From positions 4,712,001 through 4,776,000 of the forward strand of contig JAWZSP010000004.1 in assembly GCA_034401135.1 (NCBI GenBank): DNA of 64,000 nucleotides. The letters run 5' to 3'. Every line of letters begins with the position of its first letter. Within the stretch, counting starts at the first letter, position 1. Of the stretch, positions 1 to 64,000 are shown piece after piece. Both the position numbers and the translations under genes were made by a program. The stretch comes from Volutella citrinella. Its lineage: Eukaryota; Ascomycota; Sordariomycetes; Hypocreales; Nectriaceae. The notes under the pieces are model-generated. The model was given only the letters and a program-made list of their open reading frames with translations. It did not search any database and was not told the origin of the DNA.

Positions 1-21
1 TAACCATTAGATATGGAACAG

Positions 22-3000
22 CATGACTGTCCGGACAGCTTGTTCATCTTCAACGACTGCCCTTCATTTGGCGTGCCAGGCACTCTACAGCGGCGACTGT
101 TCCACCGCCCTGGTTGCAGGATCGAGCATCATCATGGAACCAACCATGACGATGGACATGTCGGCGCAGGGCGTGCTTGCCGCTGATGGGTCGTGCAAGA
201 CATTTGATGCCTCGGCCGATGGTTTTGCACGAGGAGAGGCGATCAATGCTATTCTCATCAAGCCGCTGGACGATGCACTCCGTCAAGGCGACAATATCCG
301 GGCCGTCATCAGGGCCACGGCTGTCAACTCGGATGGCAAGACTTCACGGCTTGGATGCCCCAGCACCGCATCACAAGTGAGAATGATAAAGAGGGCCTAC
401 AGCGTAGCAGGCATCGAAGACTTCTCCCAGACTCCTTTCATCGAGTGCCATGGCACTGGTACGCCGGTCGGAGACCCCCTCGAGGTGGCTGCCGTGGCCC
501 ACGTGTTTGGCGAGTTTGGGGCTCACATCGGTTCCGTAAATCACCAACAATGCCCTAGTGTAACTAAATTGATGCTAACTAATCCCAAGGTCAAACCAAA
601 TGTCGGCCATGGCGAGGGTGCGTCGGGTCTCACGAGTATCATCAAGTCGGTTTTGTGCCTGGAGAAGGAGACCATTCTACCAAACATCAACTTCAATGAA
701 GCGAACCCAGAGAGTAGCTCTGCCCCCTTCTCCGCCAAACGCCCTGCAGCACTAACTTTGCATCCACTAGTACCCTCGTTGACGGACCGGCTCGTGGTTC
801 CAATCGAGCCTACGCCTTGGCCTAAAGGAAAGAAGCAGCGCATCAGCGTCAATTCGTTTGGCATCGGAGGCGCGAACGGACATGTGAGTGGAGACGCCCC
901 GTGCAAGACCTAAGCAAAACGTTTCTAACTGGGCAGGTCATCCTTGAGTCGGCATCATCCTTTGGCTGTACTGCCAGTATGTCTGGGGCAGGTGCACCCT
1001 CATTATCAGAACGGGGAGGACCGACTGAGAGAGCCAAGCACTCACCACTGCTCCTCCCTCTTTCGGCGAGCACGAAAGAGTCGCTCCAGAGTCGGGCCAA
1101 CGACATCAAATCATTTGCTGAGAAGGAAAAGGTATCCTTGGGCGACATTGCGTACACCCTAGGGGAGAGAAGAATCCATCTAGCCCACCGAGGGTTTTTC
1201 ATATCAAGCAATGGATCGATCAAGGACGTCGAGTTTGTCACAGGTCAGAAGGCTTGCAATCCGAACCTCCCAAAGACGGATGCAATCTTCGTATTTAACG
1301 GCCAAGGAGCACACTGGGCAGGGATGGGTAGAGAGCTACTTCAGTTCTCGGCGTCATTTCGCAAAGACATCCGGCTGATGGATCAGGTATTGCAGAGGTT
1401 AAGTGACCCTCCAGCCTGGACAATTGAAGGTTTGCACGGCTCCTGGCATCAATTATCGACAACAGCCAATGAAGGATGCTAATGATTCAACGCAGGAGTT
1501 CTCCAGTCAAGCGATATCCTTGTTCAGCAATCCATCAATGAACCTGATCTCGCACAGCCCTTGTGCACCGCAATCCAGGTTGCCTTGAACAACCTTTTAG
1601 TTGCGTGCGGCATTACACCTAAAGCAGTCATTGGGCACTCCAGTGGCGAGATAGCCGCATCGTACTCGGCTGGCGCTCTGGACCTCGACGAGGCTATCAG
1701 TTGCGCATATCTTCGCGGTCAAGCTGCGAAGCGGAACCGTCGACAGGGCGCAATGGCAGCCATTGGGTTGAGTCGGTCAGAGACGGTGCCCTACTTGATC
1801 GACGGAGTGCAGGTGGCTTGCGATAACAGCCCCAAGAGCGTCACAATCTCAGGAGATGAGGAAAAGATTGAAGAGGTCTTGCAGGCTATTCGAGAAGGGG
1901 AGCCAGACGTGTTTACCCATCGACTTGCCATCAACGTTGCGTACCACTCAGGTAAGTGAGCCGCTGAGCCCTCACATCTGGAAATGTTGACGAATTGACC
2001 ATTGGGCCGCAGAGAACATGGTAGAACTGGGCCACAAGTACGAAAAGGACATGGCAGGCTGTGTGGTTGGAAAGGAGCCATCCATTCCCTTCTACTCGAC
2101 GGTGGATGGCGTCCCTCCCAAGTCCCAACCAGTCCCGAGTCCCAAGTACTGGACAATGAATCTCACTCACCCAGTCTCCTTTTCTGCCTCCATGGAGGCT
2201 CTCTTGAGGGACATGCCCGAGATCTCGGCCATTGTCGAGATTGGACCGCACCATGCCCTGAGAGCCCCCATCCGACAGATTATCCAGGCGCTCGATGCCA
2301 AGACCCCTCCCCAGATTGTGCCTACGTTGGTCCGAAACGAGAATTCAGCTGAGTCCATTCTCAAGACACTCGGCCACTTGTACACGGATGGATACAACGT
2401 TGACTTTTCCCAAATCAACCCAAGGGGCTCGCTGGTGGCCAATCTCCCAAACTATCCTTGGGATCACAGCAAAGAATTCTGGAGAGAGAGTCGACTCTCC
2501 AAGGCCTGGAGACAACGAAAGCACCCCCATCATGAGTTGCTCGGGTCTCCATGCTTGGAAGCCAGCGACTCGGAGCCCGCGTGGAGGAATATCTTGCACC
2601 ACTCGGACGTGCCATGGCTTGGTGAGCACCAGGTTGGGGGGAACATTGTCTTTCCCTGCGCGGCGTATGTCGCACTGATGGGCGAGGCGGCGAGGCAGCA
2701 TCTTGGCGCATCGGGGTACGCCATCCGCAACCTCATGATCAAGTCGGCGCTTGTCATGCCGGACGCGGAAACGGTGGAAATACTGACAACGATGCGGCCG
2801 TTGAGAGTCACCCAACTGACCAACTCGGCGTCGTGGTATGAGATATCAGTCTCGGTGCTCAGCGCGGACCTGTGGACGGAAACCTGTCTGGCTGAAGTCT
2901 CATCTGCTGAGGGAGAGGGACCCAAGATGCAGAGCGACATCAAACCGTTCGTTCGAAAGGTACCCAAGAATGCATTCTACGACCAGATGCAGCACATCGG

Positions 3001-6000
3001 CATTGCGTATGGCCCTCGCTTTCGCTGTCTGGGGGATATGACGGCCGACCCCAGCCAATACAAAGCAAACGCTAGACTAAAGGAACTCCCAGTCGAGGGC
3101 GAATCACCGTACGCCGTCCACCCCACGACGATTGATGGGTGCCTGCATCTGGGTGCAGTGGCTGGCTGTCACGGAGTTGCAAGGAACCTGACGCGACTTG
3201 TGCTCCCACTCAGCATCACGCATCTAACAGTGAGGCCTGCTGGCCCTGAACTGGCGGCTGAGGTGACGCTGGATTCATCGACAGGTCTTGCAAGTCTCGT
3301 GGCGACTGCCGTTGGAAGTGATGCTGTTGTAGTCAGCTACGAGGGCGGCAAGGGAATCTCGCTTGACTTGGGTGACAGGCGCCAAGAGAGTGAGAACTGG
3401 CACTTGGCACACTTGAAATGGCGACCCGACATCTACTTCCAAGATCCTGCGAGTCTATTCCAGAGGGGCCCTTCCACGCGCAAGCCGGATGCGATTTTCA
3501 AACTCATGACCGGCCTGGGCATTCTGCAGACGCTCGAGGCCGTCGAGACACTGGAAACGCCGCCCACCGGTTACCTCGTGAAGTACCACGGCAGGCTGCA
3601 AAAGCAAAGGGACCTGATTGCTACCGGGAGCCTCGATGGCATCGACGCGGGGGCTAGAGCGTGGGTGTCGATGGACGTGGGTGCCCGGGACAGACTCCTG
3701 GACTCGCTGCAGACGCAGATGGAAGACCTGGGGACGCCCGACATTATCGGCTCTGCAAAGCTGGGGAGAACCATCTCGAGGCGGGAGAACGTGGAGAAGA
3801 TCTTCAAAGGCGAAATCAACCCCGTGGAGCTGTTCTTGGCCGATGATGGGCTCGCTCACCTCTACGGCTTCGGGAGTAACAGGCTGGACCCGAGCGCCTT
3901 CATCAAACTCAAGGCGCACTCGATCCCGACGCTTAAGATTCTCGAGGTCGGCGCGGGAACGGGCGGCATCACGGCGATACTCCTGAGATGGCTTGTGAAC
4001 AAGCAGGGCATCAGGACCTACTCCAACTACTGCTACACGGACGTTTCGTCTGGCTTCTTCGTGGCTGCCAAGGACAAGTTCAAGGAGTGGAGTGGGATCG
4101 AGTTCAAGGTTTTGGACATTGAAAAGGACCCGGCCGAGCAGGGCTTCAAGCTCGAGTCTTATGATCTAATTGTTGCCTCGAATGTGAGATGTGTCGCTGT
4201 CTGTTCCTTTGGGACGTGGTAGTGCTGACGACGATGCAGGTGCTTCACGCAACCACGTCGATACAGCAATCGTTGAAGCATGTACGCTCCCTCCTCCGGC
4301 CGGGGGGTTGCTTGTATCTCCATGAGCTGATTGACTGTGAGTCTCGCTAGTCCCACTAAACCAGCTCTTCATTTCTGACCTAACCCCTTCACGCAGCAAT
4401 GTTAACGCGCAGCGTCGACTACATCATGGTAGGTCACGCCAGAGTCCTGATTCCACTCGACTTGACATGTTGACACGTATATGCTTAGGGTGTTTTGCCT
4501 GGATGGTGGGTAGGCGAAGCCGATGGGCGCGAGGAAAGCCCTTACATCTCCCTCGAAAGATGGGATCAAGAACTTCAACAGGCTGGATTCTCGGGTCTCG
4601 ATTCCACCAACTACGACGATGATCCTCCGTATCACTTATGTGCGCAGATGACCAGTACGGCGTTGGACCCCACGCCAGAGTCTGTTGGGGACCGACGGGT
4701 CGTCTTGTTGTACAAGGACGCAAAGAGCGAGTTTGCCCTCGCCATTGCTCACGCCCTTGGGCAGCAGGGTGTCCCCGTCGGCTGGGTCGAGTTTAGTTGC
4801 CTAAACCAGCAAGATGACGCGGAGCACGTTATCTCCACCACTGAACTGGAGGCACCCTTCTTTGACAATATATCGGAGCACGACTACACGACCTTGCAAG
4901 ACTACCTGTCCAAGACGCAGGCGGGGACTCTCTGGCTCACGCGAGCCTCGCAGATGGGTTGCGTAGATCCCCGATACGCTCTCGCCCTTGGGTTTGCCCG
5001 GACGGCTCGAATAGAGCTGAACATTCCCTTTTGGACCGCTGAGATTGACGCATTGGGCCCTCTGTCACTTACAGCTGCTGTGAAACTGATCGAGAAGTTT
5101 GTAGGGCGAGAACCGGACAAGGAGATGGCAGACACGGAGTACGCGATTCACGAAGGCGTCATACACATAGGTCGTTTTAGCTGGATGCCCACGTCGGCAG
5201 AGCTGCAGCCCGTTCTCCAACAGGACACGGTCAAACAGATGACAATCGGCCAATTCGGTCTGCTTGACTCGCTGCACTGGGTCGAGCGTGACGCGGTGGC
5301 CCCGTTAGAGGATCAAGTCGAGGTTGAAATCGGCAGTGTTGGCCTTAACTTCAGGGTATGGATGCACAACCCCTGGCTACTCAACTCCAAGCTAGCTTAC
5401 GTGACAGGACATCATGGTCGCCATGGGCATTATTCAGGGGCTGCCAGACCATCTCGGCATGGAGGCATCGGGCGTCGTTACACGAGTGGGTGCCGGCATC
5501 ACGCACCTCAAGGTCGGTGACAATGTCATTACCGTCTTCTCCGGCTTTTTTTCTACTAGAAAGACGTTGCCAGGCAGATGTGTCTTCAAAATGCCGCCAA
5601 AGTTTTCACATGAAGAGGCAGCAACCCTACCGGTTGTTTATTCGACAGTCATACATGCCATGATGAATCTTGCACAAATGACAAAGAGCCAGGTGAGAGA
5701 TCTGGCTATTCCCCCAAACCGTAGACCTTTGACTGACACCTGGCAAGTCCATTCTCATCCACTCTGCTACCGGCGGCGTGGGCCAGGCGGCCTTGAATCT
5801 TTGCCGGATAATTGGCATTGAGGTAAGACGGAGCGCCCATCATTTTCCAATCTCGGTGAATTCTAATGCTGGAATTTCTTGGATGCAGGATATCTACGCG
5901 ACAGTCGGGAGCGATGAAAAGATCCAGCACCTCATTGACACCTTTGGCATTGCAAAGGAGAGAATCTTCCACTCGCGCAACGATAGCTTCCTTGACGACA

Positions 6001-7789
6001 TCATGCGCGCAACTCGAGGCCGAGGTGTCGACGTAGTCCTGAACTCCTTGTCCGGAGACCTGCTGCACGCCTCGTGGAAGTGCGTGGCCAAGTGCGGAAA
6101 GATGCTGGAGATTGGCAAGCGGGATATGCTTGAGCACGGCAAGCTGGCGCTCGACGGGTTTGAGAATAATCGAGTGTTTTACGGCATCGATTTGGAACGA
6201 CTGACTGTTGACCAACCCGAGGAACTAGAGAAGTACGCCCGCCCCCTTTGGCTTGTTGTGAAAGTCCGGAGACTGATTGTGTTGCAGACTAATCGGCCAG
6301 TTGACGGCCATCTCATCGAAATCGCCCATCACACCAATACGACCGATCCACACGTTCCCAGCACACAAAGTCAGTGAGGCGTTTCGATTTATGAAGAAGG
6401 GCCAGCACATTGGAAAGATCGTTATAAATATGCCCAAGGACAAGCAAGACATTCCATCCACCCGGGAGGAGAAACAAGCGCCGATATCCAGCACCGCCAC
6501 TTACTTGCTCATCGGCGGGCTGGGCGGGCTCGGCAGGGCTACAGCTTCGTGGCTCGTTGAGCAAGGTGCCAGGAGCCTCTGCTTCCTCTCGAGATCGGCC
6601 GGAAAGAGCGGAGAGCATGACGACTTTCTAGACGAGTTGAGAGTGCAAGGCTGTGCCGTGGTTGTTGTCGCAGGCAGCGTTGCCGAAATGGCCCACGTCA
6701 AGCGGGCCATTGACTCGTGTCCGACCCCCATTGCGGGCGTGATGCAGCTTTCCATGGTTCTACGGGCAAGTCAACGACTGCAAACAGATCTCTACTCAAG
6801 CTCCTATGGCTAACCAGTATCGACAGGACCGTGAAATGGCCAAGATGACCCATGAGGAGTGGAAGGCCGCCCAAGACCCAAAGGTGCAGGGCACTTGGAA
6901 CCTGCACAACGCGCTACTCGACACAAGACTCGACTTCTTTGTCCTCATATCCTCGTTGTCCGGTAGCTTTGGCCATCCGGGCCAGGCAAACTATGCGTCG
7001 GCAAACACGTTTCTCGACGCGTTTGTGCAGTATCGTCATGGCCTGGGCCTCGCCTGTTCGACCATCGACCTGGGCGGGATGGAGGACATTGGCTATCTCA
7101 GCGACAAACCGGTCAAACTGCAGCAATACCGCACGAATGGCCTCTTTATGCTGCGAGAGAGCAACCTTGTCCAGGGGATTCGCATCGCCATTGCCCGCTC
7201 GCAGCCACCAGCTGGACCAGGGTCGGACAAGTGGCACGACGGCGCCTACGTTAACAAGTCCCAGTTCGCGCTGGGCCTGCGGTCCGTCAAGGCCATGTCA
7301 GATCCTATGAACCGACTACTCTTCAAGCACGATCCCCGCCTGGGCGTCTACCACAACATGGACGCGCGGGAGGACTCGAGCGACGAAGCCAGGGACCAAG
7401 GACTCCGCGAGTTCCTGACCCGCGTCGAGGCCGATCCTCTGCTGCTCAACGAGCCCGAGATGCTGGAGAAGGTGTCCTGGGAGATTGGGCGCACCCTTTT
7501 TATCTTCATGCTGCTGCCGGAGGAGGACCTGGACATTGACATGACGCTCGAGTCGGTGGGCATCGATTCGTTGGTGAGCGTCGAGATTCGGAACTGGTGG
7601 CGCAAGAGCTTGCGGACCAACATTACCGTCTTGGAGATTAAGCAGGCGGGCACGATAAAGGGGCTGGGGAAGCTGGCGATATCGTCTCTGCGAGAAAAGT
7701 ATGGCGTCGGGGCTGATGGCGAGGATGGGAGTGGGAGTGATTGGGATGTGATTGAAGCGCCAAAGGAAAACGGGCATGTGGACAGTTGA
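22..7789 (+). CDS. Highly reducing type I polyketide synthase, 5' end outside window
   Basis: Iterative PKS building a reduced, C-methylated polyketide chain in the cytosol. Exons: 22-535, 590-883, 937-1429, 1496-1951, 2013-4183, 4240-4336, 4397-4428, 4489-5355, 5408-5692, 5748-5822, 5889-6232, 6288-6765, 6827-7789; phases agree and give about 2355 residues. Order: KS (active-site TACSSS near residue 7, ECHGTGT, KPNVGHGEG), AT (GHSSGE near 480), DH (H in GEHQVGG near 788, partner D in TIDGCLH), C-methyltransferase (LEVGAGTGG near 1227), ER (HSATGGVG near 1745), KR (IGGLGGLG near 1950, LSGSFGHPGQANYASAN), ACP (GIDSLVS near 2281). No release domain follows the ACP. All catalytic motifs are intact. 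An acceptor at 21 would restore the usual GPSMT lead-in to the KS cysteine. The residue before TAC is Arg, where Asp is usual. The product cannot be predicted, and no tailoring genes are obvious to the right. Confidence 0.95.
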
Positions 7790-7994
7790 GTCATGGCACG
7801 GTAAGGGCTGTGGGTATTGGTAACAATGTTCACTGTGATTCTGATACTGCACCATTGCATGCAACGGCTTGTTCTCTATCTCTCTATCGTACATGTCTAC
7901 AGTCCTAGGCCGTTGTAGCTGCCTCACTTTTCCCAGAATGCTCCTCAAACCATGCAACAATAGCCTCAACTAGGTCAACTAAAGGCCACCACCG

Positions 7995-9515
7995 TCATTT
8001 GCTGCTGCGAATCTTGTTCTCAAACGTAATCACCACGGCGTCGTGGTCCGAGGTCCACTCATTGTTGGAGAAGTCCTCATGCTCTGGCTTGGGGTTGCCA
8101 ACGTGACCCGAGGATGCCTTGACGGGCTTGAGCGCGCCCTTGTACAGGATGTAGTCGATGCGGTCCATGGGCTCGTCTCTGGGGTTACCGTTGCTGTCCT
8201 TGTAGTCGCTGTTCTTCTTGTAGATGGGCGACCAGGTGTTGTGCGGCGCAGTGACGGGGTCAGTGTCGACCTGACGCAACGCATCCTTCAGGCCCGCGGC
8301 CTCGGCAATCTTGGAGGTAGGCCAGTCGAATTGGCCGACCTTGTTGCCACAGTGCCGCGCCTTGTCTGTCCAGTCCAGGTGCGACGGCGCATTGAAATCG
8401 CCAAAGAGGAGGACGGGGATGTTGTCGGCCTTGCCAATGTCGGACTTCATGAGATCGACAGTCTTTTGCATCTGCTGGGCTCGCTGGGACTTCTTCTCGG
8501 CGTCGAGCACGGACTGCGGGCTTTGGCCGTCGAAGCAGAGGTTGTAGGGAGCGTAAGGGTAGGCGTTGAGGTGGACGTTCCACGCGTTGACTTCATCGCC
8601 GCCCAGAGAGACGCGGAGGGCGATGCCGTGGTCGTGGTCGGGGTAGACCTCGGCGATCTTGTGGCGAGTAATAAAGGCAATGCTCGTCTTCATCGTGCCG
8701 TGGCGGTAAAAGTTCCAGCCCAGCATGTTGGCCAGTCGCTGGGCGTCCATGCCGTTGCACTCCTGCAGACCGACAATGTCCACGTCCTGGCTGGCGAGAT
8801 ACCTGACCTGCTTCCGCTGGTAGTCCTTGACTTGGCTGCCGCTGTGCCAGAGGTTGTATTGGAGAGCCCGCGGCTGCTGCACGAGCTTCTGTCCGCGGCC
8901 GACGACGGTAATCTTGACTTCTATGGTGGTTGACACGCTGCCCTCGGTTGCCTTGACCTTGAACTTGGTCTCGCCAGCCGCTGATGGAGTCCCTGTGATT
9001 TCACCCGCATCGGAGACGGAGGCCCAGCCAGCGCCCCCTTCAAACTTTGCCTTGCCGTTGCCCGACATGCCGATCATGCCTCCAATCTTGGCCGTATACT
9101 TCTCCCCAACCCGGGCATTTTGCAGACTCATGCTGTCGGTGATGAACTCTAGGTCGCCCCTGCGGACGACAAGGTTGCGGATCGGGTCGGCAAGCCATGT
9201 GTAGCCATCTTGGTAAAGGAAGTAGGCCTCGTAGGTCCCGGGCTCGAGGGAGGCAGACGATATGTCCAGCTCGCCCGATGCCTGCGTCACGTATTCCCAC
9301 TTGGTGGATGCGACAATCTGCACTTGGTCCTTGGGGCCTTCACCCAACTTCCAGACTCCAATCCAGTTCTTGGCATCGACCCGGGACGTCTCGTACTTGA
9401 ACTTGAAGCTGCTGCCCTGCACAAGAGAGAACTGGCCATCGGCTCGGGGTGTCGGTTGCGCGAAGGCGGTCGCGGCGGCCAGGACCGCCAGTGCAGTGGT
9501 TAGAAACGACTTCAT
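7995..9515 (-). CDS. Secreted endonuclease/exonuclease/phosphatase-fold protein with Ig-like domain
   Basis: Single exon, 506 residues. A signal peptide is clear (Lys-Ser start, hydrophobic core, cut near TAFAQP). Residues 20-120 form a beta-rich N-terminal domain. Residues 125-205 (FITDSMSLQNARVGEKYTAKI onward, GTPSAAG) resemble a putative-Ig/He_PIG domain. From about 215 a DNase I-like EEP fold follows, with YNLWHSG, GLQECNG (metal-binding Glu), VHLNAYPYAP, GDFNAPS and terminal SDHDAVV. The metal and catalytic residues are therefore present. Family members cut nucleic acid, phosphodiesters or sphingomyelin; the substrate here is not decidable. It lies tail-to-tail with the PKS, about 200 bp away, with no visible functional link. 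An outside-acting phosphodiesterase is an inference from the signal peptide. Confidence 0.88.
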   Translation of the reverse strand: MKSFLTTALAVLAAATAFAQPTPRADGQFSLVQGSSFKFKYETSRVDAKNWIGVWKLGEGPKDQVQIVASTKWEYVTQASGELDISSASLEPGTYEAYFLYQDGYTWLADPIRNLVVRRGDLEFITDSMSLQNARVGEKYTAKIGGMIGMSGNGKAKFEGGAGWASVSDAGEITGTPSAAGETKFKVKATEGSVSTTIEVKITVVGRGQKLVQQPRALQYNLWHSGSQVKDYQRKQVRYLASQDVDIVGLQECNGMDAQRLANMLGWNFYRHGTMKTSIAFITRHKIAEVYPDHDHGIALRVSLGGDEVNAWNVHLNAYPYAPYNLCFDGQSPQSVLDAEKKSQRAQQMQKTVDLMKSDIGKADNIPVLLFGDFNAPSHLDWTDKARHCGNKVGQFDWPTSKIAEAAGLKDALRQVDTDPVTAPHNTWSPIYKKNSDYKDSNGNPRDEPMDRIDYILYKGALKPVKASSGHVGNPKPEHEDFSNNEWTSDHDAVVITFENKIRSSK

Positions 9516-10634
9516 GATGTGCTCGTGTGCTCGACTTCCGTAACGGTCATGGAGGACGGGTGGAATGAGGCTTTATGAAAGCACCACCAGTGGAGCAGCG
9601 ACACCCGGCAAGGATGCTGGGTGCGGGTGTGGACGTCATTTATCGCCGCTCAATTTGGTCGGGGCTGTGCTGGAGGATCCTCGCTGCGCTAGACGCTTTT
9701 ATTTGGCGAAGCCCAGCCTCATGGGGTCATTCCGAAACAATCAAGGCTGGCGAGGGGCTGATGGGATGGGTGGCATGAAATTACACAATAAGCGCTTGCA
9801 ACACACCCGTGTATGACAGCTGTGCGGCGGTGCCTACCACCAGAGGGGATGGGATGAGACTTGGCGATGGCTCGACCTGTTCTTTTCCATGAGGGCAATC
9901 TTTCTGATGCCGCCTGTCAGCTCAGTACAGAGCACGTCCCTCACGTCTTCACGTCTTCACGTCTTGGTATCGGCGCCAGCGCCACCTTGGCAGCTTAACG
10001 CCGTGCCAAACAACAATCATCCCTGTCGTGCCCTAATTTCAGTGCTATTTTTGGCTGCCACATCCTACTTGTTGCCCCACAGCCGCTTCTGGGGATGAGA
10101 TGAAGGATCATGGTGGCGATCAAACTCGATGGCCCGATTTGCTAGCGACTATGCATACCCCGTGTTGACACAGACTCTATGTTTGAGCCAATTGTCGGTC
10201 ATCGTCTATTCATAGCTCCATGCTTGTGTTTCTGCCGCAGGTGTTGACCGTGTTGCCGGTCAGAAGAATCATCAACGCAAATCTTTGAGGCGATGCAATC
10301 CCTTGAAGGATCTCGCAGTACGATGTAGCCAATAAGACTGAAGAAGAATCTCAGGCTGAGAAGATGGATAAATTTGTCCCAGATTGCGCGATCCTTCCGC
10401 GGCGCTGCGGATAGCCTGGCAATGCATGATCTCATCAAAGGATCCTGAATACAGGCGAAGCTGGGGGCAGGATTCACAGTGATATTATTCAATGTAAAAC
10501 TGCTAACAAGTTATAATTAATATTGCCACAACACTTCCTACAACTCCACCACAAGATCGACGGCACAGCCTCCCCCATCTTAGGCACTCTAGTCTTCGCC
10601 GTATTCATCGATACCGTCCTTCTCAGTCTACTCT
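9516..10634. other. Intergenic, upstream of the EEP gene
   Basis: No convincing coding sequence on either strand. It holds the promoter of the leftward EEP gene and the 3' flank of the Ecm4-like gene. The only structure seen is a short tandem repeat at 9942-9965. Confidence 0.5.
9942..9965. repeat. 8-bp tandem repeat, three copies
   Basis: Three perfect copies of CACGTCTT, preceded at about 9933 by a further CACGTC. It lies about 430 bp upstream of the EEP start. It could be a local slippage repeat or a cluster of CACGTC bZIP-like sites. Confidence 0.7.
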
Positions 10635-11734
10635 TCACAGAGGATCAACGAGAACCCTGGGCCCCGCAGGCACAATGAGCGGTGCATCAGGCCCAAGCAC
10701 AATCTTGTTTCTCCCACCCGCATACGCACGCGCGTACCCGCTAATATACGGCGCCGTCGTCTTGTAAAAGGCCCCCCGTGTCTCACCCGTCTCATCCCGG
10801 TCCCAGTAGAGTCTGCGGAACCACAGGGACAGCTGCGGATAGTCATGTCGGATGGACTTGATGTTGCAGAGAAACACGGAGTGGTAGGCCACGTCGAAGC
10901 GCGCAATCGTCGTGTACAAGCGCACGTCGGCTTCCGTCAGCGAGTCACCGAGGAGGTATCGCTTCCCGTGTCCCAGCATCTCCTCGAGCCGGTCCAGGGA
11001 TGCAAACAGCGGCTTGATATTGTCGTCGTAGGCTTCCTGTGACTTGGCGAAGCCTACTTTGTACACGCCGTTGTTGACCGTGTTGTATACCCATTCGTTG
11101 ATGGCGTCAATCTCGCCCCGAAGTTGAAGAGGATACAGGCCGCCGCCTGTCTTGCTAGTCTCTCTCAGGTGCTCCGGGAGCAAGTCGTCGAATTCGGCAT
11201 ACAGCATGCGGATAATCTCAGCAGACTCGTTGTTGACCAGGGTGTCTGCCTTCTTGTCCCACAGCACCGGGACGGTGTATCGCCCGGTGTAGCTTGGATC
11301 TGCGTGCAGGTACAGCTCCTTGAGCTTCTTGAACCCATGAAGGGGGTCCTCGGGAAGTGAATCGCCCTCGCCACTGAAGTACCAGCCCTCGGGACCCATG
11401 TCAAAGTGCACCTGGTACAGGTCAATGATGTCTTCAAGACCCTTTATGACACGGACGATCATGGTGCGGTGGGCCTATCAATATTAGAACCAATGCCATC
11501 ACTCCCAACGGTCTGCTTAAACCTACCCAAGGGCACCCGGGCGAAAGGTACAGGGCATAGCGACCCTTTTCCGCTGGGTACTTGGCGTCGGGGCTGCGAG
11601 AGACGAAGTTGCGGAATGCGCTATCAGGCCTGGCAAACTTGCCACCCTCGTGAACGGGCTAGACATGTCAGCACGCAGTGACAAGGAGGTTCCAGGGTAC
11701 ATACAGGTCCTAGGCTAGTAGTAGTCTTGGACAT
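10635..11734 (-). CDS. Glutathionyl-hydroquinone reductase (Ecm4/omega-GST type)
   Basis: Cysteine-type glutathione transferase that reduces glutathionyl-(hydro)quinones in the cytosol. Exons on the minus strand: 11734-11705, 11658-11527, 11474-10635, in phase, 333 residues. The first two exons are short but needed: exon 2 supplies EGGKFARPDSAFRNF, AEKGRYALY and the catalytic cysteine in SPGCPW, continued by exon 3 with AHRTMIVRVIKGLED, the Ecm4 signature. Exon 3 adds TVPVLWDK, VNNESAEIIRM and the helical C-terminal domain (GDSLTEADVRLYTTIARFD). Length fits the family (about 320-370). The start at 11734 is the only Met giving an open phase into exon 2. Starting at the Met of exon 3 would lose the active site. 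No cluster partner is obvious. Confidence 0.9.
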
Positions 11735-13321
11735 GGCGGTTTAAATGTTTTCTTTTTCTTGGAGTATGAGAATCACGAGATGGTAAACCGAGTGTTTCGG
11801 GCAATGAAGGCTAGAATGGCTGAACCAGCCTTAATATCTACATTCGGCATCATCTGTTCCGTGTATCCCGGAGCTGCATTTCAAAGCATCTGCGGCACAG
11901 GCGGGTCGAGATGCTTGCATTCACACGGTTGTGGGTTCCCGCGCGGCATTACATCATGCCGGCGCTGACGAATCAAATCCAGCCCCAGCTGTGGTTCGAT
12001 CTCCATTGATGACGGCTTCTACGCGCCGCAGCGTTTCCATATTGGGGACATAAGCTGATGGCACCAACAGAGACCGTTCCCCACCAATACCAATACCGTC
12101 AGCAACTGGCGGCGTCTCAACTGGGATAAGAAATAGCAATCCAGCTACACACCAAATAATGGAGTCCTTTGCTCGCTCGATACCTGCCCCATCGATTTGC
12201 TTTAGGCATGTCAGTGCCCGCAGTTGCATCTAGGCACTGCATGTATGCCTAAGGCGCTGTTCAAGGCAGTAATGTGAGTCGGTGAGCCGATACATATTTC
12301 AAGCATCACCACTCACCCCATGAATTCCTCCCTCCGTTCCCTCCATCAGGCACATTTCCTCTGGCTTAATCTATTGTAACGCATAAATTTCAACACCCCG
12401 AAACCTCTTCAAGATATCTGGCCACGTTCGAGACCCCCTCAAGCAGATTAATAAAAGCTCGTCCTGCCTGGGTAAGGACCAAGCTAGCTGGCTGTTATGC
12501 CATGGACTTTTGTTGGCGAGATGTCCATCTGGATGACCCATCGATGAGGGAATGGCGCGAACGAGTTGCAAAGCAGTTGGAGAATCATGGGTTTCCCGAG
12601 GTGCTTGAAGCGTACAGGCGATGGGTGAAAGAAAGGAAAAGCCGATTGAAATAAGCTTCTGTATAAAACAGGATGGCAGGATAGTGAGCGTGCTAGGCCT
12701 GCCCAGATTCACTACGCCAATCATGTTCGTCATATGGGGAGCATGCTCTGGGCCTGGCCAGTGGGGGAGGCGGATAGGTGGCCGACTGGCCGTTGACTGC
12801 ATAGGCGCCGAGATGTGTCTCGGAGCGGTTAATGGAGTTCTCGCTGCTGCCGTTTCCACATTGGGGATGCTGATGAGCACGAGTCTCCGCTAACATTTAC
12901 CACTACTACCCACTACTTCTGCCAATTCACTCCACTACGACTTGACACTTCGCCGTGCCCATATGTTCAAATGGGGCAGCGATCACCAACCGTCAGTAAC
13001 ATCACCATCCAGATCTAGCGCGCCAGCAGCCAAGGTTAGTCGGGCCCCTCAACAAGGCCAGTCTATTCATATGCTGCTAATATGCAGTTATCTTTCCAGT
13101 CATGGTCAATAATTCGAGAACTGATTAGTACATAACCTAACATTTATATTTGGTGTACCACATCTATATGATATATCTATATTCAACCTGCCAACTTGGA
13201 ATGGAATCCACATTCAAAGTGCCAATTTCAACGCCCCTTAAAACCCGTATCACTCAAATACATTTCCCTTGTAAAACCCCAACCTCTCTTTCGGATGGGC
13301 AGACGAATCAGTTGCAACCTC
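11735..13321. other. Intergenic with one possible small ORF
   Basis: Region between the 5' end of the Ecm4-like gene and the 3' end of the sugar-type transporter. No recognisable family. One short open stretch on the plus strand with protein-like composition ends at 12654 (listed separately). A longer antisense frame at 12371-12880 has no protein character. Confidence 0.4.
12502..12654 (+). CDS. Possible small ORF or relict exon, unknown function
   Basis: Fifty codons from ATG 12502 to TAA 12652-12654. The frame is open upstream to about 12369 without another Met. The composition looks protein-like: charged and amphipathic, with WRDVHLDD, MREWRERVAKQLENHG and EAYRRWVKERK. No family is recognised. 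It could be the last exon of a lost gene, a small protein, or chance. There is no clear splice acceptor or promoter. Confidence 0.25.
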   Translation: MDFCWRDVHLDDPSMREWRERVAKQLENHGFPEVLEAYRRWVKERKSRLK

Positions 13322-14986
13322 TCACATGTTGGCCGCTAGCGGTACAGTATCCTCTCCCGTCATCGGCGCCTCCGAATTGTAGTGCCGGAACTGTCTCGTC
13401 TTGAGCCGCAGGCTAAACATGTGGTCAATGTCAGTGACGCTGCGGCCCTTCATCTCAGGCAGGAAGAGCCAGCTGAGCAGGGCGGCGAGCAGACAGAGCC
13501 CGGTAAAGACGAAGCCCGTCTTGGCTCCCAGGTTCAGCTTGTCCTCGCTATACAGCTGTGGCAGGACGGCACCCATGGCCGCTGAGGCTGCCTGGGCCGC
13601 GAACACGGACAGGGCAGCCGAGACGGCTCGCAGCTGCATGGAGCTCGTCTGGCCGACGTACGCGTAACTAGCTGGCCAGACGCCCAAGCCGCAGACCAGA
13701 ATGACGCCGAGGAGAGCGCCAGCGGCAATGTACTGGACGACGTCACCCTTGAAGAAGCCCGAGACTCCCATGACGGTCCACGCGACGGCCGCCAGGGCCA
13801 GCGTCACAATCGACAGCGTTCTTGTGCCCTTTCGCGACATTAGGAACATGCCGACGCCAATGGCAATCATTCCCGCGAGAATGCCTCCGCCCTGGATCAT
13901 CTGCGACGTCATCTCGTCGATGCCGACAGACTGCAGGAACACAATGGTCTGCGCCAAGAGATCTAGCCCAAAGAAGGAAGGCATAGCTCCGGCCAAGAGC
14001 ACAATCAGCGTGCGGCGGATGTCCTTGCGCCTAAAGGCGGCGATGTAAGGGGCGCGGATGGCCATGGCGCGCTCCTCATCAATAACCCGACGGAACATGT
14101 CAATGGCCGCGTGGTGGCTGACCTTGGGCGCGTACAGGCGTGTCGCGGCCTGGATTGCCCGCGCATCCTTGCCCTTGCGGAGGAGATGGATCGGGCTCTC
14201 GGGCATGAAGACGGACAGGATAAGTGTGAGCACCGAGAAGACCCAGCACGAGGCGTAGACGATCTTGTAGCCGGCAGGGTACTCGGTCATTGACACGACA
14301 GCCGTCGCCGCGGCTCCCAGCAGCTGGCCAAGGAGGGTGAAGAAGGGGAAAATTCCCATGGCGGGACCTCGAAGCGCAGTTGGGGCAATCTCGGAGATGT
14401 ATGTTGGACAGGCCGTCGACAGTAAGCCGCAGCCCATGCCCTGGGTCAGAATGCCAACTGTGAGTGCAATCCGCCTTCCCTGCTGTCCGGGCCCCATGTT
14501 GGAGAAGAAATTCATGGCCACGGCAATGGCGTTGATGATGGTGCCCAGCATGATGGTGTACTTGCGGCCGATGCGGCCCTGCGCCCATCCCGCGAGCAGC
14601 GAGCCAAGAGCCGTGCCAATGGCCTGGGCAGGACCCCAGATGGAGAGCCAGTCGCCGGGGATCCTCCACTTGTCGCCAATCTCCTCGCCATAGTCCCTCT
14701 GGAAGGCGCCGACGCCGTTGAGCGTGTTGATGATGAGCATGCCGTAGCCCCATCCGATGACGGGCACGGCCATGGACAGGCAGTAGCCCGAGACGGTGGG
14801 GAACCGGCGGATGGCCTTGCCGAGCTTGAGGTTCTCGTCGAGGGCGTTTCGCTCGGCTTCGGTCGATGCCTCGGCCGTCCTGATGCTTTCGTACTTTTGG
14901 CCTTCGAGCGATGCGGGCCGTGTGTGCATCGCTGAGAGCTCGACGTAGTCGGGGCCGATGCGGCCCAGCTGCGAGGGATATTCCAT
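13322..14986 (-). CDS. MFS sugar-type transporter
   Basis: Single exon, 554 residues, about 12 membrane segments, plasma-membrane proton-coupled carrier of the sugar porter family. Seen: a long hydrophilic N-terminus (about 70 residues), GWGYGMLIINTLNGVGAFQ in TM1, GRIGRKYTIMLG after TM2, GMGCGLLSTACPTYISEIAP, the PESP motif in FMPESPIHLLRKGK before the central loop, and LPEMKGRSVTDIDHMF at the C-terminal end, matching the PETKGR-type signature. Substrate is not predictable, though the GWGYGMLI start resembles alpha-glucoside/maltose-like fungal carriers. The gene stands alone, with large intergenic regions on both sides. Confidence 0.88.
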   Translation of the reverse strand: MEYPSQLGRIGPDYVELSAMHTRPASLEGQKYESIRTAEASTEAERNALDENLKLGKAIRRFPTVSGYCLSMAVPVIGWGYGMLIINTLNGVGAFQRDYGEEIGDKWRIPGDWLSIWGPAQAIGTALGSLLAGWAQGRIGRKYTIMLGTIINAIAVAMNFFSNMGPGQQGRRIALTVGILTQGMGCGLLSTACPTYISEIAPTALRGPAMGIFPFFTLLGQLLGAAATAVVSMTEYPAGYKIVYASCWVFSVLTLILSVFMPESPIHLLRKGKDARAIQAATRLYAPKVSHHAAIDMFRRVIDEERAMAIRAPYIAAFRRKDIRRTLIVLLAGAMPSFFGLDLLAQTIVFLQSVGIDEMTSQMIQGGGILAGMIAIGVGMFLMSRKGTRTLSIVTLALAAVAWTVMGVSGFFKGDVVQYIAAGALLGVILVCGLGVWPASYAYVGQTSSMQLRAVSAALSVFAAQAASAAMGAVLPQLYSEDKLNLGAKTGFVFTGLCLLAALLSWLFLPEMKGRSVTDIDHMFSLRLKTRQFRHYNSEAPMTGEDTVPLAANM

Positions 14987-16329
14987 GGGGGAAATCAGAC
15001 AATGTTAGAACTAGGTGTTGGATCTGTCTGTCGAGGAATGGGCGTGGCCGTCGTCGTTATGATGAGGTTTGGTAGCGGATTATCTTGGACAGAGCGAATG
15101 GCTGGTACAAAGAAAAGAAGGTGATGACACACAGGAAAGTTGAATGAAGAAGCTCGAATGCCATGTGGAAGTACGGATACATATACATAAATATCCATCT
15201 CCGCTGCCCTACAGCGTCTACCATCTTAGGCCCCGTCGACTCGACATTGCCAAGCCTTGGGGGACGCAGCATAGCCACCAATGGGCAACAAATGTTGCGA
15301 ATGCGAAGCCCAGAAACTCAAGAATAGAGAATAAGCGCCCCCTGTCAGCGCACTGACGATGTGGGACTGGCCCATGTCGGGGATCGGCCGAAACAACCCA
15401 GAAGGGCAGTTTTGATGCGAGCTGGCCGACTCCAACGTCCATTCTGCGGACAAAGCAGCTCACACTCGCTGCTCTTAATTTGCTCCCGCCTTTTTGACTC
15501 GTAACCTTGAGTCTTTGAAGATGCACAGCCGCGAGCCCCCCCGGCCGTCGCTGATCTGAGATGCGGCCTTTCCCACCCGGTGCAGGCGCTGGTTGACGAA
15601 TGCGGCACCCAATTAGCGAGCTAGCCCGGCAATACGATTTATCGCCTGTTCCATGTCGATGCTGCAGGGCGCAGTGGCGCATGTCGCTTGTGTCTGTTTC
15701 AGCCCTGCGAGGGCGACATCTTGACCCCATTGCTGACGTTTGCGACGGCCTCTAGTGACCTAGGCGGGCCCTGAACGGTTCCCTGCATGACGATGCGTAA
15801 TTTTGAAGCCGTGGAAGGCTCTTGGTGTCCTGTCCCCCGAAATAGTGTCACTTCCTAGGGGATCCGATTCGGGCATGTTGTCGCGACAGGCCCCCTGCGC
15901 CTTGGTGCATTGGGCTACCACATCTGCCCTTGTTTGCTTTGGGATTCGTTCGCTTTAGGAGTCCTACCACCTTTGCATCGACCGGTAGCTCGGCTATTGC
16001 TAGCTTTTTCGAGGTCCAATAGTCGTCCCCGGACAGATAGTCACCAAGATATTCAGATTAGGTTGCTCGAGGTTATGTGTGATGCAGAATATGTCTCCCA
16101 AGAGGGGTAGTACCAGCGATTTGCAGTCTTTGAAATTCACATCAGAGACAAAAAGCGTATCAGTTACGATAGTATTGCCCCAGAGCAGGAAAGAAGTCTT
16201 GGATTTTGTTAATTAATAGTCTAGTGTAGTGTATCAATCTAGGAGGTGCGGGGTATAGTGGTATATAGGCTAGAGGTATATAGGCATAGAAGAGCTATTG
16301 TCAGTGCCCCTGGTCCTGTTACGGGACAT
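14987..16329. other. Intergenic
   Basis: Promoter of the leftward MFS gene and 3' flank of the phosphate symporter. No convincing gene on either strand; open frames in 15218-15730 are overlapping and lack family motifs. Confidence 0.5.
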
Positions 16330-18308
16330 TTAGAGGAAGTGGGGAGCATTGAGGAAGAGACCCATGAGGCAGCCACCAATAGTGCCGGCAATAGGGATAG
16401 TCATGATCCAACCGAAGACCAAGAGACCAAGTCGCTGCCAGTTGACGGCCTTGACGGTGCCGTTGCAAAGACCAACACCAATAGTGGCACCAGTAATGCA
16501 CATGGAGGTGGACACGGGAAGGTGGTACTGCGAGAAGATGAGGACAGTAATGGCAGCGCCAAGCTCCATAGAGCAACCACGGCTGGGGGAGTGGTAGGTG
16601 AGCTTGTTACCCATGACTAGAGAGCTGGTGTTAGTTTTTGAATCTCCTTGCTAGCTCTTCGAAACATTTGACTTACCCTTCATGATGTTGTATCCGTAAG
16701 TGATGAAACCGACAGCGAGAGTGAGGGCGAGAACAGCCAGCTGCCAGATGGGGACCTCAGCGGACTTGCCCTGAGCCTTGCCGCTCTTCCAGGCAGTGAA
16801 GAGAACAGCCCAGGGACCGACAGAGTTACCGATATCGTTGGCACCGTGGGCGAAAGAGGCAGTGCAGGCAGTGAGGACCTGGACGAAGGAGTAGGAGTGC
16901 TCAACCTCGTTGGAGTACTTCTTGGCGTGGCTGTAAACGCGGGCCATGCGGGTGCCCTCAGGGGTTCCGAGGATACCGGTCTGGGCGGCGTGGATGTCGT
17001 AGTTGACACCGTACAGGGCGGCGCAGACGACCATGGCGGGGAGACGGATGAAGAAACGCTTGATGTTGTGGAGCTCGTAAGCGGAGCCGGCACCCATGGG
17101 GTAGTCGCGGAGAGTCTTGATGGCCCAGCCGAGAGGACCGCCCTTCTTGATCAGTCGGTCGTGGAATTTGCGCTCGGTGGCAGCCATGAGCTCCTTATAG
17201 GACTCGGCGGTGGGCTCGTGGAAGTCGAGGGCCTTCTCAGCATCGACAGCGGTCTCCTGGGCGGGGGCGTTGTTGTCCTTCTTGAGGTCGTTGTTGTCGT
17301 CCTCGCTGTGGGAAACCTCATCCTCGTCATCCTGAACGACGGCGTAGTTGCGGACGCGAGCCTGCTCAGACTCGGTGGGGATGGGACGCTTGAGCAGGAG
17401 AGGACCCATGAAGATGTGGTACCAGCGGACGCCCTGGTCCTTGCGGATGACGAGAACCCACAGGTAGGGGACAAAGAAGATGGCGGAGAGGAGGGCGACG
17501 CCGGCGGCGGTGCCGAGGACGACGGAAGCAACCCACCAGCCGGGCTTGGCGTTGAGCTTGAACTGGGGAGAGCCCTTGTAGACGATGGACAGGGTGCAGA
17601 TGGCGGAGGCGACGAAGAACCAGAAGGGAGATGTGTAGACGGACCAGGCAGTCGAGTTCTGGCGGAGGAGCACGATGAACTTGATCATCAGGTACATGGC
17701 GGAGCCGAAGCCAGCAGAGATGAGGGGAGCCATGCCGAGACCAGCGAAGATGGCGCCAAGGCCCTTGCCGTCGTTCCATCCCCACTGGACCTTGGAGGCA
17801 CCGACGGTGGCAACGCCGACACCAGCGACGGCAGAGATGATGGAGTAGCTGGAGGAGACGTGGGTGCTGTGGGCGGTACACCCTACGAGAGTTGTCAGCG
17901 GATATCATGTTTGGATTTGGGGTCGATCTGCCAACATACACATGACCCAAGAGGAGGCAGCGGCGAGGGCGCAGGCAAAGGCGAGCATCTGGACACCGGG
18001 GTTGTTGTGGAAGGCATCGAGAGGGATGATGCCGTCCTTGATGGTCGAGGCGGTTCGGGCACCGGTGGCGATGGCGCCGACGACCTCACAGATGGTGGCC
18101 AGGACCATGGCCCATCGGTACGAGACGGAGCGGGAGGACACACTGGTGGCCCACGAGTTGGCGACATCGTCTGCACATCATCACGTTAGAGTCTTGCATC
18201 ATTGGGCCGATAAGCGCGCGGAGACTGACTGGCGCCGTTGTTGAAGGCATCGAGCAGGGCAAAGACTGTGCCGATGCCGAAGATGTAGTCGTACTGGTGG
18301 AGGACCAT
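16330..18308 (-). CDS. Na+/phosphate symporter, PiT family (Pho89/PHO-4 type)
   Basis: High-affinity inorganic phosphate:Na+ symporter of the plasma membrane. Minus-strand exons 18308-18230, 18170-17940, 17882-16677, 16616-16330, in phase, 600 residues. Both inverted PD001131-type repeats are visible: N-terminal GIGTVFALLDAFNNGANDVANSWATSV with SSRSVSYRWAM, and C-terminal FAHGANDIGNSVGPWA. The central hydrophilic loop is acidic (QDDEDEVSHSEDDNNDLKKD), as in fungal homologues. The last exon gives MGNKLTYHSPSRGCSMELGA and VSTSMCITGAT. The first exon is short but carries the start and half of the GAND motif. Phosphate-starvation control is likely: a CACGTT lies at 18575-18580 and CACGTG hexamers at 20017 and 20283, but the latter are 1.7-2 kb away and could be chance. 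Confidence 0.93.
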
Positions 18309-21118
18309 GTTGAAGACGGGCAAGCGATAATGCTTGGCTGACTGGACTCGGGGCGTCTGCGAGGGGGGAGCTTGCTGAGTGAGCGTTGCTGTCGTGCTGC
18401 TGCTGCTGATTCCAACTCAGAAAAGTAGAGAGCATCGAGCGTCTGGTTCTTTATATTGTCGATGCGCCCTTGGGTGGCAGCCATGGGCACGGGTAAGACG
18501 GCATGCTGGCTGCCAGACGACAACCGCGTCCGTTCACCGAAGGGCTCTCTTGGTTCAAGCACGGGTTGGCTTCCCACGTTTTCGAAGGGGGTGCGGTCCC
18601 AGGAGGAGAGGAGTGTGTGGCCCCAAGGCAGTGACAGGGGGGCTGCCTTGGGCCATGTGGGCAGGGGACTGACGACAAAAGGAGCAAAGACCAGGCCAGA
18701 CGAGACCAAGATCCGGGTCTAGTTGGACGAATTCGAGAGGCTCTCTCATCCTATGTGGGGACTGGACGGAGGGAGGGAGAGGTGGAGTAGAGAGGAAATA
18801 CGCGGACGGGGGGCGTGCGTAGCGGGTGGTGTTGGTGGACGAGGCGAGGGAGTGCCGCAGCAGCAGTAATCATGGGAGTTGCGAAACGAAGGAATTTCTG
18901 CATGCTAGGCATGACCGAGAATGTCGCGAGATTCCGAAAATAGCCTGGCAAAGCGACGACGAAGGAGTCGAAGCAATGGTCGTCATGGAAGTTCTACTGA
19001 TCTGTGGCGTTAAGGACCCTGGATGGCCCAGCGGAAGGGGGTGCGCAGGAGAAAAAACAAGTAAAAAAAAAAAAAAAGAAGCATATTCGCAGTACGCTTC
19101 GCAGTACGCTTAACCCAGGCGCTGCAGGCTACGGTTACGCTTGTAGTGAAGCTTCGTGGCAAACCCAAACCAAAAAAGCTGCCCGGGTCCGCAGAAAGAC
19201 GCCAGCATCCGTCGTTGTTCCAAGGGAGGCAAGACACGAGTGTGCCCGCCCAGGGGTCCATAAATCATTTAGGAGACGACTACGACGCCGACTCCATCAG
19301 GCTGTGACGCTTTGCTCGGCGGAATAGACAAGAGGTCGTCGGGGATGGGACGTGGCTATCGGCGGCGTTCTAGAAGGACTCGGTCGCAAACACGGCCACT
19401 GTATGTCGAAAATCCCAGGGTTGAGGAACGTCGTCGGAGGCTCGCGTGCGCACTGCATCGCCTAGGAATCGCCAAGTCGTGCCAAGCCAGCCACTGTCGT
19501 GCTTCCCGAGATTCCCGTTCCCGGCTCATCGGCATCGCTGGCCCACACTGGCCTGTCACTTGTGGAGCCGCCCCGAGTCCCCCGACAGCCTGCACAGGGG
19601 ACGTGAGCCGCCGACAGTGCGTGAGATCGACGGGCTATGCTGCTTTGGGCACCGGGACGCTGCGCTTGCGTCGACCAACGGCCGTGGAGATGTGCCTGAC
19701 TGAGCTATCGAGTAGCATGTCACGCAGCTATCGAAGAGGCTGTCGTGGAGGAAGACTGCGTAGATGTACGATGCTATGTCTCATCTCATTGCTGCCTGCT
19801 TTCTGCCTGCCACTGCCACCTCGATGTTTCCAGTTGCACATTAGAGCAGCTGCCTCGAACAATTTGGACAAGGCAGACTGGATAATGCGCAATCTCAGTC
19901 ACTGTCCAACAGTCATGCCTCTTGGCTCCATCAGAACTTCCATCTTCAGTGCTCGCAGCTATCGGCCCTTGCGCCCACTTCCCCGCCCCCCACCAAACGG
20001 TCGTCCCCTGGGCACCCACGTGCTTAAATCTTTGGACAACGACGCACGGGCGGGAATAGCTGGCTTTGTCTCCTCCATGGGCTGATAGCATGCTCGGATG
20101 CGATGTGCCGTCCATGCCCCATAAATCCCATAATTGCGCCCTGTCGACCGTCGTCCATCCCGAATCCTCGCGCTCCAATGGTTCGCCCCCTCCCCGGCGT
20201 AATCGAACTTTCTACGCCGTTGTGAGCATGGCATCTCCGAAGCTCCATTCTATAACTCGCAAGTCAGCGAGGCAGCGCTTCGCACGTGCTGGAGGGGTGG
20301 TGCGGTGGGCGCTCGGCCGATTTGGCTCGGTCGCAGGTGTCTCTCCTGACGGCCTTACGTACTACGGAGTAACTGGCCGGGTTGGCGATGGGCTGCCCAC
20401 TTGCAGTGAACCAATTTGTAACACAGTCAGTTGGTGCGGTGACGCGTAGTTGGTACGGTAGATGGTGTCGGGATAAGAGATATCGCCGAGGGATGCTTGG
20501 TGTTGGTCTTGTTTGGGATACAACGTCATATTGTTCGATGAGTGATGGGTTCGTATGCCACTTTTGGTGATGTGATTAAGCGAAAACATACGCATACCAG
20601 GTGGAGCACGACGGTGTTTGCGTGACGAACATGCGGGACAGAGGAAAGTGGCGTTGTCAATTTGAAGATTTGGAATAGATTTGGCGCTAGATGTTAGATC
20701 TAGTCCACAAGAGGTGGATTGCAATATGTACCTAGGCGAACCCGTATCGTTTTGACAGCGTCGTGTAGACAGTGATGGACTTTGTATTGGCTTGATGATT
20801 TGACCCCTTATTGACTATCAGTTGCTGAGACTGTTCATCACCGAATTAAAGACGACACAAGAGAAATACAACAGAGATGAAATGGGGTCAAGACACATGC
20901 TTTGTGCGTTTACTGACTGATGATGAATTGTTTGACGAGGTTGTATTGGTAACAACTGGCTCCTACCCTACATCAACAAAAGCTGCTAGTGGTTGACACA
21001 GTGACCATCACAATAATCGCTATCCAGAGAGTAGATGTTCCAACAGTAATATTACAAAAACCCAGACGGTGCAAAGAGCAAGGGTATTTTATGCCGCGCA
21101 AACTCCAACCCGTCCCCC
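18309..21118. other. Long intergenic region upstream of the phosphate symporter
   Basis: About 2.8 kb without a gene I can support. The proximal part is the symporter promoter. It holds an A15 tract at 19063-19077, a duplicated 12-mer at 19088-19111 and two CACGTG hexamers (20017-20022, 20283-20288), the site type bound by Pho4/NUC-1 proteins. A 257-codon Arg-rich frame at 19312-20085 has no protein character. Confidence 0.45.
19088..19111. repeat. 12-bp perfect tandem duplication
   Basis: Two adjacent copies of CGCAGTACGCTT, ten bases after an A15 run at 19063-19077, in the upstream region of the phosphate symporter. Confidence 0.75.
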
Positions 21119-21575
21119 TCAGACGCCGTAGCGAAACTCGCGAAACTTCTTCTGGTAGTAAAAGGTGGCCAGTCCACCGGCAGCGCCCAGGGCCAGCGGC
21201 ACAGGGGCGCGGGCCCCAGTTTTAATGATCCGGGGCACGGCAGAGCCCGTCAGCACGACACTGTTGGCGAGGGCCAGCTCGGAGCCGTAGTCCTTGTTCT
21301 GCTTGAGGAGGTAGGCTGGGTGGTAGCCCGTCAGCAGTGCATCCCGGAGTCGACGTCAGGAGGGACCTACCGGCGACGGCGTACGAGGCGCCGAGACCTA
21401 CGCCGGCGACGAGCGAAGGCACCGACCGCGTGCGGACGTAGCCAATGGTGCCGCCCACGCTGACTGCGGGCGCGCATCTGGGTTAGCCGGTGCGTGCGGG
21501 GGCCAATTGGCTCGGGGAGATTCGCGTAGAGCACTTACGGAGGGCGGCGAGGGTGATTGAGGGGTGTTCGGCCAT
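21119..21575 (-). CDS. TMEM14 / UPF0136 family membrane protein
   Basis: Small protein with several transmembrane helices; animal homologues act in the mitochondrial inner membrane in haem or lipid-related transport. Minus-strand exons 21575-21539, 21463-21371, 21315-21119, in phase, 108 residues, the usual family length. The spliced reading begins MAEHPSITLAALLSVGGTIGY, then VRTRSVPSLVAGVGLGASYAV, YLLKQNKDYGSELALANSVVL, TGARAPVPLALGAAGGLATF and a charged tail YYQKKFREFRYGV. Gly-rich helices and the K-N-K-DYG loop are typical of TMEM14. Each exon is too short to stand out alone, so the gene is easily missed. Confidence 0.85.
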
Positions 21576-22692
21576 GATTTCGATGTGTTTTTGCAGTTTT
21601 TGGAGGTTGAGTCTCGACTTCGGCCGACTCGGATGGCGCGATGGGCAGCAGTGGCGGGTGAACTGCGGATAATTAGGAGTGGAAATTCGGACTGTGAAGA
21701 AAGTCCGAGCAGCAGCACTCTTTTCCTGATGAGACAGATTAAAAGGCACTGCGAGCTGTCGCTGCGCACAAGAAATGATTGATGCCTACTAGCCACACGG
21801 GTTTTGAGGCAACGAATCCCAGCGTAACACCAAGAGCACCAATCGAGACTGCCATCGACATGGATCCAACAACCGAGCGATACGCGGCTTATGTGGTTCG
21901 TCTCTCAGTGACATCTGGTGACTATCTATAGATTATGGGTCGTTCTCACAATGCCCTGCAACCAACCACATTACGGGAGCTTGCGGGTTGCATTCCTTCC
22001 ACCCATACAAACCCAACAAGAGACAACTTGTGTCATCAGTGCATTGGCTTTTCGGACTGTCGATGGCCCGTTTACCCCGAGACGAGCAACTAGGAGCGAC
22101 GACCCGCTGGTGAGTCGTTGCCCCTCGCGGTCAGCGGCTGTCATTACTCGAATTTCCCCAAGTAGACTACTCAAGTGCGGGGTGGCATCAAGTTTGTTTT
22201 TATGGTTACTGTCGGCCTGGCGAATAGACGAAACCCTTTGGTGTCATCGACTGGGGTAAAGCCCCTCCATCCTGGCTCCCGATGCTACGTTTGCAGATCC
22301 CCCTCCTCGCCGGCAAAAGCCCATTGGAGCGGATGATGCTCGCTTTCTAATTCGAGTGCTGCTCTGACAGGTTGTCTGCACACCCATCGATTTGATCAGC
22401 CGGTAGACCCCGGCTCGGTGACATCGGGGTGGCCCGTCGACGGAGCCTCTGCCTCCGACAGCCCTGAAAAGGCGCGGGTTGGTTATACGGGATTGTGGCT
22501 AGAATAGGAAGCTTCAATAGGAAATTTCCACCACTGGGAGCTGTTAATTGCCGTCTGGTCATAATGGGAGAATGGGAGATACCGACTATATATGTATGAG
22601 ACTAACTCCTTGATTGCTGTGGTTTTGGTGTTGATCAGCTAGTATTGATAATTCCACCTTTATCAACTCAAACCGGTTTCTGTCTCTCCACA
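21576..22692. other. Divergent intergenic region
   Basis: Shared upstream region of the TMEM14 gene (left) and the pectate lyase (right). No gene seen. A TATA-like element lies at 22587-22593. Confidence 0.5.
22587..22593 (+). promoter_or_regulatory. TATA-like element of the pectate lyase gene
   Basis: TATATAT about 100 bp before the ATG at 22693, a usual distance for inducible fungal genes. Confidence 0.4.
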
Positions 22693-23587
22693 ATGCATAC
22701 TGCAAACCTTCTCACTTTTGTCGCCGCAATCCCCTCGGCCCTGGCATGCCTGGGATACACGGGTGGTGTCCCCGTGCCCACGTCCAAAAAGGCGAGCAAC
22801 GCGCCCATTACGGTCCCCAAGAACACCGTCTATGACGGCGGCTGGAGGCAGTTTGACCGGAACCCCAGCACCTGCAAGACCAACAAGGAGCAAGGTATGA
22901 CAAACTAGGTGCATGTGCATGATGCATCGAGCTAACTCTCCAGGCCGCGAGGCTACTGCCTTCATCCTCGAGGACGGCGCTACTCTCCGCAACGCCATCA
23001 TCGGCGGCACTGCTGGCGAGGGCGTCTACTGCCTAGGACGCTGCAACATCGAGTTCGTCTGGTTCCAGGACGTGTGCGAGGATGCCATCACCTTTGTAAG
23101 TTTGTAGAATGCCATGAATGATATGTACTGACACTCGCACAGCAAGGTAGCTCAAACGTAGGCGAGTCGTGGGTCATTGGGGGAGGTGCCTACCACGCCA
23201 GCGACAAGATCATCCAGCACAACAGCTGTGGAAAGGTCAACGTAAGATATTATCCACATAGATTGGTAGCTTGATGCCTGACTAACGTGTGACAAGATCA
23301 TCAACTTCTACGCTGAAGACTACGGCAAGGTCTACCGGTCTTGCGGCACCGTAAGAACCCTTTCCACGGCCAATCCCTACAATTTCGCAGCTTGCTAACA
23401 TGCAGACCAGTGCTCAAAGTGCGCCCGCTCCGTCTACGCCGAGGGCGTCACGGCCAGGAAGGGCGGCGAAGTTGTCGGCATCACAAAGGCCAACGGCGAC
23501 ACAGCCAAGCTGGTCAACGTGTGCTCCGACCACTCGCCCCAGTGCCAGAACTACAAGGCTGCCGGCGTCAAGGATGGCGCATGCTAG
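22693..23587 (+). CDS. Secreted pectate lyase, family PL3
   Basis: Extracellular Ca-dependent enzyme cleaving polygalacturonate by beta-elimination. Exons 22693-22894, 22944-23095, 23143-23241, 23297-23350, 23411-23587, in phase, 227 residues. Signal peptide [20 protein letters not shown]3 marks in order: [32 protein letters not shown] split over exons, [67 protein letters not shown] and a Cys-rich C-terminus. The last acceptor is set at 23410 (ACCAG), because the earlier CAG at 23405 puts the frame out of the CSKCARSV reading. The small size and cysteine pattern fit PL3. Suggests contact with plant pectin. Confidence 0.92.
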
Positions 23588-24274
23588 GCGGGGGTGGTTA
23601 TTCCTGGGATGATGCATGGACATGGCCACTATTTTTTTCTCAGCTCGATGCCGCCTGTGGGCCGTTTTCTTACAACGAGCTGACGGGGCTATTCGAAAAC
23701 TAGGCGTCAGATGTGCCCCGAGGACCTGCTTTGCGCTTTCACATGGACGTGATTCGCCATTGGCTTTGGAGGTGAGCCCACAGCCTCTACAGGGGTCGCA
23801 ACATGGTGCCCAATTCGGTCATGGTGGGGAACAACATGAAAATTGCTAGTAGGAAATACGAGAGACGAGCGGCTGCTTCTGTCTGGAACTTCTGGGAATC
23901 GTAGCTATGTCAATATGATCCAAAACGTTTGTTGATAATTTTGGTCTCATCGTGTCGGTAGGTCGAGTAACTGAGGAGGTAGAGGGCCCAAAAATTGTGT
24001 TTATGCGGTTGACGATGAGCAACACAGCCCATAATCAGAAATATCTTCTTGCATGCAGAAGGGAGGGGCGCTTTCAAGGCTGAGCCGAGACGCCCTGTCT
24101 GTTGGCTCTTCCTTGTCAGTAAGCTGAGAATGGGGCAACGCACCTCTGGTCGTTTCATCTGCTCTGGATCCATACGAATAGCTCCCTATCCTCTTCAGAG
24201 CGCAAACTGCCACATTTCCACTCTCTTCGTCATCTGATCCCCGTAGGAACCCTCTACTGCACTGCGATCCGATC
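23588..24274. other. Intergenic
   Basis: 3' flank of the pectate lyase and promoter of the Cys-rich membrane protein. Nothing else seen. Confidence 0.5.
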
Positions 24275-25227
24275 ATGAAGCCGAAATCACGCCTGGTTGC
24301 CTTGCTGATCCTAGCTCAGCATCTGGCGATAGCAAACGCCGTGTCATGCTACTACCCCGACGGCAGCATCGCAGAAAACGACACTGCCTGCCAGGGCAAT
24401 GCCGACTACTCGACATGCTGCGCCAACGGCTACAAATGCCTGTCCAACGGACTGTGCGAGATGACGCCCCGCGCAAAGGGCTACGGCCAACCCGCAATGA
24501 AGGACTACGTCCGTGGGAGCTGCACCGACAAGTCGTTCCGAAGCGACAAGTGCCCCAAGTTTTGCGTCTCGCAGGGCACCCACAACCTCAAGGGAGGCCA
24601 CGGGTTGACGAAGTGCGCCGACACGGACAAGGAGGTGTACTGGTGCGACGGCGACGACGCCCAGGGCGTTGACTGCAAGGCTGGGACTGGCAAGAGTGCT
24701 ATCGTTTTTGCGGGTGAGTGGTTGAGATGAATGGGCGTTGGGAATCAAAATTGGCTAACAGTCGGGCTTGTACAGAAACCCCATCGGTAATCACCACGAT
24801 CGGCGTAATCTCAGCTACAGACGGGCCCTCGAGCAGCACCAGCACATCCACAACGAGTACAACCGCGTCCACGGCAGCGAACACGGTCTCCAACTCAGCC
24901 GAAGAGAGTAGCTCCAAGTCAAAGTCACCAGAGAAAGCAAACGCCGGCCCAAGCAACGGTGCCATTATCGGCGGTGTCGTAGGCGGTGCAGCGGCGCTGC
25001 TCCTGATCGGCGGCGTCCTGGGATGGTGGCTACTCAAAAGGAGGCGGCAGCAACGAGATGGAGAGCCGCCGAGATACGCGGACCTACCAAAGTCGGACCC
25101 GGACACCTTAGTGGGTGGGCCCCCCGAGATGGGTGACACGGGGATTGTTGAGAAACTGGGCGATATTCCGCTTCCGCCCGAGGTTGCGGCTTCACCGGTC
25201 ATGTATGAGCTACCCGGCCGGCAATGA
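24275..25227 (+). CDS. Cys-rich single-pass membrane protein, unknown function
   Basis: Exons 24275-24713 and 24776-25227, in phase, 296 residues. Signal peptide (residues 1-22), then an ectodomain with about a dozen cysteines starting SCYYPDGSIAENDTACQG and continuing STCCANGYKCLSNGLCEM and KCPKFC. Next come a Ser/Thr-rich stalk (STSTSTTSTTASTAANT), a Gly-rich transmembrane helix (AIIGGVVGGAAALLLIGGVLG), a basic stop-transfer KRRRQQR and a Pro-rich cytosolic tail of about 75 residues. This architecture (Cys-rich head, O-glycosylated stalk, one helix) is common in Pezizomycotina and resembles wall-sensor layouts such as Mid2/WSC, but the WSC motif itself is absent. No function can be assigned. 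Confidence 0.85.
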
Positions 25228-26047
25228 GACGCGCTTCGAATGTTGCTAGGGCAAGGTTGTCGTTGGGCTGGGCAAACCAGCGGAAAGCTAGACATAAGTG
25301 GCGAAGGTGGGAGCATTATGGATCGGAATCACGGTGTTTGATCGTGTTTAATGGGTGGGTAAGGAGCCTTGTCTCGAAAGGATGATTATTTTAGCTGACC
25401 AGCAGCTGGGGGCAGGATAGATACATTAACGTTGCGCAAGAGACCAGACGACTCTTGCCATTGGAATTAGACCCCGGGACATAGAGAATCGAGAATATAA
25501 TATCGAGAATTCTATATTATTAGGACCAACTGCCGGATTAGAAATTGCGAACACTGATTGCTTCTGTGATGAAACATGATGTCATGCTCCCTGTTACTTT
25601 GATTTAATTCTCGTCCTCGTCTTGCCTAGGAGAGTGGTTTCAGCAGCCCACTCATCACCGCCTTGGTTTCAACTGCACCGCAATAGAAACAGAGTGCATA
25701 CCATGCCGGAGTGCACCACCGTGAGATCCCATCTTCTTAATAAGTGAGTGGCACAGTCGAACCGTGACGCTTATCAACCATGCAGGGGTCAGGCACGCGG
25801 CCCTGGTCCTCGTGGGCTTACGGCCCATTAGGGCAACCCTCTCCCACGCTATTCGTTGCTTGTCCTTGGCCATGGTTACTCCTTTCGGTAACTGCCTACT
25901 ACTAGCATTGGCTGATTTGACATGCGGACCTTCTATACGTGTCTGGAACAAACGAGGCCCAGGATGGACAGTCCTCCTACATTAGGAACTTTAGGAAGCA
26001 GTTTGATGCAAATCTTGTTATTTTTTTGGTAGTCTATTTATTTTACT
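25228..26047. other. Convergent intergenic region
   Basis: 3' flanks of the Cys-rich membrane protein and the Zn2Cys6 regulator. AT-rich around 25490-25560. No gene seen. Confidence 0.5.
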
Positions 26048-27775
26048 TCATTTGGCCGCCGTCGAGGTACTCCTTCGGCTCCTCTGTGGCGGAAAAAACT
26101 CCCCTTGCAGCAAGTCCTTGCCAAACGCCTTGAGCACGATACACTCGGACACGCCCTCAGTGCACTCCTTTGCCCAGCCAATGTCCCTATTGGACTCCGT
26201 GACGGCCTTGTGGTCCGTCGTGTCAAGCAGCGCCTCCATGAGGTCAAAGGAGCGGCTGATGCGCGTCGCGTTGCCCATGTAGTGCAGGCCCTCCTCAAAG
26301 TCGGTCTGGTACTCGGCCAGCAGGCGCTCCAGAGCGGCGGCGCGGGATGGCTCGTCAACGGTTGCGCGGGCCGACATGAGGGCGACGGGGGCGAAGAAGG
26401 CGGCAAAGGGCCGGCTGCTCATGGCCTCAGTGGCCTGCGCGAGGATGCGGTCGCAAAAGTCGTGCGCTTCGTCGAGCAGTACAGGGTCTCCGTTGTACAT
26501 GCGCAGCACGCGGTTGACGATGAGGGCCTGTGCCATGAACAAGCCGTACATGAAGTTGAAGCGGACCGCAGTGCGTCTGGTCCGTAACGAGGCGTCCGGG
26601 GCTTCCGCGGCTTCCTGCCATTCCATGGTTGCTGTGCGGAGGATGAGGTGCTCCGACTGCATGAGGTCGTATGTTGCGCGGATCTGGCGGATGTATTTCC
26701 CTGGTTCGCGGATAAAGGCGGACAACTCGATGAGCGTCTCTGGGAGGATGGATATGACAGGGCTGCTTCTTAGTGGCCGTGGAGATGATATGAGGTTGAA
26801 GAGGCTCCAGAATTTATGGTCAAAGACGATCTCGTGGTTCCAGAAGCTCTCTGTTACCTGCAGCTTTTTGTCAGCTTGCTATTTCGATATACCAGGCCCG
26901 GACGTTGCAACATACTATTGTCGAAAGAAAGTACTCTAGCAAGTCTGGTTCAAACTCGCCTAGCCGGCCTTGGTCATGAGCATCGAGTAGTAGATGTAGT
27001 AGCATGGCACCGTGCTTCGGTGTGACGCCGCTGCCACCCATCCATTCCTATTGGCGCATAAGTATCTATCAGCATTGTCTGAGCGATGGACCAAGCTCAC
27101 CTTGCAGACCTGCGCCAAGTAGATGGCGCACAAGTTGTTTGGCGTCGCCGCCCGCGCGGGATCCTGCAGCGCCTCCCTTAGCGTCGTGAGGGCCGTGCCG
27201 TAGCACTGCAGCGCCCTCCGCTGCGACGTCTTGTTCTTGATGGCGTTGAACGAGGCGACCATGGCCCGGACCGCAGCGTCGATGGCCGGGCTGGACCCGA
27301 CGCGGCGCGGCAGCTGGCTGAGGAACGGGCCGTAGATGTCGATGTCGTACCGCACGTCCTGCATCTGGAGGATCGACACGAATTCGCTGCTCATGCGCGT
27401 CGTGGCGTTGCTGGGCGTCACGGGCGGAGACGGCAGCACCATGACGAACTGTGTCTCTTGCGGAACCTTGGCCGCATCGAAGGCCGCAGCTTGGGCAGCT
27501 GCTTGCGTGGACGCCTGGATTGCGGCCTGTTGAGCGCCCTGTGACGCCCTGCCTCGGACGACCTGGAACTGCTCCGCCTTGAAGATGAATCTCTTCTCGC
27601 CGATGCCGACGCAAGGGACGTTGAGGCGGGTGCATCTGCCGCATGACGGCCGGGCTTCGTCGCACTGGGGTCTGCATCAGCCACAGTTGACGAGACGGAT
27701 TGCTTCAACTTGTCTCACCTTCTTCTTGCGTGCTCGGCAAGTGGCACATCCTCGCGAAATGGGAACGCCGGGCAT
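26048..27775 (-). CDS. Zn2Cys6 transcription factor
   Basis: Nuclear DNA-binding regulator. Minus-strand exons 27775-27719, 27664-27101, 27047-26916, 26857-26048, in phase, 520 residues. The zinc cluster is split by intron 1: GCATCRARKKK joined to CDEARPSCGRCTRLNVPC gives CX2CX6CX6CX2CX6C. A Gln/Ala-rich linker follows (ASQGAQQAAIQASTQAAAQ), then a helical fungal-specific middle region (RRALQCYGTALTTLREALQDP, NNLCAIYLAQVCKEWMGG). The C-terminal domain contains SFWNHEIVFDHKFWSLFNL and FIREPGKYIRQIRATYDL. Exon 1 is only 57 nt. Targets are unknown, and neither neighbour shows a clear pathway. Confidence 0.9.
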
Positions 27776-29683
27776 GTTCACGCGCTCGGCGTGTGTCCCG
27801 ACGGCGATGGATTGACTGGGCTGGGTTCAGGCTCGGGGTGGCTGTTGTGGGGATGATGACTTTGTCTCGTCTCGTCGCAGGATCCAAAGTCCGGGGAACG
27901 GAAGGGCCTTGTTCTATCCGTCCTGTCGAGTCCTTGTCTCGGATTGTGGCAGCGGATGCAACGGATGGAACGGATGCGTCTTTAATTTCTCCTTCTTTTT
28001 TCACCTCAGCTCAGCACAGGCCGCCCGATGGACTGGATGCGTCTCGGGCTGCCGTCGTCGCATTCTTGAATGAAGGCACCCGGCTGTCGACGAGCTGGGG
28101 AGAGCTACAGCCCGCGCGTACTATGTGCAGGTGGGCGCGCAGGGGTTTATAGTGGCGTGTGTGTGCGATCGGGCAGCGCGAGCCGTGCAGCAGTAGCAGT
28201 GCGATGCAACAAATGTCCCATTCAGTCTGGATGAGCGACGACGAAAGGTCCTAAAAAGGGGCGGTGTCCAAGTGTGCATCCCCATGCTAATGCGAAAGCT
28301 AATGTCAATGCCACTGGCTGGCCGGCATCGGGATTCTCCACCCAGATTGTCGCGCGGTCGGTGGGTCGTATTTTCCGGAAGGCCAGCTGTGACTCTGGAG
28401 CTTCTAGACCAGTTGCCATGAACTGAGAATCCAGGGGAAGAAGGCTGAGCTTCTCAAGGTTTGGGGAAGCCGTCCGGAGGGATCATGGGTGGGATGCTCA
28501 GCCTTATTCGGGTCCGGATGCTGAGCAGGGCCACTAGACGCGCTGCTCTCCGCAATTCCTACGGTAGGCAGTCAGCATCCCCGTCGCCTCCATCCATAAT
28601 GACGCCTGTAATAATGGGAGATGGGCAGCATGGATCACTCCCTCGCCGCTGCTGAAGAATAAGTCACTCACTCGAGTACGAGGGACTTTGGCATCGAAAC
28701 ACCACATTCGCCCAACAGTGGGGCCACTAGCAGACGCCCTAGACCCAACTGGGCGGCCACTCTCGTCAACACCGTACTATTTACCATGCACAGCCGCGGT
28801 TCCTGGCGCCCGAGCTGCTGGGGTTTCGCTTCGGGTTAGCCTGCCGCCGGTTCTCACATCATCTCATCTCTACGATCGCAGCTTGCCTCTTTCACGTGGG
28901 ATACACCCAGAACGGGCAGCTGGTTCTGTAGGCTGGTGGTCTGTAAGGCTGCATGTCAGAGTCTATTGATTACCCCGGGGTAGTGGCGGCAGTTGGTGCT
29001 TGGCGTTGGGCTTGGGCTGTCTCACGCATGGCACGCCCTTTGGCTTCTCGTCCTCCGTCTCGTCCGTCCGCCGTCTCGGCCGGTCACACATCATATCCAG
29101 AGTCCAAATAAACTCAATTGCTCTAGCACGAGTGGGACTCCGATTAGTTGGTTAGCCGAGCAGCCCAGTCCTCCACTTGACAGTCATGCAGGTTTCGGGG
29201 GCATTCCCGCAACCCCAGAGCATCAGGGACATCACCGCATCCTCCGCTACGTTGGCTTTGCGACTGAGACGGTACCTTACAAGGTGTCAACAACTATCGC
29301 GCAAAGATAACAACATTAATCGGTCAGACGAAATGATGGACATTGCTCCGCAGCAACGGCCTCCGCTGTTACAAGTACCCAGCCCTAGGAGGGCCTTTGG
29401 TCAACTGAGCCACGGGTGGGGAGGTGGCTGTGTGTATACAACACCCAAGAATAGACTACCCCACCGAATAAATCAGCCTTATCTGTCCCGTCCGTTGCAC
29501 TATGGCGGTGGCTATAGCACGCAATGACATGCGGTTGGATCTGTGGAAAGCCTGAGTCGTGGGCGCTAGTTGCAAATGAATCCTTCGCTTCACAAGGCGT
29601 AGGCGGAGTCATCAGTGGCCACTTGAAATTTTGTGGGCGCAGAGTTGGTTACTGACTTGCTGACTTACAACCCAGCCTCATAC
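27776..29683. other. Intergenic region between the 26-27.8 kb regulator and the catabolic cluster
   Basis: About 1.9 kb. Promoter of the regulator at its left end and 3' flank of the FAD oxidoreductase at its right. No coding sequence with family motifs on either strand. It separates the housekeeping-like left part from the cluster that follows. Confidence 0.45.
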
Positions 29684-31150
29684 CTAACCGACAACCTTTG
29701 GAGACGCATGCCTAAACACGTTGTTGGCGTCGTACTTGGCCTTGAGACTCACCAGCGTCTCGAGATGCCTGCCGTAGACCTTACCCAGATCGGCCTCGTC
29801 AGCAAGCAGCGAAATATAGGCACTGTCCAGAATGTTGGCCCCGTTTCGCTCCCGTAACTCCCTCAGCAGCGTCTGGCCCCATTCCAGCGTCGCGGGTTTC
29901 TGTGCTTCGTCGGCCGTCGTCGACACAACTTCAATCATTACATGCGGCTCCCTCGCGCCAAACACCGAACGCCGATTCTCCTTGGGTGACCGGAGGGCAT
30001 GCACCGAAATCATGGAGCCACTGGGAACCAAGTCGTTGTACTTGGCCAGCACACTAGCAGCCTCTTTCGTCCATTGCTTGATGCTGACGGTGAAGCAACG
30101 CCCATGCACGCCGTACTGCACCAGTTTCTCGTTGTCTCGGGCATACTTGGCCGGCGTCTTGGCCTCCGTTATGTTCATGATGCAGGTCCCCAGCGCGGCA
30201 ATCTTTTTGATCCACTGATGGCCCTGCTCGTGGTCATCAGAGACCCAAGTCACGATGGTGGTGAGACACCTTCCAAGTCCAGGCAACTCCATGCCAATGG
30301 GCTGGACTTGCAGCGGATCCGGGAGGACGAGGCCCTGAAGACCCTCGATTAGACCCGTCCAGGCCGATTGCAGGTCCGACGAGTCGAAGACAAGCGTCGC
30401 CGACAGAAGCTATAGAACTGTGCTTAGAACGGGGCCATAATGCATACTGCCACAGGGAACCTACCTCTTTGAGCGGATAGACCTTGACGGTCAGCTCGAC
30501 GATTGCGCCAAAGATGGGCCCGGCTCCACGGATGCCCTCCAGCAGGTCCTCGTCGGCATCTACAATGTCGCCCTGGCCGTTGACCAGCCGGGCAGCAACG
30601 ATTTGGTCCGCCCCAAGGCCGTACAGCGTCGAAAAGGGCCCGTAGCCGCCGAGGGTGCTCCACCCGACGTAGCCGACAGAGCCAACGGATCCACTGCGAG
30701 TCGCTCTCAGCACACATCACACATCACACATGGGGCTTAAATGTTCCTCCAGGACACTCACAATGGAGTTACTAGGCCGTGCTCGCCGAGTGTCTCAACC
30801 AGCCCGCTGACGAGGATGCCGCCACCGACCCTGGCCGTCGTCTTGTCCGGGCTGACGTCGACGAAGCAGATATCCCGCATGTCAATCGTCAGCGCGTCGT
30901 GGACCAGCGACTGTCCCACGCAATTGTGTCCCCCAGTCCGGATGCTGAACTCGGCGCCGTGCTCGAGACACGCCCGGATGAGAGCCTGGACGTGCTCGGG
31001 GGTCCGCGGGCGTGCAATGGCCCAAGGCCGGGATGACGTCACAATGTATGTCTTCACAAGCCCCTCATATTCGGCACCGTCGGGCGTGTGTACCGGGATG
31101 TCGGGATGACTGGTGCGAAGGGCGGAGAGCGTCTTGGATGATGCAGACAT
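29684..31150 (-). CDS. FAD-linked oxidoreductase, berberine-bridge-enzyme-like
   Basis: Flavoprotein oxidising alcohol, amine or lactone-type carbons with O2. Minus-strand exons 31150-30762, 30693-30465, 30409-29684, in phase, 447 residues. FAD_binding_4 region: SSRPWAIARPRTPEHVQALIRACLEHG, then SIRTGGHNCVG with the His expected to carry FAD covalently, DMRDICFVDVSPDKTTARVGGG, and VGWSTLGGYGPFSTLYGLGADQIVAARLV. The BBE C-terminal signature LKAKYDANNVFRHA is present. No signal peptide with the chosen start, so intracellular, unlike many plant relatives. An upstream in-frame Met at 31309 would add a poorly conserved leader. First gene of the putative catabolic cluster, head-to-tail with the CMD-like gene. 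No copy of the shared CGG-N7-CCG site was seen before it. Confidence 0.9.
30711..30731. repeat. 7-bp tandem repeat within an intron
   Basis: Three perfect copies of CACACAT inside intron 1 of the FAD oxidoreductase gene (30694-30761). Probably a microsatellite without coding effect. Confidence 0.7.
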
Positions 31151-31622
31151 TTTGGAGCGGTTTGAAGGGAGTCGAAGAAGCAACTGCTGACCGGATTGCG
31201 ACTTGAATGTTATTGCGGAGAGATGTCGGAGAGATATCCCGTGTAGATAGCCGGTGAGCCCAATGCCGTACTGGACCTGTAAGCACTTGCATCCCACGAG
31301 ACAATCCAATCCTAGAAACCTTACCTAAGCCTCTCCACAGTCAGCGCGACTTCATAACAACGGAATCATATGCCACTATTCTCAAACGCCTTTCGTTGCT
31401 AGTGTCTCGCATCTTGCCTCCGAATCTGGAAGTCCTCAGCCTTCGCACTGGCGAACGTCCTCATGTCCCCGCTACATGAAGAGTTATGCACTACCCTACA
31501 CCGAAAATATGTCCGGACGCCTTGAGAGAATCAAGAGATACTTGATGCATTCTGGGTTCCACCTGCCATCCCTCCTTTTAACCCCCTTTGCATCCAAACT
31601 CATGTGGCTTGGTGTAGCAGAT
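31151..31622. other. Intergenic, promoter of the FAD oxidoreductase
   Basis: 472 bp between two leftward genes. A direct CGG-N8-CGG lies near 31216-31229, unlike the inverted site found elsewhere in the cluster. Nothing else seen. Confidence 0.4.
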
Positions 31623-32315
31623 TTACGGGGTGGGCACTATAGGGATCGTTTTGTTCTTCTCGCCGACTACGCTCAACGTCAGTCTGCCATCCAAAGACTG
31701 GATCAATAAAAAGATTCTCCCGGAACTGCTTACCATCTAGGGCGACAAGAAACCGGCTCACGCAATTGTAACATGCCACCTATGCCTATGAGCTTTGTTT
31801 CTAGTCAAGCAAGGACGAGTGCGTACCGTGGACACAATCTCGACAATCTCCTTGTCGCTAAACAGAGACTTGAGCCAAGCAAAAGTCTCATCCTTGACTT
31901 GGACGCTTCTCGTCATTTCATCGGCCATGACGGCCACGGCCCATCGACGGTCGTTCAACCCCGATGGTTGTTCGCTACGAAGCAGCTCCTTGTCTGCCAT
32001 GATTTCACGCATCGAGTCTGCGGAAACGCCGCCTGCAACAGCCAGAGGCGCATGGTGCATCCATTCATACCAAGCGCGATTGACCAGCGCGATGCGGCAA
32101 ATGGCGAGCTCGCGCAAGTCATCCGGCAGGGAAGTCCGCGTGCGGACGGCGCCGACAAAGGTGTTCCAGCCCTCGGCGATGGGTGGAGAATGTAGAAGTG
32201 CCAGGTCGAGGGGCTGTAGAGGGCGAGGGTTGCGACGGGCCTCTATCGCAGCGACAATGGCAGCTTCCTCGGCGTTTGCCATAGGAGGAGGGTTTGCGAC
32301 GTAGGGGACTCTCAT
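31623..32315 (-). CDS. Carboxymuconolactone-decarboxylase-like (AhpD-fold) protein
   Basis: Minus-strand exons 32315-31827, 31779-31734, 31666-31623, in phase, 192 residues. The CMD region reads LPDDLRELAICRIALVNRAWYEWMHHAPLA, the conserved helix pair with Glu and His of the AhpD fold. After two introns the C-terminus is VACYNCVSRFLVALDVGEKNKTIPIV, the usual CMD end. Without splicing the frame runs into an unrelated tail, so the two small 3' exons matter. Members include 4-carboxymuconolactone decarboxylase and peroxidase-like or gamma-lactone-acting enzymes. Next to a dienelactone hydrolase and SDR, a role in lactone or quinone breakdown is inferred. Two CGG-N7-CCG sites lie 163-191 bp before the start. 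Confidence 0.9.
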
Positions 32316-32987
32316 GTTGATGTGATGGGTGTTGACGGGTAGATGGGGATGGATTAAATTGAATCAATTATTTTGACCTGGATGCAACCTAATAACCACC
32401 AGTATTTATTCAACTCGCAGTTCGTTGGCCTGGATTGAACAGGCATAATTACCATCTCCAATACGTCTTGATGCTCACGGACCATTTCCGCGGACATTTT
32501 CCGCGGAGGCCACGGACGGCATCTTGGCGCTAACCGGATGGGACGACGGGCTGGCAGTGTTTGTCTCACGAAGCCAGCTGCACAGCGCGTCCTTCCTTGG
32601 CCGTGGACTTTTTGTGTATCTGTCGAGATTATCGCCATCAGCATGGGCAAGCCTACAAGGACTTGATCCACCAACAGTCGCTATCCCCGATCCGATGACG
32701 CAGGCTGATCAATTGAGGGCATCTCGAAACATTATTCGTCAGTGGGGATGGCTCTACAAGGTCGTCTCATGCCACCACATCCCGATGCGACTCGTTTGAG
32801 TTTGGACCACGAAAGCCCTATGACCCTTGGTTCCTTGACTGGCTTCTGCAAGCCATACCCCGGATTCCCCGCCTGAACCGACGAACCAGACCGTGCGGGG
32901 GAAGACTTCTCATCTCCTGTGCAACTCCTCATCCCCAGACTCCTCACCAACCGATAGTCCATCAGCCGACGTCATCATCTTTCCACG
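32316..32987. other. Divergent promoter region with the putative cluster operator
   Basis: Lies between the leftward CMD-like gene and the rightward regulator. No gene. Contains a tandem pair of CGG-N7-CCG inverted sites at 32478-32506 (separate entry). Confidence 0.6.
32478..32506. promoter_or_regulatory. Tandem CGG-N7-CCG sites, putative Zn2Cys6 operator
   Basis: Two abutting inverted sites: CGG-ACCATTT-CCG (32478-32490) and CGG-ACATTTT-CCG (32491-32503), the second inside CCGCGG-N7-CCGCGG (32488-32506). They lie 163-191 bp upstream of the CMD-like start and about 480-510 bp upstream of the regulator. The same spacing and a similar core recur before the SDR and the hydrolase/transporter pair. 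Zn2Cys6 dimers typically bind inverted CGG triplets at fixed spacing. Confidence 0.6.
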
Positions 32988-35436
32988 ATGGACCATTTCG
33001 ACCGTCGACCAGCAGACAGCCCCCAACCAACCGACATGGCAGACACCACAGCAGCTTCACGGGCTAAGCGCTCGCGCAGCCATCGCAAGTTTCGCGGCTT
33101 GACATGTGCCAACTGTCGTGTCAGAAAGGTACGACCACTACTCACATTGCCCCATCAACTTCCACTGACATCGTTTCTTTCAAAGGTACGATGCGAAGGG
33201 AGCCAGCCGACTTGCAAGACGTGCGAGGTGTACCACGTAGACTGCCACTACGACAAGCCGCCTCCGCTGTCCCAGATTGTTGCCATGGCGAGAAAGCTCC
33301 AGGAGGCCGAGAACACCATCGAACGCCTGCAACAAGGTGCTTCCATCACAAATCCGAGCCAGGGGCAGGCCTCTCCAGCAGAAGATTGCATCCAGGCCGG
33401 TGATAACTCGATACGCCCTCCCTCTGGACCAGCAGTCTCAGCCCCGGCCCCTGATGCCACGACAACTGTTGCTCTGCGAACTGCAACATCCCGATCCGAC
33501 CTCATGATACCATCGCCTTCCCGGCAGACAACATTCTCGCCAGTAGCAGCCTCTGGAGGCCACGCCGCCACAGTCGCACAACCTGACGAGTCCCTAACAA
33601 ACGAACTCAGCGTCGACGAGCACGGCAAGATCTGCTACTATGGCCCGACCTCAGCGGTGCACCAGCCCCTGGGTCTGGATTCCCCGTCGGCCAAGTCATC
33701 GAGTGGCACTAGTCACCGCTCCCAAAAGGACGGGTTGCGCTCCTACCTGACATCGCACGCCCGTGAGTCGGCCGTCTGGGAGGAGTTTGCCCTCGGCAAC
33801 GCCGCCCTGCAGACGGGCTTGTCTCGAGACGTTATGGCGAGGCTGCTGCATCTGCACTGGACCTGGGTGGCGCCCATGTTTATGTGGGTGTACCGGCCAG
33901 CCTTTATCCGTGAGTAGACTAACTCTTCGTTTGGATTGTAACTACTAATGATGGCTGATTCCTTCAATAGGCGACATGACCACCGGCGGCCGATACTACT
34001 CCGAATTCCTCCTCCTCGTGCTCTGCGTGCACGCGTCAAAGTACCAGGACGGCCACCACACCAACCTGCTCTCCGCCCGGGTGCGTTGGCTGCTCGGAGA
34101 CGCCATCCAGCAGCCCAGCTCAGTGCCGACCATCCAGGCGCTGCTGCAGCTGAGTGCCCGGGAGCTTGCGCAGGGATCCATCTCCCAGGCTTGGCTGTAC
34201 AGCGGCATGGCCTTTAGGATGGCGGCTGACCTGGGCCTTCAGCACACCGGGCCCGACATTGCCAGTCTGAAGGGCCTTACCCCTATTGACTTGGAGATTC
34301 GAACGCGGCTCTTCTGGAGCTGCTATTTCTGGGACAAGTATGTTTCGCATCGCATCCCTTGATAGGAAAAAAATACTGACTTGTCGCGCTAGGGCCATCA
34401 GTCTCTACACTGGGAGGCTGCCGGCAGTGACCGAGTTGCCCCAGGGTCCCATCAACTTCTGTATGCTCTCCCCGTCTTTCATCTGTTCAGTCATCGATTA
34501 CTAACCAGAGTCTTGTTGTAGTGGACGATTCGGCCGAATATGAGATCTGGTCTCCGTACCACGAAGATTCTTCGCCCCTGACCAAGCTGCCCCCGGGACA
34601 ATACCCCTCGATGAAGAGCCACGCCGTCTCCTGTTTCGAAAACTCATGCAAGCTGTCCGTCATCATCAACGACATTATTGTACAGCTGTACTCGAGACGG
34701 AGTAACCATGTCACGGAAGCATCGCTTAATGGCATTAAGAGTCGCTTGGATGCCTGGCGAGAGCAGTCCCCAGCCCACCTGCGATACGATCCCGATTACC
34801 TACCGGCCATTTGTCCACCGCCACATATTATATCACAAAAGTATGCCACTTGGTCTGATCCTTCACAACTGCAGGCCATCATTTGCTGACAAATCTGCCA
34901 ATAGCATCTTGTACTTTACGACGATCATCCTCGCGCACCGACCGTTCTGGGCAGCCCCCGAATACTACAGGGTATGCATCAACGCAGCTCTCAGCATCGA
35001 GAAGCTCCTGCTCCTGCTCGAGTCTACGTTCGGATTTGAAAACATCACTTATTTAATGGGGTACTGCATCTATACGGGTGCCTCTGCCATCCTGGAAGAC
35101 GCCAAGAATAGCCAAGGCGCCGACCACCCAACCATGAAAACATTCCTCAGAGCCCTGAATGGGGGCCTGAAAAAGTGTTCACTGCTCGAGAGGAGTCTAC
35201 ACATCATTATCAAGGGCCTGAAACGGAGTGTGGTCCAACGCCCGGCGCCATATCAGGTCGGCGTGGTTGAGAACCCACCGGCAGCTCCCACAACCAGCTA
35301 CATCCCCGCGTTTCCATACTTTGATCCAGATAGCCCGAATGAGTTTGACATGGATGCCTACCTCAACAGCATGAGCATGGACACCATGGCAATCCTCGAC
35401 TGTTATCCCGAGCTGCAGATGGATGACAGGTTGTAA
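32988..35436 (+). CDS. NirA-like Zn2Cys6 transcription factor, putative cluster regulator
   Basis: Exons 32988-33128, 33186-33909, 33971-34337, 34393-34460, 34522-34840, 34905-35436, in phase, 716 residues. The zinc cluster spans intron 1: TCANCRVRK joined to VRCEGSQPTCKTCEVYHVDC gives CX2CX6CX6CX2CX6C. Intron 1 is 57 nt without a stop, so unspliced reading hides it and breaks the cluster with 19 foreign residues. A coiled-coil-like stretch follows (MARKLQEAENTIERLQQ). The Fungal_trans domain shows WEEFALGNAALQTGLSRDVM, LHLHWTWVAPMFMWVYRPAF, RLFWSCYFWDKAISLYTGRLP and ILYFTTIILAHRPFW. The acidic C-terminus (DPDSPNEFDMDAYLNSMSMD) looks like an activation region. Its central place suggests it controls the flanking genes. 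Confidence 0.92.
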
Positions 35437-35532
35437 AAGGCACTGACTGCTTGGATTGACATTCAATGTATTTTTAATTTATATTGAAATCTATCTATCA
35501 TTCATTTTCACTTTTAACCAGTCCCTGGCAAC

Positions 35533-36698
35533 CTAATTTTTGACACCGGTAGTCTCCTCGGCTAGCGTATCAGCCTTGAGAGCTGGTCTATCGGCCTTGC
35601 CGGCGGTCGTCTGCAATATCACATTAGCTTAGAACTGTATACGTGCACACACCCTTTGAATGGGCATCTCTGGTGCTTCTGCTGTCTTGGGAAATGGGAC
35701 AACTTACACCTCCATCAACAGGCATGATAAGGCCAGTAATCCAGCCAGCTTCCTTTGAGGCAAGGAACAAGATGGCTGCACATCTGTCAGCAACAGCCTA
35801 CTTCAACGAATCAGGTTGACATACCGAATCCCACATCCCAGCCAGTTCCCTCCTTCTTCATGAGGTTTTGGTTGATTCGGGCCTGCCGCATCTCGTCCGT
35901 CATACCCCGACCTCGGGTCATGGGAGTAAAGACCATTCCCGGGGCCACGCAGTTGACGCGAATGTTCTCGCGGCCGTGGTGGGCAGCCATGGCTCGCGTC
36001 ATCTGGATAATGGCTCCCTTTGTTGTGGGGTACAGCAAGCTTGGGTTTCCACCAAGTACTGCCTCCAGTCATTAGTGTGCAAGTTTGGTAGGCTATGCAA
36101 TTGAGCAACGGAACTTACAGCCGCTCACAGACGACATGTTGATGATGGAGCCGCGGCCCTGCTTCCTCATCTCGGGAATGGCGTGGCGGCTCATCATCAC
36201 CATGCTGGTGACATTAATTTTGAAGTCTCGCTCCCAAGCGTCGAGGTTGATGGTGGTAGCGTCACCCATGGCACCGCCGACACCAACTGACTGCTGGTTA
36301 GCGCATTTTCAAGGCACCTTCCATGCCTCACGTACCAATATTGACCAAGATGTGCAGAGATCCGAACATCTCGACAGTTTTGGCCACTGCGTTCTGGCAT
36401 GAAGCCTCGTCGGTGACGTCTGCTTGGATAACCTCCGAGATTCCTCCCTCTAGGTCAATCATGCGCTTCGTCTCCTTGGCCCAGTCCACGTTGAAGTCAA
36501 CCAGCGCCACCTTGGCTCCGTGGCGGGCGAGAAGAATAGCAGCAGCTCGGCCATTGCCAATCTCACCTTGTCGACGAATTAGCTCCATGCGACAAACAGG
36601 CCCGAGTGACAGTGAGTGTACATACCGTCCATGCGAGACCCAGCCCCCGTCACAATGGCGACGTCGCCGGTGAAATCGAATCCGCGTGCCGGTGCCAT
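35533..36698 (-). CDS. Short-chain dehydrogenase/reductase (classical SDR)
   Basis: NAD(P)-dependent oxidoreductase. Minus-strand exons 36698-36626, 36566-36336, 36286-36119, 36058-35825, 35775-35708, 35610-35533, in phase, 283 residues. Rossmann start DFTGDVAIVTGAGS, followed by a longer loop RMDGEIGNGRAAA in place of the usual GIGRA; then ALVDFN (acidic residue favouring NAD), the LVNI strand end, INMSSVSG with catalytic Ser, YPTTK with catalytic Tyr and Lys, NCVAPGMVFTPM, and GLIMPVDGG. The C-terminal exon adds about 25 residues. Substrate is unknown. It sits between the regulator and the dienelactone hydrolase, with a CGG-N7-CCG site 227-245 bp before its start. Confidence 0.92.
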
Positions 36699-37442
36699 GA
36701 TTGAGGATTGGACTAAGGCGGCTTTGACTAAAAGAAATGGAAAATTGATGTAACTGATTGTGACGATACAATGGTAATGTCAGAATGCAAGCTACACAGT
36801 GAGTTCAAAGGCGATGCGGCCTGTATTCTTCCTGGTATATTAGACGGGTTTTAATCTAGCATCCATTAAACCTAAACTGGGCTTGAGTTGGGAAATTCGG
36901 GGTCCAGGTAGCTGGCAATTATGGCCGCGGAGATTCGCCGCGGCGCCGTCGGGGCACTAGCCAACTTGTGGAGGGCCACGAAGTACATCCAATCGCCACG
37001 ATCCATGGTCCGTGGGGATGCTATTGAGAGTCTAATTGCCGTCAGCTCGGCAAGACATCCGTGGAGAAATGGAGGGGGGCGAGAATGGGGTTGGGAATGG
37101 AAATGGGGGAGATGCGGGCTCCACGTGGACTTCGGGATGCACCATCGTCTTGTGCGAGTAGAACGAGCGGAATAAAATCGCACCAGAGGAGCTCCAGAAA
37201 TGGCCCCTTGGCTCAACTTGACCAAGGTAATCATGAGTACGCATTGTGATTTACGTCAGGTGTGGTTGATGAGCAGACCATTCGATCCGCATTTTTGACA
37301 CGAGCGTATGAGAATTAGCCCAAAACTACTACTAACTAATACTAACACACACCTAGCCTTAGCTAAGGCGGAATGCGACTAGATAATTAACGAGAAAGAT
37401 CTATCTATTTCTACCAATTGTCTATATAGAATTACAATGGCG
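36699..37442. other. Intergenic, promoter of the SDR
   Basis: No gene. Contains one CGG-N7-CCG site within CCGCGG-N7-CCGCGG at 36925-36943; the part next to 37442 is the 3' flank of the hydrolase. Confidence 0.5.
36925..36943. promoter_or_regulatory. CGG-N7-CCG site upstream of the SDR
   Basis: CCGCGG-AGATTCG-CCGCGG, the same framework and spacing as at 32488-32506, 227-245 bp upstream of the SDR start. Confidence 0.55.
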
Positions 37443-38437
37443 CTATTTGGACATCCAGTAATCGAACCAACCTACGATTCCGTCAAGACTCTGCTCCTTG
37501 ACCCATCCTGCCTCCTCGTTAGCAACATATCTGAAGACAAATGGCAAATGACTCACGTTCATAGGGGTCGTTCTGGTTGCCTCGGAGTGCAAAGCCGTGC
37601 TCTACACCGGAAAAGACCTGGTAGTGAAATGTCTTGCCTTCCGACTGTAGAATGTCCAGTGCCCGGCGTCTGGAGGGCACGTCAAAGGTATGGTCCACCT
37701 CTGAACACGAGAGGAATAGAGGTTCTAGCCCGGGATAGTTAGCCATGCGCCCTGAATACAGGCCGACTCAGTGCAAGATTTGCATGAGAAAAGATGCCTG
37801 CGCTTACTCTTCAAGTCGAAAAAGTGATGCTCCTTGAGGAACGCCGGGTGGGCAAAGGCGCCAACTGTGACGGTGTCGCCGGCCAGCTCGTTGCAGACGT
37901 ATGGTGCGCCAAAGCAGTATCCCACGCATGCAAACTTGGTATTGCTGGTGCCATATTGTTTCTTGACGGCCTGGACCCATTTGGGCACTGCCGCATCGGC
38001 AAACGTCGTGTGCTTGATCTTCCAGGCCTCGTAGTCAAAGTCGGGGTTCTGCGCATCGTGGCGGTTCTTTCTGTGCTTCCACACGGGGTCCTGTTGACTA
38101 ATTGTTAGTCAAACCGACTCAATGGCAGACAGGTGAACATGCTTACGCCACGGAAGTAGTCCAGCCCCAGCACCAAGTAGCCCGCGTCGGCGAACGCATC
38201 CATCACCAGGAAGCCGTTTGGGAACATGCCCCAAACATCTGGAAAGTATAAGAGGATGTTCCCATTGGCTTTGTCGGCTGGCGGCTTGGAGATGTATGTT
38301 TCGACGTCTGCAATCGTCTCCCAGGTGCCTCGTGACTCCCCTTCGTGAATGGTGCCTTTCAGACAGCAGGCTCCGCTGGGCTTGGCCAGGTACCGAGACT
38401 CTTGAGTCTGGGGCTCTTGTGATACGGATTGTCCCAT
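37443..38437 (-). CDS. Dienelactone hydrolase family protein
   Basis: Alpha/beta hydrolase opening cyclic lactones (dienelactone-type) in the cytosol. Minus-strand exons 38437-38147, 38090-37808, 37751-37557, 37507-37443, in phase, 277 residues. Nucleophile Cys in VGYCFGAPYV, acid Asp in SCSEVDHTFD, base His in GVEHGFALRG. Fungal DLH features: CCLKGTIHEGESRGTW near the N-terminus, LYFPDVWGMFPNGFLVMDAFADAGY, LGLDYFRGDPVWKHR and the C-terminal WFDYWMSK reached through a 49-nt intron. The start at 38437 (MGQSVSQEP) is chosen over an upstream Met at 38491 as nearer the family N-terminus. The 21-bp palindrome 247-267 bp upstream is shared with the divergent transporter. Confidence 0.92.
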
Positions 38438-38986
38438 TATTCCTTGGTAACTACGATGTACGGCGGAGAAGAAGGGATGCGTAGGCTCCAACGATGGAGG
38501 AGGGGGAGAGATTCATTTGAGTAGTCGGGACACAAGTGACGACTTGCCCGCCTCGGGGACATACCCCACGATAGACACGGCATGGTGGATCAGCGGGGAA
38601 GGTCCAGGTAGAGTCGCCACGCGTTGTGTGGTGTAGATGTCATGGTCATCATGCGCGCTCGGGTGTTGACACTTCGCAGAGTTTCCACGGACATTGTCCG
38701 TGGACCAATGCCTTCGGGTCCCAACGTTGCTAACCTCGTTAGTGCAGAACCAACGGCCTGAGCGGCAACCGAGTTTGCAATCTGCGACTGAGGTCGAGAC
38801 TTGTGTGGGGCCCCGCAAAACAAGACAACTCTCCCCAGAGAATGACCTGACTCGATCTCCGAACCCCCATCAATCTCATCAATTTATTAATACCCCAGAA
38901 TGACTGTCCTGTAGTTTGAGAAGGCGACCATCATCCATTCCTCCTCTACTCCTTGCTACTCGGCCTTCTCTTCTCCAACCACAACG
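38438..38986. other. Divergent promoter of hydrolase and transporter
   Basis: No gene. Contains the 21-bp palindrome at 38684-38704, roughly centred between the two start codons. Confidence 0.6.
38684..38704. promoter_or_regulatory. 21-bp perfect palindrome with CGG-N7-CCG
   Basis: Two 10-base arms (TCCACGGACA and its complement) around a single T. The centre is CGG-ACATTGT-CCG (38688-38700), one base different in the N7 from the site at 32491-32503. Placed 247 bp before the hydrolase start and 283 bp before the transporter start, so it can serve both. Confidence 0.65.
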
Positions 38987-41196
38987 ATGCACGCCACAGA
39001 CAAAGTTGCCGCCGAAGGGCCCCCGAGCGTCACCGCAGTTGAGGACTGCGACGCCAAGAGGATGGCGGAGATGGACGAGAGCCAGAAGGATAATGCTGTG
39101 GGATACAGTGACTACCTCGAGTCCCGGGATATCGAGTTTACTGATGCCGAGGTGAGTCCTGTGATGCGCTAAGCAACTGTCAGCTTCCCTCATGTCCAAG
39201 TCCACGAAACTTACCATCTGTTACTCGCCAGGCACGCAAACTTCGATGGAAACTCGACTTGATCATCCTTCCCATGTTCCTCGTCACGCAGGCTCTGCAG
39301 TTCATGGACAAGACTTCTCTCAACTATGCAAACCTCTTCGGATACCAGAAGGCTCTGAATCTCAAGGGACAGGAGTTTAACTATCTCTCTGCTAGTAAGC
39401 GAATGGAAGAGCCACTCTTGCTTGATATCGGGGCGCTGACTGGTACTTAAAAGTGATTTATGCTGGATACTTCTTTGGCCAATATCCTTGTGGATGGTTG
39501 ATTGGAAGATTTCCTGCCCAAAAGGTCATGTCCATCAGCATCGCCATGTGGGGTTTGATGGTCATCATCATGACCCAAAGCCGTACCTACTCTAGCGCCT
39601 GTACGTTAATGACCCTTCATCTTTGTATTTTTCGACGGAACTAACAAGATATCCAGTGGCCGTGCGATGTAAGCCAACATAATGCTCCTTCAGGGCCAGA
39701 CCGGACTTACTGACAGCGTTCAATAGTCATCATGGGAATTTTTGAGGCTTCTGTTACTCCGTAAGTCTTGAATCCCTTTTGTTGACCCCAGCACCGGACG
39801 AAGCGTCGCAGTATGCCATCAGAATGTCTAATGAATGAAATAGAGGTCTTACGCTCATGACCGGTTTCTGGTACACACGGCGGGAAATCCCCCTGCGCCA
39901 GTGTATCTGGTACTCGTCCCTTGGCTGGGGAGGCATTGTGAGTAAAGCCCATCAGACTCACAAACACAGCAACCTCTCTAATACAGGCATAGATCGGATC
40001 GTACATTTCCATGGGAGTGTCTAAGCTCCCTGCCGATATGAAGCCCGAGCGTTGGGAGTTGATCTTTTACATTGTACGTCACTCATCCCTGAACGAAGAG
40101 GCATTAGACTTACGGAGACCAGCTTGGAGGTGCTACTATGCTCTGGGCCATTGTCATCTGGGTCGTCCTCCCGGATTCTCCCTCCAGCGCGCGCTTCCTC
40201 AACCACCGCGAGCGCCTCATCGCCGTCGCCCGCGTCGCCAGCAACGAGACCGGCATCAAGAATAAGGCCTTTGACAAGAGCCAGATAAAGCTGGGCTTCC
40301 TTGACCCCAAGACGCTGCTCATCTTCATATCTGTGTTTGCCGCGTACGTGTCTCTCGTCCCAAGTGCTTTGGACATCTTCTAACTCTGACATCAGTGCGA
40401 TTCCCAATGGCGTCGTCAACTCCTTCTCCACCATCATCATCCGCGATATGGGCTTCAGCACGACAAAGACGACACAGCTCAAATCCGTCGGCGATGCTGT
40501 CCAGATTGTTGCGCTGCTCATCGGTGGTACCATTATCCTCAATGTGCCCAACTGTGAGTCTTTGAGCGGTAGGAGTGGTTGCTCTCGGTCAACTTGCTAA
40601 CAGGAGAATAGCTCGCCTGATAACTGCGACCGTTGCAAACATGATTTGCACCGTCGCAGCAGCCTGCATGGCATACCTCCCCCAAGATAATACCTGGGGC
40701 AGACTGGCCGCTTTTTGGCTGGTCAACTCGCAGTCTGTTGGATTCACAGTGTCTCTGACCACCATCTCGTCCAACATGGCTGGATACACCCATCGTTCTC
40801 TGGCCAGCGCCCTGGTCTTGTAAGTTGAACGCATTCAACTATCCTGCCCTGAAAACATGCTAACTTATGACACAGCACGGCTTACTGCTGGGGTAACTTT
40901 GCCGGCCCATTCGTTGTGAAGCCCTCCGAGGCTCCTCACTTCAAGGGCGCCACGATCGGTTTGCTTGTAGGATATGCCATCAAGTTTGTCTGCCATCTTA
41001 GCCTTCTCGGTAAGTCCCCGTGCCGACCCTTGATGCCAGTCTTGTCAAATACTAACAACGATCGACAGTCTACATGTTCATGATCAACAGACACCGCGAC
41101 AACACATATGGTGAGCCGAACAAGGAACGAAGCAAGGAAGCTGGAATGAGAGATCAGACAGAGTTTGAGAACAAGGACTTTAGATATGTTCTCTAA
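38987..41196 (+). CDS. MFS anion transporter, Dal5/allantoate-permease family
   Basis: Proton-coupled uptake of an organic anion across the plasma membrane. Exons 38987-39151, 39232-39394, 39454-39600, 39657-39668, 39727-39760, 39844-39937, 39993-40073, 40123-40343, 40396-40553, 40612-40819, 40876-41009, 41069-41196, in phase, 514 residues. Family marks: KLRWKLDLIILPMFLVTQALQ, MDKTSLNYANLFG, MIYAGYFFGQYPCGWLIGRFPAQKV, VRFIMGIFEASVTPGLTLMTGFWYTR, FYILGGATMLWAI and LPDSPSSARFL after TM6, AYCWGNFAGPFV near the end. One exon is only 12 nt. Carriers of this group import allantoate, vitamins and aromatic or dicarboxylic acids. By position it would supply the cluster substrate. Confidence 0.93.
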
Positions 41197-41726
41197 TCTA
41201 GCAGAGACAGTGGCACCTGGCTTTGTGCCGAAGGCGCTTGCGACCATCAAGCCTTTATCGTTGGCAGCCTAGGCGAAATATTGCACGACTCGAGTCTTTG
41301 CTCAAAGATTTCGATGAATCCAGCTATTGAATTACACCTAATACTTTGCAAACATGTTTTGTTGATGGTGCATTGATGTCCCCATGGTGCTGTACGACGA
41401 CAGGCTGTCATCGTTGAGAGAATTGTTGACTGCTCCAAAAACGCAGTAAAGCTTGCATTCATTGTGAACAGAGTCAAGTCAATCAATGAGAAGAAAGAAT
41501 CAAGAAATCGAGTGCCCTGCTTCCCAACTATCCTGTCAAAGGCACGACTGTAATTGCTTCTCGGTCCAATTCCAGAGCAACTCCCGCAGCTCACAGTCCT
41601 CGCCCCTCTCGCCCTTCACCACCACCACTGGCCCAGGGTACTCTCCAGATTCGACCCCGCGGCTCACTGCTGCCTGGAGCTGGTTGTAGACTCACTGCCA
41701 CCGGGAAAGCACAGGGTGACAGAGCG
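41197..41726. other. Convergent intergenic region
   Basis: 3' flanks of the transporter and the C2H2 gene. Nothing seen; marks the right edge of the catabolic cluster. Confidence 0.5.
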
Positions 41727-42493
41727 TCACACGCGTGATGACAAGTATTGTAGAAACGCCCACAGAGGATTCAGCCCAATGTCTTCATCGCAGGCGTCGC
41801 TCTCGGCATGCTGCAACAAGCCACTCATCCACTTGAACACAGCATCACATGTGGGACACGAAAATTCGTACGGATAGTCGTTGGTCGTGTATTGGTCCGA
41901 CCAGTTGCAGTCCTTGGCCACGTCGCAGACAAAGTCATCGTCTGCGCCGGAGTCGCATGTTCCGGCCTCTAGATGCAGCACCATGGCCGACGTGGACTCG
42001 AACCCTCTCGAGCAGCCAAAACAATCGACATCTCGCGCAACGTGGGTTCTCCGATGCTAAAGGAAAAGCCTTGTCAGCGAATGTCTCGGCATGGGGTGGA
42101 CCAGGCAAGGTCGGGAAGGGTGAGGCCTACATTGTGCAGATTGGACGCCGAGCTGAAGTAGTCGCCACAGGTGACGCATTTATTGTGGACATCCACATCA
42201 TGTTCCTCGAGCTCATCCTGGTCGTGGAAATTGAGGCCACAGTCGACGCAGGTGTTGTGCTCACTCTCGCGGTGATCATCCAAGTCCTGCGCGTCCCAAA
42301 AGTCGTTGATGTAGTCGCAGTCAGGGCAGAGATGATGCTGCGAGGAGCTGTTGATGTGCTGCGACTTGGCGGACGGGTTGACAAAATGCCGGTCGCATCG
42401 TTTGCAGTACGTGGCCGCGTGCTTGCTGTCCGCGTGCTGTCCGAGGGCTTGGGCCGAAACAAAATGCCAATCGCAGGGTCTGCAGTACCACAT
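41727..42493 (-). CDS. C2H2 zinc-finger protein
   Basis: Minus-strand exons 42493-42131 and 42056-41727, in phase, 230 residues. About seven C2H2-like units, most of them CX2C...HX3-4H: YCRPC, YCKRC, LCPDC, TCVDC, KCVTC, DCFGC and SCPTC, each followed by an Hx3-5H or H/C pair. Linkers are irregular and not TGEKP-like, as in many fungal C2H2 proteins that bind RNA or proteins as well as DNA. The fifth finger is completed across the intron (SASNLHN joined to HRRTHVARD). No other domain. Function unknown; nuclear role assumed from the fingers only. Confidence 0.85.
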
Positions 42494-42959
42494 GGTGGGC
42501 TGGTCGCTTTGAGACGATTTCCAGAGGTGGTTGATGGATCATTCACCGCGGGGCAACTCGGAGTGAGGTAAATGCAACGAACGACCTGGTTGATTGTGAG
42601 CGAAACGGATGGAACATGATGGACTGCTGGATTGTTTGCTCGGCATTTTCAGCATTCCGCCGCCACCGCTTGGACCTTGGAATGCGACGTTACACAGCAT
42701 GTAAATGGCATCAATCTAACCGCGAAGCTCTGGAGCTTGCCCTGACACTGTGATAAAAGCAGTCTATTGGGATGGGATGAGCACTCCCAAGTATCTAGAT
42801 GGGGTATCATGACTTGGAGAGGTAAAGTGCTACTAATGGTAGGCTGCTCTCGGAGATGCGGCCTGTCCTTCGTCGCAACAGCGTATCCTACAGCCTCAAC
42901 GCAATATACGCCCAACTCCCGAAACTTTCTGGCTATTGGACTTTTGGACCCATCTCGTA
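42494..42959. other. Intergenic
   Basis: Promoter of the C2H2 gene and 3' end of the next gene. Nothing else seen. Confidence 0.45.
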
Positions 42960-45383
42960 TCATAACCACATGAGGTCTTGCCGTTTCCCCGGAAACATCA
43001 ACTTGCATGGCCATCCCTTTTGGCTGTGCACTTCACCAATCATCCGGACCAGCCACTTTGTCGGGGTGATGGGGATCCAAAACTCGCATTTCTCAGTCTT
43101 CAAGACATTGATGCCCGCGTTCCACGACTCTTTGCAGCCGCCGTCGTCCCCCAAGTTTAACTGGGCGTGAGAAATGGACATATGGATGGCTGCAGCTATA
43201 AAGGCATGCCGAGTCCGAAAAGGCTCCAATTGCTGCATCATCCAGAAGGCGTATTTCCAACGGCGTAATGCTTCAGTGTAATCGAGCCTCTCGTGGCTGA
43301 GCCGAGCCGAGAACAAGACTCGCCGCATGTAGATTGTCTGCTCATTGACATCGTCCACACAAGAGGGCTCCCTGTCAATAAGTTGCTGAAGCATCGACTG
43401 GGCCGCATCATACCTCTTGAGACCCAAAAGCGCTTCCATCGAGGCTGAAATGACGTGACGGTAGGTGCGCTGCTTCTTTTCGACGTCTGGCATTTCCAGT
43501 TCCGGCCCAATAAGGTTGAATGCACGGTCATATTCGCCGAGCTCAGAGTATGCATCTGCAAGCTTTGCAACCGTGAGCTTCCTCGTGTTGACGTGAATAG
43601 GACTTGTAATGTACAACTGTAGATACTGCTCCATCGAGGCACATGCGTCCCGGAACTCTCCTATGGACCGAAAGAACCTCGTCGTGGTGCCCTGGAGGCG
43701 ACGTGTCACCTCAATTTCTAGCGTGGAAAGAGGATAGATGCCTTTCCATTGATAGATCAGCGAGGTAACATCATCTTGGTAGAGTTGAATCTTCATCTCT
43801 AGCAGAGCGATGTGTATCCTCCCCATAATACCGTTGTTGAGTCGTGTCGTGGGTTCTAGAGGTCGAGCCGTGACACTCGTGATTATTCTCTCGGCATTTT
43901 CAAGACTACCACCATGCATAGAGACTATACTTTCGTATAATGCAACTGATGCATGTAAAGAGGGGGCCATTGGCTTTTGAAGCAGAGCACGGGCTCGTTG
44001 AACTGCAGAGCGGCGAACAACGTAGGCGCCTTTTTCGGCCAGGAAAAGAAGGACTTCGATCAGTGAAACCCTCAAGGCCGTTGGCACTCGCTTCTGGCTT
44101 GTCATGAGCCTGTCGAGCAGCTCCCATATAGCAGTCTTGAACATTTCAGACCTGTCGGTATTAGAAAGGTACGAACCAAATGAGCATGGAGACGGACATA
44201 CCACTCTGAATTGCTCTCAAAGTACGTAGGACAGCTAAAGCAGATGATGCGTAAAGCGATGATGGAGAGCGACCTGGCAGTCTCAGTATTCAGTGCAACT
44301 GAAAGGAAATCATGGACTCCAGGAGCCAGAGAGAGAGTTGGGGTTTCATCCTCCAAAACCTCCTGTATAATGTGATTGTTGGAAACGGACAGGTCAAACT
44401 GGGCAGGATCCGCCAATATGGAGATCATGTCGATGGGTAGACCGAAATCCGCGGCACTGGTCAGCTTTATCTCTCCGTCCGTATCCCATCGGCGCTGAGG
44501 CATGCTTGTGGCCTTGAGCAGGCCGACTGGAACCTTGACCCCACCCAAGCCATGTAGAATTAACATCAAGTGATCTGTGTGTGAAAGCACATATGGGTAC
44601 TCTGAGTAGAGGTTGTAGTACGGCAGTGGTAGTGTGGGGTCTGTATCATCATGAGCGGGACCGTCACCACGAGCGTACAACAGCGACTTACTAGCCAGTC
44701 GACTCGTAATTAATCGACGAACCCATTCACTATAGTCGGGTGCACGAAGACGCAATGCCTGAAGGTGGGAAAAGGCTTGTTCATCCTCAAATGTCAAGTA
44801 TTTCTCATATCTTGGGGATATCAGTACATGTGGAGCTTCAAAGGGGGTTGCGGATGATTTGGGCTTACGTGGACGCGGGCACTTCCAGCGGAAGCCAAAG
44901 AACTGAGCCCATGTCGCCGAGGCGATGGGCAATCTTGAGATATTTCGTACCCGCATATCGCATCTCTGCCTCGGTCATGGATGGCATGAAGCAAGTGAAG
45001 TCTGGTGGAACGACGACTGTGGCGCGCAATTGAGACCTGAGAAACACCACAATGCAGGCGAGCCGCCGACGCAGCTCGGTATGCGCCTGAGACTCGTGGG
45101 GGCCGAGTTCCCAGAAGGATTCAATATCATTCGCATATTGCTGCGTTATTTTGTCCAGCTCCGGGGTATTCAGGTGCTTGACAGCGGCGATTCTATGCGT
45201 GCGTGGTTGCAGAGGCGTGATATGGTACGGAACCTGTTGGGCCAGGGCTCTGGACTGCTTGAGAATGGAACGAATAAGCGTGAGATGCTTGGTGAAATCC
45301 GAGGCAAGGCTCTCGGCCTGTTGCTCGTCAAAGCGTGTGGACAGCTGGCGAATAGAGGTACAGAGGCAGCTTGCCATAGTCAT
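42960..45383 (-). CDS. Large fungal protein of unknown function with helical repeats
   Basis: Minus-strand exons 45383-44869, 44810-44202, 44151-42960, in phase, 771 residues. No enzyme motif or zinc cluster. The N-terminal third is helical and soluble (LSTRFDEQQAESLASDFTKHL). The C-terminal half reads like degenerate TPR repeats: KLADAYSELGEYDRAFNLIG, ISASMEALLGLKRYDAAQSM, RLDYTEALRRWKYAFWMM and IHMSISHAQLNLGDDGGCKE, spaced by about 40-60 residues. No signal peptide or membrane helix. The start at 45383 is uncertain, as the frame stays open to an upstream Met at 45590. Role unknown; TPR-like form suggests a protein-binding scaffold. Confidence 0.7.
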
Positions 45384-46212
45384 GGCTGAATTCGACAGAT
45401 ACAGGGGGAAAGACGCGTCGACCGGGCAGCTGCTCGGGGCTAGACGAGGCGCGGAAGCGTCACTTGTGCCAGAGCAAAAGGAAAATTCTCTGCCTGCGTC
45501 TCTCCTTGAATCGTGGCGCTGGTTCGTCATCCTCCTGGCCGAGACCGATGGAATCTGTGGCATCACTCTCCCCGGTCCCCCACGAACCATTTTTCTCCAC
45601 AGTTCGAATATTGTGGATCTTCTCCCATGGGAGAAGACCCATCGCTTTGGTCAGCCAATCTTGTGCCGTTCTTTGGCAAATAGTGGGGTTCATTGCCAAG
45701 CCGGCGAGCCATTGCCGGATCAATATATAACCACGCTCCCCCGATGAAGATGTGCTGTGTAATTGACAACAACTGTCGCCGAGATATCCACCATGAAATG
45801 ATCATGAATTCATGAGTTCTGTGCCGATTCCGGCCGCATTTTACAATTCTGGCATGATGCATTATCGGCAGAACCATGGCGGCGACGCTACCGCTCCAAA
45901 AACACCTAAAGCCCATGCGCCAAAGGTCTAACCTTGCCGCGCGTCCCCTAGTCTCATACACGCGATGACAAAATGAGCCCAATCGCCTCCCTATTTCCAC
46001 CACACGGATAAGCGCCAGGACTCCTCATTATCCTAGCAACCGATAGATCTCGTCTACGGTCCCATGCGATCGTGAAGCTAGCCCCTTGGTCAGAGGATTG
46101 AGAAGCGAAGCTATTTGTCGCTTGACAGAGGTATTGTATCCACCAGCTCTTTCGTTAGATACTCGACGCCTGCCCAATACTTTCCGGCAGGATGCTGTCC
46201 TAAGCGCAAGGC
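45384..46212. other. Intergenic
   Basis: About 830 bp. Upstream region of the 771-residue protein, which may extend to 45590 if the longer start is used, and 3' flank of the next regulator. No other gene seen. Confidence 0.45.
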
Positions 46213-48380
46213 TTACAGGAAAATATTGACATTGACCTGTTCACTGGAAAGAAATTGTTGCCATCCTGCGCGAGGCGTGTTTTGCAGTTCCGAGCGCCGC
46301 CAAACCTTGCGAAAAAACTCCAAGATGGAAAAGGTATGGAACAAGGACAAGCTGGAGCCTATGCTAGAAAAGGACGAGATATAAATAGCACGTTGGTAGT
46401 CTAATATCGCATGCACGCCAGTCATGAATGCAGCCCAGAGGACATGCTGAAGCCAGGGCAGTCTAGCAAGAGACTGAGATCCGGCCTGAACACACTCTTG
46501 TATCCGAGCATCCGAGGAAGGCAATGCGCATATGTCGGAATAGATGAAGCATAGGATGCCATTTTGCCAAACCCTGTTGACCATGCTGGCATGGAACGCA
46601 TCGGGGTCGGTCTCGTCGGCTTCAGGCTGGCTCGTACTCCACATCCTTATGTGATGGATCAAGTCGCCAACGTCGGCCATGAGCAGTTGGGCGCTCTGGG
46701 GATTCTGTCGAAGCCCGCGATGCAACTTCCGCGAGAGATGGATTGCCTGTTTGAAGAAGGAAAACATTTCAACCACTGGCAAGTTGTTGAACCATTTTAT
46801 GTGATGGCAAGCCATTTGTCCATCGGACATGTCTTCTGGAGGAGTAATGTGTTAGCGATAGGGACCTTGGGCAACGGCTGTATCTAGATAGCCTTACTAT
46901 CCTTGATAAAGTCTAGGTGGCGCAGTTGTTTTGATTCGCTTGCTGGGCTGCGCATGCTCTAGCTGATCAAAGTCATCCAATTGAAATGGAGTCGGAGGAA
47001 ATCAGCTTCGTCGGTATGTCCCTCCTCGGAGCCATGCCCGGGATGCTGGATCAGGAGTTTGCGAGCCCTGACAAGCCGTGACACCCAATTTGGCGTGTCG
47101 GGCGTAATAATCTGCCAAGGTCAGCTGAGAGTGCAGACAGTCCGGACGTGGAATCAACTACCCCGCAAACCACAGAGAGTAACAGTGTAGCCGCTATTGG
47201 AACCTTTTGCGAGATGGGGACTACAGTGATCTCTGTGGATTCCATCATGCTTTCGCAAACAAATGGCATTACTTGAGCCGTCAGTTGGCCAGTTTGGTAG
47301 AGATGCAGAGCTGCAGATTTCATGATGATGCTATTCAGTGGCTGGAAACCAGCAGACAGAGCCGTGTACACTGTGTTGTAAGGGTTTCGGTCTGGATGAC
47401 CCGGGCAAAATCTTGGAGCCAGAGTTTTCAAGACTTGTAGGTCCACAAGGTTAGCCAAGTCCATGTAGTTTGACAACGTTGGCTTACAGTATCGCAGAAG
47501 ACGTGTCTCCGGGCCCATATCAATACCTCGATGTAGAGTATTGGCGGCCGACACCAGCGCCTGAGCAAAGGGAACCTGCCAATGGTTTGCGGTTGAATTA
47601 GTGTCCGGGCCGTGGTTATTCGACTCCAGCGCGAAGTCGCCACGAAAGATTTCCTCGTCCGCCTCCACTTCTTCGCTTATTAGCTGTTGCTGTTGGTCGT
47701 CATAGCTACCAAGTTGATGGAATGGTGTTGAGAGGTCAATCTGGAGTAAGGACTCGAGGAAGGCTGTATCGGGGCTTGATGGCACGATTGGCACTTCTGG
47801 TGAAATCATCACAGTCATCATATTCCGCGACGCGTCGAGGCCCCGGTTGGAAGGAGAGTCTTGAGTTGTCCCAGGGACGAAGGTGGACTCAGGCTGGAGC
47901 TCCATGTCGGACAAGTCGGCGGGAGCAGAGTAACACAAGGCGTGGTCAATAGAAGCTGGCAAGGGCTCTGACTCGGCTAGCAGAGGCTGCATGCCCATGG
48001 GCTCTGTTGAAGATTGCTCAGGTGTATCTGCAACGCCCTTTGGCAGAAGTGTGGCCAGTGGGCGCTCAGATTGCTGGACCTTGCGCTGCGCCCGACGAGT
48101 TCCCGTGGCGCGACGGGTGGGTGTGTTTGAGCCCCGAATAAGTTTGCATTTCATCTGTCCATCAACCACGCCAGAGACCTGGAAGTCGGCAAACCGAAGC
48201 TCGTAGCCGCCGCATGAGAGGCCGTAGTCGCGGCAGACGGTACACGTGGGTCTTGTCTCGTCACATTTGCGGCGTCTTTGGCGACATGTCCAGCATCCTA
48301 AGTCACAATGTGCGTGAGTTCGCGTGAATCAAACGACATGGTCACGAGCAGTCACCTTTTCGCGATCGAGTGTTGCCCAT
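46213..48380 (-). CDS. Zn2Cys6 transcription factor, reading frame possibly broken
   Basis: Minus strand. Exon 1 48380-48356 and exon 2 from 48297 give the zinc cluster GCWTCRQRRRKC then DETRPTCTVCRDYGLSC. A long Ser/Pro/Gln-rich linker and a fungal-specific domain follow (VPFAQALVSAANTLHRGIDMGPE, NPYNTVYTALSAGFQPLNS, TLLLSVVCG). A 50-nt intron at 47161-47112 restores ITPDTPNWVSRLVRARKLL. That frame then reads ADFLRLHFNWMTLIS and meets TAG at 46961-46959. The same bases in another frame read LDDFDQLEHAQPSKRIKTT. The last exon (46835-46213, MSDGQMACHHIKWF on) rejoins the first frame through an intron at 46897-46836. Either a one-base frameshift or nonsense change is present, or the splicing differs from my model. 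Confidence 0.7.
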
Positions 48381-48958
48381 GTCGATCAGACAAGCAGTAG
48401 TAGTGGCACTAGATCAAGAAAACAGCAGAGGTGGGTTGACAGCTGCACCCCAGGCTTTATCCGACGTGACGACTGGAGTGTGTGGGGACAGATCCACGGA
48501 TGCTTATCAGTGGGGACTGGTCTGGCAGAAGGCATTAGTTCAGGCGTGCACTAGGTCCTTGGCGCAGTCTGACAACCTGGAGCGAGTCACAACGCAACTT
48601 TCCCTCTAATGGGACAGACAAGGGCCAGGCCAATCTAGTCCTCCGAAGCTGGCAGGGGCGAACCGGTCTACGGGGACAGGTGGGCACAGACAGACCATTA
48701 CGGGCGTTATTGAGCGAACTCTTTTCTCCATCACTGCAGCAATAACAAACGTGTCCGAATAAGGTGTCTTTCGGGCTAAAGGGAGACTAGTGTCCACAAC
48801 ACAGTGTACGCCGTGTATCACGGCACATCATCGACCAAGGCATATTTGCCACATTTATAGTCAAATTAGACAATAAAATACTAGAAGCAGATGCTATGAA
48901 TGGCAACACCGATCAGTTGTCGTCTTAAAAGACTGGGATGCGCCCTAATAACTCCAAC
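48381..48958. other. Intergenic
   Basis: Upstream region of the regulator and 3' flank of the permease. Nothing else seen. Confidence 0.45.
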
Positions 48959-50893
48959 TTAGGCGATGCTCGACTCGGCACCAGACTTCTCGCTGGAACC
49001 CTCCAAGAAGGCGAGTCTCTCGGCTTCAGTAAAGTTTCCAAGGAACTCGTCAAATGATGGGGGCTGGTATGACTTGCGAGCCCCGACGAACCACATGACT
49101 ACGCAGAGGAGTGAAAATATAGCCACCAGCAAGATGCTGTAGTTGAAGCTGCTGGTCGTAATGGGATACACAGGGGGGAACTAGCAGTCAGGTCAGCCAG
49201 GCACACATGTGGCAAGAAAGAAACTAACGAACCATAACAAGAACAATGACTGCTGATGTATAGACGACTGAGATGAGGCAGATGGGATACCCGAGCTTCC
49301 CAAGGCTGAAAGGCGTCTTCTTTAACTGTTTGCGACCAAAGATGAGCATCATTAGTGCGGGAGAAGCTGCATCGCAGGTCAGTATAGAGTTTCGCTCGTC
49401 CGGATTATATAAACTGACCGTAGCTGGGCAAGCATGAAGGCAGCCTCGGTGCCCAGGATAGCGCTGAAGGCCTGGGTTGAGAATAAGTATACCAAGCCGA
49501 CCAAGACAGTGAGGACAAGGCAGAGGTGCAGCGACCACGTCGGGACATGATATTTAGGTGAGATTTTGGTGAGGCTAGGAATGTTAGTTGACTTGGAGAG
49601 CGCTGGTGGGTTCGCCGAGGAAACTTACTTCTCCTTGTAGAAGAAACCGCCATCTCGTGCCAGAGAAAAGCCCTGGCGGGAAGCCGATGTCATGCACCCA
49701 GTCAATGCTGAGAAGAAGTTGACTAGCAGCATGAGGTTGAATATAATGGCAGCTGTTTTGCTGTTGAGTGCCAGTCTAATCAGCTCGACAATCGGCACGC
49801 TGTTTGCCAGATATGTGTTAGCCAGGTTCGACAATGCATCTCTCGATTGTGACAAATGCACATACCCAGTGGCTGTGTTGATGATTGCACTCATATCCTT
49901 GGCACAGAAGCCAATCGTGAGAATCCAGATGACACCGACTGTTATCTGGGTCGCCATGATGATATACAAGGTCCGGGGGATGGCCATGGTTGGTCGAGGG
50001 ATCTCTTTAGCTAAGTGGCATACAGCATCCAAACTGACCCAGATGACCATGCTATTATACAGACCAATCGCAACGGCCATTGATGCTGCGGCAAAGCCGG
50101 TTTCGTTGGTAACTGTGACAAATACGTCCGTGGCCGATGCCTTGGGGGCCCGTGCAAGGAGAGTGATGGTGAATCCGACGAATCCGAGCATGCTCACAAT
50201 GCCTATTGAAGTGGTTTAGTACATCATCGGGTTTCTGCCTCGTCTGGCACTCCACTTACAGCCAGTATTCTCCATGATGCGAAAACCGCCGAGGAGAAAG
50301 ACATTGACAACCCAGGAAACGAGCGTCCATGCGACGAAGACCAAGAAGTATTGCCACCGTCCGCTGACGACATAGTCGGGTTTGCATAGGATAACGAGCG
50401 AGAATGTAAGTCCGGTTTGGATTGCGGCACAGGCAGCGATGGTCAAGACCCAGCCCAGGTAGTTGAACCAGCCGACCGGGTAACCAACCAATCTGCGATA
50501 TTTTTCAGGGCAAAGGAAGGTCGAGAAATGGTAGGCTCCGCCGGCCGTAGGAAAGAGAGCGGCACACTCTGCGAGAACACTCATAGTGCATAGGGTGCAC
50601 GCGGCGGCCCCAAGACTGTAATGAATAAGTTAGCGTCTTGACAAACAAGTTGCAAGGGCACCAAAAACATACAATCCGTAGAAGATGGTTGCGATGCCAC
50701 CAGCAGAAGCACCGATGACAAAGAGGTACGAAACACCACCAAAGAGGTTGATGACGTTCCAGGCGACACACACAACAGCCCAGAAGCTCATGTGTCGCTT
50801 GAGCTGGCCCTCTTGCACCAGCACTTCGCCTTGCACTTCTTGCGAAGCAGCACAGGACAATGTGTTCTCGATCGATGGTCGTTTCTCGCGCAT
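48959..50893 (-). CDS. APC-superfamily amino-acid/GABA-type permease, one junction out of phase
   Basis: Twelve-helix H+-coupled amine or amino-acid importer. Minus-strand exons 50893-50673, 50615-50260, 50202-49629, 49574-49419, 49366-49229, 49179-48959. Seen: KRHMSFWAVVCVAWNVINLFGG, a CTMSVLAECAALFPTAGGAYHF stretch (the consensus SMAELASMYPTSGGQYHW region), VGWFNYLGWVLTIAA, SLDAVCHLAKEIPRPTMAIPR (the EEI-NP-type loop), LTGCMTSASRQGFSLARDGGFF and ISPKYHVPTWSLHL, all as in fungal GABA/choline-type permeases. The splice from 49419 to 49366 leaves two bases on each side, one too many for the frame, although both flanking exons are clearly right. Either a one-base change or an unusual splice site is present. 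It neighbours a regulator, an SDR and an aminotransferase. Confidence 0.82.
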
Positions 50894-51728
50894 TTTGGAC
50901 TTCTCTTGTGGAAGCCTGGAAGGGATGATAGAGCTGGTAAAAGGCGTGCTTGCTGAATCGTAGGGTTGTGATCATGTTCTGGATGGGGACCGTCACTCTG
51001 ATAAATACAGTTGTGGCAACATGATATCTGTCGAGCGCCCGCACTGAGGGCTGGATACAATCAGAAAGTCTACCCCATGACAATCACCAGTGTCTCCTCT
51101 GGTGTCTCCCTTGTTGTTGCCTCACCTGAAATCCGAGCCAGGCGTTTAGTCATGATAACGGGAACTGATGCTTATCACTGGTATCAGCGCCGAGAGGAGG
51201 TGGAGTCGATGGTTTGGCACTAAACCCGACATTTATAAATTACGCACAACGACGCCAATCACCTCAGGGCCGAGACGCTCCCCAAACGAGGATAGAGAGC
51301 AAAGATTAGATAACAGGGTCAAGACACACTTGTTCCGACTTAGCGTGCAAGAATGACTCGGCGGAAGAACACATGATCGTGTATCGCTCGTCGTGGTCCG
51401 AAGATGCCGATGATTGCTTGGTGTGCCACGAGACTCAAGCCAACCGAACCTCGCACGCGACATCGTATCTAGGACTAGTTCTTTCCGGAACAGGTGCCCG
51501 GCATAGTGGTGTTTGACGGATTCCCTTTCGTGGCCAGGTCTAAAATCTTCGCTAGTGACTCCGGTTTTACATGACAATTACAACCATGGAGCCGACGTAC
51601 CCATCACTTTCATTGGTAAAGTCTCCGTCTTTACTTAGGGTTCTCATTTCGCTTTGATAATGTGTACTAAGTTTCGAGGCACGGGCTTTCATTGTTCAAC
51701 ATCTAACGAACTACTTTCACCACCCACT
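50894..51728. other. Intergenic, promoter of the permease
   Basis: No gene. Two GATA-type sites (TGATAA at 51154, CTTATC at 51172-51177) lie about 260-285 bp before the permease start, the kind bound by AreA nitrogen regulators; these short motifs also occur by chance. Confidence 0.4.
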
Positions 51729-52625
51729 TCAAACCATCACAGCACCACCGTTCGCGCAAGTGGTTGAGCCGGTAACCCATCTAGATCCCTCTTCACAAAG
51801 GAAGGCCACAACCTGGGCAATGTCGTCAATCTCACCAACACGAGGCGCAGCCGGGACAGCCTTGATGTAATCCTCACATTCCTTCTGGCTTTCTTCGGGC
51901 ATGGCACTGTCAAAATTTGTCAATAATTGGTCAATCATTTCATGCGCGAGTTGGACGTACTGCCACATCTCGGTGCCGGTGGGACCAGGGTTGACACAGT
52001 TGACTGTCACCCCGTACTTGTGGCCAAGCTCAAGAGCCCATGTCCTGGTAATGTTCTCCAGGCAAGCCTTTGAAGCACCATACATGGTGTGCATCTTCCA
52101 AGCTAGAGAGAAATATGTGTCAGTATGTTTGTTCCCAAGAAAAGAAGCGGGCCAGTCATGAGAGGGCATACCTTCTCTGGCGCAGACGCTACTCATATTG
52201 ACAATGCGGCCCCCTCTCCTTAGGAATGGCAGGCACTCCTTGACGAGAAAGATGGGGAATCGGACATTTGTCTGCATGACTCTGTCAAAGTGATCATACG
52301 TCACATCTTCCAAGTAGAATTCCTCGCTGATACCAGCATTGTTGACGATGATGTCGATACCACCATCAAATGCCTTTCGAGCAGCCTCGACCACCAAAGC
52401 CGGTGACTCGGGGGCCCTACAGTCGGCTTGGATTGAAGATCCCCTGCCACCAGACGTTTCAAATTCTTGAATAAGTTGCTCGGCGATTTTCGCGGAAGAG
52501 GAGGAGTTGTGTGTAATCAGCACAGAAGCGCCACGCTTCGCGAGCTCGGAAGCGATCCCACGCCCGATGCCCCTGGTTCCCCCAGTGACGATGGCGACTT
52601 TGCTTTTCAAAGATTTGGAAGACAT
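51729..52625 (-). CDS. Short-chain dehydrogenase/reductase (3-oxoacyl-ACP-reductase-like)
   Basis: Minus-strand exons 52625-52172 and 52102-51729, 275 residues. The 69-nt intron (52171-52103) has no stop and a length divisible by three, so unspliced reading adds 23 foreign residues (MPSHDWPASFLGNKHTDTYF region). Splicing restores REAWKMHTMYGASKA. SDR marks: SKVAIVTGGTRGIGRGIA, IIVNNAGISE, RIVNMSSVCA with catalytic Ser, YGASK with Tyr and Lys, VNCVNPGPTGTEM, and the C-terminal VAFLCEEGSRWVTGSTTCANGG. The coenzyme site TGGTRGIG is canonical. It is divergent from the aminotransferase across a 644-bp region, so co-regulation is likely. Confidence 0.92.
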   Translation of the reverse strand: MSSKSLKSKVAIVTGGTRGIGRGIASELAKRGASVLITHNSSSSAKIAEQLIQEFETSGGRGSSIQADCRAPESPALVVEAARKAFDGGIDIIVNNAGISEEFYLEDVTYDHFDRVMQTNVRFPIFLVKECLPFLRRGGRIVNMSSVCAREGMPSHDWPASFLGNKHTDTYFSLAWKMHTMYGASKACLENITRTWALELGHKYGVTVNCVNPGPTGTEMWQYVQLAHEMIDQLLTNFDSAMPEESQKECEDYIKAVPAAPRVGEIDDIAQVVAFLCEEGSRWVTGSTTCANGGAVMV

Positions 52626-53269
52626 GTTTGGGTTGAGGTAGCGGAAATGACGAAGTCTTGAGAGGCGCCGAGATGGTCTTTGGGACGGAAATAACAATAG
52701 GGATATGAGAATGAGAAAAGCTGCCAGCCGAGCGAAGATGAAAGGACAAGAGACCTACTCGCGAGCGTAAAAGACGAGATCCATTGGGTCTGATCACTTA
52801 AGTGCCGTACAATTCAATATTGCTGGGGCGGAAGCGGGACAGTCCCAAACAGGTAAATTTTAGCACAAACGCCTACCAATAAAACCCCCCTGGCTATCCC
52901 GCAGGTGCAATCCGAATCAGCAATAAGACGAAGCCACGGTCATACGATGATAAGATTGATACCAGTCCCTGGCCTTGTCAGACTACGGCCGACCAATGGC
53001 GTCGATAAAGGCCGCGCATGAATATTTCCCAATTTGGTAAATAGATACACTAAAAGCTGCCAATCAAACATTTCAACACTATTCCTCCGTGTTCGAGGTT
53101 CGTCTGCTGGGAGAGGTAGGTATTGATGTGTCAGCCGACTTCAAGAGGTACTAAAGGACCTCTTCTATCATCTCTTTGCACAGATGTAACTCTCTCAGTT
53201 GTGTGAATCGTCTCTTCATCTCGGTTATTCGTTTGCTGGATCAGGGAACACGCCTCCAATATCAACATC
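52626..53269. promoter_or_regulatory. Divergent promoter between SDR and aminotransferase
   Basis: 644 bp, no gene. Contains a 10-bp palindrome CACTTAAGTG near 52796 and two GATA-type sites (GATAAG 52949-52954, GATAAA about 53004), consistent with nitrogen control of both flanking genes but not diagnostic. Confidence 0.4.
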
Positions 53270-54643
53270 ATGACGGACAACACATCATTGACCTTGTCGG
53301 AAAAGACAATGGAGCTATGGAACCTAGAAAACCAGTACTGCTCCGGTGGATTCGAGCCGTCGCCCGTCTTTTTCGACCGAGCCGATGGTATCTACTTGTG
53401 GGTAAGTTACCGGCGGATCGACTTGGGACAGCCGAGCACACACTGAACAGCCTCCAACTCGTAGGACTGCGATGGCAAGAAGTACCTTGACTTCATCGGC
53501 ATGTTCAGTGCCACCAATTTGGGCCATGGACACCCATATGTCAAGAAGAAGATGATTGAGCAGCTGGAAAAGGCCCACATGCTCAACATTGCAGGACACT
53601 ATGCTGGATGGGGTCCCTTTGGCAAGATGATGTGCACCAAATTTGGATACGACAAGATTGCCGCAGCTACCTCTGGCACTGAGGCAGCAGATGTGGCTTG
53701 CAAGATTGCTCGAAAGTATGGATTGAGTCGTCGAAACATCCCTGCGGACAAGCTCAAGATCCTCGGCGTTGGCTCTTCATACCACGGTCTGGGCATGGGC
53801 GTCTGGGGTTTGATGGACCGTTCGAAGCAGAGAGATGCGTACGGGCTCGCTGGTATTGCGGTGCTCAACTTCAACCCCACGACCGGCAAGACTCTCGGAT
53901 ACCTCGACCTTGACGCCATGCGTTCTTGTCTCGCCGAACATCATGAAACCGTGGCTGCGGTTATCATGGAGTGCCTACACGGAACTTCCAGCTCATCTGA
54001 CGATGAGATCCGGTACGCTCGTGGTGTATACGATCTCTGCCGAGAGTTTGGAGTCCTTTTCATTGCCGATGAAGTCCGTCAGGGTGCTGCAAAGACTGGA
54101 AAGTGGCTTCCGTATTATCACCTCGGAGAGGATGTCAAGCCCGACATTGTCACAATGGGCAAGTCAATCACCAGCGGCTGGTACCCTCAGACGTACATCC
54201 TCGGCACAGAAGACGTCATGTCCGTCGTGGACGCCAACGAGACTGGTTTCACCTTTAGCCACACGCCCCCAGCACTGGCTGCTACGACTGCTACGATTGA
54301 AGTCATCGACAACGACAACCTAGTGGAGCGTTCCAGGGAAATTGGCGAGAAGTGGAGAGCTATTACCGCCTCCTGGAACCATCCCAAGATTGACTACGTC
54401 TCTAGCATCGGAGCCGACTCCAACATTGTTTTTAAGGAGCTAATGGGTCAACGAGTGGCTGCGCTCTGTATGCACAAGGGGCTTTTTGTTGCGTCGACCC
54501 AGAGCACGAAGAGGATTCGCATCAGTTTCCCGTTGATTATCACGGACAGAGAAATTGAGCAGGGCGCTGCGATCTTGAAGGAAGTCCTTGACACTGAGGA
54601 CACCTATCAGACCATCCCTGGAGAGTTTTTCAATCAGTTTTAG
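53270..54643 (+). CDS. Class III PLP-dependent aminotransferase, ornithine-aminotransferase-like
   Basis: Transfers a terminal amino group to an oxo acid. Exons 53270-53401 and 53465-54643, in phase, 436 residues. N-terminus [37 protein letters not shown] and SATNLGHGHPYVKKKMIEQL match the OAT/acetylornithine group. PLP site: TSGTEAADVACKIARKYG, VIMECLHG, LFIADEVRQG with the conserved Asp, and the Schiff-base Lys in TMGKSITSGWYP; HTPPALAATTA supplies phosphate contacts. It lacks a clear mitochondrial leader, so cytosolic. Divergent from an SDR and close to an amino-acid permease: together they could import and deaminate an omega-amino compound, the SDR acting on the resulting aldehyde or ketone. 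The substrate is inferred only. Confidence 0.92.
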
Positions 54644-54991
54644 TAAAGAGGAACACTTTAGATACTGAAAGGAACATTACAGCTGAAATTTCTTGGAGTC
54701 GATATAGAAAAGCTAGTATAAATTCTATTCCAACGGCAGCTTGACTTGTTATCTTCCTTCCAGACGACACTGTGCATTATATAACAGACGTTATTCTGCC
54801 TCTAAAGCATTTAGATCTCCTCTTCAGTTGCCTGAGAGTGGGCTTTTGCACTGCAAGGCGCAACTATACCGGCTGAAACCAAGGTCTCAATCGGTATTTG
54901 ACTTTATATTTGGCTTGCAGCTGACTACTCCTCTGTCCATAGTTCCTTATATGTAGCCTAAGCTAGATGATTTTCTTCCCAGCTTGATACC
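54644..54991. other. Convergent intergenic region
   Basis: 348 bp of AT-rich 3' flank between the aminotransferase and the next regulator. Nothing seen. Confidence 0.5.
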
Positions 54992-56572
54992 CTACTCTTG
55001 CAACTGCTCCGTCGTGTCCAAAATCTCTTCCGCAGGCAAAGGGAGACTTCGGTCAATGTTGACTATCAGACACTGGTTCACCTTGTCAATAAGCACCCTC
55101 GAGTGCGCATAGCCTGTCCGGAGCGTCGTTCCAATTATCCCAACCATCTCAACAAGGGTATCCAGCGGCCCAACCTTCATAGTTGACTTCTGATCAGCAG
55201 CAGGCGCTAATAGTAGTAGATCTGCGAGGGAACACCCGATATCAAAGATCTTCTCCAAAATACCCACTCCGTTGGCTTCAAACGCCTCTGCTGGGAGGAG
55301 CCGACAGATGAGGACAACGTCGCGGGCAATTGACGCAGGGTACTGCAGGGACATGCAATCATCGCCTGTCGTGAGGTTGAGAAGCTTCTTCGAAACACAA
55401 TGCTTCCACACAATGACTTTCAGCCACTGCCTGGATATAAGGAGATCCGCTTGTTGCACCGGAGAGTAGTTGGAGACGCTCGGCAGAGCGTACTTTAAAA
55501 CCTCTTGCAGCTTCAAAAGGTTTTCTGATTCAACACTCTCCGACAGTAGCAAACCAGCAGAGTTCCAAGAGGCGATGAAATTGGCATCAAAGTGTCCAAA
55601 TAGTGTGATGAGGTCAAGGAACCCGGGCAGCACTGCTGCATCCAAGGACTCTGGGTTCACCTGGGGCAGCGCCAGCGTGATCTGTAGCGTCAATGGTCGG
55701 TATCTCTGAAGTGCGTACGCGCGCTCGGTAATGAACAAGACCCAGAACATGCGCCGGCCGTACTCCCGCAAGACTGGATCGTCAATGTTTCTGTAAGTGC
55801 CTTCCTCGTGGAGACGTAAACCTTGCAGCATCGTTATGGATTCTCGGAGATAGAACCAGGTAGCCTTGTCTTTGTCCATGCAGAAGTAGGTTGCAAATAT
55901 GAGAAAAGAGGTTTGGACATGAATGAGGGACTGCCTTTCAGCCATGTTGCAGTAACGCCTAGCGCGGAGAGTTTCCGAGATGAGAAAGTCTGTTGGGGGC
56001 ATCGCAATCGCGGGTTGAATGGGTGAGGTTGGAGCTGGTTGATGCGTGAGAAACTCTGGCGAGAGTGACACCAGCGCACAGCATGCTGATACAAGTGCGT
56101 ATTTCTCTGGATCGGTAATGTCATTCAGGCTTTCTTGTACCGTCATCCGATGCAAAATCGGAGTGACGGGGTATTTGTGCGCGAACCAAGCGTCTACTGC
56201 CTGTTTCATGATATCAACTGATAGCCTCAACGAAGGTTGAAAGACATTGCGCGATGAATCCTGGGCCGAGGCTGGGGCACTGCTAATGAACCAACGTGGC
56301 TCACCCACTTCCCCAACGACCGCCGAATGCGAAAAGGGCGAGATGGTAGTCGCGGATCTCTTCGCAATTGTGGCGAGCCTTGGCCGTCGGGGTCCTCCCT
56401 TGGGGCCTGTCTTCTTGTGTACCGCAAGAAATGTGCATGTTGCTGCCGTGTCTCTGCAGTTCTTGCATGGCTTGAGCCCATCGCAGCGGACCTTGCGCAA
56501 GTGACAGGAATCACATGCTTGGCGCACCTTGCAGGTATTCCTCGGGGTGCCGGTCGAAACACGATTGGACAT
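54992..56572 (-). CDS. Zn2Cys6 transcription factor of the sugar-utilisation cluster
   Basis: Single exon, 526 residues. Zinc cluster QACDSCHLRKVRCDGLKPCKNCRDTAATC (CX2CX6CX6CX2CX6C here), followed by a basic run KKTGPKGGPRRPR of the kind seen in fungal sucrose/maltose regulators (SUC1/MAL-activator-like). The Fungal_trans region shows AVDAWFAHKYPVTPILHRM, LIHVQTSFLIFATYFCMDKDKATWFYLRESITMLQGLRLH and YGRRMFWVLFITERAYALQR. The C-terminus ends in an acidic stretch (LPLPAEEILDTTEQL). Its neighbours, a sugar transporter, GH32 and GH13, point to control of sucrose or alpha-glucoside use. Assignment to that role rests on context. Confidence 0.9.
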   Translation of the reverse strand: MSNRVSTGTPRNTCKVRQACDSCHLRKVRCDGLKPCKNCRDTAATCTFLAVHKKTGPKGGPRRPRLATIAKRSATTISPFSHSAVVGEVGEPRWFISSAPASAQDSSRNVFQPSLRLSVDIMKQAVDAWFAHKYPVTPILHRMTVQESLNDITDPEKYALVSACCALVSLSPEFLTHQPAPTSPIQPAIAMPPTDFLISETLRARRYCNMAERQSLIHVQTSFLIFATYFCMDKDKATWFYLRESITMLQGLRLHEEGTYRNIDDPVLREYGRRMFWVLFITERAYALQRYRPLTLQITLALPQVNPESLDAAVLPGFLDLITLFGHFDANFIASWNSAGLLLSESVESENLLKLQEVLKYALPSVSNYSPVQQADLLISRQWLKVIVWKHCVSKKLLNLTTGDDCMSLQYPASIARDVVLICRLLPAEAFEANGVGILEKIFDIGCSLADLLLLAPAADQKSTMKVGPLDTLVEMVGIIGTTLRTGYAHSRVLIDKVNQCLIVNIDRSLPLPAEEILDTTEQLQE

Positions 56573-56930
56573 GGTGGTTTTGGTTGAGATGATGCAAGGA
56601 CTCTCTGGCTTCCATGGCGGGGCACTAAGACGCCGATGGTAGCCTCAGGCATAAGCGGGGGCCTTCTCCACAGTGGCGAATCGTGTGAGCAGACTGCTCA
56701 TTCGCAGCGGCTTTGGGCTGTCTGGAAGTGGTCTAGGTGCGGGTTGACGCTATCGGCTCACAGGATTCTCCTGGCCAGCACACCTGAACATATTGAAGGG
56801 TATTTCTGCAAAATTGCCAAGAGTATCAATTGACTTTCACTGTACTAATTAAGCATCACGGTGCTATACTAGATCCATACCCGGCCCTACCGGTCAGGGC
56901 GTGCAAATACTTTCATTGTGCACACATACT
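56573..56930. other. Intergenic
   Basis: 358 bp between two leftward genes: promoter of the regulator and 3' flank of the transporter. Nothing specific seen. Confidence 0.45.
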
Positions 56931-58660
56931 CTACTTCTTCGTGACGGCACCAACCTCGTCCACGAGGTACTCGCTAAATTTCCGAGGGGGGACACCCTCT
57001 GCATACAGAGCATCGATATCGTGATACGTGCGGTTCTTCGTTTCTGGCTGGAAGAAGAACAGCAGGGCCAGGATAAATCTGCTTCCACAATTAGTACTTG
57101 TCACGTCCAGGATATATAGATCAATACTGACACTTCAGCCCCAACAAAGAGGAACATGACCTTGCCACCCCAGTTCAGCTGGTCAGGGTTGATAAAGTAA
57201 GGGAACACGCTAGACAGCATGAGCGCAGTGAGTTGTTGACAAACGAGAGTGAATGCGATTGTCTTTGGTCGTGTAGCTTGTGAGGCAGTCTCCTGAGCAA
57301 CAGCCCAGCCGAAGCAGCCAACGGTCGCAGTGTAGAGCATCGACCATGTAATCATAAAGGCGAGGAGTGCAGTGACGGCCGCTTTGTTGTTGGTGCTAGC
57401 GAGAGAGGTTCCGGCGATGATGATGGACCAGCAGCATAGAAGCGTGCCTCCTCCGACAAGCGACTTCCTTCGAGGCAAGACATCGGACAGCGCGACGGAA
57501 ACGCAATTGGAAATGAACTGGAGGGTGGACGAAATGGCAGTCAGGCCGAACGGATCGGCTTGGCCAATGAGTTCAAAGTAGTAAGTCTGATACGTGTCTG
57601 GACGAGGATGTTAGCGACGCTGCGGTCAGGGGCTCGACCAGTTGTGCTTACTTGCGAAGTAGCCGCCAGAGAAGTTCTGGGACTGGAGGCCAAGAACGGC
57701 AACAAGGGTTCGGGTGCGGTGCTCCTTGGAGAAGATGGCTTTCCAGGTTGTCTGCTTGGCCATGTTTGCTTCTCCAGCACTGACATCCAGCTCCGTCTTG
57801 ATAAACCCGAGCCTCTCCTCGACATCCACGTCAGTTCCATAGAGGCGCACAATGGCCTTGCGGGCGTCATCTTCCCTCCCCTTCTTCACATACCAGACCG
57901 GCGACTCTGGTAGGAAGGGAAGCCCAATTGCGAAGAGAGTAGGTACCAAGAAGGTCATGACGAAGCTAAGGCGGTAGCTCCATGACCCTGGGATCTTGCT
58001 GGCACCGAAGCCGGTGATGGAGGACATGAAGAAGCCCAGCACAATGATGACGTTTGTCAAAGAGTTGAGAGCGGCTCGCAGAGCAGCGGGCGCATTCTCA
58101 CTGACGTAGAGGGGAGGTGTGACTGTGGAGAGGCCGACGGAGAGGCCGAGGAGCAACTTGGAGACGAAGAGAACAGCCAGACTGGGCGCAAAAACCAGTG
58201 CGAATGAGGAAGAGATAGACAGGACAACGGCGGCCCAGAGAACTGCTCGACGACCGACGATGTCGGCGAAATGGCCGGTGAGGAAGGCTCCAAATACCTG
58301 TCCGATGGTGCTGGCTGCGTTCCAGAGCGACTGCCACAGCGCAGGAATCACATATTGGGATCCTTCCTCGTAGTAGTGGCCATAGTCGCGACGGAACTCG
58401 GGGAAAGCGATGGCCACGCCCGAGAGACCAGAGTCGTAGCCCCACCCAAAGACGAGGGACATGACATAGACGGCCCAGAGGACGTATACCTTGTCCTTCT
58501 TCAAATTCGCCCACAGGCGCTGATACTGTTGCTTGGGAGTGAGGTCCTGGACGCTGGCATGCTTAGCCAGCGCTATTTCGTCGACGACGGCGGCCTTTTC
58601 AACATGGTCTGCATCATTCTGCGCCATAGAGACAGAGCTCTTGGGCTTCGCGGAGTCCAT
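56931..58660 (-). CDS. MFS oligosaccharide/alpha-glucoside transporter
   Basis: Proton symporter of the sugar porter family. Minus-strand exons 58660-57652, 57597-57132, 57078-56931, in phase, 540 residues, 12 helices. Marks: YVLWAVYVMSLVFGWGYDSGLSGVA, GHFADIVGRRAVLW, LLGLSVGLSTVTPPLYVSENAPAALRA, the PESP motif in LPFLPESPVWYVKKGRED, and FFQPETKNRTYHDIDALY after TM12. FGWGYDSGL with the MAL-type loop lengths suggests a di- or oligosaccharide carrier (maltose, sucrose, raffinose) rather than a hexose carrier. Intron 2 uses the inner GTCAGT donor, because the outer GT three bases earlier breaks the frame. Divergent from GH32 over 541 bp. Confidence 0.92.
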
Positions 58661-59201
58661 GATGTTGTCAAGGTTGTGAGGAGGGTTGAAGGCCAGAGAA
58701 GAGGTGAATTGTGTTGATCTGAGGTTGAGCAAAGAGGGAAGAAACACGACTCATATATAACCGTCGTTCATGATGGGCAAGGACTCGTACGAGGCTCTGC
58801 AAAAGTCACGACAACCATGGGGACGACAAAGTCAGTTTCCTTCCCCACGGGGTGGAAGAAATGGGGTGGGAACGGTTTTGTCGAATGTCCAGCGAGGGTG
58901 GCCACTTGGGTGAATTCGCAAGCGTGTCTTTGGGGCGAGCTATATTAGCGCCAAGTCACGACCGGACTGGGTGAATTCTGAATGGCTCAGGAGCAGTCCC
59001 ATGGTGGGGAACTCAAGCTCAGGCTTTTTGGTGGCCCGTCTTGTCGGTCCGACAAGTTGTGGACACTGCTTGCTGCAAGAGATGAACCATGATACCGGCT
59101 CAATTGGGGCTGGCTCGCATATAACCGTCTAACTACGTACTCATTTTATTCATCAGACTTGACCTTGACACCGACGCGAAAACACGCAAACGATCAACAA
59201 C
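58661..59201. promoter_or_regulatory. Bidirectional promoter of transporter and GH32
   Basis: No gene. Contains TATA-like elements in ATATAACCGTC at 58755-58765 (about 95 bp before the transporter) and the same 11-mer at 59119-59129 (about 75 bp before GH32); CreA-type sites CCCCAC at 58843-58848 and GTGGGG at 59004-59009; and a 17-bp palindrome at 59040-59056. The CreA sites suggest glucose repression. Confidence 0.5.
59040..59056. promoter_or_regulatory. 17-bp perfect palindrome, CGG-N1-CCG
   Basis: Two 8-base arms (CTTGTCGG and CCGACAAG) around a single T, 146-162 bp before the GH32 start. Inverted CGG triplets one base apart could bind a Zn2Cys6 dimer. Confidence 0.5.
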
Positions 59202-60890
59202 ATGAAGGCATTCCATCGCTTCAGGCCGACATCCCACTTCAGCGCTCCTCACTCATGGGCAAACGATCCTTGTGGCGCCATCTACGTGCCGGAAACACAA
59301 GAATACCTCCTCTGCTACCAATGGAACCCCGGAACGACCGAAGGCGGCAATTGTGCATGGGGAATGGCAAAGAGCAAGGACCTTATCACATGGGAAGACT
59401 GCCAGCCAGCGATCTTGAACGGGTCGACGTACGACCGAAAAGGCGTCTTCTCGGGGTCGATAGTCTCCAAGATGGTCGGCGGGACGAGGGTCTTGTTCTT
59501 GTTTTACACGAGCGTCTCTGCCTTGCCGATACATTGGTCCAAGCCGTATATTGATGGATGTGAGAGTCAGTCGGTTGCTATTTCGACCGACTATGGACAT
59601 TCGTGGCATCGTCATGCTGCAAACCCGCTCCTTGCCTCGCCTCCGAAGGGCTCGTCGACAGTCGGTTGGAGAGACCCGTTCGTGTCACAGTGGCCATCGC
59701 TTTCCACATTGCTTGGGGCAGATGCGGAAACCACTTACATGATGATCGCTTCAGGAGAGCGAGGAAAGGGGCCAAGACTAGAGATGTATCAGTCGCAAGA
59801 CCTCCTGAGCTGGGACTATCTGTCGCCAGTCTTGGATGTCGTGACAGATGAAAAGATTTCGGCCAAAAGTCCACTCACATGGGGACTCAACTTTGAGTGC
59901 GCGAGCTTCTTCACCCTGGGCACAACAGACTACATCATTGTCGGCGTGGAAGAGGACGCTCGCAGTACGCGACACAATGGTCACTACATCATGTGGCTGT
60001 CCGGTGCGATGACGATGCGAGATGGGAGACTCCGATTTGAGATTTCCAACCACGGAGTGCTAGACCACGGCAATCTTTACGCAGCCCACATCTTCCGAGA
60101 TGCAGAGGGGCGGCTGATCCAGCTGGGGTGGACCGACGAGACAGCAAAGCCGACCGTGGTGCGAAGCCAGGGATGGGCTGGCTCTTTCGGGCATCCTCGG
60201 GAGCTTCTTCAGATCTCGAGACCATTTAGGTCGCATGAAAGACTCTCGTCTGAATGGTCTCACGATGAGTTATCTGGCTCAATCACAACCTTGGGCGTTC
60301 GACCGGCACCGCAGGTTGCAGAGCTACGGCGGGGACAGGTCATCTCATCGCTCGAGGCGTTTTGCAAGATGCGATCCTCCAATTTCGAGCTGGAGGCCAC
60401 ATTTCGTGACCTGGTGGGCAACGAGAAAATTTCCATCGCCTTCCGAGCCTCGCATGATTTTTCAGAAGCCACCAGGCTTGTGGTCGATGTTGAACATGGC
60501 AAGGTCATCATCGATAGAACCAAGTCCTCGCTCGCTGGTTTGGGCACAGCAACGCCAGACATCGGACCCTTTTCCCTGATGGACGGCGAGAAACTGCATA
60601 TCCGTCTTTTTGTGGACGCATCTCTGGTCGAGGTGTACATTAATGAGCGCTTCGCCATGACTTCGAGGATCTACCCGTCGCAAGACTCATCAACCCATGT
60701 GTCGTACGATTTTGGGTCCTATGATCCGGGGCGCGTGGAATTCCGATGCTGGGACCAGCTCGCCAGTGCTTCTTCACGCCGGGATACTGGTTCTAACTTA
60801 TTTGATGCCTTGTATCCGCTCAAGGGTTTAGAGGAGATTCATCATGTCCACACGGAAGAAGTTCCAGTGCAGTCTGTAGAAGCAGCGTAA
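59202..60890 (+). CDS. GH32 beta-fructofuranosidase, intracellular
   Basis: Hydrolyses sucrose or related fructosides. Single exon, 562 residues. Five-bladed propeller motifs: HSWANDPCGAIY with the nucleophile Asp (the family WMNDPNG position), VFSGSIV, TVGWRDPFVSQW with the transition-state Asp of RDP, and LNFECASFFTLG with the acid/base Glu. The C-terminal beta-sandwich is present (KISIAFRAS, IRLFVDASLVEVYINERFAMTSRIYP). No signal peptide (MKAFHRFRPTSHFS), so it is expected in the cytosol, acting on sugar imported by the neighbouring transporter. Start at 59202 gives the usual short lead to the first motif. The length fits the family. Confidence 0.94.
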   Translation: MKAFHRFRPTSHFSAPHSWANDPCGAIYVPETQEYLLCYQWNPGTTEGGNCAWGMAKSKDLITWEDCQPAILNGSTYDRKGVFSGSIVSKMVGGTRVLFLFYTSVSALPIHWSKPYIDGCESQSVAISTDYGHSWHRHAANPLLASPPKGSSTVGWRDPFVSQWPSLSTLLGADAETTYMMIASGERGKGPRLEMYQSQDLLSWDYLSPVLDVVTDEKISAKSPLTWGLNFECASFFTLGTTDYIIVGVEEDARSTRHNGHYIMWLSGAMTMRDGRLRFEISNHGVLDHGNLYAAHIFRDAEGRLIQLGWTDETAKPTVVRSQGWAGSFGHPRELLQISRPFRSHERLSSEWSHDELSGSITTLGVRPAPQVAELRRGQVISSLEAFCKMRSSNFELEATFRDLVGNEKISIAFRASHDFSEATRLVVDVEHGKVIIDRTKSSLAGLGTATPDIGPFSLMDGEKLHIRLFVDASLVEVYINERFAMTSRIYPSQDSSTHVSYDFGSYDPGRVEFRCWDQLASASSRRDTGSNLFDALYPLKGLEEIHHVHTEEVPVQSVEAA

Positions 60891-61382
60891 ATAGTCGCCT
60901 CATAGGTAGCCATGTTATGAATTAATGTTAGACTAAACTTCGTATGGCATGCCTTAATGACGTGATGCTTTCCAGCCGGCAAACGAATCCTGAAATATGT
61001 GGTGGCGAGTTCATCTCATTCAGGACAAGTCTGGCGGGTCACACGATCATCTCGTCGGCGGGGATGCCCCACACCCCCAAAGTCCGCCGGCTTGACCGGT
61101 CAAATCGGGCATCCTTCGCAGCTGGCGAATCATAATTCAACCATAAGGCTCTACGGAGGGGACCAATCCAATTTCAGCCGAGTCTCAGTCTGGGGTCGGG
61201 GCTCCCTGCAATGCGGAGATGATTTAAGACACCACAACAGGCGATGCTCCATGCTCAGAGACACAGCCCTTTCTCATTCAAACGAAGCCCAGCAGCAAAT
61301 TTATTCTCGTCACAGAGATCTCATCGGCCCATCTGTTCTTTGTCAATCATACGACCAACTCCCAGCACAACGAGAGACCGCC
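60891..61382. promoter_or_regulatory. Promoter region of GH13
   Basis: 492 bp between GH32 and GH13. Contains CreA-type CCCCAC (61067-61072) and CTGGGG (61190-61195), and a triple CGG array at 61088-61108 (separate entry). The reading frame of GH13 is open upstream, but without family character before 61383. Confidence 0.45.
61088..61108. promoter_or_regulatory. Three CGG triplets at N6 spacing
   Basis: CGG-N6-CGG-N6-CGG, with the middle triplet inside TTGACCGGTCAA (a perfect 12-bp palindrome). About 275-295 bp upstream of the GH13 start. A likely Zn2Cys6 target by form; the actual binder is not shown. Confidence 0.5.
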
Positions 61383-63110
61383 ATGGCATCCCCCGCTCCC
61401 AGCAGAGCATGGTGGAAGGAGGCAGTGGTCTACCAAATTTATCCTGCTAGCTTCCTTGACTCAAATGGAGACGGCCTCGGTGACATTCCAGGGATCATTT
61501 CAAAGCTCGACTACATCAAGTCCCTGGGCATCACGGCTGTCTGGCTCTCTCCGATCTTTGAGAGCCCCCAACATGACATGGGGTACGACATTTCGGATTA
61601 CCGGAGCATCCACAAGCCTTATGGCTCTGTTGAGGATGTAGATGCACTCATTAGCGGCTGCTCCGAGAGGGGCATCAAAGTTTTGCTTGATCTCGTGGTC
61701 AATCACACCAGCAGCGAACACTCATGGTTCAAAGAGTCACGGGCGTCCCGGACATCCCCCAAGAGAGACTGGTATATCTGGAGAGACCCCAAGGTGGACG
61801 AAAACGGCGTGCGGAAACCCCCCAACAACTGGTCTTCGTTGTTTGGTGGCAGTGCTTGGACGTGGGACGACACCACGGGCCAGTACTATCTCTCACTCTT
61901 CCTGCCTACACAGCCTGATCTCAACTGGCAGAACGAAGATATGCGACGAGCGACCTATGCAGACATGGAATTTTGGCTCGACAGGGGGGCCAATGGCTTT
62001 CGCATCGACTCAATGAATCTCATGTCCAAGCATCCGGATCTACCAGAAGCCGACATCGTCAACCCCGGGTCCGAGTTTCAGCCTGGCGACAAGTACTTTG
62101 CCGGCGGTCCTCGAATGCACGACTACATTCGAGAAATGCGTGAGAAGGTGTTTGACAAGTATGACTGCATGACGGTTGGGGAGCTTGGGTTTACCAAGGA
62201 TGAAGAAAGCGTATCCCACTACGTCGCCAAGCACAGGCATGAGCTAAACATGGTCTTCACTGGCGACATCGTGGACATGGACTTTGGGCCTAGGCACAAG
62301 TACGAACGCGGCGACTTTTGCCTTTCAAAGCTCAAGGCCATCACGAATCTTTGGCAGAAGGCGATGCCCAAATTTGACGGTTGGAATGCTGTTTACATGG
62401 AAAACCACGACTCTGGCCGCTCCGTCTCTCGATGGGCATCCGACCTTGCCCAGCACAGGAAGAATGCTGCCAAGATGCTGGCCATCTATAACTGCACTCT
62501 CAGCGGCACGCTGTTTCTGCTGCAAGGGCAAGAGATTGGCATGGCGAATGTGCCGGCATCATGGGGAATAAACGACTACGTCGACGTCGAGGGCAAGAAC
62601 TACTACAACGCAATGCTCCAACAGAGGGGCTCCGGTACTGACATGAGTGACGTGCTGCGAGAAATGCGACTCAAGGCGCGTGATAATGGACGGCTACCCA
62701 TGCAGTGGAACGCAGAACAGCAAGCCGGCTTCTCCAAGGCCTCCAAAACTTGGATGCGCGTCAACGATGACTTTAAGGAATGGAACGTCGCGCAGCAGGA
62801 GGCAGACAGCGATAGCGTCCTGGCCTTTTGGCGACGCCTCCTCGACCTGCGTCTGCGCGACAAGGACATCTTCGTGTACGGCGAATTCTCCGAACTTGAG
62901 GAGTACAAGGACAGCGAGGAAATATTTGCCTACACGATGACAAGCTACGACGGGCGGAAAGCCTTGGTCCTGCTCAACTTCTCAGATCAAGCACAGACTG
63001 TGAAACTGGAAGGGTATGATGGCTGGCGCAGGTTGTTGGACAAGCCTGGAGAGATGGGCGCAGAGAGCGTTGAACTGGGGATGTACGAAGGGTGTATTTT
63101 CCAAAAATAA
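61383..63110 (+). CDS. GH13 alpha-glucosidase (maltase/isomaltase type), intracellular
   Basis: Cleaves terminal alpha-glucosides from short oligosaccharides or sucrose. Single exon, 575 residues, TIM barrel plus C-terminal domain. Motifs in order: WWKEAVVYQIYPASFLDSNGDGLGD, DLVVNHTSSEHSWF (region I), GFRIDSMN with nucleophile Asp (II), TVGELG with acid/base Glu (III), VYMENHDSGR with the transition-state Asp (IV). RLPMQWNAEQQAGFS is the usual family ending of the barrel. The frame is open upstream to 60999, but the start at 61383 (MASPAPSRAWWK) gives the normal length. No signal peptide. With the cytosolic GH32 and the transporter it makes two routes for splitting imported sugar. Confidence 0.94.
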   Translation: MASPAPSRAWWKEAVVYQIYPASFLDSNGDGLGDIPGIISKLDYIKSLGITAVWLSPIFESPQHDMGYDISDYRSIHKPYGSVEDVDALISGCSERGIKVLLDLVVNHTSSEHSWFKESRASRTSPKRDWYIWRDPKVDENGVRKPPNNWSSLFGGSAWTWDDTTGQYYLSLFLPTQPDLNWQNEDMRRATYADMEFWLDRGANGFRIDSMNLMSKHPDLPEADIVNPGSEFQPGDKYFAGGPRMHDYIREMREKVFDKYDCMTVGELGFTKDEESVSHYVAKHRHELNMVFTGDIVDMDFGPRHKYERGDFCLSKLKAITNLWQKAMPKFDGWNAVYMENHDSGRSVSRWASDLAQHRKNAAKMLAIYNCTLSGTLFLLQGQEIGMANVPASWGINDYVDVEGKNYYNAMLQQRGSGTDMSDVLREMRLKARDNGRLPMQWNAEQQAGFSKASKTWMRVNDDFKEWNVAQQEADSDSVLAFWRRLLDLRLRDKDIFVYGEFSELEEYKDSEEIFAYTMTSYDGRKALVLLNFSDQAQTVKLEGYDGWRRLLDKPGEMGAESVELGMYEGCIFQK

Positions 63111-63184
63111 TGAATAGCAGTGTGAATAGCAGTTCTAGAACACGAATAGGCATTCTCCAGACGTGCGGTGTTGCTGCGACATCT

Positions 63185-64000
63185 CTATCCGGGGCAGCTA
63201 AAACATTCGATATCGTAAAACGCTGGCCCCCGGGTGGCGGACAGCAGATCCATTTCACTGTACGGCACACGAAACAAGCTGCAGCTTCCTCCTGTAAACT
63301 CAATCGAGGCGCACCCTTGAGTCTGCTGGCAGATAAACGCGCATCGGCCCCGGTTCGGGACCCCAAGAGGCCTCGAGATGAGGTTGGCCACCCGAGATGC
63401 CGTGTTCAGAAGCCGAGTCCCGCCGCAGGTGACTGTTGGGTCCGTGGACTCCACCGTCTCGCACGCGCAGCCCTGAGCGAGGGACACGTCATCGATGAAG
63501 ATGGATAATGGAGTCTGCAAGGCGTTTACGCAATGTAGGGAGAACTTGAGCGTCATCTGCTCCGTCGTCGGTATGAATGCTGCGCCATAACGCCAAATCC
63601 AGAGCCCGGGTGTAATTGAGGACGATAAGCCCTGGTTGGCGATCCTGACGTCGTCGATGTATAGCTGAGAGTAACACACGTCGCCAGCGACGATTCGCCG
63701 GCTTGGTGTCAGGTAGAAAGAAACCGTGTGCTCGCGACCAATTCGGAGGCCACGAAACACCTGCGATAAGGTGTGTGGCCCTTGGTCGGAGACGTCGGCT
63801 GGGATGATTCTTGAGACATGTTAGTCGAGTCGTCCATGTGCAGACTGTGAAACGTACGCGGCATGATTTCCCGTGCGAACATAGTTTCCCGGCCCTGCCG
63901 ACACTATGGATGCACCACCTTCCAATATCCATGGGGCAGGGTCAATGTCGCCATTGGCCAGCTGGTTCTCAAAGCCCTTGTTTTGCATACTTTCGGTCAC
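63185..64000 (-). CDS. Secreted-type Cys-rich protein with PAN-like domain, 5' end outside window
   Basis: Minus strand; exons in the window 64000-63858 (continuing beyond the edge) and 63809-63185, in phase, about 255 residues seen. The first part (NKGFENQLANGDIDPAPWILEG through FIDDVSLAQGC) reads as a jelly-roll, carbohydrate-binding-like domain with the usual GFE and FIDDVSL ends. A Cys-rich domain follows, with CGGTRLLNTASR and CAFICQQTQGCASIEFTGGSCSLF, close to PAN/apple modules. No enzyme motif seen. Such fungal proteins are usually secreted and wall- or glycan-binding. The signal peptide, if any, is outside the window. It is convergent with GH13 and unlikely to belong to the sugar cluster. 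Confidence 0.75.

Follow-up and report, generated by a model that had tools for sequence, protein, structure and literature searches.

A near-palindromic element in three promoters of a Volutella citrinella gene cluster, probably the operator of its Zn2Cys6 regulator

Four CGG-N7-CCG sites in three promoters of one gene cluster are well supported as copies of one putative element. The CGG-N7-CCG motif of the initial annotation is too short, and the unit, as read from the letters, is a near-palindrome of 19–21 bp, CCRCGGA-N5-TCCGYGG. With this near-palindrome as the unit, the sites probably serve the cluster's own Zn2Cys6 regulator as its operator, a reading to which we give a probability of about 0.7. 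The palindromic flanks of the sites, and not their number, are decisive for the reality of the element. The window referred to below is the whole stretch of DNA analysed (64 kb).

Genes of the cluster

The cluster comprises the following genes, with the oxidase as a possible member.

29684..31150, minus strand: FAD/BBE-type oxidase, possible cluster member (PF01565/PF08031; gene model)
31600..32315, minus strand: CMD-family (AhpD-like) gene, CMD, two exons, 222 aa (PF02627; hand model)
32988..35436, plus strand: cluster regulator, Zn2Cys6 and Fungal_trans, six exons, 716 aa (PF00172, PF04082; hand splicing)
35533..36698, minus strand: short-chain dehydrogenase, SDR, six exons, 283 aa (PF13561/PF00106; hand model)
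37443..38437, minus strand: dienelactone-hydrolase-family gene, DLH, four exons, 277 aa (PF01738; hand model)
38987..41150, plus strand: MFS transporter, several introns, end approximate (PF07690, exon pieces joined by eye; ATG at 38987)

The regulator is a Zn2Cys6 factor by its domains: PF00172 and PF04082 are found on the exons, and the six-cysteine motif is present when the exons are spliced. Its six best relatives are 68–72% identical and come from Dactylonectria and Fusarium; its zinc cluster and linker hardly vary among the closest of them. Sequence comparison with solved structures gives GAL4, LAC9, PUT3 and PPR1 among its relatives. Regulator and DLH lie close together in other fungi (locus tags JDV02_005663/005665 and DL765_004079/004077) and apparently linked in Clonostachys rosea and Aspergillus calidoustus too, while regulator and CMD are apparently linked in Dactylonectria macrodidyma and Fusarium sporotrichioides. 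PDB relatives of the oxidase include 6-hydroxy-D-nicotine oxidase (2bvf); for CMD and DLH, sequence search at the cut-offs used gave no PDB relative.

Architecture of the element

The composite elements, listed without strand, and the CGG-N7-CCG sites within them are:

32474..32494: weak composite element CTCACGGA-CCATT-TCCGCGGA, one mismatch to YCCRCGGAN5TCCGYGGR; contains site 1 (32478-32490), CGGACCATTTCCG
32487..32507: strong composite element TCCGCGGA-CATTT-TCCGCGGA; contains site 2 (32491-32503), CGGACATTTTCCG
36924..36944: strong composite element GCCGCGGA-GATTC-GCCGCGGC in the SDR promoter; contains site 3 (36928-36940), CGGAGATTCGCCG
38684..38704: strong composite element TCCACGGA-CATTG-TCCGTGGA in the DLH/MFS intergenic region; contains site 4 (38688-38700), CGGACATTGTCCG

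The positions and letters of the four sites agree exactly with the initial annotation. The ATT core that it described in N7 is present in all four, with a one-base shift in the first. From site to start codon we measure 162 and 175 bases for CMD, 229 bases for SDR and 250 bases for DLH, in keeping with the proposed distance of about 160–270 bp; the gap between the last site and the MFS start is 286 bases rather than 283. The regulator start is 484 bases away.

Each element is built from two 8-bp boxes, TCCRCGGA and TCCGYGGA, at a distance of 13 bp, and this step is found in all three promoters. The left box of the element at 32487..32507 also belongs to the element at 32474..32494, giving three boxes in 13-bp steps. 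The element at 38684..38704 is a perfect palindrome about ATT (10/10 pairs). Three of the four cluster sites pair at 9–10 of 10 positions about the centre, compared with none of the 38 other CGGN7CCG sites examined (8 from the 64-kb window and 30 from L005-L010). When only the seven free pairs inside and outside CGG/CCG are scored, the cluster sites reach 2, 6, 6 and 7, and the other 38 reach at most 5 (Fisher P=0.00035). The lowest score, 2/7, is that of the first site (32478), which is degenerate outside CGGA/TCCG and much weaker than the other three. From the genome-wide seed count, assuming 0.25 per pair, we expect 0.0007 palindromes as strong as these three in the 1,962 bp of promoters, and the probability of three is about 5e-11.

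Single boxes and binding geometry

Other than the composite elements, single boxes or half-boxes are present in two of the three promoters:

32509..32517, plus strand: half-box GCCACGGAC beside the array (CCRCGGAC at 32510)
32600..32607, plus strand: single box GCCGTGGA, one mismatch
37008..37016, minus strand: half-box GTCCGTGGG in the SDR promoter region (GTCCGYGG at 37008)
37058..37065, plus strand: single box TCCGTGGA in the SDR promoter region

We count five copies of the half-box CCRCGGAC in the three promoters, where its frequency across the genome predicts 0.12 (P=1.6e-7, not corrected for the choice of word). The six-letter boxes CCRCGG/CCGYGG occur 10 times there (1.8 expected) and 60 times in the window, and CCACGGAC is the first-ranked 8-mer in an unbiased word ranking. 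The 8-mer TCCGYGGA is common genome-wide (1,165 forward and 1,105 reverse) and alone says little.

It is quite possible, though not what we expect, that the functional unit is a single 8-bp box (TCCGCGGA, TCCRCGGA or TCCGYGGA), with one dimer over abutting CCG/CGG as in a PDRE, and that CGG-N7-CCG is a by-product of cooperative 13-bp pairing. Full or one-off boxes standing alone at 32509, 32600, 37009 and 37058 fit this geometry, as do the nit-4/nirA names that several relatives of the regulator bear from their sources. The accessible part of PMC5539612 names TCCGCGGA and TCCGTGGA as PDRE consensus sites in the PDR5 promoter of yeast, and the NirA consensus CTCCGHGG, taken from the accessible part of PMC5348485, fits the minus strand of two boxes (32501-32508 and 36925-36932). 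CTCCGHGG is, however, at chance level in the window (8 observed, 8.0 expected), and independent boxes would not need the 13-bp step seen in all three promoters. The outer halves have decayed in some copies (CCA/TCA) and the inner CGG/CCG never, a comparison biased by the picking of sites through CGGN7CCG. A single-box unit is compatible with the sites being the regulator's operator and differs on geometry only.

A nested arrangement is rather unlikely in our view. Here two self-sufficient everted boxes of PDRE/NIT4 type, locked at 13 bp, would form CGG-N7-CCG and be bound cooperatively by two dimers, and the arrangement would be kept with the regulator across ascomycetes, in distant members of which regulator and DLH remain linked, and would also be used at an unlinked array on contig 6. 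If this were true, one zinc-cluster protein would be shown to use everted and inverted repeats together.

Site counts and genome-wide distribution

CGG-N7-CCG occurs 11,342 times in 45,099,969 bases, which bears out the initial estimate of about one per 4 kb. The initial contrast of four sites with about 0.5 expected is reproduced (0.49 computed, P=0.0017) but is weak as a sole argument. In an unbiased search of 43,680 dyads, CGG-N7-CCG takes rank 75 (P=0.004) among those common to all three promoters; with such multiple testing, the count argument alone fails. The top four dyads are A+T-rich and may reflect background mismatch. The window is not enriched, with 12 CGGN7CCG sites, the four cluster sites included, against 19.1 expected, and 96 of 100 shuffles have at least 12. 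Among CGG-Nx-CCG inverted repeats with spacings of 0–24, seven is the only spacing with at least three promoter copies (four sites, three promoters). The direct repeat CGGN6CGG is likewise in all three promoters, with 3 copies. Rfam at gathering cut-offs gave no match in the 64-kb window.

The consensus CCRCGGASATTNKCCGYGG matches without mismatch at three cluster sites only and nowhere else in 45.1 Mb at 0 or 1 mismatch, a rarity that is partly circular because CCRCGGASATTNKCCGYGG was fitted to the three strong sites. Of the 4 places with CCRCGGAN5TCCGYGG in 45.1 Mb, 2 belong to the cluster; the backward control gives 2 places. Looser searches show no clear excess over controls: 118 against 204, and 236/201 against 209/203. 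Elsewhere in the genome, places with at most one mismatch to the 21-mer lie within open frames on contigs 2, 8 and 9 (685, 118–200 and up to 1,009 codons), and on contig 5 in no open frame of at least 100 codons. A scan of gaps 0–30 between boxes gives 31 distinct places, four at gap 5 and four at gap 18; the genome as a whole shows no strong preference for gap 5.

The four sites might be an accident of composition in promoters picked by the reader of the sequence, as the P value and rank of the bare count would allow. The same can be said of CGGAN5TCCG, which has 602 places in the genome and three in the cluster and was dropped as proof, since chance alone would place three of them within 6.3 kb about twice per genome. 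The palindromic flanks, the confinement of the fitted consensus to the cluster and the excess of half-boxes all argue against chance, which we regard as very improbable.

Proposed regulation

The initial proposal of an operator for the cluster regulator holds, from the letters, as far as one shared element that probably is this operator; binding by the regulator is inferred. The adjacent Zn2Cys6 regulator (32988-35436) is the best candidate for the binding protein, and it would control CMD, SDR, DLH and MFS, and perhaps itself. The element occurs once in the SDR promoter and once between DLH and MFS, and a three-box array would serve the divergent CMD/regulator promoter. A regulator dimer, or two dimers, would sit on the element, and CMD, SDR, DLH and the transporter would be switched on jointly, activation being presumed rather than repression. 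The trigger, guessed from the names of the gene families, may be a small substrate of aromatic or lactone type. Feedback of the regulator on its own gene is also conceivable: the array lies upstream of it, as first described, but at 484 bp from its start, which makes autoregulation less sure than control of CMD.

It is unlikely that the element is real and read by another Zn2Cys6 protein, for example of drug-response or NirA type, with the local regulator using a different site. In yeast, boxes of PDRE type serve several zinc-cluster proteins, namely Pdr1 and Pdr3, with overlapping sites for Stb5, Pdr8 and Yrr1 (accessible part of PMC5539612). Further related regulators exist in the genome (34 matches, the exons of the cluster gene counted in), and two overlapping 21-mer places (at most one mismatch) at C6:338263-338296 on contig 6 lie between genes as a triple 13-bp repeat, so that the same boxes and step recur in a second array outside the cluster. 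The confinement of the fitted consensus to three cluster places, however, suits a pathway-specific binder better. AcuK/AcuM was rejected as binder, as none of the 23 CCGN7CCG matches in the window falls in the three promoters.

Operator control by the cluster's own regulator would be a credible genetic switch of a common kind, if somewhat unusual in its construction. If it is true, it provides a concrete DNA target for a regulator widely distributed in fungi, of which we found no description in the literature searched, and defines the cluster borders as CMD to MFS. The oxidase would be a doubtful member; its upstream region (31161-31560) contains no box, even with one mismatch allowed. Close relatives differ very little in the zinc cluster and linker, so the predicted 21-bp element is testable in any Fusarium genome. 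In the literature searched, neither CGGN7CCG, in other spellings too, nor AN10939 was found; CCGN7CCG was found in two AcuK/AcuM papers, and no paper was found on dienelactone hydrolase in fungal clusters.

Comparison with known systems

Like GAL4-class operators (GAL4, PPR1, PUT3), the element has CGG/CCG triplets as inverted repeats with a constant spacer in the promoters of one cluster, and the cluster regulator, related by sequence, carries a zinc cluster followed by a linker. The operator spacings are 11 for GAL4, 10 for PUT3 and 6 for PPR1; in the cluster element the spacing is 7, and the long flanks that its copies share make an 8-bp arm.

NIT4 probably binds TCCGCGGA; no paper showing this was found in the literature searched. 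The box core TCCGYGG is like NirA/NIT4 sites, and two cluster boxes match CTCCGHGG, a site at chance level in the window; the remaining boxes differ in being without the leading C. The NirA site is described as non-palindromic in the accessible part of PMC5348485. No nitrate genes were recognised among the cluster's genes by domain search.

AcuK/AcuM sites share the seven-base spacer (accessible part of PMC11373862), but CCGN7CCG is a direct repeat, in contrast to the inverted repeat of the cluster. The yeast PDREs of Pdr1/Pdr3 agree in letters: five cluster boxes (32487, 32500, 37058, 38684 and 38697) have the letters of TCCGCGGA/TCCGTGGA on either strand. Unlike PDREs, the cluster boxes are paired at 13 bp and belong to a catabolic-looking cluster.

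The shared promoter element

Three intergenic regions of the cluster carry a shared element that we consider real and most likely, with a probability of about 0.7, the predicted operator of the cluster regulator. As a fungal switch it would be ordinary in kind, its nested build slightly unusual. The four CGGN7CCG sites reported in the initial annotation (32478-32490, 32491-32503, 36928-36940 and 38688-38700) are exact in letters and positions on re-reading of the sequence. With gene models of the cluster built by hand, sites and boxes (8 bp, TCCRCGGA or TCCGYGGA), as read from the sequence, are distributed as follows.

32316-32987, 672 bp, between the CMD and regulator genes: two CGGN7CCG sites; box array CTCACGGA-CCATT-TCCGCGGA-CATTT-TCCGCGGA
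36699-37439, 741 bp, upstream of the SDR gene: one CGGN7CCG site; element GCCGCGGA-GATTC-GCCGCGGC
38438-38986, 549 bp, between the dienelactone-hydrolase-family (DLH) and MFS genes: one CGGN7CCG site; element TCCACGGA-CATTG-TCCGTGGA
32509, 32600, 37009 and 37058: additional single boxes

The genome (45.1 Mb in 26 contigs, with the window at C4:4712001-4776000) holds 11,342 CGGN7CCG sites, one per 3,976 bp, and the 0.49 expected in the three regions agrees with the earlier estimate of about 0.5. The enrichment claimed from this number is insufficient by itself. The finding would fail on number alone, because four sites against 0.49 give P=0.0017 and CGGN7CCG ranks only 75th (P=0.004) among dyads present in all three promoters in an unbiased trinucleotide-pair count (gaps 0-20; 43,680 dyads tested). 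A scan of other triplet repeats found CGGN6CGG, with three copies, also in all three promoters. The top dyad is AAT-N12-TTA, with 7 copies there versus 19 in 122 kb of background; its lead may reflect only A+T-rich promoters compared with mostly coding background.

The reality of the element rests on the palindromic extension of the flanks, not on the number of CGGN7CCG. For each site we counted the pairs formed at seven more symmetric positions, three between the CGG and CCG and four beyond them, a score that presupposes no flanking letters. The cluster sites score 2, 6, 6 and 7 out of 7, and 38 others, from the window and six genome stretches (L005-L010), score at most 5 (Fisher P=0.00035). 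These stretches were chosen because they hold or adjoin places resembling the element, a non-random sample that should make the control stricter, not more lenient.

Every element is a pair of boxes with a step of 13 bp. The three regions hold 5 of the 8 exact boxes in the window, 10 of its 60 six-letter box cores, and five half-boxes CCRCGGAC against 0.12 expected. CCACGGAC comes first in an unbiased 8-mer ranking of the promoters (P=3.4e-6, borderline once corrected for about 33,000 possible words). The common form CCRCGGASATTNKCCGYGG is a consensus fitted to the cluster sites, so that its matches gauge specificity without testing the element independently. In a search that passes over very common words, its only perfect matches genome-wide are the three strong cluster sites, and one mismatch adds none. 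With up to three mismatches it gives 236 forward and 201 reverse matches, similar to the pattern written backward (209 and 203). Of the four occurrences of CCRCGGAN5TCCGYGG in the 45.1 Mb, two are in the cluster; its backward control has two genome-wide.

Geometry and similar arrays

Two readings of the geometry remain: a dimer may sit on the inner CGG-N7-CCG with an extended flank preference, or each 8-bp box may take a separate dimer. The whole 21-mer is favored as the putative unit because the 13-bp step is constant. Genome-wide, CCRCGGA/TCCGYGG pairs with gaps of 0-30 occupy 31 distinct places, four with gap 5 and four with gap 18; gap 5 is without general preference.

On contig 6, three boxes at 13-bp steps, TCCGCGGA-CGGTA-TCCACGGA-CGGTA-TCCGCGGA, form a tandem repeat at C6:338263-338296 (L006:63-96), identical in box and step to the cluster array. 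It stands upstream of an alpha/beta-hydrolase gene at a distance of about 310 bp, with a small Hce2-domain ORF on the other side, and is perhaps a further target, perhaps a minisatellite that arose by chance. CCGCGGA/TCCGCGG pairs on contig 2, at C2:4680237-4680254 (gap 4) and C2:4682289-4682324 (gap 22), about 2 kb apart, are possibly a target of another zinc-cluster regulator.

The regulator and its apparently conserved neighbors

The product of the gene at 32988-35436 has Zn2Cys6 and Fungal_trans domains. Its six best relatives, among the best 120 of 328 matches and with scores only for candidates having most words in common, are from Dactylonectria and Fusarium (68-72% identity), which points to a fungal and probably hypocrealean genome. 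The zinc cluster, readable in 70 of the 120 relatives among the matches listed, and the PPPLSQ-type linker after it are near-invariant among the closest relatives.

Locus tags of regulator and DLH are two apart in Purpureocillium takamizusanense (JDV02_005663, JDV02_005665) and in Monosporascus (DL765_004079, DL765_004077). Longest contigs of equal length in the records suggest that the two share a contig, at whatever distance, in Clonostachys rosea, C. chloroleuca, Aspergillus calidoustus, Apiospora kogelbergensis, Aureobasidium melanogenum and Xylariales sp. AK1849, and likewise regulator and CMD, again at whatever distance, in Dactylonectria macrodidyma and Fusarium sporotrichioides. SDR and DLH are fused in three Colletotrichum records. 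Because of this linkage and these fusions, regulator, SDR and DLH look like an old unit, and their linkage elsewhere lends support to the regulator as the predicted reader of the element.

Two regulator homologues are fused, P0055 (Pseudogymnoascus) with an amidohydrolase piece and P0083 (Colletotrichum karsti) with a lactonase-type piece; these are probably merged neighboring genes, a hint that the pathway handles aromatics or lactones.

Elsewhere in the window, a second Zn2Cys6 gene (54992-56572), with a CGGN7CCG at 55965 inside it, adjoins a class-III aminotransferase frame (53501-54643). Judged by eye, SDR-like (51729-52697) and permease-like (49625-50197) frames lie nearby, and polyketide-synthase-like frames occupy the left end (1-7789).

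Comparison with known systems

The AcuK/AcuM target, in the excerpt of PMC11373862, is CCGN7CCG, a direct repeat, and differs from the element; CCGN7CCG has no match in the three cluster promoters. Two of the cluster's boxes fit the NirA consensus as it stands in the excerpt of PMC5348485, a motif with 8 matches in the window against 8.0 expected, and five are identical by letters to yeast PDRE sequences in that of PMC5539612.
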